A stretch of 64,000 nucleotides of DNA from Robiginitomaculum sp. (lineage in GTDB: Bacteria; Pseudomonadota; Alphaproteobacteria; Caulobacterales; Maricaulaceae), in NCBI GenBank assembly GCA_002733605.1, contig NVWK01000011.1:248001-312000 (forward strand), read 5' to 3'. Every line of letters begins with the position of its first letter. The first letter of the stretch is position 1. Shown here in pieces: positions 1 to 64,000 of the stretch. The notes beneath the pieces were generated by a model, which was not told the DNA's origin, ran no database searches, and saw only the letters and a list, made by a program, of their open reading frames with translations. A program made the translations under genes and the position numbers.

Positions 1-440
1 ACCATGAAATGTGAAACAAGCAACAGTGGGACAAAGAATGTCGGGATGAACCAAGCTGCGCGAAAATATGACACGGCCTCGGCCTGACGCAGAGCGTTGA
101 TGAGATCGAGCGTCCCAACGACATTGAAAACCCATATCAATGGCAGGGTAATCCGCCAGTGTTTTCGTAAGGCGATAAGAGATATAATGGCAAGCATGGC
201 ACTGAGCCAATCTCCATATCCGGCGCTGGCGGCAAAGGTTGTCGAAAGGCCCTCGCCGCCAACATTCGGCACCATGAAAGTAAGGCCAATATAGCGCAAA
301 GCATGAGGAAGAATGAGCAGGCCAAGTGCCGCGTAAAGAGGTTTTTTGTCAAGCCATGGTCCCACATACCATTTTGCGGCATAGGCATATACGAGCAAGC
401 TCATGAAAAACTGGGTTAAGAAAATTGTTAAAGTATCCAT
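1..440 (-). CDS. Multi-pass membrane protein, 3' end cut by window edge
   Basis: Reading the minus strand from the ATG at 440 gives about 146 open codons that run off the left edge, so the C-terminus is missing. The protein starts MDTLTIFLTQFFMSLL and has four or more hydrophobic segments (about residues 5-22, 35-50, 73-90, 96-110 and 128-145), so it is an inner-membrane protein. I do not recognise the family. The gene follows the MarR gene on the same strand, 157 bases downstream, with an operator-like palindrome between them, so MarR control is likely. The coordinate and frame are firm because hydrophobicity is continuous; the function is unknown. Confidence 0.75.
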   Translation of the reverse strand, partial: MDTLTIFLTQFFMSLLVYAYAAKWYVGPWLDKKPLYAALGLLILPHALRYIGLTFMVPNVGGEGLSTTFAASAGYGDWLSAMLAIISLIALRKHWRITLPLIWVFNVVGTLDLINALRQAEAVSYFRAAWFIPTFFVPLLLVSHFM

Positions 441-516
441 TGTTTTAGTCCAAATGTTTTGACGCCTTTAAAAGATCCAGAATTTAAGGGGCGTTGTGCC
501 TTAAACTGGAATATAA

Positions 517-528
517 GTGTATATACAC
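517..528. promoter_or_regulatory. Palindrome GTGTATATACAC, candidate MarR operator
   Basis: This is a perfect 12-base palindrome 77 bases upstream of the membrane protein start, followed by CCTTTAT. Ten of its 12 bases recur at 1086-1097 in front of the MarR gene, where it is again followed by CCTTAT. Palindromes of this length are typical of MarR-family sites. Binding by the adjacent MarR is inferred. Confidence 0.5.
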
Positions 529-597
529 CTTTATAAATATGCATTTTCATTTCAGAAAAATATAAGGAAAAATACCTAGATGTGAGGGGTGGTGATT

Positions 598-1044
598 TTA
601 TATAGCCGTAATGTCTGTAAGTTCTTGAAGGTTTGATCGAAGTTCTGAAATTTTACTCTGTCCCATTTTGCGCTCAACACTTATTTGAGCCTTGTGCCAA
701 TAAGGGTACGCAGCATCAAGTTTTTCAAATCCGTCGTCTGTTAGGGTTATAACCCGTTGCCTTAAATCGGTTTCTCCAGCCTCTATACTCACCCAGCCAT
801 TTCGGACCAACACGTTTAGATTTCGGGTCAGGCCTGTCCGTTCCAAAAGAAGCTTGTCTGCGAGCATGGTAAGTTGCATTGGGCCTTTATTGGCCAAAGC
901 TGCCAGAATTGTAAATTGAGTTGGCTTAATGCCCACATCACGCAATGCGTGTTCATAAAACTGTGTAATTTTTCGGGCGGTTTTGCGCAACATATTGCAC
1001 GAGCAATCTGCAAGCAATTCATATCTATCGTTTGTCTTTGTCAT
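598..1044 (-). CDS. MarR family transcriptional regulator
   Basis: This is a 148-residue winged-helix regulator of normal MarR length. The N-terminal helix is followed by a helix-turn-helix around residues 55-80 (MLADKLLLERTGLTRNLN) and the wing (VSIEAGETDLRQRVITLT) around 88-105, which matches the DxRxRxxxLT pattern of the family. I place the start at the ATG at 1044; an upstream TTG at 1056 is possible, but neither has a strong ribosome site. An operator-like palindrome 42 bases upstream, repeated before the downstream membrane protein gene, suggests autoregulation and control of that gene. MarR proteins usually respond to small aromatic or oxidising ligands; the ligand here is unknown. Confidence 0.88.
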   Translation of the reverse strand: MTKTNDRYELLADCSCNMLRKTARKITQFYEHALRDVGIKPTQFTILAALANKGPMQLTMLADKLLLERTGLTRNLNVLVRNGWVSIEAGETDLRQRVITLTDDGFEKLDAAYPYWHKAQISVERKMGQSKISELRSNLQELTDITAI

Positions 1045-1085
1045 GCCTGTTTCCAAATGTGTGTCTGCCTGTTTTACATCAATAT

Positions 1086-1097
1086 GTGCTTATACAC
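1086..1097. promoter_or_regulatory. Imperfect palindrome GTGCTTATACAC, candidate MarR operator
   Basis: It lies 42-53 bases upstream of the MarR ATG and differs from the perfect palindrome at 517-528 in two positions. The flanking CCTTAT is also shared. This is consistent with autoregulation, which is inferred from the duplicated motif. Confidence 0.45.
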
Positions 1098-1243
1098 CTT
1101 ATTTTTCAAGACCGCATTGTGATTTAAATTTAATCATTGATTTTCAAGTGGTTTTGTCGGCCTTAAGCCCTCTTGTGACATACGCGCTTCAAAATGCTAT
1201 GCGCGCGGCGGGACAAGTTCTAAGGGGCTGGAAAAAATTGAAA

Positions 1244-3328
1244 CTATAACCCTGCCCCGTGATCGAAGTCCTTCACATGCACGCTAACGGTTGTGCCGGT
1301 GTTGGGGTCTGAGTTTATTCCGAATCTATGGTTTAAAGCTTCGCAAGCTTTTTTGACTTGATACAGACCGAGGCCTGTCCCGCTCGACAAATCTCCCTTT
1401 TGATACGGCTTGAGATAGGTTTTGATCTCGGCCTTTGTCATGAACGTCCCTGTATTCTGAATGTTGATTTCAACGGCATCGCCGTCTTGATGACATGCGA
1501 GCGTCACACTGCCTTGCTGTGTGTGCTTAAGTGCGTTTGAGACGAGGTTGCTGACAATGCGCATTAACGCGATCGGATTTGAAAACACATCCAGTTCCTG
1601 CGGGGCATACTGAAACGCCAAGCCTTTGGATTTGGCTTCATCCTTGAACATGGCAAAAACATTGTCGGTTACGGCGGTGACTTTGAATATCTCGCATTGC
1701 ATTTCAGAGCTTTCGTCCTGATTTGACGCAGGCGGGCCGAGATTATCACGGGCCAATGTTTCCAGATAATCAAAAGCATTTTGCATTTGTTGCGCTTTAG
1801 AAGCGTCCATTTTTTTGATGTCGCCCAGGCTTGTGCGTAAGGACGTTAAGGGTTGAAGGATATCATGGCTGACAGAAGAGAGGCGTTCCCGGCGCATTTC
1901 CGCTTGACGGCGGGCTTTCTGGTAAGAGTTCTCCGACTCTCGCAGAGCGCCACTGAGGCGCAATTGTTCTTGCACCGCTTTAAATTCTGATTGCAGGGCG
2001 TGGTCGCGTTGGGTGCGCACACCAATTTGTGCCTGGATCATGGCGAGGGCAAAACAACTAATTTCGATAAACGACACGGGGGGTATCAAAACGGCCCGCC
2101 CTATCGGGATCGCCAGTGTTCCGGCATTTACGGCTATCGTGATATATTGGTAAAATGCGAACGCGGCGAACAATGCAATGCTGCTGAATAGGATGACATA
2201 AGACCCGTTACGTTTTGCCCTGACCGCAATCACCCCGTTACAAATATACAAGATAAATGAAACTGCGGCCGCAGTGATTGTAATATAGGCGAGCAATGGA
2301 TTTTCATAAATATCTGTTGCTAATGTCAGCACGGCACATATCAAATTTATGACAATCACGAAGATCAGGACATTGTCATAGGCGCGACTGATTTCCCTAA
2401 ACCGGAAAAGCACACGGCCCATATTTAAAAATGCAACGAAGACCAGGGCGGCAAAAGCGTCTACGGCCCGGCTTGCGAAAATGGGAGAATTGGGCGTTAG
2501 AACCGAAAAGAAATACCCTGTCGCACAGGCATACCAAAACCCGACCACGCTGGTATAAAACACAAAAGACAATGCCACGCGCCAACCCAGCGCCGGCAAG
2601 GCCAAAAGGGTGATCAGCACGATTGTTGTCATCACGGACAAGAAGGCCGTGACCCATACGGTTTTGTCGTGAATTTTGCTTTGGTAGGTGGCGTGGTCAA
2701 ATATTTTTAGGGACATGGGTTCGGTGGCGGTGCGCATATAGCGCATATATATGCGTATTTCTTCGTTCGGTTTTATTTGCAACTCGGCGGCAAGGTCTGT
2801 TTGCTGGATTGATCTTTGCGCGAAATGATGGTGCTCATCGTGTTCTAGAATGCGCGTAATGTCACCGCTGCTGTTCACAGTATATATTGTCATCATGCGT
2901 AAATCCGGCCTTTGGGTGTCCAGAATGAGTGTGCGCGGGGTATCTTTATTGTTCTTGATTTTGAAATACAGCCAGACCGGATTTCCATTCGCATAGGGGG
3001 GCGAAGAATTGGTATCCGGGTTTGCTCTGGCCGCGTCGATTAAGGCGTGGTTTACGGGGATCCATTTATCCGTCTGCAATATGTTTTGAAGTGTGAGGGC
3101 CTGTTCCTGTTCGGCCAAAAACACAGCGTGAAGCCCAACGTCTATGTCCAAATTTCCTGTATCGGATAAAACAATAGGCGAAGGCTCAATTGGTAAAGGC
3201 GCAATTTGTGCAGAGGCGTTTATAGCATTGGCGGTCAATGCACAAAAAACAATGAGCCAGACAAACCCATAGGCCTGTACGCAATGCAAAATTTTTCTTG
3301 TCGCCATCCTCATGGCGCAAATATGCAA
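1244..3328 (-). CDS. 7TMR-DISM sensor histidine kinase
   Basis: This is a 694-residue membrane kinase. Signal peptide (about 1-41); extracellular 7TMR-DISMED2-like beta domain (about 55-210); seven hydrophobic helices (about 222-435); a coiled coil (440-485); HisKA with phospho-acceptor His488 in SSVSHDILQPL; HATPase with N box NLVSNALKHT and G box GTGLGLYQVKKA. In this family the extracellular domain is thought to bind carbohydrate or other small ligands. The gene follows the NarL-type regulator at 3394-4044 by 65 bases on the same strand, so the two form a two-component pair. Codons 6 and 8 are alternative starts. The pair is divergent from the lipoprotein and Sel1 genes, which are plausible targets. 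Confidence 0.88.
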   Translation of the reverse strand: MHICAMRMATRKILHCVQAYGFVWLIVFCALTANAINASAQIAPLPIEPSPIVLSDTGNLDIDVGLHAVFLAEQEQALTLQNILQTDKWIPVNHALIDAARANPDTNSSPPYANGNPVWLYFKIKNNKDTPRTLILDTQRPDLRMMTIYTVNSSGDITRILEHDEHHHFAQRSIQQTDLAAELQIKPNEEIRIYMRYMRTATEPMSLKIFDHATYQSKIHDKTVWVTAFLSVMTTIVLITLLALPALGWRVALSFVFYTSVVGFWYACATGYFFSVLTPNSPIFASRAVDAFAALVFVAFLNMGRVLFRFREISRAYDNVLIFVIVINLICAVLTLATDIYENPLLAYITITAAAVSFILYICNGVIAVRAKRNGSYVILFSSIALFAAFAFYQYITIAVNAGTLAIPIGRAVLIPPVSFIEISCFALAMIQAQIGVRTQRDHALQSEFKAVQEQLRLSGALRESENSYQKARRQAEMRRERLSSVSHDILQPLTSLRTSLGDIKKMDASKAQQMQNAFDYLETLARDNLGPPASNQDESSEMQCEIFKVTAVTDNVFAMFKDEAKSKGLAFQYAPQELDVFSNPIALMRIVSNLVSNALKHTQQGSVTLACHQDGDAVEINIQNTGTFMTKAEIKTYLKPYQKGDLSSGTGLGLYQVKKACEALNHRFGINSDPNTGTTVSVHVKDFDHGAGL

Positions 3329-3393
3329 GGCTTTGGGCCGTGCCGTCTATGGGTAAAAAACCCCATTGCTAAATTTGGCCAAAACGCGGGCGG

Positions 3394-4044
3394 CTAAAGC
3401 TGTTTATACTCATCCAGCAATCCTTCCCTTAAAGCATATGTCATAAGTTCGGCCACAGATGTCACATCGAGTTTGTGCATCAGGCTGCTGCGGTGTTTTT
3501 CAACGGTGCGTTTGCTAATCCCTAACCGCTCCGCGATGGAAAGGTTTTGATGCCCGCTTGCCAGAAGCGATAAAACTTCGGTTTCTCTCGAGGTTAATTC
3601 CGAAACCGCAGGGGTTTCAGATAAAATAGCCTGTGTTTGCGGGGAAATATATTTGCCGCCGTTCAAGACAATTTCAAATGCGGCCTTCATGTCATCAGAA
3701 GAACATGATTTCAATAAAATCCCGTCGACGCCAGCGCTCAGCCATTGGGACAAGAGCGAGGCGGCCGTAAATCCGGTCAGTAAAATGACACGGGTTTGGG
3801 GGCTCCATCTCTGACATTCCGCGAGCACTTCTATGCCTTTGGCCAGCGGCATGGCCGCGTCGAGCACAAGCAAATCCGGTTTAAAGCGTTTCACGCAAGA
3901 GATCGCCACAAGTCCGTTTTCTGCTTCGGCAATGATTTTGGTGTTCGGTATTTTGGCTATAATCGCGCAAACGCCCTGACGCACGATCGCGTGGTCATCT
4001 GCGAGGATGATCGTTTTGGGAATATGGTCTGTATTTGTACTCAT
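3394..4044 (-). CDS. NarL/FixJ-type response regulator
   Basis: This is a 216-residue regulator with a receiver domain (about 11-130; acidic pair ADD at 15-17, phospho-acceptor Asp62 in LLVLDAAMP) and a C-terminal LuxR helix-turn-helix (about 150-210; LTSRETEVLSLLASG and ISKRTVEKHRSSLMHKL). The start at 4044 is preferred over a frame opening at 4119, because GGAG lies six bases upstream and the sequence directly enters the receiver fold. It is the first gene of a minus-strand pair with the 7TMR-DISM kinase and is divergent from the lipoprotein gene at 4323. Confidence 0.9.
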   Translation of the reverse strand: MSTNTDHIPKTIILADDHAIVRQGVCAIIAKIPNTKIIAEAENGLVAISCVKRFKPDLLVLDAAMPLAKGIEVLAECQRWSPQTRVILLTGFTAASLLSQWLSAGVDGILLKSCSSDDMKAAFEIVLNGGKYISPQTQAILSETPAVSELTSRETEVLSLLASGHQNLSIAERLGISKRTVEKHRSSLMHKLDVTSVAELMTYALREGLLDEYKQL

Positions 4045-4199
4045 GTGGCTCCAACGTTTTGAAGTATAGATATGAGCAGATATTTGACAAGAGGCCTTAC
4101 GTGTCCCGCGACAAGACATTGCGGGAAATGGGTATTCTTACGCATATCCACCCACCAGAGAAATATGAATATTACCAACAGGATTTAATGCCGTGGGGG

Positions 4200-4211
4200 A
4201 CGCATATGCGT
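4200..4211. promoter_or_regulatory. Palindrome ACGCATATGCGT in divergent promoter region
   Basis: The 278-base gap between the response regulator (start 4044) and the lipoprotein (start 4323) holds no convincing gene. It contains this 12-base palindrome, with a related GCGTATGCGCC at 4216-4226 and ACGCATAT at 4139-4146. The motif lies about 110 bases before the lipoprotein ATG. It could be the target of the adjacent NarL-type regulator; that is inference. Confidence 0.35.
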
Positions 4212-4322
4212 CAGGGCGTATGCGCCTTGCATGATTTTTGAGGGTTGGGCCCCTCTCGCGCAAACCACTCGCATAGAATTTCAAGGTTTCGGGTTTGCAG
4301 ATCACAATCAATGGAGAGAAAT

Positions 4323-5390
4323 ATGAAAACGAGAACATCACTTATAGCCGTATTGGCGGTTTCAATGCCTTTGCTTGTCAGCGGGTGCGTCACGACAGGG
4401 AGTGTGAGCCAGCTTGCAAAAAGAGCGGCCGTTGATATGGCCAAAGAAAAGGCTGTGGCGACAGTCTTGGGACAAGACAGCAATAGCATTGTTCAGGAAA
4501 ATTCGGACACGGTGCAGGTTCAGACCGCTAAAAAACAGCAATCCGGCATGCTGAAAATGCGTAAGACCGTGCCGGATATGAAAGTGGCTTACGGTAAGCC
4601 TAAAAAACTTGCGGGTGTGCGCGAATTTGTTGTGCCGTTTTACCGGATTAATTATCTGACCAACTCCAATTACAAGAACGAGTCTAATAACTCTTATACC
4701 AAAGCTACGGCGCGCGTCCTTTCAACTCTGGAAGGTGTATCTACGCCGATCTTTGACGAAATTACCGAGATTGTCTATGCGGATTTCAAGCAAAAAATGA
4801 CGGATGCAGGATATACACTTGCCCCCCACACACATTTGAAAACCGTCAACAAATATATGGCGAAGTCAAAATATCCTTCAACCGGGAAATCCTCTTATCA
4901 CAGTGTGCCCAAGGGGGCGACATTTGCGGGCGGTGGGTCGTATGACAATTCGGCCCTGATGGTCGAGATGAAAGACAAGGTCAATGTGATCAGCGTTGAT
5001 CTGGATGCCAACTTCGTCATCAATAATCGCAACGAGAAGAAGTTCAATTTCAGGCAAGCCAAAGAAACTGTGTACACATCACAGGGCGCCAATATTGCTG
5101 GCACGCTTGGTGTCCGGATGCCGCGCACGCAAATTACTTTTGAAATTGGCCAACCCCCGTATTCCCAAATCGCTTTTGGGACCATGAGTGATGCCACAAC
5201 AGGCGGGGATAAAGTGGGTGATACGGCGGTTAAACTGAGCGGCCTTTTGTTTGGCGGCGGTCAGGGCAGACGTATGACCACCAAACGTAAAACCGTTCAG
5301 GCTGATGAAGCCCGCTACAAAGAGGTCATGATTGACGCGCTTAAACAAGCCAACACCATGATGGTCAATAAGATGGCGAGCTATAAATAA
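4323..5390 (+). CDS. Lipoprotein of unknown function
   Basis: This is a 355-residue protein with a lipoprotein signal (MKTRTSLIAVLAVSM, lipobox VSGC at about residue 20). It is otherwise soluble, with Lys- and Tyr-rich stretches and a Gly-rich turn near 205. The ATG at 4323 is chosen because GGAGAG sits six bases upstream and the signal starts there. I recognise no family. It is divergent from the two-component pair and upstream of the Sel1-repeat genes on the same strand; with them it may form an envelope stress or secretion-related set, but nothing in the protein proves this. Confidence 0.8.
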   Translation: MKTRTSLIAVLAVSMPLLVSGCVTTGSVSQLAKRAAVDMAKEKAVATVLGQDSNSIVQENSDTVQVQTAKKQQSGMLKMRKTVPDMKVAYGKPKKLAGVREFVVPFYRINYLTNSNYKNESNNSYTKATARVLSTLEGVSTPIFDEITEIVYADFKQKMTDAGYTLAPHTHLKTVNKYMAKSKYPSTGKSSYHSVPKGATFAGGGSYDNSALMVEMKDKVNVISVDLDANFVINNRNEKKFNFRQAKETVYTSQGANIAGTLGVRMPRTQITFEIGQPPYSQIAFGTMSDATTGGDKVGDTAVKLSGLLFGGGQGRRMTTKRKTVQADEARYKEVMIDALKQANTMMVNKMASYK

Positions 5391-5506
5391 ATCGGATTTC
5401 GTAATGCTTCTGGTCGGGAGCATTAACGGGGCGGTGGCGGGGCAATTTTTACGCTCCGCCATAACTATTTGAGATTATTTTGGCAACTTTTCAAAGGCGA
5501 CATAAA

Positions 5507-6170
5507 ATGAAACACATATCGGTTTTTAAGCTTGGTCTTGTCTGTGTTCTTCTCTGCGTTCTTTTCTTGGGAACGCCTGCGGGGTTTAGTGGGCGTGCAT
5601 ATGCGCTTTATCAACAGGCTGCGGATGCAGGGCCTGCTTTGGGGGCCACCTATTTGGGCACACTGTATTTGTCTGGACGCGGGGTGGGTCGGAATGAGAA
5701 AATCGGTGCGAAATGGGTGGAAAAAGGGGCCGAAGGCGGTGACCCATGGGCCATGCATATGCTTAGCCTTTTGTATAAATTCGGCAGAGGTATGCGCCAA
5801 AGCGAATATATGTATCATTCATGGTTGAAAAAAACGGCCTATTCCGGTTTTACGGCGGCACAGAGGTGCCAGAGCCAATGCCTTTGAACGTGATTTCTGG
5901 ATAGAACATGCGTCTGCGCAAGGGGGCGCGGAAGCCCAATATTGGCGCGCAAATTTTTATGCCCAAACCGGGAAGTTCGAGAACGCCAAAATCTGGTACG
6001 AAAAAGCACTGGATCAGAACTATATGCTTGCCCGGGAAAAATTACAAAATCTTGCCAATGGCTCCACCCAAGAAAAATATAGAATTGATAGACGCAAAGC
6101 CTGTCGCGCCAATCCGGGTAATAACGCGAATGGGTACCGTGCCTCCGGCGGTGCATGGCGGTGTCCATAA
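5507..6170 (+). pseudogene. Sel1-repeat protein, frameshifted
   Basis: The ATG at 5507 opens a signal segment (MKHISVFKLGLVCVLLC) followed by Sel1-type repeats (ALYQQAADAGPALGATYLG, GRNEKIGAKWVEKGAEGGD). This frame stops at 5887 after the out-of-character tail QRCQSQCL. From about 5868 the +1 frame carries good Sel1 sequence (FERDFWIEHASAQGGAEAQ, KIWYEKALDQNYMLAREKL) and ends at the TAA at 6168-6170. One extra base between about 5855 and 5868 explains the break. Intact, the protein would have about 220 residues and be exported. It could be a true pseudogene or a base-call error; no slippery heptamer for programmed frameshifting is visible. Confidence 0.75.
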
Positions 6171-6197
6171 AATGAATTTTGCAAGAGGGCATAAACC

Positions 6198-6866
6198 ATG
6201 AAACTATTCCCGCAAAATTTTAGCCTATATATCGGTGCTAGATTGAAGGGTATTGCCTTGGTGTTGATGGTGTGTGTGAGCGCATGTTCATCCTCCGCAC
6301 CCGATCCGTTTGAAGACGGTGTGCAAGCCTATCACGCACAGGAGCATACGCAGGATTTTCAGTTGTTTCGCGACGCTGCCGAGGCGGGGCACGCCGAGGC
6401 CCAGTTCAATCTGGGCGCTTTGTATGCAGACGGAACAGGTGTGCCGAAGTCCTATAAACAGGCCATGGTTTAGTATCAAAAACCTGCCGATCAAGGGGAC
6501 GTCGATGCCCAGTTCGAGTTGGACAATATATATGCGATGGGCAAGGCGGGAAAGCCGGATTTTGCGGCTGCACGAAAACTGTTTGAGCAAGCGGCGGCGC
6601 AAGGCCACGCCGAGGCCCAGTTCAATCTGGGGATCATGCATGAAAACGGCCGATCCGTTGCGCAATCTTATGAGCAAGCCGTGAAGTGGTATCGTCAAGC
6701 AGCCGCACAGGGTGAAGTGAACGCCATTCACAATCTCGGACTTTCTTATTATTACGGCGAGGGGGTGGATGTGTCGCAAGAGACGGGCGTTTTTTGGCTT
6801 AAAAAATCGGCGGCACTTGGTAATGAAAATTCCATATCCGCACTTAAACAGCTTGGTATCAAGTGA
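6198..6866 (+). pseudogene. Sel1-repeat lipoprotein interrupted by in-frame amber codon
   Basis: The ATG at 6198 opens a lipoprotein signal (VLMVCVSACSSS) and a Sel1 repeat that ends YKQAMV then TAG at 6471-6473. The same frame continues YQKPADQGDVDAQFELD and several clean Sel1 repeats (AEAQFNLGIMHENGRSVA, AIHNLGLSYYYGEGVDV) to 6866. The consensus at the stop is AMxWYQKAADQGD, so TAG very probably replaces TGG (Trp). As read, only a 91-residue stub or a leaderless C-terminal part from the ATG at 6519 could be made. Full length would be 222 residues. Sel1 proteins are alpha/alpha repeat adaptors. An amber suppressor or a sequencing error would rescue it. Confidence 0.8.
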
Positions 6867-6886
6867 AAGCAATGTGGGGAATTTCA

Positions 6887-7615
6887 ATGAAACATGTTGT
6901 TTTAATGGTCGGGCTTAGCCTCTGTTTACAGGGTTGCGGCAATGATGATCACCAGCACGCCATACAGCAAGACACAGTTCAGAAAGTTGCTCAGAAAGCT
7001 GCCGGGGGGGATGAAAAATCCATGCACGATCTGGAAGAACAGGTGCGGGCAAAGATACGCGCAGACAATAAATCCCGAAAAAAGGCGGCGCGAAAGATGG
7101 CTTCGAAACCTTCGGATGATTTGGCCCAGTATACCAAAGCGCTTATGTCCGGCCCTCCGGGGAATATTGAAAAATTAAAGGCGTTAGCAGTAGATGGTAA
7201 CCCGAATGCGCAGCTTTGGGAAATTCGCGCGACGGTACGGGTAATGGATGTGAGTGCCGGGGTACGCACGCGGGCACGCACGGAAATTGAAGCCATTGCG
7301 ACCCTTGCACCCGCCTACCAATATCAGGCGTTAAGCGGGCAATATTGGCCTTTGGCGGCCGAGGCGGCATTTCTTATTTCAGATGATTATTTGGGCGCAG
7401 GCGGGCTTTATCCTACGGATATACCGCTGGCGCTTCAATGGTTGAACACGGCCTCGGCAGGGGGGCAACCTGAAGCCATGTTTAAATTGGCTATTCGGTA
7501 TCAATATGGTCTGGATGTGGACGCCGACATTGAGAGTGCAAAAGTCTGGCTGAAAAAATCTGCGGATGCAGGCTGGCGGCCAGCCGCGAACGAGCTGGAG
7601 AAATTAGGGCAATAA
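6887..7615 (+). CDS. Sel1-repeat lipoprotein
   Basis: This 242-residue protein starts at the ATG at 6887 (GGGGA upstream) with a lipoprotein signal ending LCLQGCGND. A Lys/Arg- and Gln-rich helical stretch (about 20-85) is followed by a repeat region. The last part holds a clear Sel1 repeat pair (IPLALQWLNTASAGGQPEA; DIESAKVWLKKSADAG). It starts 20 bases after the previous Sel1 gene and is the only intact member of the three. It is probably an inner- or outer-membrane anchored periplasmic adaptor; its partner is not apparent from the sequence. Confidence 0.82.
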   Translation: MKHVVLMVGLSLCLQGCGNDDHQHAIQQDTVQKVAQKAAGGDEKSMHDLEEQVRAKIRADNKSRKKAARKMASKPSDDLAQYTKALMSGPPGNIEKLKALAVDGNPNAQLWEIRATVRVMDVSAGVRTRARTEIEAIATLAPAYQYQALSGQYWPLAAEAAFLISDDYLGAGGLYPTDIPLALQWLNTASAGGQPEAMFKLAIRYQYGLDVDADIESAKVWLKKSADAGWRPAANELEKLGQ

Positions 7616-7769
7616 TCGGGCGGGTTTTACCCAATGTGTTTTTCCGCCAATCACCATCTTTATTTTCTGATCTGATTGCAAGTTTGGGGCGGGTGTGGAA
7701 TAGTGGGAAAATAAGAATGGGGAACAGCGTCGTTTGCGACCAAGTAATTCTAGACGTGGGGGCTTTTAA

Positions 7770-8321
7770 ATGGATCGACGGGATTTAATAAAAGCTTTTG
7801 GTGCGATTGCCGTATCGGCATCGTTTTTGTCGGCGTGTGGCCGGTCTGAGACGGGTGAATTAGAGGCAATTTACACGCCTTCATTCTATGGGCCCACGGT
7901 GTTTGCTTTGGTTGCCAGAGTGTCGGATGTGCTCATCCCGACGACGCAAACGCCGGGCGCGCTGGCTGTCGGGGTTCCTGAAATGCTGGATCATCTTATG
8001 TTGGACTGGGCGGACGCGGCGACGGGCAAAGCCAATATTGCTGATTGGGGGAAAATCGATGCAGTTCTCTCTTCAACGCTTGGCCAGCCTAACAAAGCGT
8101 CTGACGCTGATTTCACAAAGGCCGTTCAAGCCCTTGATGCGCAGGCGTTCGGGGAAGGGCGTGATGAGCATGGAGCGTACCGACGACAGAAATCCCTGAT
8201 CGCGCAAGCCTATTATTGGTCCGAGCCGGGGGCGACAGAGGAGCTTCAGTACGAGCTTAACCCTGTGGAACTGATCGTGTGTGGGCCGATTGATGAAATT
8301 GGCCGGACCTGGTTCAGATAA
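7770..8321 (+). CDS. Gluconate 2-dehydrogenase subunit 3 family protein
   Basis: This 183-residue exported small subunit has an N-terminus with twin Arg (MDRRDLIKAF), a hydrophobic segment and a Cys at about residue 23 (FLSAC), so it is Tat-exported, lipid-anchored or both. The body matches the subunit 3 family (VSDVLIPTTQTPGALAVGV, then a helical C-terminal half with AYYWSEPGATEELQY). In known FAD-dependent sugar dehydrogenases this subunit carries the folded catalytic GMC subunit to the periplasm. It lies 20 bases before the GMC gene, which supports that role. The 154-base gap upstream (7616-7769) holds no gene. Confidence 0.88.
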   Translation: MDRRDLIKAFGAIAVSASFLSACGRSETGELEAIYTPSFYGPTVFALVARVSDVLIPTTQTPGALAVGVPEMLDHLMLDWADAATGKANIADWGKIDAVLSSTLGQPNKASDADFTKAVQALDAQAFGEGRDEHGAYRRQKSLIAQAYYWSEPGATEELQYELNPVELIVCGPIDEIGRTWFR

Positions 8322-8341
8322 TTACAAAATTGGAGGGTGAG

Positions 8342-10048
8342 ATGGCGAAGTTTGACGCAATCGTTATTGGTTCAGGCATGAGTGGCGGCTGGGTCGCCAA
8401 GGAGTTGGCGGAGCGGGGCCTTAAGGTTCTCATTCTGGATCGCGGTAAAAAAATTATTCCTACCGAGGATTTTACCGACATGAAACATCCGTGGGAATTG
8501 TCTAATTTTGACCGTATCCCGATGGATGAGGCTAAGGAAAAATATGCGATGGTATCGAAAGGTGCCGGATATGCGCTTCATGACAGTAATAAGCATTTTT
8601 GGGCGCGTGAGGATTTAAGTCCTTATGAAACAGAAGGCGAGACCAAATTTAATTGGTTGCGTGGGTATAGTTCGGGTGGAAAATCACTCCTGTGGTCACG
8701 ACAATCCTATCGGTTGGGGCCGCAAGACTTCACGGCGAATTTGGAAGATGGTCACGGGGTTGATTGGCCTATACGCTATGACGATCTCAAACCATGGTAT
8801 GAGCATGTGGAAACATTTGCAGGGATTGCGGGGAATGCAGACGGGCTACCGCAATTGCCAGACAGTGTTTTTCAACCGCCATTTCCGATGAATTGTGTAG
8901 AAAAATCTGTGAAAGCCAAGATCGAGGCAGCGTTTCCGACACGCAATGTTATTCATGCGCGCTGTGCGCATTTGACGGAGCCAACGCAAGAGCAATACGA
9001 TCTTGGCAGAGGGAAATGCCAATCGCGTTCGCATTGTAATCGCGGGTGTAGTTTCGGGGCGTATTTCTCCTCTGTGACGGCGACATTGCCGGCGGCGGAA
9101 CGCACAGGCAATGTGACACATATTGCGTACGCAGTTGTCGACTCTCTTGTTTATGATGGGGACACGGGACTGGTCAGCGGGGTTCGGGTGATTGACGCGA
9201 ATACGAAAGCGCGCACGACATATACGGCGCGCATGTTTTTTGTAAGCGCGGGTACAATCGCGACAGGCGCGATCTTGCTCAATTCAACTTCGGAACATTT
9301 CCCGACCGGTATCGCCAATGGCTCCGGTCAGTTGGGTCGCAATATTATCGACCATGTAAGCGGGGGGGGCGCGAGCGGAATTGTGCCCGGGTTCGAGGAC
9401 GAGTACCGCGCGGGGCGGCGACCTGCCGGTATTTATATTCCCCGTTTCTCTAATATAACAGAGGACGAGCCGAAATTTTTACGCGGATTTGGCTATCAGG
9501 GCGGCGCGGGTCGATCCGGATGGACGGGCAACCGCGCGGGCGTTGGTGAAGATTTCAAACGGGCAAATCGTACGCCGGGGCCATGGCGTATAGGTATAGG
9601 CGCGTTTGGCGAGGTGTTGCCGCGTGAAGAAAATAGAATGTATCTGCACGCGACCAAGAAAGATGCTTACGGCATTCCTGTGCCTGTTTTCGATACGCGC
9701 ATGAGCGACAATGAACTGCATATGATGCAGCGTGCGGGCGAAGCCGCAGGCGAAATGCTGAGAGCGGCGGGATGTACCGATATTCGTGTGAGGATACCGG
9801 AGACGATTGATGATATTACCCCGATGGGGGACAGGATACACGAGATGGGTACAGCTCGTATGGGACGTGATCCGTCCAGCTCCGTTCTCAACAAATGGAA
9901 CCAGACCCATGAGGTTGATAATTTATTTGTGACAGACGGGGCGTGCATGGCGTCTTCGGGGTGTCAAAATCCATCACTGACATATATGGCCATTGCCGCA
10001 CGGGCCGCGCACCACGCGGCGGACTTACTTGAAAAGGGATTGCTATGA
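8342..10048 (+). CDS. GMC family FAD-dependent sugar dehydrogenase, catalytic subunit
   Basis: This 568-residue protein starts at the ATG at 8342 (GGAGGGTGAG upstream). It has an N-terminal FAD dinucleotide fold (VIGSGMSGGW), GMC_oxred_N and GMC_oxred_C, with the catalytic pair His500 (HEMGTARMG) and Asn543 (QNPSLT). Cys226, Cys232 and Cys236 form C-x5-C-x3-C, the spacing seen in [3Fe-4S]-carrying FAD glucose dehydrogenases, so it is probably a dehydrogenase passing electrons to a cytochrome rather than an oxidase. It has no leader, as expected if the upstream subunit 3 carries it out. Its four-base overlap with the next gene indicates coupled translation. The likely activity is oxidation of a glycoside hydroxyl (C3 in close relatives); the substrate is not known. 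Confidence 0.88.
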   Translation: MAKFDAIVIGSGMSGGWVAKELAERGLKVLILDRGKKIIPTEDFTDMKHPWELSNFDRIPMDEAKEKYAMVSKGAGYALHDSNKHFWAREDLSPYETEGETKFNWLRGYSSGGKSLLWSRQSYRLGPQDFTANLEDGHGVDWPIRYDDLKPWYEHVETFAGIAGNADGLPQLPDSVFQPPFPMNCVEKSVKAKIEAAFPTRNVIHARCAHLTEPTQEQYDLGRGKCQSRSHCNRGCSFGAYFSSVTATLPAAERTGNVTHIAYAVVDSLVYDGDTGLVSGVRVIDANTKARTTYTARMFFVSAGTIATGAILLNSTSEHFPTGIANGSGQLGRNIIDHVSGGGASGIVPGFEDEYRAGRRPAGIYIPRFSNITEDEPKFLRGFGYQGGAGRSGWTGNRAGVGEDFKRANRTPGPWRIGIGAFGEVLPREENRMYLHATKKDAYGIPVPVFDTRMSDNELHMMQRAGEAAGEMLRAAGCTDIRVRIPETIDDITPMGDRIHEMGTARMGRDPSSSVLNKWNQTHEVDNLFVTDGACMASSGCQNPSLTYMAIAARAAHHAADLLEKGLL

Positions 10049-10977
10049 CGTCAAATAATTCTTCTTCACTGTCCCGCCGTACGTTGTTGCTTGCATCAGT
10101 CGCCACGTCTTTGTCTGCGTGTGCGACAGTGTCGCAGGGAAAAGCGACTGGCTCTGAGTTGGAACATAAAGGCGCGCTTCGGGGGGATGAGCTTCAGGAT
10201 TTACTGTCGATATATGCTTTGAATGTCGAGACATGGTGGCGTGATCGGCCGCTGGCCAAGCGGTTTGACGCGGCCGCCAAGGCTGGTTTCACGCAGGTCG
10301 AGATGTGGGGTTTGAACAGCACTGACCGTGCGCCTGCGCAGCTGCGCCAAGCTGCGAATGATGCGGGTGTGGAGATACTTCACTGTACCGTCGATGTTCC
10401 GGATTTTGCCAATACGAGCGCGCAAAAAGTTTATGACGCGGCGCGTAAAAGCCTAGATCAAATTCAAATCTTGGGTGCACGATACGCGACGATTGTTGCG
10501 CATGCCAATGTTGAAGGCATGAGTAAGCCTGATATGCTGGCCGCCTATCGCGATCGATTGCGGGAGATTACGCCTCTGTTCGAGGCGGCGGGTGTGATGG
10601 GTCTTGTGGAGCCGTTCAATCCTTATAATCATCCGGGTCATTTTATGTACGGTGCGGGTGACGCCGTTGAAATTTGTCGCAGTATTGATAGCCCGAATAT
10701 CAAACTTAATTGGGATTTGTTCCATATGCAACGCGCCGAAGGCAATGTTGTTTATGAGTTGGAGCAGGGGATTGACCAATGTGGATATTTGCAAATTGCA
10801 GACAGTCCGCATCGCCGTGAACCGGGCACAGGGGAAATGAATTATGCTTTCATTCTCTCAGAGGCTTTGTCGCTCGGGTATTCTGGCCCTATCGGCCTTG
10901 AGTGTTTTCCAAACGAAGGCCGCGAAACTGCCGCCGTTCGTCGGGTCATAGAGCTTGCGAAATCGATAGAGAGTTAG
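10045..10977 (+). CDS. Exported hydroxypyruvate isomerase-like TIM-barrel enzyme
   Basis: This is a 310-residue AP-endonuclease-2/xylose isomerase-like TIM barrel. The leader has twin Arg and a lipobox-like Cys (SRRTLLLASV, LSACATV). Metal and catalytic residues are visible in LVEPFN, NWDLFHMQRAEG, QIADSPHRREPGTGE and GLECFP, the pattern of hydroxypyruvate isomerase (Hyi). True Hyi is cytoplasmic, so an exported copy behind a sugar dehydrogenase suggests action on the oxidised sugar, for example a keto-sugar isomerase or lyase step. It overlaps the GMC stop by ATGA. It converges with the response regulator at 10993. Confidence 0.85.
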   Translation: MTSNNSSSLSRRTLLLASVATSLSACATVSQGKATGSELEHKGALRGDELQDLLSIYALNVETWWRDRPLAKRFDAAAKAGFTQVEMWGLNSTDRAPAQLRQAANDAGVEILHCTVDVPDFANTSAQKVYDAARKSLDQIQILGARYATIVAHANVEGMSKPDMLAAYRDRLREITPLFEAAGVMGLVEPFNPYNHPGHFMYGAGDAVEICRSIDSPNIKLNWDLFHMQRAEGNVVYELEQGIDQCGYLQIADSPHRREPGTGEMNYAFILSEALSLGYSGPIGLECFPNEGRETAAVRRVIELAKSIES

Positions 10978-10992
10978 CAAATAGCTGTGTTC

Positions 10993-11595
10993 TTAGAGCC
11001 AGCCTTTTTCACGGGCCGCTCGGAAGGCTTCGATGCGGTTCGAAACGCCGAGCTTTTGGGTCGAAGAGGCGAGATAGTTACGAACGGTTCCAGAGCTTAA
11101 ATTTAGAATGACGCCGATCTGCTTGTTGGTTTTTCCGGATTCGACAAGCCGTAAAATTTCGCGCTCCCGATCATTTAAAGGATCGGGTATGGCCCATGCG
11201 GCCTGCGACAATTCGGGGGCAATTACCACGCCGCCTTGTGCAACTGTGCGCACTGCATTGGACAATTCATCACTTGATGTATCTTTGAGAATATATCCGG
11301 TGACGCCAGCGTCTCTGGCCCGTTGCAAATAGCCCGAGCGTGCAAATGTTGTTACGATTAATACGCGCGTATTGCTGTTGTTTCTTTTTAGGGATTGTGC
11401 CACTTGGATTCCGGAAAATTCAGGCATTTCAATATCGGTCACGAGCACGTCCGGTGTGTGGAGCTTTACCAAATTGAGGGCTTCACGCCCGTCTTTTGCT
11501 TCGGCAACCACTTCAATATCGTCCTCAAGTGATAATAATGAGGCGAGGGCGCCGCGCAGTAATAATTGATCTTCGGCGATAATAATTCGGATCAT
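10993..11595 (-). CDS. DesR/NarL-type response regulator
   Basis: This 200-residue regulator has a receiver (about 1-120, phospho-acceptor Asp54 in VLVTDIEMPEF) and a short LuxR helix-turn-helix domain (LNDREREILRLVESG; NLSSGTVRNYLASSTQKL). It is the last gene of a five-gene minus-strand operon, ten bases after its kinase. The size and domain style match DesR/LiaR-like regulators that control linked ABC exporters. Its likely target is the TGACA/TGTCA motif cluster before the operon (16320-16401). Confidence 0.9.
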   Translation of the reverse strand: MIRIIIAEDQLLLRGALASLLSLEDDIEVVAEAKDGREALNLVKLHTPDVLVTDIEMPEFSGIQVAQSLKRNNSNTRVLIVTTFARSGYLQRARDAGVTGYILKDTSSDELSNAVRTVAQGGVVIAPELSQAAWAIPDPLNDREREILRLVESGKTNKQIGVILNLSSGTVRNYLASSTQKLGVSNRIEAFRAAREKGWL

Positions 11596-11605
11596 GACAT
11601 TTCCC

Positions 11606-12697
11606 TCATGACATTTTTTTGGTCATCGTTAGCTTGATATGTGCGCCTTTGTTCATATCAATATTTACACGACCCCCCAGACTTTCTATGCGCCGCCTTA
11701 GACCCGTGAGGCCTGCGCCCAATGTGTAGGCGCCGCCGACGCCATTGTCCTGAATAGAAATGTCAAAACTGTCGTCATTTTGTGTGAAGGCAAGCTCTGC
11801 AGTTTGTGCGCGTGAGTGTCGTACAATATTTGTGACGGTTTCGCGGATTGCCAAACCAATGATTTTGTCTTGCTGGGGATTAACCATCGGCACATCGCCG
11901 ATGATTTTAAACGCTATGCTCGCCGAGCGTAGGACTTGTTTGGCTCGTTTTATTTCTATCGCTATTGTCGTCGCGTTCATGCCCGACACGGCTTGGCGAA
12001 CATCTGCGAGGGCGGCGCGGGCTTCATTGCGTATTTCGCGTATTTCAAGGCGAGCGCGTTCAATGTCTTTATCAAGAAATTTGTCTGCCACTTCTGCCTT
12101 CAGGGCGACCATGGTCAGGGTCTGGCCAAGTAAATCATGTAAATCGGCCGCGATCCGTTCGCGCTCGTCAAGGGTGGCGAGTTGTAAATCCAAAACGTTG
12201 GTGCGTTCCAAATATTCTGCGTGTTCTAGTTGCTCGGCACTGCCCATGCAGCCGATGCCGGTGATCATGCCCATGAAGGTAATGATGCCGATTTCGTACC
12301 CGTTTGTGTTTAAGAACAGGGAGAATATTATATAGCTGAGGCCCAAGAATATGAGCAAAATACCAGCGTGCTTGACTGGTCTTTGAAAACCGGCTTGTGC
12401 GCAGGCGTAAATGTGGAAAACACCATACATGCCGTTAAAGGGGGCAACAATAAACCCGATGGCTTGTATGATAAATATGGCGCCTATATATTTTTTGCTG
12501 GTTTTGCTAAATGCGTAATAATAAATGGGCAAAAAAACCGAGATGGAAATGATAGCTGCTATGATATCTTGAATCTCTGGGGTTTGAAAAATCCAGGTTG
12601 TAAAATAGAAAAGCAGATACAAGAGATAAAACGCAGGATGGGCGGCGATCGGACGCCTCCGCTTTGCGGGTTTCTGGTTTTTAACTTCAGCTGTCAT
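11606..12697 (-). CDS. DesK-type sensor histidine kinase
   Basis: This 363-residue kinase has about five to six hydrophobic helices (about 22-152), then HisKA_3 with phospho-acceptor His187 (ADLHDLLGQTL), and a HATPase domain (REtVTNIVRHSRA; QDNGVGG; GAGLTGLRRRIESLGG). There is no extracellular domain, so it probably senses the membrane or an adjacent protein. It overlaps the amidohydrolase stop by ATGA and lies ten bases before its regulator, so sensor, enzyme and exporter are co-translated. Confidence 0.9.
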   Translation of the reverse strand: MTAEVKNQKPAKRRRPIAAHPAFYLLYLLFYFTTWIFQTPEIQDIIAAIISISVFLPIYYYAFSKTSKKYIGAIFIIQAIGFIVAPFNGMYGVFHIYACAQAGFQRPVKHAGILLIFLGLSYIIFSLFLNTNGYEIGIITFMGMITGIGCMGSAEQLEHAEYLERTNVLDLQLATLDERERIAADLHDLLGQTLTMVALKAEVADKFLDKDIERARLEIREIRNEARAALADVRQAVSGMNATTIAIEIKRAKQVLRSASIAFKIIGDVPMVNPQQDKIIGLAIRETVTNIVRHSRAQTAELAFTQNDDSFDISIQDNGVGGAYTLGAGLTGLRRRIESLGGRVNIDMNKGAHIKLTMTKKMS

Positions 12698-14529
12698 TTT
12701 GCGAACGTAACATTGTCAATGTCATAGTCAAATATACCTGTTTTCGTGCCGGTTGTGATCGCAAAGGCCAAGAAGGATTTTGGCTCAAATCCTGAAAATG
12801 TGTCAATGTCGAGCGTGATGGTTTTCCAGTCCTCATCCACTGTAAAACCTTGTGTAGGCGGGGCGCCATTGCTGTATGTGGAAAAGAACATGGCTTTGTA
12901 AGCCCCGGGCGTGCCACGGATTTGAAAGTTAACGGTTTTATATATTTCTATAGAATGCGCAGTTCCATCAGGCATGCTGAATGAAGCGCCCGCCCACGGG
13001 AAGAAAAAATCGGCTTGCACATCTGCGTGTACATGCAAGGCCCCGCCAGTATTATCTGCGCCGGGCGCGGTGAACGAAAGGGTTGATTTCGAGTTGCCGT
13101 TTGCGACTTGGTCATCGGTGGCACTCCAGATAAAACCTTGCTGCTTCAGAGCGCTTGGCGGGGTTATACCTGTATTGAAACTCCCAAGGATTGCACCTTC
13201 CAGAAGAGATGTTTTTGAAACACTTGTTTCTTTTTGAGCCTGCCTTTTGATCACATACCCATTTTTGATAACCATATCTATGTCAAATGTGTTGGCGATA
13301 TGTTCGGCGGGGTTGGTTGAAAGAATGACTAAATCTGCCCGCGCGCCTATTTTGATCGTCCCGCGATCTGTAATGCCAAAGGCTTTTACGGAGGCGCTTG
13401 TGGCCGCACGTAATGCTTCCATTTGTGTCAGGCCTGCGCGCACGAGAAGGGCCATTTCCTGATGCAGGCTGGCCCCATGTGTTGTGCCCGGATTGGGCGC
13501 GTCAGAGCCGGCTAAAATGATCACGCCCGCCTTGTGCAATTTACGTGTGTTCTCTAGCCCCAGATTAAAATCAAATCCCGGAAAACCGGCTCCAAAATCA
13601 CTTGCTAACCCCTGTTTTTGCTCCGGGGTTAAATAGGGGGCGGCAAGGGTGTTTTCTACAATAGCGGCGCCGAACTTTTGGCCGTCGACTGCGGCTAAAA
13701 CCGCCAATGTCGGTATGATGAAAACTTTGTCTTTCGCCGCCTGTGTTGCAAATTTTTCAGTGACGGGTTCGTCGGCAAATACATGGACAAGCCCGTCGAT
13801 ATTTGCGTCCAGCATGTCTTGCGCGGCGGAAAGTGAAGAGATATGGGCTAGGGCCATAACATTGTGATCGTGAGCGGCTTTTATAAGTGCGCTCGCTGTG
13901 TCCAAATCAAGGCTTTTAAAGTAGGGGTTGTTGGGCATGTACACAATTTTGATATAGTCAGACCCTTCGGCGACCCGTTTTGCAACCCACGCTTGGGCGT
14001 CTTGTGGTTTTGTCAGGGTTTCAATCGCAACAGGAAACTGGCTGCCATGACCACCTTGCACTGTTGCCAACATGCCTGCACTCCATAAATCGGCGTCTTG
14101 TGTTTCCGAGACACCAAGGCGCTTTTCTTTTTGGGTTTTTAAAATTTGCACATCGGTAAACATGTCAAAGTTGGTTGTGACGCCAAAACGAAGACTGTCT
14201 TTAAGGGCGGCGGCATATGTATGGGTGTGGGCATCAATAAGTCCCGGTAATACGGTTTTGTCTGCGCCGTTATATGTCTTCATGTTTTTTGGGATTGTGA
14301 CATCTTCTCCCATGTCGGTAATGACGCCATCTTTGATAATCAAAGCGTAATTTTCATGCATTTTGACCCCGTCAAAAATGCGGGTGTTCTCAATTGCAAA
14401 AGAATTGCCGGTCAGACTTGCATCCGAAATTTGAACGGGCTTACTCTCCGACGTTGGCAGTGCAAATAACATAATGCCCAGCAAACCGATCACAATTATA
14501 CTGGTGATAAAAAAGACTGTCTTTAACAT
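12694..14529 (-). CDS. Membrane-anchored amidohydrolase with C-terminal CIA30-like domain
   Basis: This is a 611-residue protein. An N-terminal hydrophobic anchor or signal (about 1-25) is followed by a metal-dependent amidohydrolase barrel (about 45-430) with HxH in LIDAHTHTYA, further His in VMALAHISS and LVHVFAD, and the metal Asp in GSDAPNPGTTHG. This fits the imidazolonepropionase/Xaa-Pro peptidase-like branch. The last 160 residues form a beta-rich domain (ALHVHADVQ ... FDYDIDNVTFAK) resembling CIA30 or a galactose-binding fold. The enzyme would act in the periplasm or at the outer face of the membrane. Its place between an ABC permease and a DesK-type kinase suggests degradation of the compound that is exported and sensed. 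The substrate is unknown. Confidence 0.85.
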   Translation of the reverse strand: MLKTVFFITSIIVIGLLGIMLFALPTSESKPVQISDASLTGNSFAIENTRIFDGVKMHENYALIIKDGVITDMGEDVTIPKNMKTYNGADKTVLPGLIDAHTHTYAAALKDSLRFGVTTNFDMFTDVQILKTQKEKRLGVSETQDADLWSAGMLATVQGGHGSQFPVAIETLTKPQDAQAWVAKRVAEGSDYIKIVYMPNNPYFKSLDLDTASALIKAAHDHNVMALAHISSLSAAQDMLDANIDGLVHVFADEPVTEKFATQAAKDKVFIIPTLAVLAAVDGQKFGAAIVENTLAAPYLTPEQKQGLASDFGAGFPGFDFNLGLENTRKLHKAGVIILAGSDAPNPGTTHGASLHQEMALLVRAGLTQMEALRAATSASVKAFGITDRGTIKIGARADLVILSTNPAEHIANTFDIDMVIKNGYVIKRQAQKETSVSKTSLLEGAILGSFNTGITPPSALKQQGFIWSATDDQVANGNSKSTLSFTAPGADNTGGALHVHADVQADFFFPWAGASFSMPDGTAHSIEIYKTVNFQIRGTPGAYKAMFFSTYSNGAPPTQGFTVDEDWKTITLDIDTFSGFEPKSFLAFAITTGTKTGIFDYDIDNVTFAK

Positions 14530-14574
14530 GTTTGAATTCCTTATTTAATTAAGTATGGCCCTAATTTCGTTGTC

Positions 14575-15336
14575 TTAGTTCCGTTGTTTGGCCCAGGCCC
14601 AATAGGCCAGCACCGCCAAGAAAGCCGTCATGATGGCCACAATGGTAAGATTGTGCAGGGGCATGCGTGGCGCGCCCGCATTGGCGTTAGCCCCGACGAT
14701 TGACAAGGCGATCTCTGCGAGTTGGTAAGATGGCAGACTTACAGATATTTTTTGCATGAGGGGTGGAAATAAAAATGTTGGTATCCATAATCCACCCAGA
14801 GCGGACATGCCTAAAAATGCAATGTTTGAAACGGCAATGGCTGCGTTGGAGCCTAGGGAAAATCCTAATGTGAGGCCGATCAACACGAAGGGTATGACGG
14901 ATAAAAGATGTATCCCCAACAACATCACCCATTGCCCGCGCGGCAGTGCAATGTGGGCGCCGAAACCAGCAGCCAGATAAATCGGTATAAGGGCAAGGCT
15001 GGCAAAGATCAGCGTGACCGTGATTTTGGCCGCGATATAAGACAGAGATGGTGAGGGGGATGCGCGCTTTAATTTTAGCCATCCGCGGTCGCGCTCATTA
15101 GCGACGCCGACACCAAAGCCGAAGATAGACGGGCCCATAACGGCAAATACCCCATATGTGGCTAAAAGATAGCGGGCGTTTTCTGTACCAGCACCGGGCA
15201 TTGCGAACGCGAAAAAAAGATAAAACGCGACAGGTAACACCAATGTTGGCACGATGTATTCAGGCGCGCGCAGGGCCTTTAAAATTTCTGCACCGGATTC
15301 GTGGAAATAAATATTTAAAAATAAGGGTTTCATCAT
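14575..15336 (-). CDS. ABC-2 type transporter permease
   Basis: This 253-residue permease has six hydrophobic helices (about 27-47, 60-80, 105-128, 135-160, 165-190 and 228-248), typical of ABC2_membrane exporters. Its start overlaps the stop of the ATPase gene (ATGA). It is followed after 45 bases by the amidohydrolase. With the ATPase it forms an efflux pump like those linked to DesKR/LnrJK-type two-component systems, which often give resistance to membrane-active compounds. That function is inferred from context. Confidence 0.88.
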   Translation of the reverse strand: MMKPLFLNIYFHESGAEILKALRAPEYIVPTLVLPVAFYLFFAFAMPGAGTENARYLLATYGVFAVMGPSIFGFGVGVANERDRGWLKLKRASPSPSLSYIAAKITVTLIFASLALIPIYLAAGFGAHIALPRGQWVMLLGIHLLSVIPFVLIGLTLGFSLGSNAAIAVSNIAFLGMSALGGLWIPTFLFPPLMQKISVSLPSYQLAEIALSIVGANANAGAPRMPLHNLTIVAIMTAFLAVLAYWAWAKQRN

Positions 15337-16256
15337 GATTTCTTTTTTTGGCTATGGGTGAGCTGGTCAAAGGCTTCTTCCAGACTAGGTTTCTTTACGA
15401 TCAGTTCGGAAAGATTGGCATCTTCTGACAGTAGTGCGCGTAATGTAGAGGGAGAATCCTGTGTGTTGATTTCTGTAAACCGGCCATTGTGGCGTACGGA
15501 AACAACCTTTGGCATTTTACCAATGTCTTTTGGGGGAATATCTGTCACGCATTTAATCATGGCACCGCCCGCCAAGGCTTGAATTTCGGCTGTTGGGGCA
15601 TTTGCAATGACATTGCCTGCATCTAGAACGACGATTCTATCGCTCAGGGCATCTGCTTCTTCCAGATAATGGGTGGTCAGTACGATTGTCCGTCCCTCAT
15701 TTGCTAGTCTGCGGATCACCTCCCAGACCATGCGGCGGGCCTCTGTATCCAGTCCGGTCGTGGGTTCATCCAAAAATATAAGATCAGGGTTGCCGATAAT
15801 CGCCAATGCAAATTGGACGCGACGTTTTTGCCCGCCTGACAGGGCTTTATACTTCTTGGTTGCAAAACCCTCGAGATTACAAATGTCGAGAACGTTCGCG
15901 AGCGGTAATGGGCTGGGATAATAGCTTGCAAACAACGCTATGTGTTCACGGGGTGTCAATAAGTCCGGCAAGTCTGCGTCTTGTAGCATGACCCCCACAC
16001 GCCGCCGGGACTCCATGCTTCCCGGTTTCTTGCCAAATATGGATAAATTTCCACGACTTGGTTTCGTAAGGCCAAGGCAACAGTGAATAAAGGTGGTTTT
16101 CCCCGCGCCATTTGTACCTAAAATAGCCGTCACGCTATTTTTTTGAATATCAAGATTTACATCCCTTAGGGCGGTATGAACCCCAAATGTCTTGGATACG
16201 CCCTTTGCGCGTATAACAAAGTCGTTTGCCACCAGTTCTGTTTTGTTTGCTTTCAC
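15333..16256 (-). CDS. ABC transporter ATP-binding protein
   Basis: This is a 307-residue ATPase with Walker A (LGTNGAGKTT, Lys53), signature LSGGQKRRVQ, Walker B LIFLDEPTTGLD and the switch His in VLTTHYLEEADAL. A C-terminal extension of about 80 residues is usual for drug-exporter ATPases. It is the first gene of the five-gene minus-strand operon, downstream of the TGACA/TGTCA motif cluster. Confidence 0.92.
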   Translation of the reverse strand: MKANKTELVANDFVIRAKGVSKTFGVHTALRDVNLDIQKNSVTAILGTNGAGKTTFIHCCLGLTKPSRGNLSIFGKKPGSMESRRRVGVMLQDADLPDLLTPREHIALFASYYPSPLPLANVLDICNLEGFATKKYKALSGGQKRRVQFALAIIGNPDLIFLDEPTTGLDTEARRMVWEVIRRLANEGRTIVLTTHYLEEADALSDRIVVLDAGNVIANAPTAEIQALAGGAMIKCVTDIPPKDIGKMPKVVSVRHNGRFTEINTQDSPSTLRALLSEDANLSELIVKKPSLEEAFDQLTHSQKKKS

Positions 16257-16319
16257 AATGTTCTCTCAACTCTTATTTTGCTTTAAGGGGTGCGTACGGC
16301 ATTGTGGTCTGAGTGGGAA

Positions 16320-16401
16320 TTGACAGACGGCAGCATAATCACATGACATTTGTCATGAGGGCCAGCCACTTGTCAGGAGGGGTAGTCAGTTGTCATGTCA
16401 C
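16320..16401. promoter_or_regulatory. Cluster of TGACA/TGTCA motifs, candidate response-regulator sites
   Basis: The 260-base divergent gap between the ABC operon (start 16256) and the TetR gene (start 16517) contains a perfect 7-2-7 inverted repeat (CATGACA TT TGTCATG, 16342-16357). Further copies are TGACAG at about 16320, TTGTCAGG near 16370 and TTGTCATGTCA at 16390-16400. Clustered sites of this kind suit cooperative binding by the DesR-type regulator of the operon, or by the TetR protein. Confidence 0.5.
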
Positions 16402-16516
16402 GGGCCGGTTCTGGTCGTAGGATTATGTGCAAGAAAATTTGTTGCCGTTTGATCCTGATCCCGAGGTTGACGGAGGCATATCCGACCCTTACCTTGCAAC
16501 CAGAGGGAATGAAATT

Positions 16517-17185
16517 ATGCCGGAAACAATGCAAAAACAGCCACGTCGCAGGAAGGCGGAGCAGCGCGCAGAAAGTATCGAACACATTCTTGATGCGGCT
16601 GAATATTTGTTTTCACGCAACGGGTTTTACGGGGTGACGCTCCGTGATGTGGCCAAACGCGTTGGTATTCATACAACCCTCGTGCATTATTATTTTCAGG
16701 ACAAGCAAAATTTATTCCAACGGGTTTTTGCGCGCCGTGCCAGTGTAACAAGCGGTGGGCGTATGGCTGCGCTGGCTAAATATGAAGAAGAGGCAGGCGA
16801 CAATCCTACCGTCGAGGGGGCACTGCGTGCGTTTTTGGACACCGATCTTGATTTATATTACGAGGGCGGCGAGCATTGGATGAACTACGCTTCCTTTTGC
16901 GCGCGGGTCAGTAATACGCCCGAGGGGGCAAAATTGATGGATGAACATTTTGACCCTGTCGTGCTTAAACTTATCGGTATTTTGAAGCGGGCCTTGCCGG
17001 ACCATGCGGAGGTGGACATTTTTTGGGGCTATCATTTTGTGACGGGTGCGTTGATGAATACTTTGGCGCGTACGGGACGTATTGACCGGCTTTCGGGCGG
17101 TGTATGTCGTTCTGATGATTTTCCAGCTGTGAAAAAACGCATGGCAAAATTCATGGCTGCAGGATTTTTGTCCTTTCAGGACTAG
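16517..17185 (+). CDS. TetR family transcriptional regulator
   Basis: From the ATG at 16517 (AGAGGG about 11 bases upstream) this is 222 residues; a GTG at 16427 in frame is a possible but unsupported earlier start. The N-terminal helix-turn-helix (about 15-62; HILDAAEYLFSRNGFYGV and THTTLVHYYFQDKQ-type recognition, seen as IHTTLVHYYFQDK) is normal. The ligand domain shows the TetR_C pattern of AcrR-like proteins. The gene is divergent from the ABC-amidohydrolase operon and 153 bases upstream of the DUF1080 gene on its own strand, so it could control either. Confidence 0.88.
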   Translation: MPETMQKQPRRRKAEQRAESIEHILDAAEYLFSRNGFYGVTLRDVAKRVGIHTTLVHYYFQDKQNLFQRVFARRASVTSGGRMAALAKYEEEAGDNPTVEGALRAFLDTDLDLYYEGGEHWMNYASFCARVSNTPEGAKLMDEHFDPVVLKLIGILKRALPDHAEVDIFWGYHFVTGALMNTLARTGRIDRLSGGVCRSDDFPAVKKRMAKFMAAGFLSFQD

Positions 17186-17338
17186 TCTCCTTCATGGAGG
17201 CGGGGGATATTAAGACCATGCCGATACTTACTCTTTATCTCTGAATCTTTGGCGTCAAACACTCTTGCGCCTTGGCTATTAGTGCGATTAATATTATCAC
17301 TCAAGATAATCACAGGGCCAAGGTGAAGGGGAAGACAC

Positions 17339-18109
17339 ATGCGCAATACTCGGAGATATATTTGTAAACCATTGATGGTGGTGGCGTTGCTCGCCATGGG
17401 GGCATGTGAAATACTTCCACAGAATAAGAGCGGTCATGGGTCGGCCCCGTCATCGACACCGGTTATGGACAGTGTGGACAATACCTTGAGCGCTGCGGAA
17501 TTACAGCAGGGTTGGACATTACTGTTCAACGGCAAGGACATGGACCAGTGGCGAAATTTCAAACAGGAGGGCCTGTCGGATAAATGGCAGATCGAAGATA
17601 ATGCCATGACCCTGAGCGGGACTGGCGGTGGTGATATTCTTACGAAAAAAACCTATCAGGATTTTGATTTAAAACTGGACTGGAAAATATCCGTTGCCGG
17701 GAATAGCGGTGTTTTTATCATGACGGATGAGTTGGGCGGGCAAATATATTCCCACGCGGTTGAAATTCAAATTCTCGACAATGAAAGGCACTCTGATAAC
17801 AAATTGGCCTCTCATCTTTCCGGGTCTGTATACGATATGATTGCTTCGCCGGTTTCCTCGCACAAACAAGCGGGCGAATGGAACCAAATGCGCATACGCA
17901 TGCACAATAAAGCTTTAAAGGTTTGGCAAAATGATGCGTTGGTGGCCGATATTATAGTTGGCAGCCAGCGGTGGGATGAGCTTCTTGCGCTGAGTAAATT
18001 TAGTGATTGGCCCGGGTTTGGGTTGACGGAGCGTGGTCATATCGGTTTGCAAGACCATGGAAATCAAGTGGCCTTTAAAAACATCAAAATACTGGAGTTA
18101 GGCCAATGA
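17339..18109 (+). CDS. DUF1080 lipoprotein, 3-keto-disaccharide hydrolase family
   Basis: This is a 256-residue lipoprotein (MRNTRRYICKPLM, lipobox AMGAC at about 23). The body is a single DUF1080/3-keto-disaccharide hydrolase domain: GWTLLFNGKDMDQWRNF, then GGGDILTKKTYQDFDLKLDWK, SGVFI, AVEIQILDN and HIGLQDHGNQVAFKNIKI. Characterised members cleave glycosidic bonds after the sugar has been oxidised at C3. It overlaps the GMC gene by ATGA, which fits that two-step logic: GMC oxidises, DUF1080 cleaves. It acts in the periplasm or at the outer membrane. The 153 bases before it hold no gene. Confidence 0.88.
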   Translation: MRNTRRYICKPLMVVALLAMGACEILPQNKSGHGSAPSSTPVMDSVDNTLSAAELQQGWTLLFNGKDMDQWRNFKQEGLSDKWQIEDNAMTLSGTGGGDILTKKTYQDFDLKLDWKISVAGNSGVFIMTDELGGQIYSHAVEIQILDNERHSDNKLASHLSGSVYDMIASPVSSHKQAGEWNQMRIRMHNKALKVWQNDALVADIIVGSQRWDELLALSKFSDWPGFGLTERGHIGLQDHGNQVAFKNIKILELGQ

Positions 18110-19782
18110 AAGATTTTGACGTCCTCGTCGTGGGGTCCGGTGCAGGCGGCGCAATGGCGGCGTACACGCTGACAAAAGCCGGGCATAAAGTTTTGATGTT
18201 GGAGGCTGGCCGCGACTATGATCCTACGACAGAAACGCCAATGTTTAACACCGGTGCGGACGCTCCGTTAATGGGGGCAGGGACTGTAGACAAAGATTTC
18301 GGGTTCTACGATGCTACGGTTGACGGTGGTTGGACCGTGCCCGGAGAGCCATACACAACGGGTGAAAATTCGGAGTTTTTATGGTGGCGGGCCCGTATGC
18401 TGGGTGGTCGGACAAACCATTGGGGTCGATTTTCCTTACGGTTCAGCGAACATGATTTCAAGGGGAAAACCCGCGACGGTTTAGGCGCGGACTGGCCGTT
18501 CGAGTATGCAGATATTGCCCCATGGTATGATAAAACCGAAGATTTGGTCGGGGTTTGTGGCACCAATACGGGCTTGGACGATATGCCGGATTCTGCTGAG
18601 GGTGTTTTGCAGCCGCCGCCAAAAGCCCGAGTGCCGGAATTACTCGTTTCGGCAGCCGCAAAAAAACTGGGCATCGCGACAGCGCCGATGCACAGGGCTG
18701 TGCTCACCCGTCCAAAAGATGATCGGCAAGCCTGTTTTTATGCAACGCCCTGCGGCCGTGGCTGTTCGATTGGCGCGGCGTTTCAAACAACGACCTCGCT
18801 GATTCCTATGGCGAGGGCCACGGGGAAATTGGAGATTATTACCAATGCGATGGTGAGCTCGGTAGATGCAGATGAAAACGGCAAGGTCAATGCTGTCACA
18901 TATATCGATAAGGAAACGCAGCAAGCGGTGACACTGTCGGCGCGCGTCGTGGTTTTGGCGGCGAGTGCGTGCGAGTCTGCACGTATATTGCTCAATTCGA
19001 AAAGCGAGAAATTTCCAATGGGTCTGGCGAATTCAAGTGGTCAGGTTGGCAAGAATATTATGGATTCAACGGGGGCAAGTTTGGGCGCCCAAATTCCGCT
19101 GTTGGAAGGTCGCCCGCGCTATAATGAAGACGGGCATACCGCGAACCATTTGTTCATTCCGTGGTGGGGACACGCACAACATGCCAGAGGAGAGCTGGAT
19201 TTCCCGCGTGGCTATCATTTTGAAATTGGCAGTGGTTTCAGAGCGCCGGGATCCGGGGCACCGGGTAACCTTCAGGGGTATGGAAAAGAGATTGCGGATC
19301 AGGCCAAACGACAATATGGAGCTTATGTGGGGTTAGCTCTGCGCGGAGAAATGTTGCCAAACGCACAAAGCTATATGGAAATTGACGAGAAGGTACAGGA
19401 TAAGTGGGGTATTCCTGTGGCGAAATTTCATTGGGCTTGGTCAAAGCATGAACTGAAACAGGTCGAGCACGGCTTAAAAACCGCGAAGAAAATATTGGAA
19501 ACAATGGGCGCAAAATTTACTGACCCGCTGCCTTCCGCCGAAACGGCGATTGCCAAGGGCGGTCAAATTATTCATGAGGTCGGGAGTACCAGAATGGGCG
19601 CCTCGGCGACGGATTCTGTAACCAATCAATATGGGCAGACTTGGGATTGTGACAATCTTTTTGTTATGGACGGTGGGGTTTTTGCCTCTAATCCACACAA
19701 AAACTGCACATTGACAATTATGACATTGGTTATGAGAAATGCTTCGTGGTTAGCCTCTCAACTTGATAAGGGGGCGTTGTAG
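18106..19782 (+). CDS. GMC family FAD-dependent sugar dehydrogenase (second copy)
   Basis: This 558-residue catalytic subunit has an FAD motif VVGSGAGGAM, GMC N and C domains, and the catalytic pair His490 (HEVGSTRMG) and Asn533 (HKNCTLT). Cys210, Cys216 and Cys220 give C-x5-C-x3-C, the same [3Fe-4S] cluster spacing as the first copy and as FAD glucose dehydrogenases. It has no leader and relies on a subunit 3 partner. It overlaps DUF1080 upstream and is followed three bases later by the disrupted subunit 3 gene. It differs clearly from the copy at 8342, so the two probably oxidise different glycosides. Confidence 0.88.
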   Translation: MKDFDVLVVGSGAGGAMAAYTLTKAGHKVLMLEAGRDYDPTTETPMFNTGADAPLMGAGTVDKDFGFYDATVDGGWTVPGEPYTTGENSEFLWWRARMLGGRTNHWGRFSLRFSEHDFKGKTRDGLGADWPFEYADIAPWYDKTEDLVGVCGTNTGLDDMPDSAEGVLQPPPKARVPELLVSAAAKKLGIATAPMHRAVLTRPKDDRQACFYATPCGRGCSIGAAFQTTTSLIPMARATGKLEIITNAMVSSVDADENGKVNAVTYIDKETQQAVTLSARVVVLAASACESARILLNSKSEKFPMGLANSSGQVGKNIMDSTGASLGAQIPLLEGRPRYNEDGHTANHLFIPWWGHAQHARGELDFPRGYHFEIGSGFRAPGSGAPGNLQGYGKEIADQAKRQYGAYVGLALRGEMLPNAQSYMEIDEKVQDKWGIPVAKFHWAWSKHELKQVEHGLKTAKKILETMGAKFTDPLPSAETAIAKGGQIIHEVGSTRMGASATDSVTNQYGQTWDCDNLFVMDGGVFASNPHKNCTLTIMTLVMRNASWLASQLDKGAL

Positions 19783-19785
19783 ATC

Positions 19786-20523
19786 ATGGACAACACAATA
19801 CAAAAAGGGGCTGACTACCAATATAAAAGCGGCATGACACGACGGGACTCGCTGAAATGGCTAAGTGTTTTATCTGCAAGTGCTCTGGTGCCTTCGTTGG
19901 CAGCATGTGGCTCCCCGAAGGATCAAACCAAAGCCATTGCAGGACACTGGCCCGATCTGAAATTGGATAAAATACAGGCGAAGGGCTATGGTAAAGACCC
20001 TGAACTTGTGAATGCAGATAGAATGGCGTGGCCAAGAACGCTGACGCCCGCGCAGCTTACACTGGTCGCGGTGCTTTCAGATATTATCGTGCCGAGAGAC
20101 GGGGCCGTCCCGTCAGCGTCCGAGGTCAGCGTCCCTGATGTTGTCGATGAATGGGTAAGTGCCCCTTACGATCGGCAGCAAAGAGACCGACTCGATATAT
20201 TGTCTACACTTGCATGGATTGACACGGAGGCAGAGACGCGGGTTTCGAAAAAATTTGCGTAAATTCCGCCTAACAACCAAATTAAAATCATGGACGACAT
20301 TGCCTACCGGAAAGACGAATTGGCAGAGGAATTTATCAGAATTGCTGACAGTTTTGCGACTTTCCGCAGGCTGGTGGTGGCCGCATTTTATTGTAGCCCT
20401 GAGGGAAGCGAAAACTTGGGCTATATGGGCAATATACCCATTGCAGGTGATTATCCCGGGCCTACAGAGGACGCGATGGTGCACCTACATAAAACATTGG
20501 AAACATTAAGCTTAACTCTATAA
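19786..20523 (+). pseudogene. Gluconate 2-dehydrogenase subunit 3 gene with in-frame stop
   Basis: The ATG at 19786 opens a 158-codon frame with a twin-Arg type leader (MTRRDSLKWLSVLSA, lipobox-like LAAC) and subunit 3 features (LTPAQLTLVAVLSDIIVP). It stops at TAA 20260-20262 after SKKFA. The same frame continues NNQIKIMDDIAYRKDELA, then a family-like tail (VVAAFYCSPEGSENLGYMG ... IPIAGDYPGP) to 20523. Reading the stop as CAA (Gln) gives a normal 245-residue protein. As written, the C-terminal third is lost, which could leave the second GMC enzyme without export. It may be a sequencing error, since the downstream codons are well preserved. Confidence 0.78.
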
Positions 20524-20528
20524 CGGCC

Positions 20529-21842
20529 CTATTCGCCCTGTGATGATAGGCCGGAAATGAGGGGCTGGTAATATGCGGTGGCGGCGGTGGTTGGTTCGGT
20601 GCTGGGGTGCCAAGCTTTGTTTAATGGAGTGGCTGCAAGGCGCCACTGACCGGCTGAAAACAATGTGCCGATTAAGATGCTTTCAAGTGCGTCCAGACTG
20701 ATGGTGCGCGCCGAGCCTTCAAGCATGGCCTTGGCGATAATTTCCGAAAACTCTGTTGCCAGTCTGCGAAGCTTCACTTCGATTCCCAATCGTTGCGCCG
20801 GACCCAGCACATTAAGTAGGTTTAATCTGATGAGCGGGTCCATATTGGTGATGTGGCCTTCAAACACTGCAAACAAAGCGTGCTCGAGCTGTTCAAGCGC
20901 ATTCATATCGGAAGCGTTCATGGCGGCGTGCAGGGTTTTCTCGATTTGATCACAACTGCGATGGAAACAGCTCTCGACGAGCGAATCCTTGTCGGCGATA
21001 TAATAATAGAACGCCCCGCGTGTCACACCGAGTTCTGCGGCAACGTCACTAAGAGATAAATTCCGGTAGCCTTTGCGGTTTAGATAGCGCGTACCGGTGC
21101 GCATCAATGCATCCCGCTTCAATTGATTCTTGACCTGACGATCGAAAATTGCGGGATAGGTGTCTAATTGTGTGCGCAAAACCGATCTTCGGATTTGCCG
21201 ATTTTTGTCAATTGCAATGCCGTTGCGCAAAATATCACACAGGCCATCGATCGCACTCCCGTGTCGTGCATTTGGAATATTGGCGAGCCATTGCGGTATT
21301 TCGCGCAGAATGTTCAGGATCAAAAATGCAGACGCATCGGGGGACGAAATGTTGATAGACCCGTCTTCACAACCAGCTTCCAGAAAGCCCCGGATTTCAA
21401 GTATCTGGGTTTTAATGCGGTTTGATAATTTTGGATTTGTGACATCCGTAATATCATGTGGCTCGGCTAATAAGGTCAGGGGCGGTCTTTGCGCAGACAA
21501 TGCCTGTGCGTGGGCTTCGGCCCGATTGCGCACAAAGGCAAGAATGCGCTCCAGTCCATTTGTGGCTTGGGCGGCCGTTTCAAGCTCGGCGTCCATATAA
21601 TCGCAAGAGCGCTCGCAGGCCACATCGAGGAGTGCTTCCTTGGATTTGAAATGGTAACTGATGCTGGTTTTGCCCTTGCCAAGCTCTGCCGCAATATCTT
21701 CAAGACGGGTGTCATGATAGCCGCGCATATCAAATAGACTGGCCGCTACGGACAGGATTTGATCACGCTTGCTTTGTTTTTCTGGTTCGGACACGGTCTC
21801 TTTCTTTTGGGCTTTCTCTTGATTTTTAATCTCGGCTTGCAC
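20529..21842 (-). CDS. Tandem TetR regulator (two TetR domains in one chain)
   Basis: At 437 residues this is twice the normal TetR length. The first helix-turn-helix is at about 25-72 (QILSVAASLFDMRGYHDT; KGKTSISYHFKSKEAL) and the second at about 243-292 (ALMRTGTRYLNRKGYRNL; VTRGAFYYYIADKDSL); each is followed by its own helical ligand domain. The frame is continuous, so it is a true fusion. The stop lies five bases from the end of the convergent subunit 3 gene. It is divergent from the TonB receptor operon, which it probably controls. A single chain would present two DNA-binding heads without dimerising. Confidence 0.88.
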   Translation of the reverse strand: MQAEIKNQEKAQKKETVSEPEKQSKRDQILSVAASLFDMRGYHDTRLEDIAAELGKGKTSISYHFKSKEALLDVACERSCDYMDAELETAAQATNGLERILAFVRNRAEAHAQALSAQRPPLTLLAEPHDITDVTNPKLSNRIKTQILEIRGFLEAGCEDGSINISSPDASAFLILNILREIPQWLANIPNARHGSAIDGLCDILRNGIAIDKNRQIRRSVLRTQLDTYPAIFDRQVKNQLKRDALMRTGTRYLNRKGYRNLSLSDVAAELGVTRGAFYYYIADKDSLVESCFHRSCDQIEKTLHAAMNASDMNALEQLEHALFAVFEGHITNMDPLIRLNLLNVLGPAQRLGIEVKLRRLATEFSEIIAKAMLEGSARTISLDALESILIGTLFSAGQWRLAATPLNKAWHPSTEPTTAATAYYQPLISGLSSQGE

Positions 21843-21912
21843 GGCCTTATATCATGCGTTGTATCATTTTTACATCTATAACATAAAAACTGAACGACTT
21901 GTATGTTTTTTG

Positions 21913-21940
21913 TTGACTGGGTCTCAACAGGGGATTATGT
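21913..21940 (+). promoter_or_regulatory. Possible promoter for TonB receptor operon
   Basis: TTGACT (21913-21918) and TTATGT (21935-21940) are separated by 16 bases, 45 bases before the receptor ATG, within the 142-base divergent gap. The spacing and the -35 are good and the -10 is weak, so this is a candidate only. Confidence 0.35.
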
Positions 21941-21984
21941 GCGACATAAGAAGAATTTTCAGAAAAAAATTTAAAGGGGATTTT

Positions 21985-24900
21985 ATGTCTAGGCTTTCAC
22001 TCGAAAAATTGCTGTCAACGACAGCGCTTGTTGCTGCCACTGTGTTTTCAAATGCAGCGTGGGCGCAAACCCAACCTGATGCGGACATCAAACCCGATGA
22101 TGAAATTATTGTGGTCGGCACACATATTCGGGGTGCAAGTGTCGTCGATGCCCTGCCGGTCAGTCTTATTACCGAGATGGACCTGGATGCAATTGCCGCG
22201 GATTCCGGTGAAGATTTGTTTCGTTCAATCCCGTCTCAGGGCGCTGTGAATTTCAGTGGTGACAGTGAGGGCGGTGGCGTGAACGGCGCGCGCGGTGATG
22301 TGTCATCGATCAACCTGCGTTCGCTCGGTTCGGGCTACACGCTGACTTTACTCAATGGTCGCCGGGTTGTTTTACATCCGGGTGTGCAAACGGAAAACCT
22401 GGCCCCTGTTGTGACCCCTAATTTGAATGCTCTGCCGACAGGCGGGATTAAACGTATAGAGGTTTTGCGCGATGGGGCGTCTGCTATTTACGGCGCCGAT
22501 GCTGTCGGGGGCGTGGTCAATACGGTTTTGAAGGATAAATATGACGGCTTGCAAGTCACGGCAAAGTACGGCGAATATGACGGGGTCGGGGCGACCGGGT
22601 TAACGCTTGATGCATACGGCGGTACCAATCTTCGGGGTGGGAAAACAAATATTACCTTCTTTGGCAGCTATTATGACCGGGGGCCGATTTTTGCGTCCGA
22701 GCGTGAATATTCTGCCAATTCCGATTTGCGCCCGCTGGTTGTCGGGACGGATTTTGAAGGGGATACGCAGTTTAGAAATCTGTCGACCCATACGGCGTGG
22801 GGGCAATTTGATACGACCATGCGGGTGCGGCAAAATGGCACGGCCCTTACCTCCAGCGGTGGCCGGTTCCATATTCAACCGACATCATTCGCCGGGTGCA
22901 GAGTGGATTTGAACGCGGATATATGTGTTGATGACGGGAGTTTAAATACGGACTTGCGCTATAATACCAAATTGCTGAGCCAAATGACGTCCAGTTTAAA
23001 ACGCTATAATGCGTTCGCCCATGCCACCCATGAATTTGATGATGGCCATGAATTTTACGGCGAGCTGTCTTTTTATAATTCCCAGTCTGACAAGATTAGA
23101 GACGCGACAGCCTTCCTTTCCAGCACGCCTGTTAATATGGCTCCAACAGGATATTACAACATCTTCGGCGCCGAAGGCAGTACAGTCAGATTGCCCGGTT
23201 TGAATGCACCAATTGGGGGTCTCAGTATTGAATTCGGTGGCCCGAACGGGCGCTACCGGGTGTTGGATGCTGGCCCGCGCTTGCTCGAGGTCGAGAATGT
23301 CAGTTGGCGATCTCTTGCTGGCTATAGAGGAGATTGGGGCAAATGGGATTTTGACATGGCCGCCTTGATATCTACGTCTGAAACCAAAGATTTAACAAAA
23401 AACCGCATTAGTGCGACATTGTTCCAAAATGCTTTAAACAGGACAGACCCCAATACGGCCTATAATCCGTTTAATGGTGGTGACATCAATAATGTGAACG
23501 GGTTGGACGTAACGCTTAACCCGCAGTCGGTGATTGATTCTTTTCTCATCGACGTGCGTAGGGATTCCAAGACGGAGCTTATGCTGGCAGATTTCAAACT
23601 GTCTACACCGGACTTTTTCACATTTGCAGGCAATAGTGTCGGGGCGGCCTTTGGTGTAGAAGCCCGGAAAATTTCGTATATTGATGATCGGGATGATCGT
23701 CTTGACGGCACTCAAAAGTTCACTGATTCTGTGACAGGCATTACCTACGATAGTGATGTCATGAATTCCAGTGCAACGCCGGATACACGCGGGGACCGGA
23801 CAACATTATCTGCGTTTGCAGAATTGTATGTTCCCCTTGTTGCACCGGATCAGAACATGCCTCTTGTCTACGCGCTCGAGGTTCAGTTGGCGGGCCGGTA
23901 CGAAAATGCGTCCGATTTTGGCGGTGTGTTTGCACCCAAGATTTCCGTGTCTTACTTCCCGTTTGAGGGCCTGCAATTTCGCGGCGCATATTCGGAAGGC
24001 TTTGTTGCGCCGAATTTAAATGTGATAAACGCAGAAGGGCTTCAACGTTCAAATACGCGTACGGATTACTACCGTTGTCAGGCAGAAATTAATCAAGGGA
24101 CATTGGCGACACAAACGGATTGTTCCCAATCGCAAGGGGTGCTCAGCATTCGTGTCGGGTCAAAAGATTTGCAGGCGCAAACCTATCAAAACCTGTCTCT
24201 GGGCGCGACGTTCGAGCCGCAATTTGTGCCGGGCCTCACGTTAACCGTGGATTATTTTAATATCAAACAGGATGACATTGTCGGTATTGCCGGAGACCAA
24301 GATCAACTGACGTTGGATTATATTCGGCGCTTAAATGGGGGTTCAAATCCAAATGTTGTACGGGCAGCACCGGATGATGACGATATTGCTTTCTTTGCCG
24401 GCTCGGGCCTGGCCGCCGTTGGTGACATTGTATCCGTGACAGATCCGTTCCTAAATCTGGATACACGCAAATCCCAAGGCATTGATTTTGGTATCTATAT
24501 CGACATTGATGATACGCCTTTCGGGAATTTCAATCTGAGTGGCGAGTTGACGCATCTTCTGAAATTTGACCAAGAATTTGGTGCGGTTCAGGCAGAGATT
24601 GCCGCTGCTCCAGAGGCCGTAAATATCGGGCTTGTGGGTGCAGGGGATTTGTTATTGCTGGATGGTCGTCCTGAAAACACGGCAAGCGCAAGAGTGTCGT
24701 GGCGCAAAGGCGCGTTCGGGGCCGGTGTATCTCTGAGCTATATTGGAGAATATTATGATACCAGCGCCACAAACTCCAATGCGATTACGGATGATAATCC
24801 TAACGGGTATTTCACAGTGGATGACTGGCTGACGGCCAATGCTTATGTGCAATATACATTCGAGGATTTGGAGCTTGCGTCTTTGAAAAAACTTCGGGTA

Positions 24901-25026
24901 CGCTTTGGCGCGACGAATATAACCAATGAAGACCCGCCATTATCTGACGAGACCTATGGGTATGATAGTGCCTATCACAGTAATCGTGGCCGGTTTATTT
25001 ATGGCCAAGTGCGCACAACATTTTAA
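21985..25026 (+). CDS. TonB-dependent outer membrane receptor
   Basis: This is a 1013-residue receptor from the ATG at 21985 (GGGGA upstream; an upstream in-frame extension to 21859 lacks a leader and is rejected). It has a signal peptide ending NAAWAQ, a TonB box-like DEIIVVG, a plug domain (about 50-180; RDGASAIYGADAVGGVVN) and a 22-strand barrel ending in KLRVRFGATNITNEDPP and a terminal aromatic VRTTF. It belongs to the large receptors used by aquatic proteobacteria for sugars or aromatic and ester compounds; the substrate is not evident. It is the first gene of an operon with esterase, DASS symporter and lyase. Confidence 0.93.
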   Translation: MSRLSLEKLLSTTALVAATVFSNAAWAQTQPDADIKPDDEIIVVGTHIRGASVVDALPVSLITEMDLDAIAADSGEDLFRSIPSQGAVNFSGDSEGGGVNGARGDVSSINLRSLGSGYTLTLLNGRRVVLHPGVQTENLAPVVTPNLNALPTGGIKRIEVLRDGASAIYGADAVGGVVNTVLKDKYDGLQVTAKYGEYDGVGATGLTLDAYGGTNLRGGKTNITFFGSYYDRGPIFASEREYSANSDLRPLVVGTDFEGDTQFRNLSTHTAWGQFDTTMRVRQNGTALTSSGGRFHIQPTSFAGCRVDLNADICVDDGSLNTDLRYNTKLLSQMTSSLKRYNAFAHATHEFDDGHEFYGELSFYNSQSDKIRDATAFLSSTPVNMAPTGYYNIFGAEGSTVRLPGLNAPIGGLSIEFGGPNGRYRVLDAGPRLLEVENVSWRSLAGYRGDWGKWDFDMAALISTSETKDLTKNRISATLFQNALNRTDPNTAYNPFNGGDINNVNGLDVTLNPQSVIDSFLIDVRRDSKTELMLADFKLSTPDFFTFAGNSVGAAFGVEARKISYIDDRDDRLDGTQKFTDSVTGITYDSDVMNSSATPDTRGDRTTLSAFAELYVPLVAPDQNMPLVYALEVQLAGRYENASDFGGVFAPKISVSYFPFEGLQFRGAYSEGFVAPNLNVINAEGLQRSNTRTDYYRCQAEINQGTLATQTDCSQSQGVLSIRVGSKDLQAQTYQNLSLGATFEPQFVPGLTLTVDYFNIKQDDIVGIAGDQDQLTLDYIRRLNGGSNPNVVRAAPDDDDIAFFAGSGLAAVGDIVSVTDPFLNLDTRKSQGIDFGIYIDIDDTPFGNFNLSGELTHLLKFDQEFGAVQAEIAAAPEAVNIGLVGAGDLLLLDGRPENTASARVSWRKGAFGAGVSLSYIGEYYDTSATNSNAITDDNPNGYFTVDDWLTANAYVQYTFEDLELASLKKLRVRFGATNITNEDPPLSDETYGYDSAYHSNRGRFIYGQVRTTF

Positions 25027-25066
25027 ATGTTAGGCGGGCTGGCGTGATCCGGGCTAATGTAGGGCT

Positions 25067-25936
25067 ATGTTAAACCGGAGAGATATGAGTGTAGGCGGAC
25101 TTGCGGCGGCTTTGTGCTTGTCGCAGGTTTCCGCAAAAGCGGTGACGGAGGGCGGGGATGCGCATGTGGGTAGTTTCACATTCGATGCTTGGGATGGCCC
25201 GTCCCTGCAGGTTTATTTTGTCGAACCAGCATCCGCTCCGCAGGATGCGCCTATCGTGATTGTCATGCACGGGGCAGGCCGCAATGCGGATGATTATCGG
25301 GATAACTGGATCGATTTAGCCAAGCAATACGGGTTTGTTGTTTATGCGCCCGCGTTTGACCGGAAACATTTTCCGAAAGCCAGACACTATAATATGGGTG
25401 GGTTGACGGCAGAGAAACCGCGTGCTTTTGACGCGATAGACCCGTTGTTTGATATGATAAAGAAGCGGCGTACATCCGGCCCGGATAAGTATATTCTTTT
25501 TGGCCATTCTGCCGGTGCACAATTTGTCCACCGCTTCGTATTTTTTCGTCCAAAGGCCCGCTATAAAATGGCGATTGCGGCCAATGCGGGCTGGTATACT
25601 TTGACGCGCAAAGATCAAAACTGGCCTTACGGCTTGGGTAAACTTAAAAAACGCCGCTATAATATGAAAGAGGTTTTTCAAAAACCGTTGGTGATCTTGC
25701 TCGGGGCGAAAGACAATGTTCCGAATGATAAAAATCTGCGCACCACACCAAAGGCTATGGCGCAAGGCCCGCACCGTCTTGCCAGAGGTGTGTATTTTTT
25801 GAAGACGGCCAAAGCATCTGCCGAAGCTTCAAGGGTCACTCTAAAATGGCGGTTTCAAATTATTCCGGGTGTTGGGCATGATAATCGGGGCATGGCTATT
25901 GCGGCGGCGGCACTGATTGCTCAAGAGCAAAATTAA
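25067..25936 (+). CDS. Exported alpha/beta hydrolase (PHB depolymerase/esterase-like)
   Basis: This 289-residue hydrolase has a twin-Arg type leader (MLNRRDMSVGG) ending SAKA at about 25. It has an alpha/beta fold with oxyanion motif MHGAGRNADDY, nucleophile Ser148 in GHSAGAQ and a C-terminal catalytic His in GVGHDNRG. An Asp in LLGAKDNVPND is the likely acid. It resembles PHB depolymerase or feruloyl-esterase-type enzymes. It starts 40 bases after the TonB receptor and 35 bases before the symporter, so it would cleave an ester brought in by the receptor. Confidence 0.85.
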   Translation: MLNRRDMSVGGLAAALCLSQVSAKAVTEGGDAHVGSFTFDAWDGPSLQVYFVEPASAPQDAPIVIVMHGAGRNADDYRDNWIDLAKQYGFVVYAPAFDRKHFPKARHYNMGGLTAEKPRAFDAIDPLFDMIKKRRTSGPDKYILFGHSAGAQFVHRFVFFRPKARYKMAIAANAGWYTLTRKDQNWPYGLGKLKKRRYNMKEVFQKPLVILLGAKDNVPNDKNLRTTPKAMAQGPHRLARGVYFLKTAKASAEASRVTLKWRFQIIPGVGHDNRGMAIAAAALIAQEQN

Positions 25937-25970
25937 AAGCCCAAGAAAAAATAACAGGACGGACACTCAC

Positions 25971-27434
25971 ATGGTAGCAAATGCTGACACACATCGGGCT
26001 CTTTACCAAAATATTGGGCTGGCTGCGGGCCCCCTTCTGGGCATGCTTATCGTTTCCGCGCTTAAAAACACGGCGCTCCCTACCGAAGCGATCTCTATGG
26101 CGGGTATTGCCACATGGATGGCGATCTGGTGGGCGACAGAGGCAATTCCGGTTGCCGTTACTGCTTTTTTGCCACTGGTTGTGTTTCCACTTTTCGGGAT
26201 TGGTACATTTAAAGTGACGGCGACTTCCTATGCCCACCCGATCATATATTTATTTTTGGGCGGTTTTGTTGTTGCGTTGGCGATTGAACGTTCAGGGCTA
26301 CATATACGGGCGGCGTTGAATATTTTCCGGCTTGCAGGGATGAACGGGAAATCACTTGTTGCCGGATTTATGTTGTCGGCGGCCGTTATCAGCATGTGGA
26401 TTTCCAACACATCTACGACGCTTATGCTGCTTCCAATTGCGGCTTCGGTTACGCTTGTGATTCGCGAAACCATGAGTGAATTGGGACAGAAAAACCTGCT
26501 TAATTTTGAAACATCAATGTTGCTTGGACTTGCTTATGGGGCAACGCTCGGCGGGATGTCGACCTTGGTCGGCACCCCGCCCAATGCTTTTATGGCCGGA
26601 TTTATGGCCGATACTTATAATCTCGAGATTGATTTTGCCCGCTGGATGTTGGTGGGGGTGCCTTTGGCTGCCATTATGTTACCGATTACGTGGCTGGTGC
26701 TTACGAAGTTTTTATATCCGGTCAATTTCATCGCTACGGATCATGCGCGCCGGCACATAAACAATCTCAGGAGCGGGCTAGGCCCCATGAGTGTCGCGGA
26801 GCGGCGGACGGCCTATATATTCCTTGCACTTGTCATTGGCTGGCTGTTTAGAAAACCGATTATCTCGGTGACCGGTTTGTCCGGATTAACCGATCCCGGT
26901 ATTGCCATGATGGCTGCCGTTGCCGCCTTTATTATTCCCAGTGGCAAGAAAGGCGAAGCCTTGATGATGTGGGAGGATATGAAAAAATTGCCTTGGGGGG
27001 TTCTCATTCTTTTTGGTGGCGGTCTGGCATTGGCGGCCGGTATGACTTCGTCGGGCCTTACGCTTTGGCTCGGCAAGCAATTGGCACCTTTGGGCAATGT
27101 GCATCTTGGGCTATTGGTTGTGGCTTCGGTCCTGCTTGTGATTTTCCTTACCGAGATGACAAGTAATTTGGCGACGACCGCGACGATTTTACCCGTCATG
27201 GCCGCGATTGCCGTCGAGACCGGACAAGACCCGCTCGCTTTCGTTATTCCCGTCACTTTGGCTGCAAGCTGTGCCTTTATGCTGCCGGTGGCCACGCCGC
27301 CAAATGCGATTGTCTTTAGCTCCGGGCATGTGTCTATTCCGCGTATGATGCGCGCGGGCCTCGTTCTTAATTTAATTGGTGTTGCCGTATTATCGCTTAT
27401 TGCGTTAAAATTGGTGCCAATTGTCTTCGGGTAA
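25971..27434 (+). CDS. DASS/SLC13 family sodium-dicarboxylate symporter
   Basis: This is a 487-residue protein with about 11-12 membrane segments. The ATG at 25971 is chosen; a TTG at 25917 would overlap the esterase and adds a charged tail. Hallmarks of the divalent anion:Na+ symporters are present: WISNTSTTLMLLP and EMTSNLATTATILP (the two SNT-type clamp motifs), with VGTPPNAFMAGF and VATPPNAIVFSSG after them. Family members import succinate, fumarate, malate or related dicarboxylates. The next gene encodes an exported lyase of a superfamily whose common product is fumarate, which suggests the symporter takes up that product. Confidence 0.92.
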   Translation: MVANADTHRALYQNIGLAAGPLLGMLIVSALKNTALPTEAISMAGIATWMAIWWATEAIPVAVTAFLPLVVFPLFGIGTFKVTATSYAHPIIYLFLGGFVVALAIERSGLHIRAALNIFRLAGMNGKSLVAGFMLSAAVISMWISNTSTTLMLLPIAASVTLVIRETMSELGQKNLLNFETSMLLGLAYGATLGGMSTLVGTPPNAFMAGFMADTYNLEIDFARWMLVGVPLAAIMLPITWLVLTKFLYPVNFIATDHARRHINNLRSGLGPMSVAERRTAYIFLALVIGWLFRKPIISVTGLSGLTDPGIAMMAAVAAFIIPSGKKGEALMMWEDMKKLPWGVLILFGGGLALAAGMTSSGLTLWLGKQLAPLGNVHLGLLVVASVLLVIFLTEMTSNLATTATILPVMAAIAVETGQDPLAFVIPVTLAASCAFMLPVATPPNAIVFSSGHVSIPRMMRAGLVLNLIGVAVLSLIALKLVPIVFG

Positions 27435-27453
27435 GAGATAGGAAAACATCGCC

Positions 27454-28866
27454 ATGATTTCACGTAAATTTACATGTAGTGTGGCTTTCACATTTGCCTT
27501 ATTACCGTTTGATGTGATCGGGAATTATGCCGAGGCGCAAACCTCTGCAACCGACTCTGTTTCCGATATTTTCGCTCGGGAAAATCGCAACCAGCTTGTG
27601 ATGGATATAGAGGCTGCAATCGCGCAGGCGCAGGCCAAGTATGACATCATCCCACAGCGCGCCGCAGACCAGATTGCCGCTCATGCCGGTATACAATACG
27701 CCCCGCTCGCCGCGATTAAAACCGAATACAAACTGACCAATCACCGCATGGTGGCGTTGTTAAATGTTTGGCGGCGAAGTCTGGACCCGGGGGCCGCCAA
27801 TTATTTACACTACGGGGTTACGACGGTTGATATTTACGACACTGTGCGGGTCTTGCAAATTCGCGCCAGCCTAAATGTGTTGTTGGCGGACATGGTCGAG
27901 ATTGAAGATCGTTTGATTGTGATCGCGACGACGCACCGTGATACGGTGATGGTGGGCCGCACCATTGGCCAACATGCTTTGCCCATTACATTCGGGAAAA
28001 AGGTCGTGGTCTGGCTGGCCCAGAACCGTAGAAATATAGACAGGCTGCAAGAGTTGCAAATACGGCTTGAGAGCTCCGGTGTTTTAAAAGGGGCGGTCGG
28101 CACACATTTGGGACTTGGGCCGAAAGGTGTGCTTGTGGAGCGCGAGGTTTCTGCCAAGCTAGGATTGCGCACACCGGAGGCTGCGGACTGGCACGGGGCG
28201 CGGGATGTGTTTGCTGAATACGGGCAAGTTCTGGCGCTTATTTCCAAATCATATGCGTCTATCGGTGCAGAAATCTTCCGCTTGTCGACAACGGATATTG
28301 GTGAGCTGTCCGAGCGTCAAGCCACAAGCAATGTTGGCAGTAGCACAATGCCCCACAAGAAAAACCCGCGCTGGCCCGAGCGGGTCATCCATCATGGCCG
28401 CAAAATTCCGCGCTTGGCTGAAGTGCTTTTGGATGATGTTGAAAATTCTTTCGAGCGGGATAATACAAGCGGCCCGAACCGGATCATAGAGGAGATCAGC
28501 CTCGAAGCTGCAAAAATGATGCGCGATACCAAATCCTTGTTGAAAAATTTGCGTGTGGATAAAGACAGAATGCGCGAGAATCTTGCGCGTACAGACGGGA
28601 TGATTATGGCACAACGATTAATGCTGGCCCTGTCCAAACATATTGACAGGACGCTGGCGGAAGAACATGTGCGCAAGGCCGCCCAAAAAGCGATAGATAC
28701 GAAGATGAGCTTTCGCGCCGCTTTGCTCGAAGACCCTGTTCTGGCCCCGTATTTGAACGACACCATTGACGAACTTCTCAACCCCGAAACCTATTTGGGT
28801 CTGGCGCGCGAGCAAGTGGATTTGAGCGTTGCAGACATAAAACGACGTCGTGCGCAGCCCAAATAA
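27454..28866 (+). CDS. Exported lyase of the fumarase/adenylosuccinate lyase superfamily
   Basis: This is a 470-residue protein with a Sec-type leader (MISRKFTCSV, hydrophobic to about 23, AEA cleavage near 28), unusual for this cytoplasmic superfamily. It keeps YLHYGVTTVDIYDT (117-130), GRTIGQHALPITFG (168-181) and the signature GSSTMPHKKNP (295-305) with the catalytic Ser loop, plus a C-terminal ADSL_C-like helical domain. In true adenylosuccinate lyase the second motif reads GRTHG; here Ile171 replaces that catalytic His, as in the cycloisomerase (PcaB-like) branch. It is therefore not a housekeeping PurB. It probably eliminates or cyclises a dicarboxylate in the periplasm, next to a DASS importer 19 bases upstream. 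Confidence 0.87.
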   Translation: MISRKFTCSVAFTFALLPFDVIGNYAEAQTSATDSVSDIFARENRNQLVMDIEAAIAQAQAKYDIIPQRAADQIAAHAGIQYAPLAAIKTEYKLTNHRMVALLNVWRRSLDPGAANYLHYGVTTVDIYDTVRVLQIRASLNVLLADMVEIEDRLIVIATTHRDTVMVGRTIGQHALPITFGKKVVVWLAQNRRNIDRLQELQIRLESSGVLKGAVGTHLGLGPKGVLVEREVSAKLGLRTPEAADWHGARDVFAEYGQVLALISKSYASIGAEIFRLSTTDIGELSERQATSNVGSSTMPHKKNPRWPERVIHHGRKIPRLAEVLLDDVENSFERDNTSGPNRIIEEISLEAAKMMRDTKSLLKNLRVDKDRMRENLARTDGMIMAQRLMLALSKHIDRTLAEEHVRKAAQKAIDTKMSFRAALLEDPVLAPYLNDTIDELLNPETYLGLAREQVDLSVADIKRRRAQPK

Positions 28867-28873
28867 CCAAGTG

Positions 28874-28894
28874 TGAACCCTTTGGGTTTATTTT
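28874..28894 (+). terminator. Short terminator-like hairpin after lyase gene
   Basis: AACCC-TTT-GGGTT (28876-28888), extended by a G-T and a T-A pair, is followed by TATTTT. It lies ten bases after the lyase stop and before the convergent methyltransferase end. The stem is short, so it is a weak candidate. Confidence 0.4.
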
Positions 28895-28914
28895 CGGGAT
28901 TTATTCTGCGGAAT

Positions 28915-29712
28915 TTATTTTGGCTTGCGGTATTTATGGACAAAACTTGTCGTCTTGCCGGAAAGCCCGGTCTTGAACCAAATGTTTTTGAGATCATCGT
29001 CCGGGTTGGCAAACAGTGTTGGGGCCTCCCCGACAAATTCAAAGCCTACGCCGACAATGTCCGCCTTGGCTGTTGCTGGCGGTGTACGGTGCCAGCCTGC
29101 GCTGTCGGCACGGCTTGACCCGTCAATGGCGACGTGTTCGATGACGATGAATGTACCACCGGGTTTCAAAACCCGGTTATATTCATTGAACAATGCAGTT
29201 GAATCGTCAGGCAGAGCCTCGCCCGTTTCTTCTGAATAGTGAAGATGGTGCAGGATATAAGACAACATAATGGTATCTACACTATTGTCTGCAACTGGAA
29301 AAGCTGCATCCGCCTCGACGGGCATCAGGTTGATATTTCCAAAGGGTGAAAATTTAGCTGTGAGCGCCTCTTTGCTTTTTTCAAACCGTTCACCGGCACG
29401 TTGGTGGGCGTAAATTTTGCCGCTGTCGCCAACGACCGTACTAAATAATTCAGACCAGTATCCACCGCCTGCGCCGAAATCAAGAACCGTGTCGCCAGCG
29501 CCGAGATCAATAAAGGCTAAAACCTGAGCAGGCTTACGGGCTTCGTCTCGCTTGGTTTGATCCTCACCCCTGTGTGTGTTGGCAATCGCGTCATGAATAG
29601 AAGCTTTGCTGGGCATAGATTTAGCGGCTTCGTCCGCACTAGCAGAATACGCGAATGTCCCCAAGGTCAGCGTTGCTGCTGCCGTCATTAAAATCAGTTT
29701 TTTCATCTTCAT
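28915..29712 (-). CDS. Exported class I SAM-dependent methyltransferase
   Basis: This is a 265-residue protein with a clear signal peptide (MKMKKLILMTAAATL, ASA cleavage near 27). The Rossmann methyltransferase fold has motif I VLDFGAGGGYWSE (about 77-89), the acidic loop after it, VDTIMLSYILHHL and the post-motif VLKPGGTFIVIEH. SAM is not expected in the periplasm, yet such exported homologues recur in alphaproteobacteria; their role is not established. It stands alone on the minus strand between the lyase and the GH9 gene. Confidence 0.85.
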   Translation of the reverse strand: MKMKKLILMTAAATLTLGTFAYSASADEAAKSMPSKASIHDAIANTHRGEDQTKRDEARKPAQVLAFIDLGAGDTVLDFGAGGGYWSELFSTVVGDSGKIYAHQRAGERFEKSKEALTAKFSPFGNINLMPVEADAAFPVADNSVDTIMLSYILHHLHYSEETGEALPDDSTALFNEYNRVLKPGGTFIVIEHVAIDGSSRADSAGWHRTPPATAKADIVGVGFEFVGEAPTLFANPDDDLKNIWFKTGLSGKTTSFVHKYRKPK

Positions 29713-29777
29713 TCTCCTCGAAATTCATCTCTTATATAGGCTATTGCGCCCATGCCGACAATCACCTCGAAGGTTAA

Positions 29778-29804
29778 GTTTTGGCAATGCAAGCTTGCCA
29801 AAAC
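29778..29804 (-). terminator. Hairpin terminator for GH9 operon
   Basis: GTTTTGGCAA (29778-29787) and TTGCCAAAAC (29795-29804) form a perfect 10-base stem with a 7-base loop, 13 bases after the GH9 stop on the minus strand. The following T tract is weak (CTTAACCTT), so termination may be partial. Confidence 0.5.
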
Positions 29805-29816
29805 CGTATATGAAAA

Positions 29817-32309
29817 TTATTTAGCGCCGAAATAACTATCGGCGGCCATGGCTAAAAACATATAATTGGTTGAGCCTCCGCCCATCACATATTCCGTCTG
29901 TTGCCAGAAAAACGGCCATTCGCGAAGCTCCGGTAAATCAGGACGGATCAGGGCTGTGCCGGAAATAACACCGCCCGGAATAAAGGACCAGTCTGCCCGA
30001 TTGACGCCGTAAGCCACCAAAGCCGAACTGGACCCGACGCCGGATGCAAAGGACATGGTGTTTTCGCCCGGATGCACGCCAAGGACAAAATTGAGCGCAC
30101 TGAGTACGGGATCACGGCTAGCCAAATCCGGCCAGGCTTTATGGGCAAAATACTGCTGAACCCCAAAGCGTTGTATATCCCAGCCTGCACCCCAGATATT
30201 GGGTCTGTAAGGCACACCGTAAGGCGTTGCCGCTGAAAGTGCATTGATTGTCTTCTGGTGCTCTTTAACGGCTTCCCGAATAGCTTTCTGGAAGTCTTTG
30301 TCCTCGATCTTGTCGATGGCCATGCCAATGACCCAGCCGGTTCTGGCGATTTCTTTTATGATCTCGTCTTGCATGGCGACAAGCTTGTCCGCATAGGCTG
30401 TGTCGCCTGTGGACAGGAATAACTCCGTGAGGGCGAATGTCTTGGCATATGTGCTTTTCGACTTATTCAAAGCTTTGTCGGTGATCTCGATCGCAGCCGC
30501 CAATGCGTCGCGGGACATTTCTGGGCGTTCCGTCTTGAGAACCCGTGCCGCCGCCGCCAGTCCTGCTGCCGCACCAAGTTCCCGATTGGGATTGTCCTCT
30601 GTAAACACCCAGCGGTCATCACTGACGGGCTTGGGCGATTGGAATTTACCATCGGTCTGCACAGCCGCGTCCCCGAGCATCACATATTGCCGGTTGGTCG
30701 GGACGATAATTCCGCGGTACAAACGCCCCATGGATTTATAAGCGCCCAAAACGCTTAGCAGGCCATGCTCGATCTGCTGGATTGCATCATTTTCGCCGTC
30801 AGCCTGATGGATTTCCGTGATTTTGTTGACTTGATCTATAGTTGTGGTGTCATAATTCAGGCCAAATTCTTCAACCATTTTTGACAGGAGCCAGACGGTG
30901 GTCATTTGCGATTCAACCCGCAAATCATAATCGCCCGCGTCATGCCAACCCCCCGCGTTTAAATTCGGAACAGGTGTCATAGAGGTGTACTCGGTCAGTG
31001 TAGATTTACCCTGCACATAGCCGTCAAAATGATTGATATCGACGGGGGCCATCAAGGCATCGTCCTGATGATCTAACCCGTGCCAGACCCGGTATTTTTC
31101 GTTGACCCGCATATGGCACATTTGCACAGGCAGATAATATTCCAACACTGGCTGCCATGCATGGCGCGAAAACACATCATCTCCGATTTTAAACGGGTGC
31201 GAGGTTTTGTCCCCATAAGAGACTTGATACATTCCGGGTGTGGTGACGTCGCTAAAATCATGCACCAGATATTGGTAGCGTAAAAAATCACCCCAAAGCT
31301 CGGGCTTGGCGGATTGCACTTGAACCGGCCCGTCTTCTGTGAGTCGTTGAATGACAATTGTATGCCGTTGCGTGTCATTCGAAGCCTGCTCGATAATCAC
31401 CCGCTTGGTTTGTCTGGCTGCATAGCCGTGTTGGGACACCTGAATGACGGGTTCATAGGCCCAATCTTTTTTGCGGTGCGGGGTTATTAGCCATTCGACT
31501 GCGTTTTTAGTGACGCCCGCTTTTAAGGGAGAGCGGACAATGAACCAGCCATTATTGTGGTTGGTACGGCCATCCCAAAGCTCCAGAGTATTGTCGATTG
31601 CCTCGATTTTTATCCGCACCAGATCATCATCCAGTCCGGCAACAAGTGTGTGCCCTTTGCCAAGGGACGCGGCCAGAGTTTCTCCGGCGTGGATTTGCAA
31701 CGGGCCATTTGGCTGGCGCGGGAATATGCCGGTGGTTTCGCCTATGCTAAAGGCTTTGCCAAAATAATCCGGCGGGAAAAACTCGAAATTAAATCCGATT
31801 TTTCCGACCCATTCGCTCGGGACAGGGGCGTCTAAATCTACGCTGACACGGAAGCTATCCCCGCCCGCAGGTTTCACCCGAACCGTATAAGAAAAATCAA
31901 GATCAGGATAAATGATAGGGTTAAATCCCGTCCGGTCTTTGCCCTTATCCGGATAGGACATGGTTTGGCGAATTTCGTTGGCATCCGTATCGACAATACG
32001 CTCTCCCGCCTTCGGCACTGGCGACCACTGTCCCGGAGAAATCTCGAGCCGGACATCGCCGTTTGCGGCCACGCGTTTGCCATGTTGAATAATGGTGACC
32101 CCGGTCTGGTGGCCATCGGGGTAATAATCTGCAAAAACTGTAACGTTCAGGCCCGGTGCTTCGAAATATTCTTTATCGTTCAGGCGTAGGCTGGACGTTG
32201 GCGCTGGTGCCTCTACAGACGGGCTTTGTGCCATGGCCGTTATTGTGGCCATATTGGCTCCACAGCCAAATACGAATGTCGTGGCAATTAGGGCCTGAAA
32301 TATTTTCAT
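29817..32309 (-). CDS. Glycoside hydrolase family 9 (endoglucanase/exo-glucosidase type)
   Basis: This 830-residue exported enzyme has a leader with a Cys (TFVFGCG), so it is possibly a lipoprotein. A beta-rich N-terminal region of about 250 residues precedes a CelD_N Ig-like domain (about 290-385; QVSQHGYAARQTKRVII ... GDKTSHPFKIGDDVF) and the GH9 (alpha/alpha)6 barrel (about 390-830). Catalytic Asp457 and Asp460 lie in GGWHDAGDYD, and the general acid is Glu806 in QQTEYVMGGGS. GH9 enzymes cut beta-1,4-glucans or act on cello-oligosaccharides. The gene overlaps DUF4380 upstream by ATGA and faces GH43 and an SGNH esterase, so this is a plant or algal glycan locus. Confidence 0.92.
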   Translation of the reverse strand: MKIFQALIATTFVFGCGANMATITAMAQSPSVEAPAPTSSLRLNDKEYFEAPGLNVTVFADYYPDGHQTGVTIIQHGKRVAANGDVRLEISPGQWSPVPKAGERIVDTDANEIRQTMSYPDKGKDRTGFNPIIYPDLDFSYTVRVKPAGGDSFRVSVDLDAPVPSEWVGKIGFNFEFFPPDYFGKAFSIGETTGIFPRQPNGPLQIHAGETLAASLGKGHTLVAGLDDDLVRIKIEAIDNTLELWDGRTNHNNGWFIVRSPLKAGVTKNAVEWLITPHRKKDWAYEPVIQVSQHGYAARQTKRVIIEQASNDTQRHTIVIQRLTEDGPVQVQSAKPELWGDFLRYQYLVHDFSDVTTPGMYQVSYGDKTSHPFKIGDDVFSRHAWQPVLEYYLPVQMCHMRVNEKYRVWHGLDHQDDALMAPVDINHFDGYVQGKSTLTEYTSMTPVPNLNAGGWHDAGDYDLRVESQMTTVWLLSKMVEEFGLNYDTTTIDQVNKITEIHQADGENDAIQQIEHGLLSVLGAYKSMGRLYRGIIVPTNRQYVMLGDAAVQTDGKFQSPKPVSDDRWVFTEDNPNRELGAAAGLAAAARVLKTERPEMSRDALAAAIEITDKALNKSKSTYAKTFALTELFLSTGDTAYADKLVAMQDEIIKEIARTGWVIGMAIDKIEDKDFQKAIREAVKEHQKTINALSAATPYGVPYRPNIWGAGWDIQRFGVQQYFAHKAWPDLASRDPVLSALNFVLGVHPGENTMSFASGVGSSSALVAYGVNRADWSFIPGGVISGTALIRPDLPELREWPFFWQQTEYVMGGGSTNYMFLAMAADSYFGAK

Positions 32310-33427
32310 TGGGCATTCCTCTTACAGTTTTGAATTTGATCAAGATTGACTTTGATGCTGTCCATTAAGTCTTTTGGCTGTTGTGTGTCGGGATAGGCTC
32401 TCACCGTCCAGTATTGTACGGCGCGCATGGTTTCACCCGCATCGAGTTTTTTCATCGCAGCATGGGATTCCATTTCAATAAAACTGGCGGTTATATTGGA
32501 CGGGGTTTGATCGAAGTAAAATTCAATTTGGCCCTGTTCGGGATGGATACCTTCTTTAGGCAAAAGATCGAACCCGATGACAAAAAGCTGATCTTTTACA
32601 AAAGCGGCCATCCAGCCTGCATCCGGATCCATCAAAATTTTTCCGCGACGGCCCTTTGTATGTGCATCCGTAATCTCGGCATTGACAACAGCCAGACCAT
32701 TTTCAAAAACAAGCTCCGGTGACATATAGTCCGATGAAAAATTCTTACCATAGCGGGCATGGTCGGCGGTTTGAACGGGGGCTACAATATTGGCCTCGGG
32801 GTGCACGCGGGTGTTAAACCAGACCCCCCATTCAACCGGTGTTTGGCGGATATTTTTCACACTGGCCATGACCCGCAAACATCCCGCAGCTTGTAGGGTA
32901 TATGTTTGTGTTATGGTAACGCCGGATACGGGACTGGCGCGGCCGGATAGGGTAAGCTCGGTCTGCGTAACAATCGGGTCGGTTGGCTGTAATGTCAAAA
33001 AGGGATCGGGTGGCCATTCCTGACCTCGCTGTGTGATCTCCAGTTCTTGCTGGTTCCACCACTCATTTTGCGGGCTCAACCAAACCGAATGCCCCAGATA
33101 GGGTGGCTCGCCAGAGCCAATGCTGATTTCGGGTTCCGGGTGTTGTTGTGCAAGCGTGTGGTTAAATTTCACTACACTCTCATATCCGGGCACAGAAAAA
33201 TGTGTAAGGCGTCCCCCGAATAACGGCGTAAATTGAGCCGAGAGGTTTTGGTTTTTCAGGCTTATAATTTGGGGGGTGTTTTGACCGGATGCGGGGGGCG
33301 TTACAGAAGGCATAACAGGGGACGCAGGCGTACAAGCAACCAATGCTGTCTCAAGAACCGGTAGGGATATAATGGCGGCCATATGGCGTTTTAAACTTGA
33401 TATAGTTTTAAATTTTAGCGCTAACAT
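32306..33427 (-). CDS. DUF4380-like lipoprotein, mutarotase-like beta-sandwich
   Basis: This 373-residue protein starts at the ATG at 33427 (a TTG at 33454 is less likely), with the leader MLALKFKTISSLKRH, a hydrophobic segment and lipobox LVACTP. The body is beta-rich (LKNQNLSAQFTPLFGGRLT; LGHSVWLSPQNEWW; WGVWFNTRVHPEAN; EMESHAAMKKLDAGETM), a pattern I associate with DUF4380 and the galactose mutarotase fold. Its function is unknown, perhaps sugar binding or anomer conversion. It is the first gene of the GH9 operon, and its start codon overlaps a LacI-type operator. Confidence 0.72.
   Translation of the reverse strand: MLALKFKTISSLKRHMAAIISLPVLETALVACTPASPVMPSVTPPASGQNTPQIISLKNQNLSAQFTPLFGGRLTHFSVPGYESVVKFNHTLAQQHPEPEISIGSGEPPYLGHSVWLSPQNEWWNQQELEITQRGQEWPPDPFLTLQPTDPIVTQTELTLSGRASPVSGVTITQTYTLQAAGCLRVMASVKNIRQTPVEWGVWFNTRVHPEANIVAPVQTADHARYGKNFSSDYMSPELVFENGLAVVNAEITDAHTKGRRGKILMDPDAGWMAAFVKDQLFVIGFDLLPKEGIHPEQGQIEFYFDQTPSNITASFIEMESHAAMKKLDAGETMRAVQYWTVRAYPDTQQPKDLMDSIKVNLDQIQNCKRNAQ
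33413..33426. promoter_or_regulatory. LacI-family type operator TGTTAGCGCTAAAA
   Basis: Read on the minus strand, the 14-mer has the TG-N2-AGCGCT-N2 form of LacI-family sites around a perfect 10-base palindrome TTAGCGCTAA (33415-33424). It abuts the DUF4380 start codon, where a repressor would block transcription or initiation. Confidence 0.5.
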
Positions 33428-33602
33428 ACCCCACACTAGTAGGATTCGAGCCAAATTCCAATAGAATTCAGAAAAACTTCTAAATTATCGTACTTACAAA
33501 AACACAGCAAATATCAAGCAGAGATGGGACAAACCAAATTCACCCTATTTTTCCAGCCGGAAAGTTACGTATTTGTAACACCATAAGATTTGCGCATTGA
33601 TT

Positions 33603-33616
33603 TGATAGCGCTCCCA
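33603..33616. promoter_or_regulatory. CelR-like operator TGATAGCGCTCCCA
   Basis: It matches 12 of 14 positions of TGGGAGCGCTCCCA, the operator described for the cellulase regulator CelR of Thermobifida (LacI family). It lies 73 bases before the GH43 start in the divergent GH9/GH43 gap. The 261-base gap holds no gene. No LacI-type regulator is encoded in this window. Confidence 0.55.
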
Positions 33617-33688
33617 TAATACAGTGGACAAATATTTTCTATAAACCTAGAAGAGAGAAAATGGGCCTTTCGTTTTGGGGATGATATT

Positions 33689-34741
33689 ATGAAACATTTG
33701 CTTTGGACTTTGTCCGTATCTTTTTTGTTTGCCGGTTGTGCGGCCAATGAAGCGCCCGTCGAGAACGAGGTTCTGGGTGCACCGCTTGTAAGCGACATCT
33801 ATACGGCTGACCCGTCTGCACATGTGTGGGCCGATGGTCGGATTTATATTTATCCAAGCCATGACATCAATACGGAAACTGCCAATACGGGCGGTGGCAG
33901 CCAATTTGATATGCGTGATTATATTGTTCTGTCTATGGACGAGGTCGGGGGTAAGGTGACCCAGCATGATGTGGCTCTGGATATGGCGGATGTGCCGTGG
34001 GTGGGCCGTCAAATGTGGGCGCCTGATGCGGCCTATAAAGACGGCACATATTATTTGTACTTTCCGGCGAAGGACAAGGACGGTGTGTTCCGGATCGGGG
34101 TGGCGACATCCTCAACACCTGAAGGCCCGTTTACGCCTCGGGATAAACCGATGGCGGGGAGTTATTCTATAGACCCTGCGGTGTTCAAAGATGGGGACGG
34201 AGAACACTATATATATTTCGGTGGTATTTGGGGTGGTCAGTTACAAAAATGGGCTAGTGGCTCTTTTGAAGCGGACGGGTCAGAGACCGATCTGGGTGTG
34301 GCGGACGCGCCAGCGTTGATGCCTAAGATGGCGCGCCTAAGTGCTGACATGCTCGAATTTGCCGAGCCGCTTCGCGACATTGTGATCAATGACGCGGAAG
34401 GTAATCCACTGCTTGCGGGGGATACAGACCGGCGTTTCTTTGAAGGGACATGGGTGTTCGAGCGGAACGGCACATATTATTTGACTTACTCGACGGGGGA
34501 TACCCATTATCTGGTGTATGCCATTGCTGATACGCCTTATGGGCCTTTTACATATCAGGGACGGATTTTGGAACCAGTTCAGGGCTGGACAACCCATCAT
34601 TCGATTTTCGAGCATGATGAAAAATGGTATCTTGCCTATCATGATACAAAATTATCGGGACGCACCCATCTGCGGAATGTGAAAATCATTGCGCTGGACT
34701 TTGACGAAAATGGTCGTATCCAAAAAATTGATCCGAAGTAA
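33689..34741 (+). CDS. Glycoside hydrolase family 43
   Basis: This is a 350-residue lipoprotein-like enzyme (leader MKHLLWTLSVSF, AGC at about 15-17). It is a five-bladed beta-propeller with GH43 catalytic residues visible: base Asp41 (YTADPSAHVW), modulator Asp162 (SIDPAVFKDGDG) and acid Glu252 (FFEGTWVFERNG). Family members act on xylosides, arabinosides or galactosides. Supporting motifs are MWAPDAAYKDGTYYLYFPA and HHSIFEHDEKWYLAYHD. It is divergent from the DUF4380-GH9 operon and upstream of an SGNH esterase. Confidence 0.92.
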   Translation: MKHLLWTLSVSFLFAGCAANEAPVENEVLGAPLVSDIYTADPSAHVWADGRIYIYPSHDINTETANTGGGSQFDMRDYIVLSMDEVGGKVTQHDVALDMADVPWVGRQMWAPDAAYKDGTYYLYFPAKDKDGVFRIGVATSSTPEGPFTPRDKPMAGSYSIDPAVFKDGDGEHYIYFGGIWGGQLQKWASGSFEADGSETDLGVADAPALMPKMARLSADMLEFAEPLRDIVINDAEGNPLLAGDTDRRFFEGTWVFERNGTYYLTYSTGDTHYLVYAIADTPYGPFTYQGRILEPVQGWTTHHSIFEHDEKWYLAYHDTKLSGRTHLRNVKIIALDFDENGRIQKIDPK

Positions 34742-34760
34742 CCTAGCGTTCTTTTGACGT

Positions 34761-34772
34761 CTCAGCGCTGAG
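34761..34772. promoter_or_regulatory. Palindrome CTCAGCGCTGAG upstream of SGNH esterase
   Basis: This perfect 12-base palindrome shares the AGCGCT core with the two operator-like sites before GH9 and GH43. It lies 83 bases before the esterase start, in the 113-base gap after GH43. It could be a third site of the same regulator. Confidence 0.4.
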
Positions 34773-34854
34773 GAAATTGAAGGTCGAGTTTAAGCGTAGT
34801 ATTCATCGAATGTTGTAAAGACGAATATTGCAAAGATAAAATGGGGAACGGACA

Positions 34855-36150
34855 ATGAATTTCATAACACGCTTGGGGCTTGCACTCCTTTGTTTATTGG
34901 CGGCGATATTGGGCGGGGTTTTTGCGCATTCTGTCAGTACTCATAAAGGGGCGGATGTTCCGTCCATTACCAAAACAACCCATTGGCTAGGAAGCTGGGC
35001 TAGTTCCCAACAAATTCCCGAACCCAGAAACACATTGCCCGAGGGCATGTTGACGGACGCAACTTTGAGGCAAATTGTGCGGATCAGTTTCGGGGGCACG
35101 CGTTTACGGGTGCGGATTTCCAATCAATACGGCACCGGCACTTTGCGCGTTGAAGATGTTCAAATTGCGGGGTCCGCTGACCCGAACACGTCTTCAATTG
35201 ACACGGCGACGTCTCAACAATTGACGTTTTCTGGTGAGTTGGCCGTGAATATTCCGGCGGGCGCTATCTATACCACCGACCCTGTTACGTTTGCGGTTAA
35301 ATCGCTCGATCATCTGGCGATCTCTATGTATCTACCTAAAGAGCCACAGGGTCAGACCAGCCATCCCGGTTCGCGCGCAACATCATATGTGGTCAAAGGC
35401 AGACAATCAGGCGCGGGCGCGTTTGTAGACCCGCATACGGTCAATCATTGGTATCAATTATCGGGCCTTGAAATAGAGGCACCGTCTTTGAGCGCTGCCA
35501 TTATTATTGTCGGAGATTCGATTACGGATGGCTATGGTACCAAGCCGAATACGGATACGCGCTGGCCGGACTTTTTCATGAGCCGGATACAATCCGACCC
35601 GGTTTTGAAAGACCGGTATTCGGTTTTAAACCACGGCATTGGTGGTAATAGCATGCTTAGGAATGGCTTGGGGCCAAATGTGATGGCGCGTTATGACGAG
35701 AATGTTCTGGATCAGAAAGGCGGTAAATATCTGGTCTTGCTTGAGGGGGTAAATGATTTTGGCCGTTTGTCACGCAATGACGAAACACAGCCCTCTGATT
35801 ATGATCAACTGGTCAGGGATTTGAAAATCGCCTATGCGCAGATCGCCGCCACTTCGCGAGAGCACGGAATTATTCCGGTTGGCGGGACGATTATGCCGTT
35901 TGGTGGATCTACTTATTACAAGCCCAACGATGATACGGAGCGGGCGCGTCAGGATTTGAATGACTGGATTCGCAACTCGAAAACCTTTGACAACGTCATA
36001 GATTTTGACGCGATCATGCGGGCGTCTGATAATCCCCGTATTTTAAATCCGGCTTATGATTCCGGTGATCATCTTCACCCGTCGATCATTGGTTATGAAG
36101 CTATGGCCGATCACATTCCTCTGGATATATTCGAGGGTGCACCGCGCTAA
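34855..36150 (+). CDS. Exported SGNH/GDSL hydrolase
   Basis: This 431-residue protein has an N-terminal signal or anchor (about 1-27), a beta-rich N-terminal half (about 40-205) and an SGNH hydrolase domain: block I GDSITDG with Ser222, block II GIGGNS, block III EGVNDFG, and the Asp405/His408 pair in DHLHP. Such two-part enzymes are often deacetylases or esterases of plant cell wall glycans, or rhamnogalacturonan acetylesterase-like. It probably removes acyl groups for GH43/GH9. It ends just before a strong hairpin terminator. Confidence 0.88.
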   Translation: MNFITRLGLALLCLLAAILGGVFAHSVSTHKGADVPSITKTTHWLGSWASSQQIPEPRNTLPEGMLTDATLRQIVRISFGGTRLRVRISNQYGTGTLRVEDVQIAGSADPNTSSIDTATSQQLTFSGELAVNIPAGAIYTTDPVTFAVKSLDHLAISMYLPKEPQGQTSHPGSRATSYVVKGRQSGAGAFVDPHTVNHWYQLSGLEIEAPSLSAAIIIVGDSITDGYGTKPNTDTRWPDFFMSRIQSDPVLKDRYSVLNHGIGGNSMLRNGLGPNVMARYDENVLDQKGGKYLVLLEGVNDFGRLSRNDETQPSDYDQLVRDLKIAYAQIAATSREHGIIPVGGTIMPFGGSTYYKPNDDTERARQDLNDWIRNSKTFDNVIDFDAIMRASDNPRILNPAYDSGDHLHPSIIGYEAMADHIPLDIFEGAPR

Positions 36151-36152
36151 AA

Positions 36153-36193
36153 GGAGAGGTTTGATCCAGCTGGAAAAAAACCTCTCCCTTTTT
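36153..36193. terminator. Bidirectional hairpin terminator
   Basis: GGAGAGGTTT (36153-36162) pairs with AAACCTCTCC (36178-36187) and is followed by CTTTTT. It lies between the SGNH esterase stop (36150) and the convergent hydrolase stop (36201), so it can serve the plus strand and, with the A tract on the other side, probably the minus strand too. Confidence 0.7.
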
Positions 36194-36200
36194 CACGGGG

Positions 36201-37175
36201 TTAATTGTGAATGCGGTCCATGAATTTTATCATTTTATCGGCAATCTCGGGGCCATATTCTTCCAAAGCGAAATGACCTGTGTCGAGAATGTGAAACTCG
36301 AGGTTTTTCAAATCTCGTTTGTAAGGATGGGCGCCGGCTTCGGGGAAAATGTGGTCGTTTTTGCCCCACATTAGCAATGCCGGTGTTTGGTGTTTACGGA
36401 ACAGGGCTTGCCATTTTGGATACTCGCCGACATTGGTGCCGTAGCTTTTGAACATCTCAAGCTGAACTTCCTGATTGCCGGGACGGTCTAGCAAATATTG
36501 TACGTGCCAGAAATTGTCCGGATTGATTTTTTCAGGGCTCTGGGTGCCGTGAGTGAACTGCCATTTGGTCGCGCCGATTTCGAAAAACCCGCGAAGCCTG
36601 TCGGCATTCTCATCTGATCCATCGGCCCAATAGGCTTTCAATGGATCCCAAAATTCTTCGAGACCTTCCTCGTAAGCATTGCCGTTCTGGATGATAAAAC
36701 CGGTAACGCGCTGTGGGTTTTTGGCGTACATTCTGTAGCCAACCGGGGCGCCGTAATCCATAAGATACACAGCGTATTTCCCGACGCCTTTCGTGTCGAT
36801 CAGGGTTGTCATCATGTCTGCAATGTGGGCGAAAGAGTATTCGAAATTTTCCGCTTTGGGCATGTCGGATGCACCGTAGCCGGGGTAATCGGGCGCGATG
36901 ACATGATAGTCTTGTGCCAATTTCGGGATCAGGTTTCTGTACATGTGTGAAGATGTCGGGAAGCCGTGCAACAGCAAGATTGTCGGTTTGGCCGGGTCGC
37001 CTGCTTCGCGGTATGCGATTTTGACGCCATTGATTGTTTCGTAGCCAAACTGAACTTGTGTTGTGCTGGTTACGATGGCTGTCTCGGCTGCGAAGGCAGG
37101 TTGGGAATTTATCAGCGGAGTGCTGAGCGCGAGAGCGAACACGCTGGCCGTGAGGAGTGATTTATAAGTTTTCAT
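36201..37175 (-). CDS. Exported alpha/beta hydrolase, haloalkane dehalogenase/epoxide hydrolase type
   Basis: This 324-residue enzyme has a signal peptide (MKTYKSLLTASVFAL, AFA cleavage near 30). The catalytic nucleophile is Asp140 in LMDYGAPVGYRM, with acid Asp274 (MWGKNDHIFPE) and His301 (LDTGHFALEEYG). An Asp nucleophile is the mark of epoxide hydrolases and dehalogenases rather than esterases. The oxyanion motif is HGFPTSSHMY. It is the last gene of a minus-strand run with a PNPOx-like protein, an NTF2-like protein and two small proteins. Confidence 0.88.
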   Translation of the reverse strand: MKTYKSLLTASVFALALSTPLINSQPAFAAETAIVTSTTQVQFGYETINGVKIAYREAGDPAKPTILLLHGFPTSSHMYRNLIPKLAQDYHVIAPDYPGYGASDMPKAENFEYSFAHIADMMTTLIDTKGVGKYAVYLMDYGAPVGYRMYAKNPQRVTGFIIQNGNAYEEGLEEFWDPLKAYWADGSDENADRLRGFFEIGATKWQFTHGTQSPEKINPDNFWHVQYLLDRPGNQEVQLEMFKSYGTNVGEYPKWQALFRKHQTPALLMWGKNDHIFPEAGAHPYKRDLKNLEFHILDTGHFALEEYGPEIADKMIKFMDRIHN

Positions 37176-37215
37176 GATTGGTCCTTTCGGGGGGGGGAGA
37201 TCAAGTATGTCTTGA

Positions 37216-37854
37216 TCAGGGGGTGGGTGATTTTGAGTTTAGTTTGGCTTTGAGGGCTCTATTGTCTTCTTGAAGTGCATGGATTTGGGTCTGCATTTCG
37301 GTGATTTGAGGCTCGAGCTGTTCAAGCGTGTAGCGCGGGTGGATGTGTTGGGGGCAGTTCCAGTCAAAGGCCTCGACTTTGATGATGACGGCGCGTTCGG
37401 GTTTGGCACGGTAGGTTTCGTCGTGTAGAGAGGCGATTAAATCCGGGTCGTCAGCCAGTGTGACAAGCTTTGCCCGACCCCAGATTTTCAACCGGCGCTG
37501 GTTCGGGTAATCGACGAGGATGAGGGAGACTCTGTCGTTTTCACTGATGTTACCGGCGCTGATATATTGGCGATTGCCGCGAAAATCGGCATAGGCAAGG
37601 GTTTGCGAATTAATGATTTTTAAAAACCCTGTCGGGCCTCCACGGTATTGGACATAGGGCCAGCCGTCTTGCGAGGCGCTGGCTTGGTAGAAGCTGTCGC
37701 GTTCCATGATAAAACTGGCCTCGGCTTCGCTCAGGCGGTCTCCGCTCAGCACATCTGGCAACAGGAATTTTGAATAGGCTTTGTCCGACCCGTGTTGCTT
37801 TTGAAGGCTGACAACGGACGGGGTGAACGAAATTTTTGCAAAGGCACGGGCCAT
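37216..37854 (-). CDS. PNPOx-like flavin-binding split-barrel protein
   Basis: This is a 212-residue pyridoxamine 5'-phosphate oxidase-like protein: split beta-barrel (about 45-160) with SFYQASASQDGWPYVQYRGG, YADFRGNRQYIS and VSLILVDYPNQRRLKIWGRA. It ends in a coiled coil (about 175-205). Proteins of this type bind FMN or F420 and are often annotated as general stress or pyridoxamine oxidase-related. It is cytoplasmic, 40 bases upstream of the exported hydrolase. It is not the biosynthetic PdxH, given the long N-terminal part and coiled-coil tail. Confidence 0.85.
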   Translation of the reverse strand: MARAFAKISFTPSVVSLQKQHGSDKAYSKFLLPDVLSGDRLSEAEASFIMERDSFYQASASQDGWPYVQYRGGPTGFLKIINSQTLAYADFRGNRQYISAGNISENDRVSLILVDYPNQRRLKIWGRAKLVTLADDPDLIASLHDETYRAKPERAVIIKVEAFDWNCPQHIHPRYTLEQLEPQITEMQTQIHALQEDNRALKAKLNSKSPTP

Positions 37855-37878
37855 AAGTCTCTCCGGTTTTAAAGGGGA

Positions 37879-38052
37879 TTAATAGACGGCGTAGAGATCG
37901 AGGATGTTGGCTGCGTGAATGGCACTACGTTCTCGGGCGCGTTCTTGGGCGCGCTGTGGGGCACATGCCATATCGCGGTGTTCAATTTTCATCTGCTCGA
38001 AAATGACTTCGGTCATAAGGTTCTGGTCTGCCTGAATGTGTTGTGGGTACAT
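37879..38052 (-). CDS. Small protein of unknown function (57 aa)
   Basis: The ATG at 38052 has AGGAGAACATC directly upstream, a good ribosome site. The product is short, helical and rich in Arg and Glu (RAQERARERSAIHAAN). It lies between the NTF2-like and PNPOx-like genes, 24 bases from each neighbour, so it is translated as part of that operon. No family is recognised. Confidence 0.65.
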   Translation of the reverse strand: MYPQHIQADQNLMTEVIFEQMKIEHRDMACAPQRAQERARERSAIHAANILDLYAVY

Positions 38053-38077
38053 GATGTTCTCCTTTGTGGTGGATGGT

Positions 38078-38542
38078 TTAAAGACCAAGCTCGCTCAATC
38101 CGGCATATTCGTCGGGCCTTACGCCGAGCGGCCAGTGCATTTTGCGCTCTGCGTTGGTGATGGGCTTGGTGTTGATGCTGGCAATGCGGCGTTGCATGAG
38201 ACCGTTTTTGGCGAACGCCCAGTTTTCATTGCCATATGCGCGAAACCAGTTGCCGCTATCGTCATGCGATTCATAGGCAAACCTGACCGCGATGCGGTTT
38301 CCTGTGAATGCCCACAATTCTTTGATCAAACGGTAGTCTAGCTCTTGAGAAAATTTGCGTAGCAGGAAGGCTTCGATCTCTGTGCGACCGGTGATGAATT
38401 CGGCGCGGTTTCTCCAGACACTGTCTTGTGTATAAGCCTGTGCGATTTTTTGGGCGTCTTTGGTGTTCCATGCGTTTTCTGCGGCGCGGACTTTTAAACG
38501 GGCTGTCTCTTCGTTGAAGGGGGGCAATAATGATTTGGTCAT
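38078..38542 (-). CDS. NTF2-like/DUF1348 family protein
   Basis: This 154-residue protein is a single SnoaL/NTF2-like cone fold. It matches the DUF1348 pattern: [62 protein letters not shown] and [17 protein letters not shown]. The family is small, soluble and of uncertain function. Upstream (38543-38694) are tandem 13-mers and a large hairpin rather than a gene. Confidence 0.88.
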
Positions 38543-38555
38543 GATGTTTTTTCTT

Positions 38556-38589
38556 TGTGTTTGTGCTCTGTGTTTGCACTCTGTGTTCG
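38556..38589. repeat. Tandem 13-base repeats
   Basis: TGTGTTTGTGCTC (38556-38568), TGTGTTTGCACTC (38569-38581) and a partial TGTGTTCG (38582-38589) follow one another directly before the NTF2-like gene start at 38542. They could be direct-repeat operator sites, or a simple tandem duplication. Confidence 0.5.
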
Positions 38590-38593
38590 AAAG

Positions 38594-38642
38594 TGAGCGG
38601 ACATTCTCCCTGTTAGGTGGGGGGAGGGAGAATGTCCGCTCA
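38594..38642. repeat. Perfect 17-base inverted repeat with 15-base loop
   Basis: TGAGCGGACATTCTCCC (38594-38610) is mirrored exactly at 38626-38642. The loop is G-rich (38611-38625). There is no T tract on either side, so it is not a classical intrinsic terminator. It lies between the small coiled-coil gene and the NTF2-like gene, and could be an operator, an RNA structure or an intergenic repeat element. Confidence 0.65.
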
Positions 38643-38694
38643 AGGAGACGTTTACGTGTGCGGGGGAGGACACATAACGTCTATGGGGGGCTAT

Positions 38695-38919
38695 TTAAGA
38701 ATGGGAGAGGCTTGTCTCTTGAGAGCTTAGGCATTGCTCCAAGAACATCACTTTTTCTTTGAGCTGCTCGACCCGTTGGGCCAATCTGTCTTGTGAACGA
38801 AGAAGCTGTTCTAACGGGTCATTACCGAAACAGTCTTCGACATGTTTCAAGTTTTTCCAAGCCCTGTTATACCCTGTCGGGATATCGATGATCTTTGCTG
38901 GTGATGTATAAATACTCAT
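38695..38919 (-). CDS. Small coiled-coil protein (74 aa)
   Basis: The start at 38919 has GGAGG eight bases upstream. The N-terminus MSIYTSPAKIIDIPTGYN is followed by a leucine-rich coiled coil (about 38-66; LLRSQDRLAQRVEQLKEKV). It has no signal or membrane segment. It heads the minus-strand run and has TACCTA repeats upstream. No family is recognised. Confidence 0.6.
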   Translation of the reverse strand: MSIYTSPAKIIDIPTGYNRAWKNLKHVEDCFGNDPLEQLLRSQDRLAQRVEQLKEKVMFLEQCLSSQETSLSHS

Positions 38920-38980
38920 TGTGTGTTCCTCCATTGATCAAAATATAGAGGTGGGGGTGGGAGAAAAAAATCAGGAGGAA

Positions 38981-39000
38981 TACCTAGGGGCAATTACCTA
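38981..39000. promoter_or_regulatory. Two TACCTA direct repeats
   Basis: TACCTA occurs at 38981-38986 and 38995-39000, 14 bases apart, before the small coiled-coil gene (start 38919). The same hexamer forms an inverted repeat at 39505-39521 upstream of the stand-alone receiver gene. These are probably sites for one regulator. Confidence 0.4.
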
Positions 39001-39021
39001 TAGTGTTTTAAAATTGGGCGC

Positions 39022-39390
39022 TTAGGCGTTGTTTGGGCAGAAGGTACCGAGGATGTTGAGCAAACCGTCTTGATCAAATGGTTTTTCAAACACGGCTTTT
39101 GCACCGGCGCGTGTGGCCCGCGCCCGGAGTGAGGCGGATATATTGCCGCTGATTAAAACGACAGGCACGGATGGGTGTGTCTCGTGCATCAGTTCTAGAA
39201 ATTCAATGCCGCTCATTTCCGGCATATGCATATCGACAATAATACAGCACGTAAGGCTCAAGCTTCCCGTGCGCAAAAACTGCATTGCAGAGGCGAACGG
39301 GTTAACAGAGAAACCGGTGGAATCCAGAAATGCACACAGGGAACTCCGCACGGCTTTGTCATCATCAATGATGATTATTTGATTGCGCAT
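39022..39390 (-). CDS. Stand-alone receiver (FixJ-type, no output domain)
   Basis: This is a 122-residue receiver only: acidic residues IIIDDDKAV (7-15), phospho-acceptor Asp53 (CIIVDMHMPEMSG), Ser/Thr in VVLISGN and Lys in VFEKPFDQDGLL. The start at 39390 is preferred over 39438 because the fold begins there. It ends 11 residues after the last helix, so it acts by protein contact rather than DNA binding. No kinase is adjacent. Confidence 0.88.
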   Translation of the reverse strand: MRNQIIIIDDDKAVRSSLCAFLDSTGFSVNPFASAMQFLRTGSLSLTCCIIVDMHMPEMSGIEFLELMHETHPSVPVVLISGNISASLRARATRAGAKAVFEKPFDQDGLLNILGTFCPNNA

Positions 39391-39504
39391 AATGTGTCCG
39401 TTAAAAGGTGTCGAGAGTTCGCGTTGACGGCTTGTCATTTGTGATAAATGGCCATTTTCAACGAAATCCTATAAGATTTGGGTGGCGCAAGCTATCCGTA
39501 GAAC

Positions 39505-39521
39505 TACCTATATTCTAGGTA
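39505..39521. promoter_or_regulatory. Inverted repeat TACCTA-N5-TAGGTA
   Basis: This perfect 6-5-6 inverted repeat lies 115 bases upstream of the receiver start. The TACCTA half recurs twice at 38981-39000. It is an operator candidate for a LuxR-type regulator not seen in the window. Confidence 0.4.
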
Positions 39522-39543
39522 TATAACGGTTTTGGAGACGGTG

Positions 39544-40581
39544 TTATGGGGTTGGTGTGTTGTTAGCGGGCGGAATAGGCCAGCTATGAATGGCGCGGGT
39601 CTGTACGCTTTTGCGCGCAATGACCAGCCCGTTTAACGTTTTATGTTTGTGGATTTTACGCTGGCGGGCCAGCGGTTTGCGTTTTTTCCAAAACCTGGGG
39701 AGACCGTATAGGCCGTGGCGGAGGCCGCGCGACCATGCGCTAGCCTCGCCGCGCTGTGCCCTGCTTCTATATAAATAAAGGTGGCTGAACATGTTTAACC
39801 CCAGCATGATGGGTAAGAGCCAGAGAGGTGTGCATTTTACGATCATCCATATTGTATTTCTGGCGGCGTGGTAATAGCGAAACTCTGGATTGGTGGCTGT
39901 GCTGACGGAACCGACATGTGCGCACAGGGCGCGGCGCACTTGCACGCATTTTTTGCCTTGTTGCTGTAAGCGCCATGCTAAATCTACATCTTCGATATAG
40001 CAAAAAAAGTCAGTGTCAAAACCACCAGCTTGTCGGAAAACGTCGGTTCGGTACAGGGCGGCCGCGCCGCAAGGGCCAAACACATATACATCTTCTTGTC
40101 CCGCGCTCGAGAGCGGCGCGCCGCCGCCGCCGTGCCAGGCAATGCCGTATACGGAAAGCACATCTCCGAACCCGTCCAAAATGTCCGGATTGTCGGCTGA
40201 CACTAATGTTGTGCTGAAGATCGAGATGTCGGGATAAGTTTGTGCCGCTTGGTGTAGATGATGCAGCCAGTCTGGCTGCGGGAAGGCATCCGGATTTAAC
40301 ATGGCTACCCACGGGGTTTTGCAAGGGTGGGCGTTTTGGGTCTTGTTGCCATCAACGCCGAAATTACAGCCGCCGGCATAGCCCAGATTTTCGCCGGCTT
40401 CGAGAATATGAAAACGGGCATCGAGATTGACGAGTTTTCTGGCCGCGCCTTCAGGACAGGTATTGTCGACAATTACGACTTCGAAATCGGTAAATGTTTG
40501 TGCCAATAGGGCGTCTACGCAGGTTTGAAGATGCGCGCCGCTTTTGTAATCAACAATGACAATTCTGATCCAGGCTGGCAC
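39544..40581 (-). CDS. Family 2 glycosyltransferase (rhamnosyltransferase-like)
   Basis: This 345-residue enzyme has a GT-A fold: nucleotide-binding start IRIVIVDYKSGAHL, VVIVDNTCPEG, LNPDAFPQPDW (DxD-like), FCYIEDVDLAWRLQQQG (acceptor/base motif) and a C-terminal amphipathic or membrane-proximal part (about 250-275, TPLWLLPIMLGLNMF). It transfers a sugar to a surface glycan or lipid. It stands alone between the receiver gene and the kinase. Confidence 0.88.
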   Translation of the reverse strand: MPAWIRIVIVDYKSGAHLQTCVDALLAQTFTDFEVVIVDNTCPEGAARKLVNLDARFHILEAGENLGYAGGCNFGVDGNKTQNAHPCKTPWVAMLNPDAFPQPDWLHHLHQAAQTYPDISIFSTTLVSADNPDILDGFGDVLSVYGIAWHGGGGAPLSSAGQEDVYVFGPCGAAALYRTDVFRQAGGFDTDFFCYIEDVDLAWRLQQQGKKCVQVRRALCAHVGSVSTATNPEFRYYHAARNTIWMIVKCTPLWLLPIMLGLNMFSHLYLYRSRAQRGEASAWSRGLRHGLYGLPRFWKKRKPLARQRKIHKHKTLNGLVIARKSVQTRAIHSWPIPPANNTPTP

Positions 40582-40682
40582 GGGTTTAAGGTCTCTTGAG
40601 TGGGTGTGGACGTTGAAAACTTGGCATTGTACGCATGGTCAGCGAAGCTATAATTCCGGTTTAAAAATTGCAAGCGCTATAT

Positions 40683-42185
40683 TCAAGAGACGGCACTCGG
40701 GAGTTGGAGTGTGGCGCGCAGGCCATTGGGGCTACGGTTTTTCAAGATGAGTTTACCGCCTGCGGACTGGGCAATAGAATCGGCAATAGACAGGCCGAGA
40801 CCTGTCCCGCCCGTCTCTTTGCTGCGTGAGGTTTCGAGCCGCACAAAGGGTTTGCGGACATCTTGCAATTTGTCTTCGGGAATGCCGGGGCCTTCATCAT
40901 CCACATGAATGCATATTCTGTCGCTATATTTCTCGATAGAAATATGTGCGGTTTTTCCGTATTTAACGGCGTTGTCGATAAGGTTTTGTAGGGCGCGTGT
41001 GAGGGCAATACGGCGTATATGAAAAATAACGGGGCCGTTCTCGTCGAAGCTCACGGGCTGTCCCTGATCGTTGTAATTATCGGCCTGGGCGGCGAGCAGG
41101 GCGTTTAGATCGACAACGGCATAGTCTTCCAAACCGGATACATCTTTGGCCCAGCCGAGGATTTCTTCTGTCATGGATGTCATGTCGTCGAGGGTTGCGA
41201 TAAATTTCTTTTTCTCTTTTGGGTCAGGAATGTTTTCTGCCCGAATCCGCAAGGAGGTTAAAGGGGTCCGCAAGTCGTGACCGATGGCGCGTAACATCGT
41301 GCGTTGGGTTTCCAGTGTGCGGGTGAGGCGGGTTTGCATGGTGTTAAAGGCACTGGCGGCTTTGCGTAAATCGGATGGGCCTTGCTCGGTCAGGGGGTGG
41401 GCCGTTTCCCCGCGCCCTAACCGGTTGGCGGCAGTGGTGAGCGCGGACAGGGGGCCGGTAATGCGGCGGGCAAAAAACCAGACGGCGAGCAAGGTGAGTA
41501 AAATCCATACACCTGTGGCGATGAGGATGCGTGAGGAGATGGCTTCCAGTGAGTAATGGGGCACCATTGCATTATACCAGAGCCCCGGGGCCAATTCTGC
41601 GGACAGGAACAAATCCTGCATTCCCAGTGCAGGCGCATTGCCTTTGGCGCGGGGCGGTGGATGGTTTTGTAGTCTGTCTCTTGGTCTGTTTTGAAGCCCG
41701 CCTTGGGATAAGGGACGGGGCGGTCTTTCAAAACGAGGGCCGTCAGGGCCACGTCTTTGATTGCGCAGCGGGGGCGGTGGGCGAACGCCTTCTTTCATGC
41801 CCAATACGCCGGACTGTAGAACAACGAGAACCGAGAGAGGCTGATAGCCGGCCGCGCGTAACATATCCCCATATTGCTGTTCGTATTTAGGGAGGTGTTT
41901 GGTGCCTGCCATCAGGGCGGCACGGTTGTTGCGCGAGAAGAAAAATGACCCCGGTACGCCCGGCTTGTCCGGTAAGGCAAAGGGCGGCTTTACGTGCATG
42001 ATATTGGACGGGTGTGGGGCATGCTCTACCGTGGCTTCGAGAATAGTTTTGAATTTTATGGCGCGTGCCTGCATGCGGTTTTCCCCGATGATTAACCAGA
42101 GACTGAAACCTTGCCCAACTATCAAGACGAGCAGGAGGAGTGCGATGAGTTGTGCGGCGACTGTCTGGGGGATGAATTTTTTCAT
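40683..42185 (-). CDS. EnvZ-type sensor histidine kinase with Pro/Arg-rich periplasmic segment
   Basis: This 500-residue kinase starts at the ATG at 42185, overlapping the regulator stop by ATGA. It has TM1 (about 8-33), a periplasmic domain (about 34-218) with a Pro/Arg/Gln-rich stretch at 133-183, TM2 (about 220-238), HAMP (RRITGPLSAL), and HisKA with His303 (IGHDLRTPL). HATPase follows, with N box NLIDNAVKYG and G boxes DEGPGIP and GTGLGLSIA. It is paired with the OmpR-type regulator directly upstream. The low-complexity segment could contact surface polymers or metals; that is speculative. Confidence 0.9.
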   Translation of the reverse strand: MKKFIPQTVAAQLIALLLLVLIVGQGFSLWLIIGENRMQARAIKFKTILEATVEHAPHPSNIMHVKPPFALPDKPGVPGSFFFSRNNRAALMAGTKHLPKYEQQYGDMLRAAGYQPLSVLVVLQSGVLGMKEGVRPPPPLRNQRRGPDGPRFERPPRPLSQGGLQNRPRDRLQNHPPPRAKGNAPALGMQDLFLSAELAPGLWYNAMVPHYSLEAISSRILIATGVWILLTLLAVWFFARRITGPLSALTTAANRLGRGETAHPLTEQGPSDLRKAASAFNTMQTRLTRTLETQRTMLRAIGHDLRTPLTSLRIRAENIPDPKEKKKFIATLDDMTSMTEEILGWAKDVSGLEDYAVVDLNALLAAQADNYNDQGQPVSFDENGPVIFHIRRIALTRALQNLIDNAVKYGKTAHISIEKYSDRICIHVDDEGPGIPEDKLQDVRKPFVRLETSRSKETGGTGLGLSIADSIAQSAGGKLILKNRSPNGLRATLQLPSAVS

Positions 42186-42886
42186 GTAGATACTGGTGTG
42201 GTAAAACAGTATCCGCCGCCCCATACCGTTTTGATATATTCAGGGGCGCTCGGGTCTTGTTCTATTTTGCGGCGTAGGCGAGAGACCATATTGTCGAGGC
42301 TGCGCTCGAACGGGTGGGCGTCACGCCCTTTGCAAAGCTTCATCAGCTCGTCACGCGAAAGGGTTTTTTGCGAGTGTTCCAGAAAAATTTTAAGCAAGCG
42401 AAATTCCCCGGTGCTAAGTGGGACAATGATTTTCTTGGGACCACAAAGTTCTGCGCGCTGGTTGTCCAATTGCCATGTGCCAAACTCGGTATAGCGTTGT
42501 TGTTTGTGGCGTGCACCTTTGGTGCGGCGCAAGACGGCGCGCATGCGCGCTACCAGTTCGCGCGGGTTAAAGGGTTTGGTGACGTAGTCGTCTGCGCCAA
42601 TTTCAAGACCGACAATGCGGTCTGTATCGTCTGCAAGCGCGGTGAGAAGAATGACGGGTATGCCCGTGTTTTCGCCCAAATACCGACACAAGCTTAAGCC
42701 GTCTTCACCCGGCATCATGATATCAAGAATGACCAGATCAATGGTGTGTTTACCGAGCGTTGCGCGCGCGTCTTTGGCGCTAGGCGCAGCGCTCACCCGA
42801 AATCCGTTGCGTTCTAAGTGCTCACCTAAGGCATCGCGAATATCCGGTTGATCATCAACCACCAAGATGTGTGACGTCTTGTCCAA
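42182..42886 (-). CDS. OmpR-type response regulator
   Basis: This 234-residue regulator has a receiver (about 4-120; DD at 11-12, phospho-acceptor Asp55 in LVILDIMMPGEDG) and a C-terminal winged helix (about 135-230; VPLSTGEFRLLKIFLEHS; DNMVSRLRRKIEQD; IKTVWGGGYCF). It is the first gene of a pair with the EnvZ-like kinase. It is divergent from the MauG-like lipoprotein; the gap has a TACAATTTG direct repeat with 10-base period, the arrangement typical of OmpR-type sites. Confidence 0.92.
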   Translation of the reverse strand: MDKTSHILVVDDQPDIRDALGEHLERNGFRVSAAPSAKDARATLGKHTIDLVILDIMMPGEDGLSLCRYLGENTGIPVILLTALADDTDRIVGLEIGADDYVTKPFNPRELVARMRAVLRRTKGARHKQQRYTEFGTWQLDNQRAELCGPKKIIVPLSTGEFRLLKIFLEHSQKTLSRDELMKLCKGRDAHPFERSLDNMVSRLRRKIEQDPSAPEYIKTVWGGGYCFTTPVST

Positions 42887-42968
42887 AAATCCTCCCAGAT
42901 CATCATAACATGGCTACTCCTATCATATCCTTGTTGTAGGGGGGTGTAAAAATTTGTCTCAAGATTGA

Positions 42969-42987
42969 TACAATTTGGTACAATTTG
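42969..42987. promoter_or_regulatory. Direct repeat TACAATTTG, 10-base period, candidate OmpR-type site
   Basis: TACAATTTG occurs at 42969-42977 and 42979-42987. Half-sites one helical turn apart are the usual target of dimeric OmpR-family regulators. The site lies in the 163-base gap between the regulator (start 42886) and the MauG-like gene (start 43050). Confidence 0.5.
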
Positions 42988-43049
42988 CAGTGTGCTTTCA
43001 GGGAAATTTTGAGCTTATGTTGTTCTCGATTTTTAGAAAGGGCGTGAGT

Positions 43050-44537
43050 ATGATTCGTGGTTTAACTTTCTCTTTGTGTGCAGTTTTGTGGGTGGTCCCG
43101 ATGGCGGGGTGCGGGGGCGGTAATAGTGCGACAACGTCCGTAACGCCAACGCCAACATCAACAAATCAAGCCCCTGTAGTGGCATCTGCCAATGCAGATC
43201 AGGCCGGGAATTTTGGCTTTGATTTTTCTTATGACGCGACCCAGTCGGGCACCACATTTAGCGACGTAAATGGTGATACGCTTAGCTATAGTGTTGCCTA
43301 TGCTCCTTCTGCGAATGGATTAACCGATACGGCGGGTGTGATTTCGGGTGTGGTTTCTGCAAACGAAGATATTAGCGTGACCATTACGGCGGCCGACGGC
43401 AATGGCGGTTCGGTCTCGGATACGTTCTCTATTTCGGTCACTATTGACCAGTCGAGCCTACAAGCGGTGTTTGGCGGGCGCATTGATCTGGAAGCTCTCA
43501 GCAATTATGCCAACCAGCCCGTGCCGGGCTATATTCGCCAATTGAATGAGGGTGGTAATCCGATTACGGACGCGGGGGCGACGCTTGGGCGGGTCTTGTT
43601 CTATGATACGGCTTTGTCAATTACGGATGGTGTTTCGTGCGCGTCCTGCCATTTGCAAGCCCGTGGGTTCAGCGATCCGAATGTTGTCAGTGCCGGTGTG
43701 GAAGGGGGTGTGACTGGGCGGCATTCCATGCGCCTCATCAACACGCAATTTGCCGAAGAAACCAAGTTTTTTTGGGATGAGCGTGCGGCAAGCCATGAAA
43801 TACAGGAAACCCAACCCTTGCAAGATCACAACGAGATGGGTTTCAGTGGTCAGGGTGGGCGCCCCGGCCTGGCCACACTGTTTGCAAAACTGGAAGCGAT
43901 TGAATATTATGAAGAATTATTCCGGTTTGTCTATCTTGACCCAGAGATTACGGAGGAAAAGCTCCAATTTGCTTTGGCGCAATTTACCAAAAGTATCTAC
44001 TCTTTCGATTCCCGTTTTGATGCAGGACGGGCGGTGGCCGGTGATGTAGATCCGGATTTTAATAATTTTACAGTAGATGAAAATGCGGGCAAAACACTAT
44101 TTTTGAATCCACCTAATCAGGGCGGTGCGGGCTGTAGGGGCTGTCATCGGCCGCCGGAGTTTGATGTGGACCCGAATTCTGGCCACAACGGCGTTGTCGG
44201 TGTTGCCAATGCGTCGGGCAGTTTCGATTTTACCGTCACACGCTCTCCCTCTTTGCGGGATGTGGTGGACCCGAATGGTGGCTCGAACGGCCCTTTCATG
44301 CATGACGGGTCTTTGCAGAGCTTAAATGATGTGGTGGATCATTATAACGCAATTCAGGACCCTACCGGCGGCAACCCAAATTTTTTCAATGGGCTTGATA
44401 ACCGGTTAAGCGGGCCAAATAACAACTTGCAAAGATTGAATCTGACGCAGGCGCAAAAGGATCAAATCGTCGCCTTTTTGGGCACGCTCTCTGGTTCCAA
44501 TCTCTATACAGACGTGAAGTATTCGGACCCGTTTTAG
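43050..44537 (+). CDS. Di-heme MauG/cytochrome c peroxidase-like lipoprotein with N-terminal cadherin-like domain
   Basis: This 495-residue protein starts at the ATG at 43050; an in-frame TTG at 42975 falls inside the operator. It has a lipoprotein signal (VPMAGCGGG), a Ser/Thr/Pro linker, and a cadherin/dystroglycan-like repeat (about 40-135; DVNGDTLSYSVAYA, VSANEDISVTITAADGNGG). The peroxidase part has heme sites CASCH (Cys197-His201) and CRGCH (Cys362-His366). It also has GRVLFYDTALS and FMHDGSLQSLNDVVDHY, as in MauG/Ccp proteins. It acts in the periplasm or at the outer membrane on peroxide or a protein substrate. Divergence from an OmpR-type system suggests regulation by it. Confidence 0.88.
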   Translation: MIRGLTFSLCAVLWVVPMAGCGGGNSATTSVTPTPTSTNQAPVVASANADQAGNFGFDFSYDATQSGTTFSDVNGDTLSYSVAYAPSANGLTDTAGVISGVVSANEDISVTITAADGNGGSVSDTFSISVTIDQSSLQAVFGGRIDLEALSNYANQPVPGYIRQLNEGGNPITDAGATLGRVLFYDTALSITDGVSCASCHLQARGFSDPNVVSAGVEGGVTGRHSMRLINTQFAEETKFFWDERAASHEIQETQPLQDHNEMGFSGQGGRPGLATLFAKLEAIEYYEELFRFVYLDPEITEEKLQFALAQFTKSIYSFDSRFDAGRAVAGDVDPDFNNFTVDENAGKTLFLNPPNQGGAGCRGCHRPPEFDVDPNSGHNGVVGVANASGSFDFTVTRSPSLRDVVDPNGGSNGPFMHDGSLQSLNDVVDHYNAIQDPTGGNPNFFNGLDNRLSGPNNNLQRLNLTQAQKDQIVAFLGTLSGSNLYTDVKYSDPF

Positions 44538-44572
44538 GGCGCCTTGATAGGAATCCAGAGCGATGACCAAGT

Positions 44573-45268
44573 TTATTGTGTGATAAACGGGTTTTGATCG
44601 GTCTTTTCAAGGTGGTCGAGACCTTTGGGGCTTAACATGCTGCCCATGGCCTGAATGAAAACGCGACTTGTTAAATCTTTATCTTTGTGAAGCGACCTGG
44701 CGATAACCTCCATCTGGTCGCTTAGATATAAATGGGCAAGTCCGAAGGCCGTGGCTTGTAACGTCGTCATCGCCAGGTCCAAATCCGTGTCAATAAACAA
44801 CCCTTCTTTGATACACTGAGTAATGAGATTGCGGATTAATGACAGGGTTTCATCGCGCTGCGTCTGGTAACGTTTTGAAGATAGAATTTCGTCGGTTTCC
44901 AAGCTTTTCATCAACACAAAATAACCGGGACATTCGTGTGAAAAATGAACATAGGCATAGCCCATGGCGAAAGCTTTGGAGAGGGGCGAGGGGTCGGAGT
45001 GTTGGAAGGCATGATCGCGAAACTGTTTTTGTAACTGATACCCGGCGACGGCGGTCTCGACCAACAATGCACGTTTGCTGTCAAAATGCTTGTAAATAGC
45101 AGGTTGCGAGGTGCCAACCAGAGCCGCGACGTCTTTGAGCTGGAAGTCAAGCGTTCTGCGTTCCCGGATGAGCTGCGCTACGGCCTCAATGATGGAATTG
45201 CGTAAATTCCCATGATGGTAGCCCGATTTTTTCTGAATTTTTTCAGATTCTGACGATTTTAAATCCAC
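44573..45268 (-). CDS. TetR family transcriptional regulator
   Basis: This is a 231-residue regulator with a GTG start at 45268, supported by GGAGG seven bases upstream. The helix-turn-helix is at about 20-65 (YHHGNLRNSIIEAVAQLI; VGTSQPAIYKHFDSKRAL), and the C-terminal helical domain is of the TetR_C_33-like kind. It is divergent from the second TonB receptor, and the 237-base gap has duplicated GTAAGATGGTC motifs and a GTTAA-N5-TTAAC inverted repeat, so it probably represses that receptor and itself. Confidence 0.9.
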   Translation of the reverse strand: MDLKSSESEKIQKKSGYHHGNLRNSIIEAVAQLIRERRTLDFQLKDVAALVGTSQPAIYKHFDSKRALLVETAVAGYQLQKQFRDHAFQHSDPSPLSKAFAMGYAYVHFSHECPGYFVLMKSLETDEILSSKRYQTQRDETLSLIRNLITQCIKEGLFIDTDLDLAMTTLQATAFGLAHLYLSDQMEVIARSLHKDKDLTSRVFIQAMGSMLSPKGLDHLEKTDQNPFITQ

Positions 45269-45280
45269 TGCGCGGCCTCC

Positions 45281-45323
45281 GTAAGATGGTCATTACAGGC
45301 TGATTTAAGCACGTAAGATGGTC
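45281..45323. promoter_or_regulatory. Direct repeats GTAAGATGGTC, 32-base period
   Basis: GTAAGATGGTC occurs at 45281-45291 and 45313-45323, about three helical turns apart, just upstream of the TetR start. The sequence that follows (CATTACAGGCTG) is echoed at about 45335-45352 (CGTTATTGCAGGTTG). These may be regulator sites or a small duplication. Confidence 0.4.
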
Positions 45324-45383
45324 CCCATTTTGTTGGTCGTTATTGCAGGTTGTAAGCGAAAACAGGCCTCTTGACAAACGAAT

Positions 45384-45398
45384 GTTAATTTATTTAAC
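45384..45398. promoter_or_regulatory. Inverted repeat GTTAA-N5-TTAAC with TTGACA -35-like box
   Basis: The 5-5-5 inverted repeat sits 13 bases after TTGACA (45371-45376), in front of the TonB receptor start at 45506. Its position over the likely promoter suits repression by the divergent TetR. A clear -10 box is not seen at standard spacing. Confidence 0.35.
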
Positions 45399-45505
45399 TT
45401 AGGGGGTATACTAATGGGGAATTTGCATCCATTGGTGCTATAGGGGCGCGTGTCGAAATTTCGATTTTTAGCGCCTACGCAAGGACAAGAACAAGGGAAA
45501 AGACC

Positions 45506-47863
45506 ATGAAATCCAGAATTACACTTACCACCAGTATTATAGCGCTATTGGCGGTGAGCACGCCTTTAAGCGCATTCGCCCAGTCTACTGAAGATCTTTA
45601 TTCGCGTGATGAAATTATCGTGACAGCGACCAAACGAGCAGAGAAATTGTCAGAGGTGCCGATTGCGATCTCGGTGTTTGGTGCGGATGATATCGACCAG
45701 TCCAGCATTCGTGAATTGTCCGAGCTTTCAGAATATATTCCCAATGTGCAAATTTCCGGTCATACGGATTTTAGATCTGTGATTACTATTCGGGGTGTTG
45801 GTTCTGCTTCTCGTAATATCGGCTTTGATAGCCGGGTGGGTGTCTATGTTGACGGTGTGTATATGGGCCAGTCTCCGGCGGTGAACCAGGAGCTTTTGGA
45901 CTTGGAGCGTGTCGAGGTTCTGCGTGGACCACAGGGCATGTTGTTTGGTAAAAATACGGTGGCCGGCGCGATTAGTCTGGTGACAAAGAAACCGTCATCA
46001 GATGCGTTTACTGCACAATTAAGCGCCGATCTTGGTAATTTCAATTACCGTGAATTTAAAGGTATTGTAAATGTGCCTTTGGGCGAGAAAGTGGCCGCTA
46101 AATTCGCGATCTCCAAGACAGACCGGGACGGGTATATCGAGAATATCGGTACGGGCAATGATCTGAACACCAAAGACGTGATCGCCTATAGAGCCCAGCT
46201 TCGCTTTGCACCGACAGACCGGTTCGAGATCAATTTTGCCTTTGACGGGCTCAATGCCGACAATTTGATTTTGGTTGGTGAGCCATTGACGGATATGTTG
46301 GGCATTGCCCCGATCACGATTGCGCCTGAGCCACGCCGTGTGGCCTTTGATATTGATCCCACTGAGAACAGAGATGTTTATGGTGGCTTGATGGATTTGC
46401 AGTATGAGTTGGAAAACGGCTTTATCCTGAAATCCATAACCGGCATCCGTGATACGAAGGCGCAATATACGAATGCGACGGATTATTCTCCGACGTCCAT
46501 TGTCTTTATTGAATATGAGGACAAATTTAAGCAGTATACGCAAGAGTTTCAACTGATCTCGCCCGGAGCGCAAAAACTGACCTATATGGCAGGTTTGTAT
46601 TATTACAAACAAGACGCCGATACTTTGCGCGACGTGATTTTAGGGGACGGTTTCCTCGAAGGCTTTATTAGACCCGCTGTAGCTCCGTCTGTGGCGCCGC
46701 TTCTGGGGCTTGATCCAAATAATCTGACAAATGCACAATTGGCGCTTATTTCTTCCATTGTCGGATTTGGGCCTGAAGGGTCAAAAATCTTTAACCGGGG
46801 TCTTGTGGAAACGGAAAGTTTTGCCGGATATGTGAACGGTAGTTATGACTTTACGGATAGTCTGACTTTGGGTTTTGGGGCGCGTTATAGTGTTGAAGAC
46901 AAGGACGTCAATTGGTTGTTGGACGGTCGAAATTCAGGTGTTTTCGCGATTGGCTCTACAAATGTCGATCCGGCAAACCCGAACCCGTCTGCGCCGACAC
47001 CTTTGGTCAATACCCGTCGGGATAAGTACTTCTCGCCAGCTGTAAGTTTAAGCTACGCGGTCAATGATTACGCCAATGTTTATGCTAAATATTCATCGGG
47101 GTATAAAAGTGGTGGATTTAATCTGGACTATATCAATGCCAATGAACTGGCTGCAAATACCGGACTGGAATTTGACAAAGAAACGGTCGATAGTTTCGAA
47201 TTGGGTATGAAGGGTACGTATCTGGATGGTCGGTTCACGTTGAATTTGGCGGCGTTCTTAGCCAATTATGACAATTACCAAGTGAACCAGTTTGTGGATC
47301 TTGGGGGTGGCCGTACGTCTATCCGGATTACCAATGCAGCACAGGTGAAAACCAAAGGGCTCGAAGCTGAATTTAGTTTTCAGGCTACGGACAATTTACG
47401 TCTGCAAGGGTCTGCGGGTATTTTAGATGCGAAATTTGATTCCTTCCTCGGCGGTGGTACAGCTGGCAGTGACGCAACGGGCAACAGACTTGTAAACGCG
47501 CCTGAATTTACGGCGGCATTTGGCGGCGTTTATACGCGTGATTTACCATCCCTGAACAGCTCTTTGCTGATGCGTGTCGATCTAACCCACACAAGCGGGC
47601 GGTTTACCACGGCTGATAATATTAAATCGATCACATTGCCGAGCACGGCCAGTGTGCCATTTGGCTATATCGAATCACTAACGCAGTTGAATGGCCGGAT
47701 TGGTATTTTACCAAATAATGGCCGGTTCGAGTTTTATCTTTGGGGTCGCAATCTGACAGACGAAGACGGGTTGAACGACGATTTCAGAGATTTCTTTGGC
47801 ACCATTGTTAACCATCCCAATATTGGCCGTACCTATGGTCTCGGGGTTGTGGCGAACTTCTAG
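45506..47863 (+). CDS. TonB-dependent outer membrane receptor
   Basis: This 785-residue receptor has a signal peptide ending SAFAQS, TonB box DEIIVTATKR, a plug (about 40-160; RVEVLRGPQGMLFGKNTVAGA) and a 22-strand barrel ending NIGRTYGLGVVANF. It has the size and features of the iron-siderophore or vitamin-like receptors common in sphingomonads and relatives. It is divergent from a TetR regulator and followed by a strong terminator, so it is probably transcribed alone. Confidence 0.94.
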   Translation: MKSRITLTTSIIALLAVSTPLSAFAQSTEDLYSRDEIIVTATKRAEKLSEVPIAISVFGADDIDQSSIRELSELSEYIPNVQISGHTDFRSVITIRGVGSASRNIGFDSRVGVYVDGVYMGQSPAVNQELLDLERVEVLRGPQGMLFGKNTVAGAISLVTKKPSSDAFTAQLSADLGNFNYREFKGIVNVPLGEKVAAKFAISKTDRDGYIENIGTGNDLNTKDVIAYRAQLRFAPTDRFEINFAFDGLNADNLILVGEPLTDMLGIAPITIAPEPRRVAFDIDPTENRDVYGGLMDLQYELENGFILKSITGIRDTKAQYTNATDYSPTSIVFIEYEDKFKQYTQEFQLISPGAQKLTYMAGLYYYKQDADTLRDVILGDGFLEGFIRPAVAPSVAPLLGLDPNNLTNAQLALISSIVGFGPEGSKIFNRGLVETESFAGYVNGSYDFTDSLTLGFGARYSVEDKDVNWLLDGRNSGVFAIGSTNVDPANPNPSAPTPLVNTRRDKYFSPAVSLSYAVNDYANVYAKYSSGYKSGGFNLDYINANELAANTGLEFDKETVDSFELGMKGTYLDGRFTLNLAAFLANYDNYQVNQFVDLGGGRTSIRITNAAQVKTKGLEAEFSFQATDNLRLQGSAGILDAKFDSFLGGGTAGSDATGNRLVNAPEFTAAFGGVYTRDLPSLNSSLLMRVDLTHTSGRFTTADNIKSITLPSTASVPFGYIESLTQLNGRIGILPNNGRFEFYLWGRNLTDEDGLNDDFRDFFGTIVNHPNIGRTYGLGVVANF

Positions 47864-47887
47864 GCTTGTAGAGCCTGCATTGCTTTG

Positions 47888-47935
47888 AACCTTCCGCACC
47901 CGTCACAAGGTGCGGAAGGTTTTGTTGTTTTAGGC
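47888..47935 (+). terminator. Strong intrinsic terminator after TonB receptor
   Basis: AACCTTCCGCACC (47888-47900) pairs perfectly with GGTGCGGAAGGTT (47909-47921) around an 8-base loop, followed by TTGTTGTTTT. It lies 25 bases after the receptor stop. It also means the next hydrolase gene needs its own promoter. Confidence 0.85.
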
Positions 47936-47968
47936 GGGGTATTTCGTACCAATTTTGGAAGGGCGAGA

Positions 47969-48805
47969 ATGATGGATATTGGTAGCATTATAGTGGACGG
48001 GATTACGCTCAGTTTTCAAAGGCAGGGTGCGTGCACGGCCACTGATCCGACGATTGTTCTCCTGCACGGAAACTCTGGCTGTAAGGAAGTTTTCCAGCAC
48101 CAGTTCACACATTTCGAAAATACGCGATTTTCCGTACTGGCGATTGATCTGCCCGGGCATGGGGCTTCGGACAATGCGCTCACACCCGAGACGACATACA
48201 CCATGCCGGGATATGCGCGCATGATTGACAAAGCGCTTACCACTTTGGGGGTCGAGCATTATATCCTTGTTGGTTGGTCGCTTGGCGGCAATATCGGTTT
48301 GGAGATGGCCGGATGCGATATGGGTATGAAGGGCTTGATGATTTTCGGGGCGCCTCCGGTCGGGCCGGGGATGAAAAATGTAGAGAAAGCCTATCTGCCA
48401 GCGACCTTTGCTTCGGCCATTGGGGATGATGATACGCCGAGCGATCAGATCGACGCATTTGTGGACGCAATTTACGGCACGCTCGCTCCGGTCCCGAAAC
48501 CGTTCTACACCTGTGCGCATCGTACCGAAGGGCGTGCGCGCGAAATTATGGTGAGCCATTGGCTCGGTGGTCAGAACGGTCATGTTCAATATGAAACCGT
48601 GGCCAATTGGGAAAAACCTATCTGTGTTGCGCACGGCAATCTTGATCCGTTCGCGGCGCTGGAATATTTGCAACTCGCGCCGTGGAAAAATCTCTGGCAT
48701 GATAAAGTGATCGAATTTCCCGCGTGTGGCCATGCGCCCTTTGTTGAAGACCCGGCCGGATTTAATGCGGTGTTAGAGCAGTTCGCGTCTGACGTTTTAA
48801 CGTAA
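47969..48805 (+). CDS. Alpha/beta hydrolase
   Basis: This is a 278-residue soluble enzyme. The ATG at 47969 (GGGCGAGA upstream) is preferred over 47885, which lies inside the terminator. It has oxyanion motif LLHGNSGCKE, nucleophile Ser104 in GWSLGGN, and catalytic His in FPACGHAPFVED; the acid is probably the Asp in AHGNLDPFA. It resembles homoserine-lactone or carboxyl-ester hydrolases of the MhpC type, with no leader. Its 3' end overlaps the convergent M19 dipeptidase by nine bases. Confidence 0.88.
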   Translation: MMDIGSIIVDGITLSFQRQGACTATDPTIVLLHGNSGCKEVFQHQFTHFENTRFSVLAIDLPGHGASDNALTPETTYTMPGYARMIDKALTTLGVEHYILVGWSLGGNIGLEMAGCDMGMKGLMIFGAPPVGPGMKNVEKAYLPATFASAIGDDDTPSDQIDAFVDAIYGTLAPVPKPFYTCAHRTEGRAREIMVSHWLGGQNGHVQYETVANWEKPICVAHGNLDPFAALEYLQLAPWKNLWHDKVIEFPACGHAPFVEDPAGFNAVLEQFASDVLT

Positions 48806-49954
48806 ACGCTTATGCTCTGTGACGCGTTCCAAGACCCGCAAACCGTTGCCGCCAATAATTTTACTGATCTCGTCCTCATGTAAGCCGCGTTGCATCATGC
48901 GCATGACGATGAGTGGAAAATCGGCATAATTATCCCAGACCGGTTTATAATTGGCGTCCATATCGGTACCCAATCCAACGTGGTCAACGCCGACGATGTC
49001 GACAAGTTCGAGAATGCGGGTGATAAATCCGTCCATTGTGGAAATGCCAAGCCCTGCGGGCCAAGCGCCGATGACGCCGCCATTTTCGGCGATGCGTAGG
49101 GCCAAGTCTTTGGAAATAAAGCGGGGCATGGTCTGTCCGTCTTTTAAAATATGCGTATGTGAACAGACGATCGGGTGATGGGACACATTGAGGATATGGG
49201 ACAGGCTCTCCAAAGACGCATGGGCAGCATCAATGACGATGCCGAGCCTATTCATTTCTTCAATGATCGAAACACCGGCTTGGGTTAATCCGTTATGGTG
49301 GGGGGCGATGGTCATGATATCGCCGATCTCGTTGTGATGGTAATGCATGGGATTGATGATCCGCAGACCGTCTTGATAGGCTTCGTGTAAACGCTCGACA
49401 CTACCGCCGAGGAAATCGCCGCCTTCACTGCCGTACAGAGCTGCGATTTTACCTGCCTTTTTGGCTCTTAATATGTCGGTGCTGGTAAATACGGGCTGGA
49501 TCAGGCCGCGTGTGGCGAGGGCTTTCAGATTACCCATCTGGGTTTTATAGCTGGCCCAAGCTTCGCCCTCGTCAAATTCACGGATGGGCATCAAGCCTTT
49601 GCCTTTGACCAGATTTAGAATTTGAAAATCGGAGACAATCATGAAGGCGGCTGCGTTCATGCCGCCCGCTTTCATATCTGCTATGGCTTTATCTTCAAAT
49701 GTGCCTCTGGCGGCGTAAAGTTTTATCATGCCTTTCAGACCGTGCGCGTCTTTGACGAATGTGCGGCCCGGATGGGCGTGTAGATCGAAGCTGGGGACTT
49801 TGGTGATCAGGGCTTTGGCACTTTGTAGCATATCGGGATCGGGTGCGAAGCCGAGCACTATAGGTTTGGGCTTCGTTTTTAGATAAATGCCAAGGCCTGC
49901 GGCGGCTAAAACGGCGGCACTGCCTCCCAATATCTGACGTCGTGTTATGCCCAT
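48797..49954 (-). CDS. Exported membrane dipeptidase (peptidase M19)
   Basis: This 385-residue metallopeptidase has a twin-Arg leader (MGITRRQILGGSAAVLAA). It is an M19 TIM barrel: first metal motif SFDLHAHPG (His59, His61; HxH in place of the usual HxD), bridging Glu in LYGSEGGDFLG, metal His in VIDAAHASL and VCSHTHIL, and Asp in GLGTDMDANY. M19 enzymes hydrolyse dipeptides, including those with D or dehydro residues, and some beta-lactams. It is divergent from two exported RidA-family genes, which may act on imine or enamine products. Confidence 0.9.
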   Translation of the reverse strand: MGITRRQILGGSAAVLAAAGLGIYLKTKPKPIVLGFAPDPDMLQSAKALITKVPSFDLHAHPGRTFVKDAHGLKGMIKLYAARGTFEDKAIADMKAGGMNAAAFMIVSDFQILNLVKGKGLMPIREFDEGEAWASYKTQMGNLKALATRGLIQPVFTSTDILRAKKAGKIAALYGSEGGDFLGGSVERLHEAYQDGLRIINPMHYHHNEIGDIMTIAPHHNGLTQAGVSIIEEMNRLGIVIDAAHASLESLSHILNVSHHPIVCSHTHILKDGQTMPRFISKDLALRIAENGGVIGAWPAGLGISTMDGFITRILELVDIVGVDHVGLGTDMDANYKPVWDNYADFPLIVMRMMQRGLHEDEISKIIGGNGLRVLERVTEHKRLR

Positions 49955-50140
49955 GACCTGCTCCCTATATTGTCGTTAATTGTATCAGAATTCGGCCGCT
50001 TTTGCCATACTTCATTCCTGAGGGGCTGGTCTAAATGTTTGCATGGAATTGGAGGTTTGGATCATGATAATCATAGATGGGAGAATCGTAGACAGCCGGG
50101 TCACATTGCCCCATAACTGTTGAAATATATAGGGGGGTGT

Positions 50141-50749
50141 ATGCACACACGGATAGATAAAACGAGGCAAGACGAGGGCGTGAGTCGCAGAGCACTTGTA
50201 CAGATTGTGGCGCTTGGGACGGCGGGTTTGGCGGTCAGTGCAGGGTGTGCGCAAGCGCAAGAAAACAGTGATATTTCAACGTCTGGTATGATTGATAAAC
50301 GCCTCGCGGAACTTGGCATTACATTGCCCGTTTTTGCACCGCCTGTGGCCACATATGCATCTTACCGGATTGTCGGGGATATGGTGTATATTTCAGGAAT
50401 TGGGCCGGCACCGATTGAAGGGCACAGATTGCTCGGTAAGCTTGGCGTGGATTTAAGTGTCGAAGAGGGTGCATTTGCAGCCGAGCGTACGGCCCTCAAC
50501 ATTTTGTCTCAGGCGAGGGCTGCTTGTGATGGTAATCTTGACCGGATTAAACAATGGGTGCGCCTGACAGGCTATGTCAATAGCGCCCCTGATTTCACTC
50601 AACAGCCACAAGTGATGAACGGAGCATCCGCATTACTGGTCAAGGTTTTTGGCGAAAAAGGTTTACATGCGCGGGCCGCATTGGGGATGAATGCGTTGCC
50701 GTTTAATATTGCCGTCGAGATCGAGGCAAGTTTCCAATTGCGGAGTTGA
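50141..50749 (+). CDS. Exported RidA/YjgF family lipoprotein
   Basis: This 202-residue protein starts at 50141 (AGGGGGGTGT upstream). It has a twin-Arg leader (VSRRALVQIVALG) with lipobox SAGC at about 37, then a RidA domain of the longer 150-residue branch (YRIVGDMVYISGIGP; LNILSQARAACDGNLDRIK; VFGEKGLHARAALGMN; FNIAVEIEASFQ). The Arg in HARAALG corresponds to the imine-hydrolysing Arg of RidA. Cytoplasmic RidA clears 2-aminoacrylate; an exported copy is unusual. It overlaps or abuts the second RidA gene. Confidence 0.87.
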   Translation: MHTRIDKTRQDEGVSRRALVQIVALGTAGLAVSAGCAQAQENSDISTSGMIDKRLAELGITLPVFAPPVATYASYRIVGDMVYISGIGPAPIEGHRLLGKLGVDLSVEEGAFAAERTALNILSQARAACDGNLDRIKQWVRLTGYVNSAPDFTQQPQVMNGASALLVKVFGEKGLHARAALGMNALPFNIAVEIEASFQLRS

Positions 50750-50751
50750 TG

Positions 50752-51204
50752 ATGAAATTAAGATATGTCGCGGGCATGGTAATGGGGGCTGCAGTGTTGA
50801 GCGGGTGTCAGGCGCAATCTCGTGCTCCAGAGGTTGTGATTGTGGAAGATATGCCGGCTTTGGGCGCGTATTCGTCTGCGGTTAAAGCGGGTGGCATGGT
50901 GTATGTTGCGGGCGTTGTTGCGTATAATCCCGAAACTCAATCTTTTACGCCTGCCAATATCGAGGCCCAGACCATGCAGGTTTTTGCTAATTTAAAACAG
51001 GTCTTGGCAGCAGCGGGATGTGATCTGGAAGACGTTGTTAAAGCCAATGTCTATTTAAAGAACCCGGCTGACTATGCCACTATGAATGAAGTTTATAGTC
51101 TGCATTTCCCCGGATATAAACCTGCACGGACAACGGTGCCGGGTGTGGACTGGGGCCGGGATGATATTTTGATAGAAATAGATGTGATCGCAAAACTGCC
51201 TTAA
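50752..51204 (+). CDS. Second exported RidA family lipoprotein
   Basis: This is a 150-residue protein. The ATG at 50752 has GGAG six bases upstream (ATG 50749 is the alternative, overlapping the previous stop). It has a lipoprotein signal with lipobox LSGCQ at about 18, then a canonical RidA fold (YSSAVKAGGMVYVAGVVA; QTMQVFANLKQVLAAAGCD; VVKANVYLKNPADYATMNE) and Arg in PARTTVPG before the final strand. It sits beside the first RidA gene and divergent from M19 dipeptidase. The two copies differ in branch, so they may act on different imines or form a hetero-trimer. Confidence 0.88.
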   Translation: MKLRYVAGMVMGAAVLSGCQAQSRAPEVVIVEDMPALGAYSSAVKAGGMVYVAGVVAYNPETQSFTPANIEAQTMQVFANLKQVLAAAGCDLEDVVKANVYLKNPADYATMNEVYSLHFPGYKPARTTVPGVDWGRDDILIEIDVIAKLP

Positions 51205-51224
51205 ATTTCTAAATGAAACCTTCG

Positions 51225-51345
51225 GTTTTCTGCATTACACCGTGATAATTATCGATATATTTATCTAAATCAGCATATTAATACGTATATATTCAAAAAT
51301 ATACATTTAATTTCGAAATTAATAGCATTTTCGTTCATGAACGTA
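51225..51345. promoter_or_regulatory. AT-rich intergenic block with three perfect palindromes
   Basis: The 195-base gap 51205-51399 is markedly AT-rich and holds no gene. It contains GATAATTATC (51244-51253), TTAATTTCGAAATTAA (51307-51322) and CGTTCATGAACG (51332-51343), plus GTATAT/ATATAC at 51285-51304. Clustered palindromes suggest regulator sites for the gene at 51400. Confidence 0.45.
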
Positions 51346-51399
51346 TAAGAAGCTCACGGTAGGCCTTGTGTCCTGAATTTGTTTGAATCGGAGTGTTTG

Positions 51400-52029
51400 A
51401 TGAGCGGTTTTGTAAAAAGTGCGGCCTTGGGTTTGCTGTGTATGGGTTTTGCATCCAGTGGTTTAGCCGAGACACGAGCGCATAATAAAGGTCTGGATGC
51501 ATCGGATCCAAAGGGTGCCGATGTGCATATGGCCTATGAGTGGGCTACATATAATCCGAATGCGCCACAGGCGCGGGCCCCGGGTGCGGTGCTGACTGCG
51601 CCGGGTGACAGCTACCGGTATACGGCCATTCGTGATGACGATTTTGCGCATAATCCGGATTATGAAGTTCTGTACGCGATTGTGGGTTTTCACCTGGATT
51701 CTTCTGATCCCGAACATCCGGGTGAGAAATGGGCGAAGGTTTTGGTCAACGGCGAAGCCCGTCCGTTTCTTGTCATGTTTGATCTGGATACCCGTAAAAC
51801 CGGATCGTCAGGCCTGTTAGAGGTCATCTCCGATGCGCAGTTTTCGGGGGAGGCCGGTTCGTCCTATCCGCCATTTGTTTATGACGTGACCGATATTCTC
51901 AAAACCGGCGCAGACGTGAACGTCCAGATTACCAATTATCGCAAGGATGGTCAGATCGAAGGGGATGCCCCTTATGGCGGCTTTGTTGTGAACCGTGTTG
52001 GTGTGCATGTCTGGTATAAGAAAAAATAG
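51400..52029 (+). CDS. Periplasmic protein of unknown function
   Basis: This is a 209-residue protein; the ATG at 51400 has CGGAG upstream. It has a signal peptide (MSGFVKSAALGLLCMG, SGLAETR cleavage near 22) and a soluble beta-rich body with aromatic-rich repeats (HMAYEWATYNPN; GDSYRYTAIRDDDFAHN; GFVVNRVGVHVWYKK). I do not recognise the family; the strand pattern could be a carbohydrate- or lipid-binding sandwich. It is single and preceded by the AT-rich palindrome block. Confidence 0.78.
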   Translation: MSGFVKSAALGLLCMGFASSGLAETRAHNKGLDASDPKGADVHMAYEWATYNPNAPQARAPGAVLTAPGDSYRYTAIRDDDFAHNPDYEVLYAIVGFHLDSSDPEHPGEKWAKVLVNGEARPFLVMFDLDTRKTGSSGLLEVISDAQFSGEAGSSYPPFVYDVTDILKTGADVNVQITNYRKDGQIEGDAPYGGFVVNRVGVHVWYKKK

Positions 52030-52060
52030 CCGCGCAACTAACTCGTTTTATGGGCCAGCT

Positions 52061-52795
52061 TTACAGACTGGTTTTGCGGGCAAGATAAACCGTTTGGGTA
52101 AAAGGTTTGTTCTGGAGCGGGTTGTCAAATGTGACGGGTTCGGCCCAAACTTCCTCAAAAACGTTTTGTAATCGTGCCAGAAAATCGGTGTCTGTGACCG
52201 CGTCTGACCACAGGCCCATAATGCCGCCGGGGTGCAAGTGCATGGATAATTTTTTCAGACCTGCCTCGCTATAAAAACTGCCACTGCGGGCGTCGAGAAG
52301 CCAGTCGGGCGTGTGATCAATATCGATCAAAATGGCGTGGAATTTCTGTCCTGATGTGTGCTGAATTTCCGGGTGTGCAAACCCTGTTTCCGATTGGGCC
52401 ATAGCGAAAAAGTCACCGCGTACACATTGGCAGCGCGGGTCGGCGCTGAGGGGCGGATCAAGTGGCAGTAATCCTGCCTCATGCCAATCGACAACGGCGT
52501 CGAGCAGTTCAACAACGATCAGGGAGCGTACCCGTTTGTCTTCCAGCACGGCACCGGCCGTATAGCCAAGACCGAGGCCGCCAACCACCACATCCAGATC
52601 ATCACCTTCCAGCTTGGCGAGACCGAGGTGGGCGAGGGCGATTTCGGACACGGTGAACAGGCTCGACATTAAATGCTCGTCGCCGAGAATAATCTCATAC
52701 ACGTCGGTTTTTAAAGACAGTAAATGTCGCCGGCGCAGACTGATCGGCCCGATCGGTGTCTCGCGGTAATCAAGCTCTTCAAATAAACGGCTCAC
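52061..52795 (-). CDS. Spermidine synthase-like methyltransferase-fold protein
   Basis: From the GTG at 52795 (AAGGAAG upstream) it has 244 residues; an ATG at 52900 with no clear ribosome site is the alternative. It has the Rossmann fold with DVVVGGLGLGYTAGAVLEDK, LIVVELLDAVVDWH, HAILIDIDHTPDWLL and LHPGGIMGLWSD, as in spermidine synthase-like proteins. The usual polyamine-pocket Asp residues are not obvious, so aminopropyl transfer is uncertain. It is divergent from the TetR efflux operon. Confidence 0.78.
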   Translation of the reverse strand: MSRLFEELDYRETPIGPISLRRRHLLSLKTDVYEIILGDEHLMSSLFTVSEIALAHLGLAKLEGDDLDVVVGGLGLGYTAGAVLEDKRVRSLIVVELLDAVVDWHEAGLLPLDPPLSADPRCQCVRGDFFAMAQSETGFAHPEIQHTSGQKFHAILIDIDHTPDWLLDARSGSFYSEAGLKKLSMHLHPGGIMGLWSDAVTDTDFLARLQNVFEEVWAEPVTFDNPLQNKPFTQTVYLARKTSL

Positions 52796-52930
52796 CGGCA
52801 CTTCCTTTCGCGGCGTATCAGGGTGTTTTAGGGGTATAGGAATGCCACGCGTCTGCATAGGCATAACCCAAATCGGCGGGCTAAATTTTAGACATATCAA
52901 AAAACCACTTGCGTTTTTAATATGGGTCTT

Positions 52931-52958
52931 ATAAATAACTGACCAGTCAGTTATTTAT
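52931..52958. promoter_or_regulatory. 13-2-13 perfect inverted repeat, TetR operator
   Basis: ATAAATAACTGAC (52931-52943) and GTCAGTTATTTAT (52946-52958) mirror each other exactly around CA, 13 bases before the TetR start. Its TGAC-N2-GTCA core fits AcrR-like regulators. It is strong evidence that the TetR gene represses its own efflux operon. Confidence 0.78.
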
Positions 52959-52971
52959 TGAGGTTTAAAAT

Positions 52972-53601
52972 ATGCTTCGTGCGCGTTCCGAAAAAGCCAA
53001 AGATGATCGACGTCAAATCCTGCTCAACGCAGCGCTTGATGAATTTCATGAGCGTGGATTTACGGCGGCGCGTATGGAGGATATTGCCAAACGGGCCGGG
53101 TTCTCCAAGGGGACATTGTATTTATACTATAGCTCGAAACGCGATTTGTTTCAGGCCTTGGTCGAGATGATCACCCAGCCTAAAATCCAAAACATCGAGA
53201 AGATTATGGAGATGGCCCCGTCTGCATTGATGGCCATTCAGACATTTACCCAGTTTGCGCCGACTGTGATCCGCAATTCCGATTTACCGCGGTTGATGAA
53301 AATTCTTGTCGGGGCTTCAACATCCCATCCGGAAATTATGGTGGCCTACCGTAAAAATGTGGTTGAACGTGGGCTTGGTGCCTTTGCGTCCATGCTTGCG
53401 CGCGCCAAAGAGCGTGGGGAAATTACCATTGGTGATCCAAAATTGACGGCCCGATTGCTGGTGGCGCCCATGGTTATGTCTGCGCTTTGGCAAACCATTT
53501 TCGGGGCTGACCCCGAGGCCGAAATTGATCTGGATACTTTGTTTCGCCTGCACGGAGAGATATTGATCCGGGCTTTAAAAATTGAGGGAAATGACACATG
53601 A
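52972..53601 (+). CDS. TetR/AcrR family regulator of efflux operon
   Basis: This 209-residue regulator has a helix-turn-helix at about 12-58 (RRQILLNAALDEFHERGFTA; GFSKGTLYLYYSSKRDLF) and an AcrR-like ligand domain. It is the first gene of a five-gene run, overlapping the HlyD gene by ATGA. A perfect operator sits at its promoter. The ligand is probably the exported compound. Confidence 0.92.
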   Translation: MLRARSEKAKDDRRQILLNAALDEFHERGFTAARMEDIAKRAGFSKGTLYLYYSSKRDLFQALVEMITQPKIQNIEKIMEMAPSALMAIQTFTQFAPTVIRNSDLPRLMKILVGASTSHPEIMVAYRKNVVERGLGAFASMLARAKERGEITIGDPKLTARLLVAPMVMSALWQTIFGADPEAEIDLDTLFRLHGEILIRALKIEGNDT

Positions 53602-54554
53602 GCAAATTTCAAAACTATGGACTGGCCATCGGCTTGATCTCGGTCTTCCTGAGCGCGTGCGCGCCTGCTGTGCTTGAGGACACATTGGTTGGCTATGTGG
53701 AGACGGAATGGGTGTATATTTCCGCGCCGGAATCGGGATGGATTGTCTCGAAACCCATTGCCAAAGGTAGCCTGATTAATATCGGGGACACAGTGTTCGA
53801 GCTGGACGACGAGCGACAAATTGTCGCGATCGCCGGCGCCCAAAGCCGGGTGGATGAAGCCAGCGCCCAGATCGATAATATATCCGTGGGGGCGCGACCA
53901 GCCGAAATTCGGGCGCTTGAAGCGCAATTGCAAGAGGCGCGGGCACGGCTTGTGCATGCACGTTCCGAGCGTGTCCGCATTCTGCCTTTGGTAGAACTTG
54001 GTGTCGAAGCGCAAAGCCGGGCGGATCAGGTCGAGGCGAATACCCAAACGGCGAGCGCGAGTGTAAGCGCGGCAACAGAGGCGATTGCGGTGGCAAAACT
54101 TGCGGGCAGGACGGCGGCGCGTGAGGCGGCAGAGGCGGCCAAAAATACGGTTCAGGCCGAGCAGGATAAGGCCCGGATTAATCTTGAACGCCGCACAGTT
54201 AGAGCGAAAACATCCGGTCGGGTCGAGGATGTATTTCGCTTTAAAGGCGAATATGTGACCATGGGTTCCCCCGTTTTGGCGGTGCGCCCCGAGGGATCTA
54301 TGAAGGTGCGGTTTTTTGTGTCGCAAGCCAAATTGCCGGGCCTAAAAATCGGTACAGAAATTAATGTACGTGCAGACGGGCAACCGACGCCCTCGCGCGC
54401 AATTGTGTCGTATATTTCGGTTGAAGCCGAGTTTACGCCGCCGGTGATTTACAGTGTGAATGTGCGCGAAAAACTGGTGTTCATGGTGGAGGCGAAACTG
54501 CCTGATGACACTGGCCTTCTGGCGGGTCTGCCTGTCGATATTGTTTTACCGTAG
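53598..54554 (+). CDS. HlyD/MFP family efflux lipoprotein (YbhG-like)
   Basis: This is a 318-residue periplasmic adaptor with a lipobox FLSACA at about 21. It has a lipoyl half-motif (VYISAPESGWIVSKPIAKG), a long coiled-coil hairpin (about 65-195, Ala/Glu-rich), a second lipoyl half (VRAKTSGRVEDVFRFKGEY), and a beta-barrel (MKVRFFVSQAKLPGLKIGT). It links the ABC pump to the TolC-type channel encoded downstream. It overlaps the TetR stop by four bases. Confidence 0.9.
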   Translation: MSKFQNYGLAIGLISVFLSACAPAVLEDTLVGYVETEWVYISAPESGWIVSKPIAKGSLINIGDTVFELDDERQIVAIAGAQSRVDEASAQIDNISVGARPAEIRALEAQLQEARARLVHARSERVRILPLVELGVEAQSRADQVEANTQTASASVSAATEAIAVAKLAGRTAAREAAEAAKNTVQAEQDKARINLERRTVRAKTSGRVEDVFRFKGEYVTMGSPVLAVRPEGSMKVRFFVSQAKLPGLKIGTEINVRADGQPTPSRAIVSYISVEAEFTPPVIYSVNVREKLVFMVEAKLPDDTGLLAGLPVDIVLP

Positions 54555-54562
54555 GTGATTCC

Positions 54563-55492
54563 ATGAGCGATTTTGCCATTGATGTCAGAAACTTGGTCAA
54601 GCGGTTTGGTAAAAAAACCGCCGTTGACGGGGTGTCGATACAAATGCCGCGCGGGGCGGTTTGGGGATTTCTTGGCCCGAACGGGTCTGGCAAAACCACG
54701 ACCATTCGTATGATTTGCGGTTTGTTAAAAGCCAATGAAGGCGAGGGGACATGCCTTGGCTTTGATATTGCCAAAGAGGCGGACAAGATCAAAGCCAACA
54801 CCGGATATATGACCCAGAAATTTTCGTTCTGGGGTGATTTGACGATCCGCGAAAACCTTGAATTTGTCGGACGGCTCTACCGCATGCCAAATTTAAAACA
54901 GGTTGTGAATGAGACGCTCGACACCCTTGGCCTGACCGATAGACAACACCAGCTGGCACAAGCTTTGTCGGGAGGCTGGAAACAGCGCTTGGCGTTGGCG
55001 GCAGTGACTATGCATGATCCGAAACTGCTTTTGCTGGACGAGCCGACGGCGGGGGTTGACCCGCAGGCGCGGCGCGAGTTCTGGGATCAAATCCACCGTC
55101 TTAGTTCGGCGGGCATGACGGTTTTGGTCTCTACCCATTATATGGACGAGGCGGAGCGGTGTGACCATATTGTTTATCTGGCGAACGGAAAAATTCTCAC
55201 TCAGGGATTGGTGAAGGACATTATAGACGATTCGGGTTTGATCACGTTTCGCGCCGAAGGCGAAGGGATACGGCGGCTCTTGAATATGTTGAGCGATATG
55301 CCCGGGGTTGAACATGCTTCGTATTTTGGATCGGCCCTGCATGTTAGCGGGACGGATCGGGCTTTGATTGAGGCGGCGATCCAAACGGTTAAATCTGAAA
55401 ATGCGGTTTGGGAAGAAGTGCGGCCCACACTTGAAGATGCCTTTATTGCCCTGATGGCACGGGCAGGCAGTGACCGGAGGATACATGCATGA
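54563..55492 (+). CDS. ABC exporter ATPase (YbhF-like)
   Basis: This 309-residue ATPase has Walker A GPNGSGKTTT (Lys44), Q loop TQKFSFWGDLT, signature LSGGWKQRLAL, Walker B LLLLDEPTAGVDP, His in VSTHYMDEAERC and a C-terminal regulatory part (about 225-305). A Trp stands in the signature where Gln is usual (LSGGW), as in YbhF-type drug/Na+ exporters. It overlaps the permease by ATGA. Confidence 0.93.
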   Translation: MSDFAIDVRNLVKRFGKKTAVDGVSIQMPRGAVWGFLGPNGSGKTTTIRMICGLLKANEGEGTCLGFDIAKEADKIKANTGYMTQKFSFWGDLTIRENLEFVGRLYRMPNLKQVVNETLDTLGLTDRQHQLAQALSGGWKQRLALAAVTMHDPKLLLLDEPTAGVDPQARREFWDQIHRLSSAGMTVLVSTHYMDEAERCDHIVYLANGKILTQGLVKDIIDDSGLITFRAEGEGIRRLLNMLSDMPGVEHASYFGSALHVSGTDRALIEAAIQTVKSENAVWEEVRPTLEDAFIALMARAGSDRRIHA

Positions 55493-56625
55493 GATTACCG
55501 GCCCCACTGGCCCGTATTTGGGCGATTTTCATGAAAGAGCTTACCCAGGTTCGGCGTGATCGTATCACGTTCGGGATGATGTTCGGAATTCCAATCATGC
55601 AGCTTTTGCTGTTTGGTTTTGCCATTAATACAAACCCGAAAAACTTGCCGACAGCCGTGCATGTGGAAGATAATTCGCCCATCGTGCGCACTATTTTACA
55701 GGGTTTTGAAACATCTGAGTATTATGATTTCGTTTTGAAAACATCTGATCCCAGAGAGAGCGCTGCATTGCTGATGCGCGGGGATGTTGCCTTTGTTATT
55801 TCGATACCGGCCGGATTTACCAAACGATTGGTACGGGGCGAGCATCCTCAAATCTTGATCGAAGCCGATGCTTCGGACCCGGCCGCATCTTCCAATGCAA
55901 TCGCTCATGCCAATATGATCGTGTCGCGGGCTTTGCGCCATGAACTTAAAGGGGCGCTGGGGTATTTGAGCGCGGACGCCCCGCCTTATGAGATTGTTGT
56001 TCATCCCGCCTATAATCCCGAAGGGATCACCCAGTATAATATTGTGCCGGGTCTTTTGGGGGTCATTCTCACCCTGACCCTGGTGATGATTACGGGGATG
56101 GCGATGACCCGCGAAGCAGAACAGGGCACATTGGAAAACCTGCTGGCCATGCCGGTCTGCCCGTTAGAAGTTATGTTTGGTAAAATTTTACCCTATGTGG
56201 GGATCGGGGCGGTGCAGACAATTGTGATCCTCGCGGCGGCCAAATATATGTTCCATATTCCGTTTGTGGGCGAGTTGTGGGTGCTGATTGTCGGGGTGAC
56301 TATCTTCGTATTGGCAAATTTGTCCCTAGGGTTCACGTTTTCAACGATTGCCAAAACACAGATGCAGGCGATGCAGTTGACGTTTTTCTTCTTTCTGCCG
56401 TCCTTATTACTGTCCGGTTTCATGTTTCCTTTCAAAGGCATGCCGCACTGGGCCCAGATAATCGGAGAGTGCCTGCCGCTTACCCATTTCTTGCGGATTG
56501 TCAGGGGGGTGATGTTGAAGGGGGCGGGCTTTATGGATTTGGCAGCGCCGTTGCGCGCCTTAAGCCTGTTCACATTGCTGGCGGTTGTGGTTGCCATGCT
56601 TAGATACAAGCGGACACTGGATTAA
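55489..56625 (+). CDS. ABC-2 permease (YbhS/YbhR-like)
   Basis: This is a 378-residue permease: TM1 (about 22-45), a large periplasmic domain (about 46-175, with AFVISIPAGFTKRLVRGE and DPAASSNAIAHANM), then five membrane helices (about 180-375). One permease gene is present, so the pump is probably a homodimer. It acts with the YbhG-like adaptor and TolC channel. Confidence 0.93.
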   Translation: MRLPAPLARIWAIFMKELTQVRRDRITFGMMFGIPIMQLLLFGFAINTNPKNLPTAVHVEDNSPIVRTILQGFETSEYYDFVLKTSDPRESAALLMRGDVAFVISIPAGFTKRLVRGEHPQILIEADASDPAASSNAIAHANMIVSRALRHELKGALGYLSADAPPYEIVVHPAYNPEGITQYNIVPGLLGVILTLTLVMITGMAMTREAEQGTLENLLAMPVCPLEVMFGKILPYVGIGAVQTIVILAAAKYMFHIPFVGELWVLIVGVTIFVLANLSLGFTFSTIAKTQMQAMQLTFFFFLPSLLLSGFMFPFKGMPHWAQIIGECLPLTHFLRIVRGVMLKGAGFMDLAAPLRALSLFTLLAVVVAMLRYKRTLD

Positions 56626-56636
56626 AGGTGAGGGAT

Positions 56637-58088
56637 ATGAGGTTTCTATCAAAATTAAGCGCTTTGGGCCTGACGACATTGTTATGTGCGTGTACGATTA
56701 CGGATGTTACGCGTCCGGATTTACAAACGGCTGAGTCGTTAAACTGGTCTGCATATCTTGAGGCCATACCTGATATTTCGGGCGGTATTTCCGATGATGC
56801 GGTGGTCAGCGCATGGTGGGAATTGTTTGGGGACGAGACGCTCGACGCTCTGATAGGCACAGGGGTTGAAGGGAATTTGGATGTGGCCATGGCACGGGCG
56901 CGTGTGCGGGAATCGCGGGCGCTGATGGACGCCGAAATTGCGGGTTTTAAACCCCGTATCGGGGTTTCCGGTGCGGGTGAGGCCCAACATCTCAGCCAAA
57001 ACGGGAGCTTGCCTGTCGGGTCTATTCCCGGATTTAATGTGGACCAAATTGTCTATACTGCCGGGTTTGACGCGGCGTGGGAACTGGACGTGTTTGGCCG
57101 TAATAGCCGTAAGCAGGACATTGCCATTGCGCGTTTGCAATCGGTTGAAGAGACGCGGCGTGATTTGACCATTGCGTTAATCGGAGAAATTGCCCGCAAT
57201 TATTTCGAGCTGAGAGGGGCGCAACTTGAGCAAAAAAACATAGGCGGGATCATTGATGGGCAGGCGGAGATCGTTGAAACGGTTAGTGTGAAGCGTCAAT
57301 ACGGCGAGGCGTCCGATTTTGATGTGGAGCGTGCGTCTGCACAGTTGGCAGAGTTTGAAATTTTAAGCTCGCCATTGGAGGCACGCATACGGGGGTCTAT
57401 CTATCGGTTGTCGGTTTTGACGGGTCAGGCGCCTGATACGCTGACCACACAATTGATGGTCTCAGCTCCACTTCCAACACTACCGAGCTTACAAATGACG
57501 GGGGCGACATCCGATCTTTTAAGACGTAGAGCGGATGTGCGTAGGGCGGAGCGTCAATATGTGATGTCTGCCAAGCAGGTCGAGTTAAGTGATCTGTCTT
57601 ACTATCCGACATTTTCCCTGTTTGGAGGGGTTGGGCCAAACTCTACCGATCTTATAGACATTCTGGATTTAAAAAGCATAGCCGCAAATGTTGGCGCGAT
57701 GGCCAGTTGGACATTTTATGACAATGGGGTGCGCGATGTCCAAAATGAAGCGGCACTGGCGCGTTTGGACCAAGCCCGTTTGGCGTATCGGCAAAGTGTT
57801 TTGGGCGCGCTGGAGGATATGGAAACCTCTACGCTTAGATTTACACAATCGGTTCAGGAATGGAATTTGCAGCAAAGCGTCGAGCGTTCGCGGGTGCGGA
57901 TCGCCAAGCTTGCACGGGCCCGTTATGACGGTGGTAGTGGCCCGTTGCTGGATGTGTTGCAAACGGAGCTGGATGTGTCGAATGCGCGTGTGAAAACGGC
58001 GAAATTACAAACGCAAAACCTAGTTCATCTTGTCTCGTTTTATAAGGCGCTCGGGGGTGGATGGGCCGTGTTCGAGGATGGGGAATAA
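56637..58088 (+). CDS. TolC/NodT family outer membrane efflux lipoprotein
   Basis: This is 483 residues from the ATG at 56637 (GGTGAGGG upstream; the GTG at 56628 would fall in the RBS). It has a lipobox LLCACTITD at about 18 and two outer membrane efflux (OEP) repeats with coiled coils (VAMARARVRESRALMDAE; RLDQARLAYRQSVLGALED). It has the NodT-like size and pattern. It is the last gene of the tripartite pump operon, 11 bases after the permease. Confidence 0.93.
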   Translation: MRFLSKLSALGLTTLLCACTITDVTRPDLQTAESLNWSAYLEAIPDISGGISDDAVVSAWWELFGDETLDALIGTGVEGNLDVAMARARVRESRALMDAEIAGFKPRIGVSGAGEAQHLSQNGSLPVGSIPGFNVDQIVYTAGFDAAWELDVFGRNSRKQDIAIARLQSVEETRRDLTIALIGEIARNYFELRGAQLEQKNIGGIIDGQAEIVETVSVKRQYGEASDFDVERASAQLAEFEILSSPLEARIRGSIYRLSVLTGQAPDTLTTQLMVSAPLPTLPSLQMTGATSDLLRRRADVRRAERQYVMSAKQVELSDLSYYPTFSLFGGVGPNSTDLIDILDLKSIAANVGAMASWTFYDNGVRDVQNEAALARLDQARLAYRQSVLGALEDMETSTLRFTQSVQEWNLQQSVERSRVRIAKLARARYDGGSGPLLDVLQTELDVSNARVKTAKLQTQNLVHLVSFYKALGGGWAVFEDGE

Positions 58089-58233
58089 CGCTAACGGTTT
58101 TGCATGTCCTCCATACAGACAGATATACAGGCAAATGTGCGCTTGTGAAAACCGGCACGAATGTTAAGAACGCGCTCAACAAGGTTGTGGCGATTTTGCC
58201 GTGGCCGACATGCTTGTTTTGGGATGAACCGTT

Positions 58234-59328
58234 ATGACTGCTTCTCTTTTTCAACCGTTTACGTGCCGTGGTCTCCAAATTCCCAACCGTATTGTCATGG
58301 CTCCCATGACCCGCAGCTTTTCACCTGACGGAGTGCCGGGCGAAGATGTGGCGGCGTATTATGAGCGCCGTGCGGCGGCGGATGTAGGTTTGATCCTGAC
58401 CGAGGGCACAGTTGTTGACAGGCAGGGGGCTTGCAATGATGCCAAAATCCCTATGTTTCACGGTGAAGCGCCTTTGGCGGGTTGGCAAACGGTTTGTGAT
58501 CGCGTTCATGGAGCGGGGGGTAAAATTGCACCGCAAATCTGGCATCAGGGCATGGTGCGCAAACCGGGTACAGGTCATTATCCGGATGCGAAAACCGATA
58601 GCCCGTCCGGGTTGACCGCGACAGGCAAACAGGTGGCAGAGGCGCCTTCGGAATCCGAAGTTGAAGATATGGTGGCTTCATTTGCACGCGCGGCCGCTGA
58701 CGCGGCAAGGCTTGGTTTTGACGCGATCGAAATTCATGGTGCGCACGGATATTTAGTTGACCAGTTTTTCTGGGAGGTGATGAATGCCCGCGAAGATAAA
58801 TATGGCGGCGGGCTGATAGAACGCGCCCGTTTTGCGGCAGAGATTATTTCAGAGTCCCGTAAGGCGGTGGGGGATGACATCCCGATCATTTTACGGTTCT
58901 CCCAATGGAAGCAGCAGGCTTATGAAGCCAAGCTGGCACAAACCCCGCAGGAGTTGGAAGCATTTTTGGGCGTGTTTGTCGATGCGGGCGTCGACATATT
59001 ACATTGTTCACAAAGACGGTTCTGGGAACCGGAATTTGAAGGTTCGGATTTGAACTTGGCAGGCTGGGCGAAGAAGCTGACGGGATTGCCTACAATTACT
59101 GTGGGTTCAGTCGGGCTGTCTGGTGATTTTCTCGGCGCGTTTGTAGGCCAAGGGTCTGAAGCTGCACCTCTTGATAAATTGCTTGAGCGCATGGACAAGG
59201 GCGAGTTTGATCTTGTGGCGATCGGCCGGGCTCTGTTGCAAGACCCGGACTGGGTCACCAAGGTTAAAGAGGGCCGTCTCGACGAATTGAAAGACTATGA
59301 CGCGGCCGCGTTGGGCAAACTGTATTAG
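58234..59328 (+). CDS. Old Yellow Enzyme family NADH:flavin oxidoreductase
   Basis: This 364-residue FMN enzyme is a TIM barrel: IPNRIVMAPMTRSF, LILTEGTVV, APQIWHQGM, FDAIEIHGAHGYLVDQFF (substrate His/His region) and the C-terminal phosphate grip TVGSVG ... DLVAIGRALLQDPDW. It reduces activated C=C bonds such as enones or nitro esters. It is alone, 145 bases after the efflux operon, in an apparent non-coding gap (58089-58233). Confidence 0.92.
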   Translation: MTASLFQPFTCRGLQIPNRIVMAPMTRSFSPDGVPGEDVAAYYERRAAADVGLILTEGTVVDRQGACNDAKIPMFHGEAPLAGWQTVCDRVHGAGGKIAPQIWHQGMVRKPGTGHYPDAKTDSPSGLTATGKQVAEAPSESEVEDMVASFARAAADAARLGFDAIEIHGAHGYLVDQFFWEVMNAREDKYGGGLIERARFAAEIISESRKAVGDDIPIILRFSQWKQQAYEAKLAQTPQELEAFLGVFVDAGVDILHCSQRRFWEPEFEGSDLNLAGWAKKLTGLPTITVGSVGLSGDFLGAFVGQGSEAAPLDKLLERMDKGEFDLVAIGRALLQDPDWVTKVKEGRLDELKDYDAAALGKLY

Positions 59329-59429
59329 CAGGTGTTTGGCAATTTACGGCTTGTCAAAAGGGCCTTTTGTTTTGTGTGGTTTTCTTTATCCTAGGCGTTT
59401 GATAACAGCTTCGAGATTAGATAGTTTTA

Positions 59430-60080
59430 ATGCAAAAAATAATCACAGATCATTTTCCAGAACTTGCCCAGCTATCGCCAGAGAGCCAGAAAATTCTCGA
59501 AGACGGAATTTATATAAGCACGGCCCCCGCCGGCACGATGATGTTTTCCGAAGGCAGTGAATGCAAGGGCTATGTGATGTTGCTGGAAGGCTCTGTGCGG
59601 GTTCAGAAAACCTCCGAGGATGGTCGCGAAATTGTACTGTACCGCGTGGAAAGTGGCGAGAGTTGTATTATGACTACGACCTGTCTGATTTCCAATGACC
59701 AGTACGGGGCGGAGGGGATTGCGGAAACAGATATTAAGATAGCCACTATCCCGCCGCGCGTTTTTGACCAGCTTTTAAAACACTCGAATAAATTTAGCCG
59801 GTTTGTGTTTGAGGTCTATGCCAAACGCATGTCCATGTTGATGATGTTAGTGGAAGAAGTGGTGTTTAAAAAACTGGATAAACGGTTGGCGCAACTTCTA
59901 CTGGATAGAAAACCTGACCGGTTTGATGTCACCCATCAGGACTTGGCGACAGAGCTAGGCTCTGTGCGCGAGGTGATAAGTCGGCAGTTGAAAGTTTTCG
60001 AACGGCAGGGTTTTCTCAAACTGGGGCGGGGTGCGATCCATATTCTTGATAAGGACGGTTTACGCGCCAGCCTGGAATAA
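59430..60080 (+). CDS. Crp/Fnr family regulator with cysteines in the sensor domain
   Basis: This 216-residue protein has a cyclic nucleotide-binding-like domain (about 15-125), a dimer helix (about 128-155) and a winged helix-turn-helix (about 160-210; VTHQDLATELGSVREVISRQLKVFERQG). Cys45, Cys79 and Cys85 lie in the sensor domain (GESCIMTTTCLIS), with no N-terminal Fe-S cluster of the FNR type, so a thiol or sulfur signal is possible. It lies just before two DUF2892 genes and an RND transporter, the likely targets, with a half-symmetric box at 60092-60105. Confidence 0.9.
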   Translation: MQKIITDHFPELAQLSPESQKILEDGIYISTAPAGTMMFSEGSECKGYVMLLEGSVRVQKTSEDGREIVLYRVESGESCIMTTTCLISNDQYGAEGIAETDIKIATIPPRVFDQLLKHSNKFSRFVFEVYAKRMSMLMMLVEEVVFKKLDKRLAQLLLDRKPDRFDVTHQDLATELGSVREVISRQLKVFERQGFLKLGRGAIHILDKDGLRASLE

Positions 60081-60091
60081 TTCCCGCTTAT

Positions 60092-60105
60092 GTAACTTAT
60101 ATCAC
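60092..60105. promoter_or_regulatory. Candidate Crp/Fnr box GTAAC-TTAT-ATCAC
   Basis: The right half ATCAC fits FNR-type half-sites (ATCAA); the left half is weaker (GTAAC against TTGAT). It lies 67 bases upstream of the DUF2892 gene at 60172 and 12 bases after the regulator stop. Confidence 0.35.
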
Positions 60106-60171
60106 TTACTTTGTATCGTCTTTGTGGTCTGCTTGGCCTGATAAGGAAACAGATGAGAGTAGGATTACGTT

Positions 60172-60366
60172 ATGAAAACGAATGTTGGTAGTTTGGATCG
60201 GGGTCTTCGCCTTGTCTTTGGCGGCATTTTGATTGCTTTAGCCTATAGCGGACATTTTTCCCCTTGGGGCTGGATTGGTATTGTACCTGTGGTGACAGCT
60301 TTGATCGGTTGGTGTCCGGCGTACCGGATATTTGGGCTGAACAGTTGCCCTGTTTCTAAAAAATAG
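60172..60366 (+). CDS. DUF2892 (YgaP transmembrane domain-like) protein
   Basis: This 64-residue protein has two membrane helices (about 14-30, 32-50). MKTNVGSLDRGLRLVFGG is the typical DUF2892 opening, and the Cys-containing GWCPAYRIFG matches the conserved CPxY region of the family. DUF2892 is often linked to rhodanese domains, suggesting sulfur handling. The second DUF2892 gene starts 18 bases after it. Confidence 0.88.
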   Translation: MKTNVGSLDRGLRLVFGGILIALAYSGHFSPWGWIGIVPVVTALIGWCPAYRIFGLNSCPVSKK

Positions 60367-60383
60367 CGAATTTGGAGGTTAAA

Positions 60384-60587
60384 ATGGCTTTGGATAAAGT
60401 GATTTTTGCATTTGCTGGCGCCATGATCATTGTTGGTCTGGTTTTGGGTCTTAATGTACATGCGTACTGGTTCGGATTGCCGGCATTTGTCGGGTTGAAC
60501 ATGTTTCAGGCGGCGTTTACAGGGTTGTGCCCTTTGGCCATACTGTTGAAAAAAATGGGTGTGAAGCCCGGTAAAGCTTTTTCCTAA
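60384..60587 (+). CDS. Second DUF2892-type small membrane protein
   Basis: This is 67 residues from the ATG at 60384 (GGAGG upstream; a TTG at 60372 is in the RBS). It has two membrane helices and the family motif MFQAAFTGLCPLAILLKKMG, with a single Cys in the CP pair. It is divergent from the first copy in its N-terminus, so the two could form a heteromer. It is followed 24 bases later by the RND transporter. Confidence 0.88.
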   Translation: MALDKVIFAFAGAMIIVGLVLGLNVHAYWFGLPAFVGLNMFQAAFTGLCPLAILLKKMGVKPGKAFS

Positions 60588-60610
60588 AGGCTTGGGCCAA
60601 ACCGGAGACG

Positions 60611-63244
60611 ATGATGATACATATTTCGCAGACCGCTACCCGCCGTCCTAAAATCTTTTTATGGGCGGCGAGCCTGCTCAGCGCGATCATGATCGCACTT
60701 GTGGTGTTGCCAAGCGTGTGGCCTGCCTCTTTTGGCATGTTGAACGCGCTCCAAATTGATACGGATCCGGAAAACATGCTGTCTGTGGACGAGCCGGTTC
60801 GGGTGTTTCACAATGAGCAGAAAAAAACGTTCTCCCTGTACGATATGGTCGTGGTTGGCGTGATCAATGAAGACCATCCGCAAGGGGTGTTTAATGCAAG
60901 CACATTGGGTGATGTTCACGCCCTGACCGAATTCGCTAAAACCATTCAATGGCAGGATAAGAGCGGGCAGACCCAAGGGGTGATTGCTATTGATCTTATG
61001 GCGCCGTCCACGGTTGATAATATCGAGACCGAGGGCGTGGGCACTGTACGGTTTGAATGGTTGATGAAGGAAGCGCCATCGGACGATCTGGAAGCGCTGC
61101 AAATTCGCAATAAAGCTCAAAACCTGCCTTTGCTCAACGGGACAATTGTGTCCGAGGATGGTCGGGCGGTGGCATTGTATATTCCGATCACGACCAAGAA
61201 TGTCAGCTATAAAGTTGTGCAGGCGCTGAAATCCAAAATTTCCGAATTTGACAGTAAAGACCAATATCATGTGACCGGTTTACCGGTGGCGCAGGATACG
61301 TTCGGGGTCGAGATGTTTATTCAAATGGCCATTTCTGCACCGATGGCAATGGTGTTGATCTTCCTGTTGATGTGGTATTTTTTCAAGAAAGTATCTTTGG
61401 TGGTCTCGCCGATGATCGTGGCGATGGTTTCGGTGATTGCGACGATGGGGCTGTTGGTGATGACCGGCAACACGGTGCATATCATGAGCAGTATGATCCC
61501 GATTTTTATCATGCCGATTGCGGTGCTGGACGCTATTCATATTCTCAGCGATTTTTATGATCGTTATCCTGTCTATAAAGACCGCAAGAAAACCATTGAC
61601 CATGTGATGCGGGAATTATCTGCACCGATGTTTTTCACGACTTTGACGACGGCGGTCGGGTTTGCCTCTTTGGCTCTGACCCCGATTCCACCCGTACAGG
61701 TGTTCGGAATTTTCGTGGCGACCGGCGTGGTGCTGGCCTGGTTTTTCACCATTACCTTGGTGCCAGCCTATATCATGTTGATGCCGGAAGAAAAATTTTC
61801 TGGCTTTGGGCTGGATCAAAGTGCGGGTGAGAATAACAGCTTGATGGCGAGAACCCTGCACGGTTTGGGGCGGGTGACGTATAGTGGTGCCAAGCTGATC
61901 ATTCTGATGGTTTTCATTTTGAGCGGACTGGCATGGGCTGGCATTACCAAAATTTCTATCAATGATAATCCGGTGAAATGGTTTGCGCCCAGCCATGAAA
62001 TTAGGGTGGCGGATCGGGCTTTGAACGCGCGGTTTGCAGGTACATATATGGCGTATTTAACGTTAGGAGCGCCAGAAGATACCAAGCCGCTGGATCAGTT
62101 TGCGAGTGAGTTGGCGCAAAGCATGCAGGCGCATGAGTTGTTGCCTTTACAAGACATGTCTGCGGGTGTGTCGTCTCTGGTCACCGGAGTAAAAGATCGC
62201 CAAGAGCTGATCGAGCAATTGAGCGCCGCCCTCGAGTTGCGGATGGACATTGTGTCCGATGAGGATTGGGATATGTGGGATGATGCCCTGACATGGGTCG
62301 GGAGCCAGTTGAGCGCTGGAGAGGTTTTTAAAAGCCCCGAGGTTTTGGAATATATGGGTCAGTTGCAGGATTATTTGCAAGAGACCGGTCTGGTGGGCAA
62401 GAGCAATAGTCTTGCGGATGTGGTGAAAACCGTACACCGGGAATTGTTTGCCGGTGACGAGGACGCCTACCGTATTCCGGCCAGTCGCAGGGCGGTCGCG
62501 GAAACCCTGATCACCTATCAAAACAGTCACCGTCCGCAGGATTTATGGCATTTTGTCACGCCGGACTACACAAAGACCAATATGTGGTTACAGCTGAAAA
62601 GCGGTGACAATCGGGATATGAGTGCTTTGATTGAAAAAGTGGATCAGTTCTTTTTGGACAATCCGGCACCGGACGGTATTGGCTATGGCTGGTTCGGGCT
62701 GACGTATATCAATGTGATCTGGCAAGATAAAATGGTTAGCGGTATGGCGAAAGCCTTCATCGGGAGTTTTATCATTGTCTTGGTCATGATGGTGTTTTTG
62801 TTCCGCTCTCTATGGTGGGGTATTTTGGCGATGGTGCCGTTGACGTTCACTATCGGGATGATTTACGGGCTGATTGGCTGGATCGGTAAGGATTATGACA
62901 TGCCGGTAGCGGTGCTGTCGTCGTTGAGCCTTGGTTTGGCGGTGGATTATGCCATCCATTTCTTGGTGCGAAGCCGTGAAATGCACAAACAGTTCCCGGA
63001 CTGGAAATCCACCAAGGAAGCGGTGTTCGGCGAACCTGCACGGGCGATCACCCGCAATGTGATTGTGGTCGGCGTCGGATTTATGCCTTTGTTGGCGGCA
63101 CCTTTGCTGCCTTACAAAACGGTTGGCGTGTTTATTTCTGCCATTCTCGTTTTGGCGGGCATTGCCAGCCTGACAATTCTACCGGCCCTGATACGGATAT
63201 TCGAAAAGCTATTATTCAAGACAAAAACGGAAAGGACATCATGA
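60611..63244 (+). CDS. RND/MMPL family transporter
   Basis: This is an 877-residue exporter with 12 membrane helices (TM1 at about 15-35; six in each half) and two large periplasmic loops (about 36-225, 455-700). It contains motifs of the MMPL/RND superfamily such as VLDAIHILSDFYDR and LSLGLAVDYAIHFLVRSRE (helices 4 and 10, with the proton-relay Asp). The first ATG (60611) and the next (60614) are both possible; GGAG fits the second best. Family members export lipids, hopanoids or small molecules. It is coupled to a LolA-like protein downstream. Confidence 0.9.
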   Translation: MMIHISQTATRRPKIFLWAASLLSAIMIALVVLPSVWPASFGMLNALQIDTDPENMLSVDEPVRVFHNEQKKTFSLYDMVVVGVINEDHPQGVFNASTLGDVHALTEFAKTIQWQDKSGQTQGVIAIDLMAPSTVDNIETEGVGTVRFEWLMKEAPSDDLEALQIRNKAQNLPLLNGTIVSEDGRAVALYIPITTKNVSYKVVQALKSKISEFDSKDQYHVTGLPVAQDTFGVEMFIQMAISAPMAMVLIFLLMWYFFKKVSLVVSPMIVAMVSVIATMGLLVMTGNTVHIMSSMIPIFIMPIAVLDAIHILSDFYDRYPVYKDRKKTIDHVMRELSAPMFFTTLTTAVGFASLALTPIPPVQVFGIFVATGVVLAWFFTITLVPAYIMLMPEEKFSGFGLDQSAGENNSLMARTLHGLGRVTYSGAKLIILMVFILSGLAWAGITKISINDNPVKWFAPSHEIRVADRALNARFAGTYMAYLTLGAPEDTKPLDQFASELAQSMQAHELLPLQDMSAGVSSLVTGVKDRQELIEQLSAALELRMDIVSDEDWDMWDDALTWVGSQLSAGEVFKSPEVLEYMGQLQDYLQETGLVGKSNSLADVVKTVHRELFAGDEDAYRIPASRRAVAETLITYQNSHRPQDLWHFVTPDYTKTNMWLQLKSGDNRDMSALIEKVDQFFLDNPAPDGIGYGWFGLTYINVIWQDKMVSGMAKAFIGSFIIVLVMMVFLFRSLWWGILAMVPLTFTIGMIYGLIGWIGKDYDMPVAVLSSLSLGLAVDYAIHFLVRSREMHKQFPDWKSTKEAVFGEPARAITRNVIVVGVGFMPLLAAPLLPYKTVGVFISAILVLAGIASLTILPALIRIFEKLLFKTKTERTS

Positions 63245-64000
63245 TGAAAAACCTAGTGAAAATACTTATTATGTCTGCCTTGTGGGCATTGCCTGCGGTG
63301 GCTCAAGAGACGCCAGATGTGATGGACATTGTCGAGAAGGCCAATCATGTATCCTATTACAAAGGCGATGATGGACGGGCCAAAGTCAATATGCGGATCA
63401 TTGATGCGCAGGGCCGTGAACGGGTGCGGGCGTTTATTATCTTGCGCAAAGACGAAGACACGGCTGACGGCAAGGACGGCAAACAAAAAATGTATGTCTA
63501 TTTCAACAAGCCTGCCGATGTGAAGAAGATGGTGTTTATGGTGGTTAAAAATATGGACCGCGATGATGATCGTTGGCTGTATCTGCCGGCGCTTGATCTG
63601 GTCAAACGGATTGCGGCCAGTGACGAACGGACAAGTTTTGTCGGGTCACATTTCTTTTACGAGGATGTATCGGGTCGGGGTATTGATGAAGACAATCATG
63701 AATTACTAGAGCAGGACGAGACATATTATATTGTCAAAAGTACGCCGAAAGACCCTAAATCTGTGGAGTTTTCCTATTATAAAAACTGGATTCATAAATC
63801 TACATTTCTACCGGTAAAGACCGAATATTATGACGGGTCGGATCAGAAAATCCGCAGTTATACGGCTCTGAAAGTGGATATGATTGCTGGACACCCAACG
63901 GTGACCGCGTCGCGTATGGAAAACCACGAGAGTGGCGGCAAGACCTTGATGAATTATAGTGCTGTGAAATATGATGTGGGTTTGCCGGACGAAATTTTCT
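63244..64000 (+). CDS. Outer membrane lipoprotein-sorting (LolA-like) protein, 3' end cut
   Basis: About 252 residues are visible to the window edge. The signal peptide ends ALPAVAQE near 21; the start at 63244 (63241 also possible) overlaps the RND stop. It has a LolA-like beta-sheet body: MDIVEKANHVSYYKGDDGRA, VFMVVKNMDRDDDRWLYLPALDLVKRI and SFVGSHFFYEDVSGR. Genes of this kind often follow RND/MMPL transporters and are thought to hand lipidic cargo to the outer membrane. The missing C-terminus lies beyond the window. Confidence 0.9.
   Translation, partial: MKNLVKILIMSALWALPAVAQETPDVMDIVEKANHVSYYKGDDGRAKVNMRIIDAQGRERVRAFIILRKDEDTADGKDGKQKMYVYFNKPADVKKMVFMVVKNMDRDDDRWLYLPALDLVKRIAASDERTSFVGSHFFYEDVSGRGIDEDNHELLEQDETYYIVKSTPKDPKSVEFSYYKNWIHKSTFLPVKTEYYDGSDQKIRSYTALKVDMIAGHPTVTASRMENHESGGKTLMNYSAVKYDVGLPDEIF

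Follow-up and report, generated by a model that had tools for sequence, protein, structure and literature searches.

A TonB-receptor locus with an exported fumarase-superfamily lyase that has lost its catalytic histidine, a candidate route for use of an acidic compound

Four co-directional genes occupy positions 21985–28866 of the window (the whole 64,000-nucleotide stretch of DNA analysed), on the + strand and with gaps of 40, 34 and 19 bases in the ORF calls, as the original prediction had described. The first (21985–25026, +) encodes a TonB-dependent outer-membrane receptor of 1,013 residues with Pfam Plug and TonB barrel domains; its start is an ATG within a longer ORF that opens at TTG. 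It is followed by a PahZ1-like exported alpha/beta-hydrolase (25067–25936, +), a DASS-family sodium-coupled dicarboxylate symporter of 487 residues (25971–27434, +) and an exported lyase of the aspartase/fumarase superfamily (27454–28866, +; 470 residues, Pfam Lyase_1 and ADSL_C). The symporter start is the ATG at 25971, the mechanical ORF beginning at TTG 25917. To these four we add a gene divergent from that of the receptor (20529–21842, −), encoding a 437-residue protein with two stretches matching Pfam TetR_N. This double-TetR protein is likely the regulator of the locus.

The hydrolase was assigned from its best PDB match, its motifs and a leader alignment. Pfam places it among DLH/Esterase_PHB-like alpha/beta-hydrolases and its best PDB match is poly(aspartic acid) hydrolase-1, PahZ1 (6ve6, E 6e-60). 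GHSAG is present, motifs assign a Ser148, Asp216 and His271 triad, and the leader contains RR (NRRDM...). The enzyme is thus of PahZ1 type by relation and triad, and may cleave beta-aspartyl amide bonds. It had been called an esterase; export and the alpha/beta-hydrolase family stand, while ester specificity was a guess, the best solved relative being an amide hydrolase. We rejected a generic esterase on the same ground; with kinship to PahZ1 the substrate may be either an ester or an amide. The symporter matches Pfam Na_sulph_symp and exceeds the TIGR00785 cut-off (277.9 versus 198.6 bits); its PDB relatives are NaCT, NaDC and VcINDY, and the S/T-NT and TSN motifs are conserved.

The lyase clade, its active site and its leader

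Enzymes of the aspartase/fumarase superfamily are familiar from the cytoplasm. The lyase belongs there by its SS-loop, in which GSSTMPHKKNP (residues 295–305; 28336–28368, +) fits GSSxxPxKxN and holds the presumed catalytic base Ser, and by its fold (Lyase_1, Foldseek). The histidine that protonates the leaving group in the superfamily (GRTH) is absent: the lyase reads GRTIGQ at 168, and Ile171 (codon 27964–27966, +) takes the place of the catalytic His of PurB, ASL, aspartase and fumarase. A Sec-type leader spans residues 1–28 (27454–27537, +), with AEA at 26–28 before the cleavage site. Leader, loop and substitution were all read correctly at the outset.

In a tree of 83 rows, 31 clade sequences form one group (100/100). 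The tree omits L001 (a fumarase), L036 (copies of L035), L158 (a copy of L118) and, L002 excepted, rows whose matched span did not exceed 350 residues; the residue table keeps L001–L003 and L036, and includes two identical pairs. Position 171 in the clade is Leu in 25 rows, Ile in four and Arg in two. None of the 31 has His, so the loss is conserved as predicted; 52 of the 55 outgroup rows have it. Ser296, Ser297, Lys302 and Asn304 are present in every clade row, as is His97, which is shared with PurB-type rows and could serve as an acid. The set E53/H119/D126/H247/R335, which in the lyases accompanies Ile/Leu171, is complete in 30/31 clade rows. All five residues also occur in 38/55 outgroup rows, 35 of them with the His, and hence only the His loss is distinctive. 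Succinate-binding residues are kept. The active site seems to resemble, in its residues, those of superfamily members with anionic leaving groups. In Foldseek the AlphaFold2 model (pLDDT 86.7, pTM 0.84) ranks Tad1, 3c8t, CMLE, CreD and then PurB, with TM about 0.8; 3c8t, the second enzyme, has the His.

The original prediction had named a non-conserved leader as grounds for abandoning an exported lyase. All 30 clade leaders examined are hydrophobic (stretch 1.87–3.29), and five carry lipoboxes by script. The measure is plain hydrophobicity rather than SignalP and its margin is small, since outgroup values go up to 1.73, and to 2.16 in L046, a row with a long upstream extension. Residues 1–3 and 5–33 of the model have pLDDT below 50. 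Together, tree and leaders bear out a separate exported clade, and we infer a periplasmic site for the lyase.

A PurB or PcaB homologue in disguise was rejected on NCBIfam scores, tree, residues and the genome's own purB. The lyase falls short of both cut-offs, with 281.7 bits for purB (cut-off 326.2) and 272.7 for PcaB (595), and in the tree the clade stands apart from L126, the true PcaB row. Elsewhere the genome carries its own purB (500.3 bits), argH (580.5) and fumC (770), all above cut-offs. Association with purine or pca loci, the other ground for abandoning the prediction, was not seen: among the selected neighbours that the family scans covered, no purine or pca gene lies near the clade.

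Recurrence and modularity of the gene set

Loci were compared over a list of 80 out of 153, with shadow ORFs ignored in neighbour clustering. The double-TetR gene, the PahZ1-like hydrolase and DASS are present in 16/16 other loci of the window's family, and 14 of these have a close homologue of the window-type receptor (799–847 bits). Because the set recurs in other genomes it is not a chance grouping, and it looks like a real, undescribed food pathway. Synteny with receptor and DASS was expected and does recur. The pairing of symporter and lyase holds throughout the same-family loci and in 9 of 13 gammaproteobacterial loci but fails in the other four, which are SAR86 or group with it (L029, L030, L032) or lie on a 7 kb contig (L024). 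SAR86-type loci thus have the lyase without DASS, which is also absent at a later locus, L182. The SAR86 neighbours at L030 (AOX, PhzF and alcohol-dehydrogenase-like) look unrelated to the locus. An M14 carboxypeptidase accompanies 14/16 same-family and 2/13 gammaproteobacterial loci; the window genome has none, which is why it had been missed.

Across 137 genomes of the family, the hydrolase occurs in 17/17 with the lyase and 4/120 without it (raw counts, kinship ignored). Two lyase-less loci (L178, L179) read M14–TetR2–TBDT–PahZ1–DASS, the DASS of L178 lying in two ORFs, and a third (L181) TetR2–TBDT–PahZ1–DASS; tblastn found no lyase remnant at any of them. Conversely, three Microbulbifer loci (L025, L026, L034) read TBDT–DASS–lyase, and their genomes (G524, G525, G532) gave no hydrolase match at E 1e-10. 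Each enzyme is therefore found without the other beside receptor and DASS, which speaks against the fixed succession from esterase to lyase first envisaged. Hydrolase and lyase look instead like partly interchangeable modules that may make alternative DASS-importable acids. The products of both routes should then be acids that DASS can carry, for which malate and fumarate are good candidates and free aspartate a poorer one. In the window's genus, L180 (genome G110) has the hydrolase with no receptor or DASS match nearby, and PahZ1-like genes elsewhere in the class (L160–L169) and in SAR86-type genomes (L173–L175) have no helpful common neighbourhood theme.

A proposed role and its alternatives

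Beyond the gene content, clade, leader, residues and synteny established by computation, we propose that the receptor would bring into the periplasm an extracellular acidic compound built, wholly or at its end, of C4-dicarboxylate units. There the PahZ1-like hydrolase would release dicarboxylate by hydrolysis and the lyase by beta-elimination, and DASS would import the product. That the locus serves dedicated uptake of an acidic compound with fumarate-type release is probable, with fumarate as product and the direction of DASS transport both inferred. Carboxylate expulsion is proposed because the acid His is lost while the base Ser is kept, together with the residues that bind carboxylate and the Arg/His/Asp/Glu set known from relatives with anionic leaving groups: the lyase would expel the carboxylate from an O-acyl-malate to leave fumarate. 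Polymalate or an acyl-malate as substrate is our conjecture. The whole statement, with an ester of O-acyl-malate or polymalate type, is our preferred reading, at a probability of roughly 0.3. On beta-polymalate, elimination from the carboxyl end could repeat, each step releasing one fumarate and exposing a fresh terminus. That the lyase is such a periplasmic exo-lyase, unzipping beta-polymalate or an O-acyl-malate polymer by one fumarate per step, we consider rather unlikely.

Nearly equal to the ester is a substrate of beta-aspartyl or polyaspartate-like amides. The PahZ1-like hydrolase and M14 would then cut acidic (iso)peptides, the lyase would form fumarate from aspartate or a C-terminal N-acyl-aspartate, as ADSL takes fumarate from SAICAR, and DASS would import it. 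The hydrolase's best solved relatives are PahZ1 enzymes, of which the characterized ones act on amides, and M14 proteins, amide hydrolases by family, stand in most same-family loci. The PDB-nearest proteins to these are bacterial M14 peptidases and cytosolic carboxypeptidase-like protein 5, and 8/10 examined have a lipobox by eye. Gammaproteobacterial loci offer M28 (L023), M20 (L033), GGT (L022, L031), an alpha/beta-hydrolase adjoining the L031 lyase and, some 2 kb away from the L026 lyase, a C-N hydrolase. Moreover, genes of three kinds (D-amino-acid-dehydrogenase-like, amidohydrolase and Glu/Asp-type symporter) occur at L158 and again at the sister loci L183 and L184, the latter two having a TonB receptor closely similar to that of the window. 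However, the His expected to donate a proton to a departing amide or amine is missing from 31/31 clade rows, an amide remaining at the chain end would, by our reasoning, block a second round, and the lyase-less loci retain DASS and not a symporter of aspartate type. We know of no natural beta-polyaspartate.

A different anionic leaving group is unlikely, though it would suit the CreD/CMLE/FlcC residue set. The lyase would here split the C-S bond of S-succinyl-cysteine or -glutathione, with GGT and peptidases trimming beforehand, or break a nitrosuccinate-type compound, in the manner of FlcC, XcbD or CreD. The top NCBIfam score of the lyase is to XcbD, 3-sulfopropionylcysteine synthase, but at 327.7 bits it is far under the cut-off of 600. 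GGT adjoins the locus at L022 and L031 but is found at few loci, and the PahZ1-like hydrolase in 16/16 same-family loci would go unexplained. Less likely again is a lyase reaction of CMLE or Tad1 type, in which a lactone is formed or opened or a larger acid is the substrate, the product is other than fumarate and DASS imports another di- or tricarboxylate; both enzymes rank high in Foldseek and neither has the His (Trp in CMLE, Asn in Tad1), whereas the retained succinate-binding residues and the separation from the PcaB row speak against it. A PurB-like cytoplasmic housekeeping lyase whose hydrophobic N-terminus and gene neighbours were coincidental would account for superfamily membership and ADSL_C, but is very improbable beside the genome's own purB, argH and fumC, the uniformly hydrophobic leaders, the synteny and the separate clade.

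Some particular substrates were down-weighted: cyanophycin or polyaspartate; poly-gamma-glutamate, a better fit to L183 and L184; and S-succinyl-glutathione via GGT, which occurs at L022, L031 and, without the lyase, L159.

What recurs is an exported clade of the fumarase superfamily in which a catalytic position has undergone a conserved change. Synteny links this clade to an outer-membrane receptor and a dicarboxylate importer, and it spans the window's family and gammaproteobacteria, including SAR92 and Microbulbifer. The locus is a candidate means by which such bacteria exploit an acidic compound, and suggests what PahZ1-type hydrolases might do in nature. Were the exo-lyase real, it would be a fumarase-superfamily lyase evolved to degrade a polymer other than a carbohydrate, one that could stand in for the PahZ1-like hydrolase or complement it, and would form part of an undescribed route to polymer use by these bacteria, several of them recorded as marine.

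Comparison with known systems

Full-text literature searches, with subscription papers largely outside their scope, returned no description of the locus and nothing direct on a gene for polymalate hydrolase in bacteria or on export of a fumarase-superfamily lyase. Among known enzymes, the nitrosuccinate lyase CreD (5xny, 5xnz; 28–29% identical in Foldseek) shares fold and SS-loop with the lyase and has Leu170 for the catalytic His, where the lyase has Ile171; CreD belongs to a biosynthetic pathway, whereas a catabolic one is proposed for the window locus. The nitrosuccinate lyase loop SSxMPxKRNP differs from that of the lyase, which has KKNP; in same-family relatives the residue after the K is N, V, I, S or T. 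The NCBIfam nitrosuccinate lyase model gives 191.9 bits against a cut-off of 650. Passages of PMC13411527 give CreD the set E49/H118/D125/H253/R341 with Leu170, and CMLE (carboxylate) and FlcC (sulfur) the same set; we mapped lyase to CreD by spacing and motif. These passages confine the E/H pair to nitrosuccinate lyases, CMLE and FlcC, whereas our residue table has it in nearly all outgroup rows, the genome's own PurB included, so either our mapping or that paper's ADSL differs.

CMLE/PcaB shares the fold and likewise lacks the His; in its reaction a carboxylate is the nucleophile or the leaving group, as would be so in the reaction proposed for the lyase. At the place of His97 the PcaB row carries Asn, and the lyase has a leader. 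PurB shares ADSL_C, His97 and superfamily residues with the lyase, which differs from it in the lost GRTH His and the leader. Tad1, trans-aconitate decarboxylase (9h3i) and the top Foldseek match, is 27–29% identical and has a substrate and product other than those proposed for the lyase.

Beta-polymalate is the ester analogue of a beta-linked Asp chain. PahZ1 (6ve6, 9o7u) shares alpha/beta-hydrolase family and Ser/Asp/His motifs with the window's hydrolase. In passages of PMC4456602 it is known through a synthetic polymer and cuts beta- but not alpha-linked Asp oligomers; unlike the window, those passages have no receptor/lyase/symporter locus. The Comamonas polymalate hydrolase, described in part of the review PMC9210645 as without serine- or metallo-esterase activity, mismatches a PahZ1-like serine hydrolase. 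The window's symporter, predicted to carry dicarboxylates, shares family model and motifs with NaCT, NaDC and VcINDY. Finally, TonB loci for cyanophycin or N-acyl-D-amino acids have been predicted in marine bacteria (parts of PMC3400609, in whose main text the word lyase does not occur). As in the window locus, a TonB receptor there adjoins degradative enzymes.

The receptor–hydrolase–symporter–lyase locus

The four co-directional genes of the original prediction, encoding a TonB receptor (21985–25026), a hydrolase (25067–25936), a DASS symporter (25971–27434) and a lyase (27454–28866), lie on the (+) strand with gaps of 40, 34 and 19 bases, taking the DASS start as the ATG at 25971. The families proposed for the receptor, symporter and lyase (Lyase_1 with ADSL_C) were borne out, as were the lyase's AEA at residues 26–28, Ile171 within GRTIGQ and GSSTMPHKKNP at 295–305. 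The second gene, called an esterase, does belong to the alpha/beta-hydrolases, but its best solved relative by PDB comparison is poly(aspartic acid) hydrolase-1 (6ve6, E 6e-60), followed by 9o7u, of the same name, and then LpqC. Pedobacter PahZ1 is reported to cleave beta-linked but not alpha-linked Asp trimers (PMC4456602). Divergent from the four genes is a double-TetR regulator (20529–21842, (−); 437 aa, two Pfam TetR_N domains in one chain). The three other Lyase_1 genes of the genome holding the window are purB (500.3 bits, cut-off 326.2), argH (580.5, cut-off 279.5) and class II fumarase (770, cut-off 664.75), so the locus lyase is an extra copy.

A likely sugar-oxidation set (3-keto-disaccharide hydrolase, GMC oxidoreductase, Gluconate_2-dh3) runs consecutively at 17339–20262 (+), and GH9-like, DUF4380 and GH43 proteins, encoded at 29817–34741, make up a downstream carbohydrate neighbourhood. 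A gene for a class I SAM-dependent methyltransferase (28915–29712, (−)) lies convergent to the lyase, and its product has an apparent signal peptide. Export would be odd for such an enzyme, since the periplasm is not expected to contain SAM.

The locus is real and conserved: the gene set recurs in other genomes. Regulator (434–563 aa by ORF length), hydrolase and DASS are each found in 16/16 other loci from the window's family, and the window-type receptor in 14/16, matching weakly in L103 and L104. In these loci the lyase adjoins the regulator on the strand opposite hydrolase and DASS; the window differs in placing the lyase downstream of DASS. A gene grouped by clustering with an M14 carboxypeptidase accompanies 14/16 (absent from L103 and L104) and 2/13 gammaproteobacterial loci, with Pfam assignment run on L107, L110, L102 and L024 and gene clustering used for the others. 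HPPE and NPDG were seen in 10/10 M14 proteins inspected and a lipobox, by eye, in 8/10. The same M14 query matches 35/137 family genomes, including 15 of the 17 with the lyase, and finds nothing at 1e-5 in the window's own genome.

DASS occurs in 9/13 gammaproteobacterial loci. At L029, L030 and L032, which come from SAR86 or group with it, DASS and a close receptor are both missing; L033 has DASS and only a weak receptor match. L024, the fourth locus without DASS, sits on a 7 kb contig, and its genome carries hydrolase–DASS–M28 at L171. Beside the L027 lyase locus the TonB receptor is split over three ORFs (11533–14562). In L035, L036, L039–L042 and L049, from Desulfobulbaceae and other records titled Deltaproteobacteria, two distinct fumarase-superfamily lyases lie next to each other; those of L035 are PRK08937/XcbD-like and under cut-off.

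A lyase clade with predicted export

The lyase is present in 17/137 same-family genomes. Among 385 genomes drawn from the class it was found in the window's genome and G281, the other 18 genomes listed matching at 33–37% identity; 2/369 drawn from the class of G522 carry it, G522 itself included. Searching genome_contigs placed it in at least 13 loci at 46–53% identity (best 80 of 153 matches listed), from Microbulbifer, SAR92, SAR86, Thalassotalea and others.

In an 83-row tree built with leaders trimmed, the 31 rows of this clade fall on one side of a single branch (SH-aLRT 100; second run, ultrafast bootstrap 100 and SH-aLRT 100), in agreement with the separate exported clade foreseen. The predicted leader, whose loss from homologues would have counted against that idea, is kept: by plain hydrophobicity, 30/30 clade rows have a hydrophobic stretch ahead of the lyase domain (11-residue mean 1.87–3.29), against outgroup means of at most 1.73 with a single exception at 2.16. 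Five clade leaders had script-marked lipoboxes, and further Cys-containing leaders are visible in L102, L107, L109 and L110.

Modularity and the substrate

All 17 family genomes with the lyase have the hydrolase, as against 4/120 without it (G011, G092, G095, G110; Fisher p 3e-18, uncorrected for kinship). Each enzyme nonetheless occurs without the other. Lyase-less L178 and L179 read M14–TetR2–TBDT–PahZ1–DASS (TetR2, the double-TetR regulator; TBDT, the receptor) and L181 TetR2–TBDT–PahZ1–DASS; tblastn detected no lyase remnant at these three loci and did detect its positive controls. L180 has the hydrolase alone. The L178 DASS spans two consecutive ORFs (11916–13391; 334 and 154 aa), owing either to a frameshift or to an error in assembly. 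Conversely, Microbulbifer L025, L026 and L034 read receptor–DASS–lyase. Upstream of this set are sigma-factor and DUF4880 genes, whose family assignment was confirmed in L025. G524, G525 and G532 yielded no hydrolase match at 1e-10, nor did G522, which has an M28 peptidase in L023; G526 has one elsewhere in its genome. Among the Microbulbifer neighbours scanned, L026 has a C-N hydrolase ~2 kb past the lyase. Overall, 6/12 gammaproteobacterial genomes searched had a hydrolase match, three at 25–28% identity. By eye, leaders are seen in locus hydrolases and missing from several class hydrolases elsewhere (for example L160, L161, L165 and L166).

Since each enzyme is found without the other beside receptor and DASS, each may yield a product that DASS imports. 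Malate and fumarate would fit both routes, aspartate less well, and chiefly for this reason we conjecture that the substrate is an ester of malate. Acidic amides carry nearly equal weight, given amide hydrolases among the neighbours (M14, M28, M20, GGT) and two sister loci. In L158 (G281), hydrolase, DASS and lyase are joined by a D-amino-acid-dehydrogenase-like protein, a PRK09061-like amidohydrolase, a dicarboxylate/Glu-Asp-type symporter, M14 and a receptor, with NCBIfam matches under cut-off apart from DASS. The sister loci, L183 (3240–14784) and L184 (4654–16404) from the window's genus, place a receptor close to the window's (about 830 bits) beside LysR, a D-amino-acid-dehydrogenase-like protein, M14, a PRK09061-like amidohydrolase and a GltP/DctA-like symporter; L183 also has a PGA_cap protein. 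They are likely a sister system for acidic amides, and may serve D-acidic amides or poly-gamma-glutamate. A second alpha/beta-hydrolase adjoining the L031 lyase also weighs against a malate ester. A polymalate review states that bacteria degrade polymalate and describes the Comamonas enzyme as without serine-esterase activity (PMC9210645), which lends no help to the hydrolase step of the malate-ester reading.

The active site and related enzymes

Among the 31 clade rows, position 171 is Leu 25 times, Ile four times and Arg twice, never His, whereas 52/55 outgroup rows have His, two Phe and one Trp, the last being PcaB over its cut-off. L120 and L129, leaderless with Phe at this position (GRSF), form another His-less branch near PcaB. 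Ser296, Ser297, Lys302, Asn304, Glu53, His119, Asp126, Arg335 and His97 are kept in 31/31 clade rows and His247 in 30/31 (exception L118).

We found no description of this locus in the full-text literature searched. The lyase is a His-less branch of the aspartase/fumarase superfamily, predicted to be exported, within a TonB–DASS locus; the component parts are already known. According to PMC13411527, Leu170 of CreD replaces the His of AspB, ADSL, ASL and FumC, a His suggested to aid leaving-group departure, and E49/H118/D125/H253/R341 are the residues that mark enzymes capable of using nitrite, shared with CMLE and FlcC. Mapped by spacing, and so with some uncertainty, that set matches E53/H119/D126/H247/R335 plus Ile171 here; alignments place Trp of CMLE and Asn of Tad1 at the same position. 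Loss of the His and the shared residues suggest that the lyase may expel an anionic leaving group, for which no proton would be needed. All five residues are also present in 38/55 outgroup rows, 35 of these with His. The E/H pair is near-universal in our residue table yet confined to few enzymes in that paper, a discrepancy that makes the residue mapping less than certain. A structure search with the AlphaFold model of the lyase (pLDDT 86.7, pTM 0.84) ranks Tad1, 3c8t, CMLE and CreD ahead of PurB; 3c8t, unlike the window lyase, retains the His.
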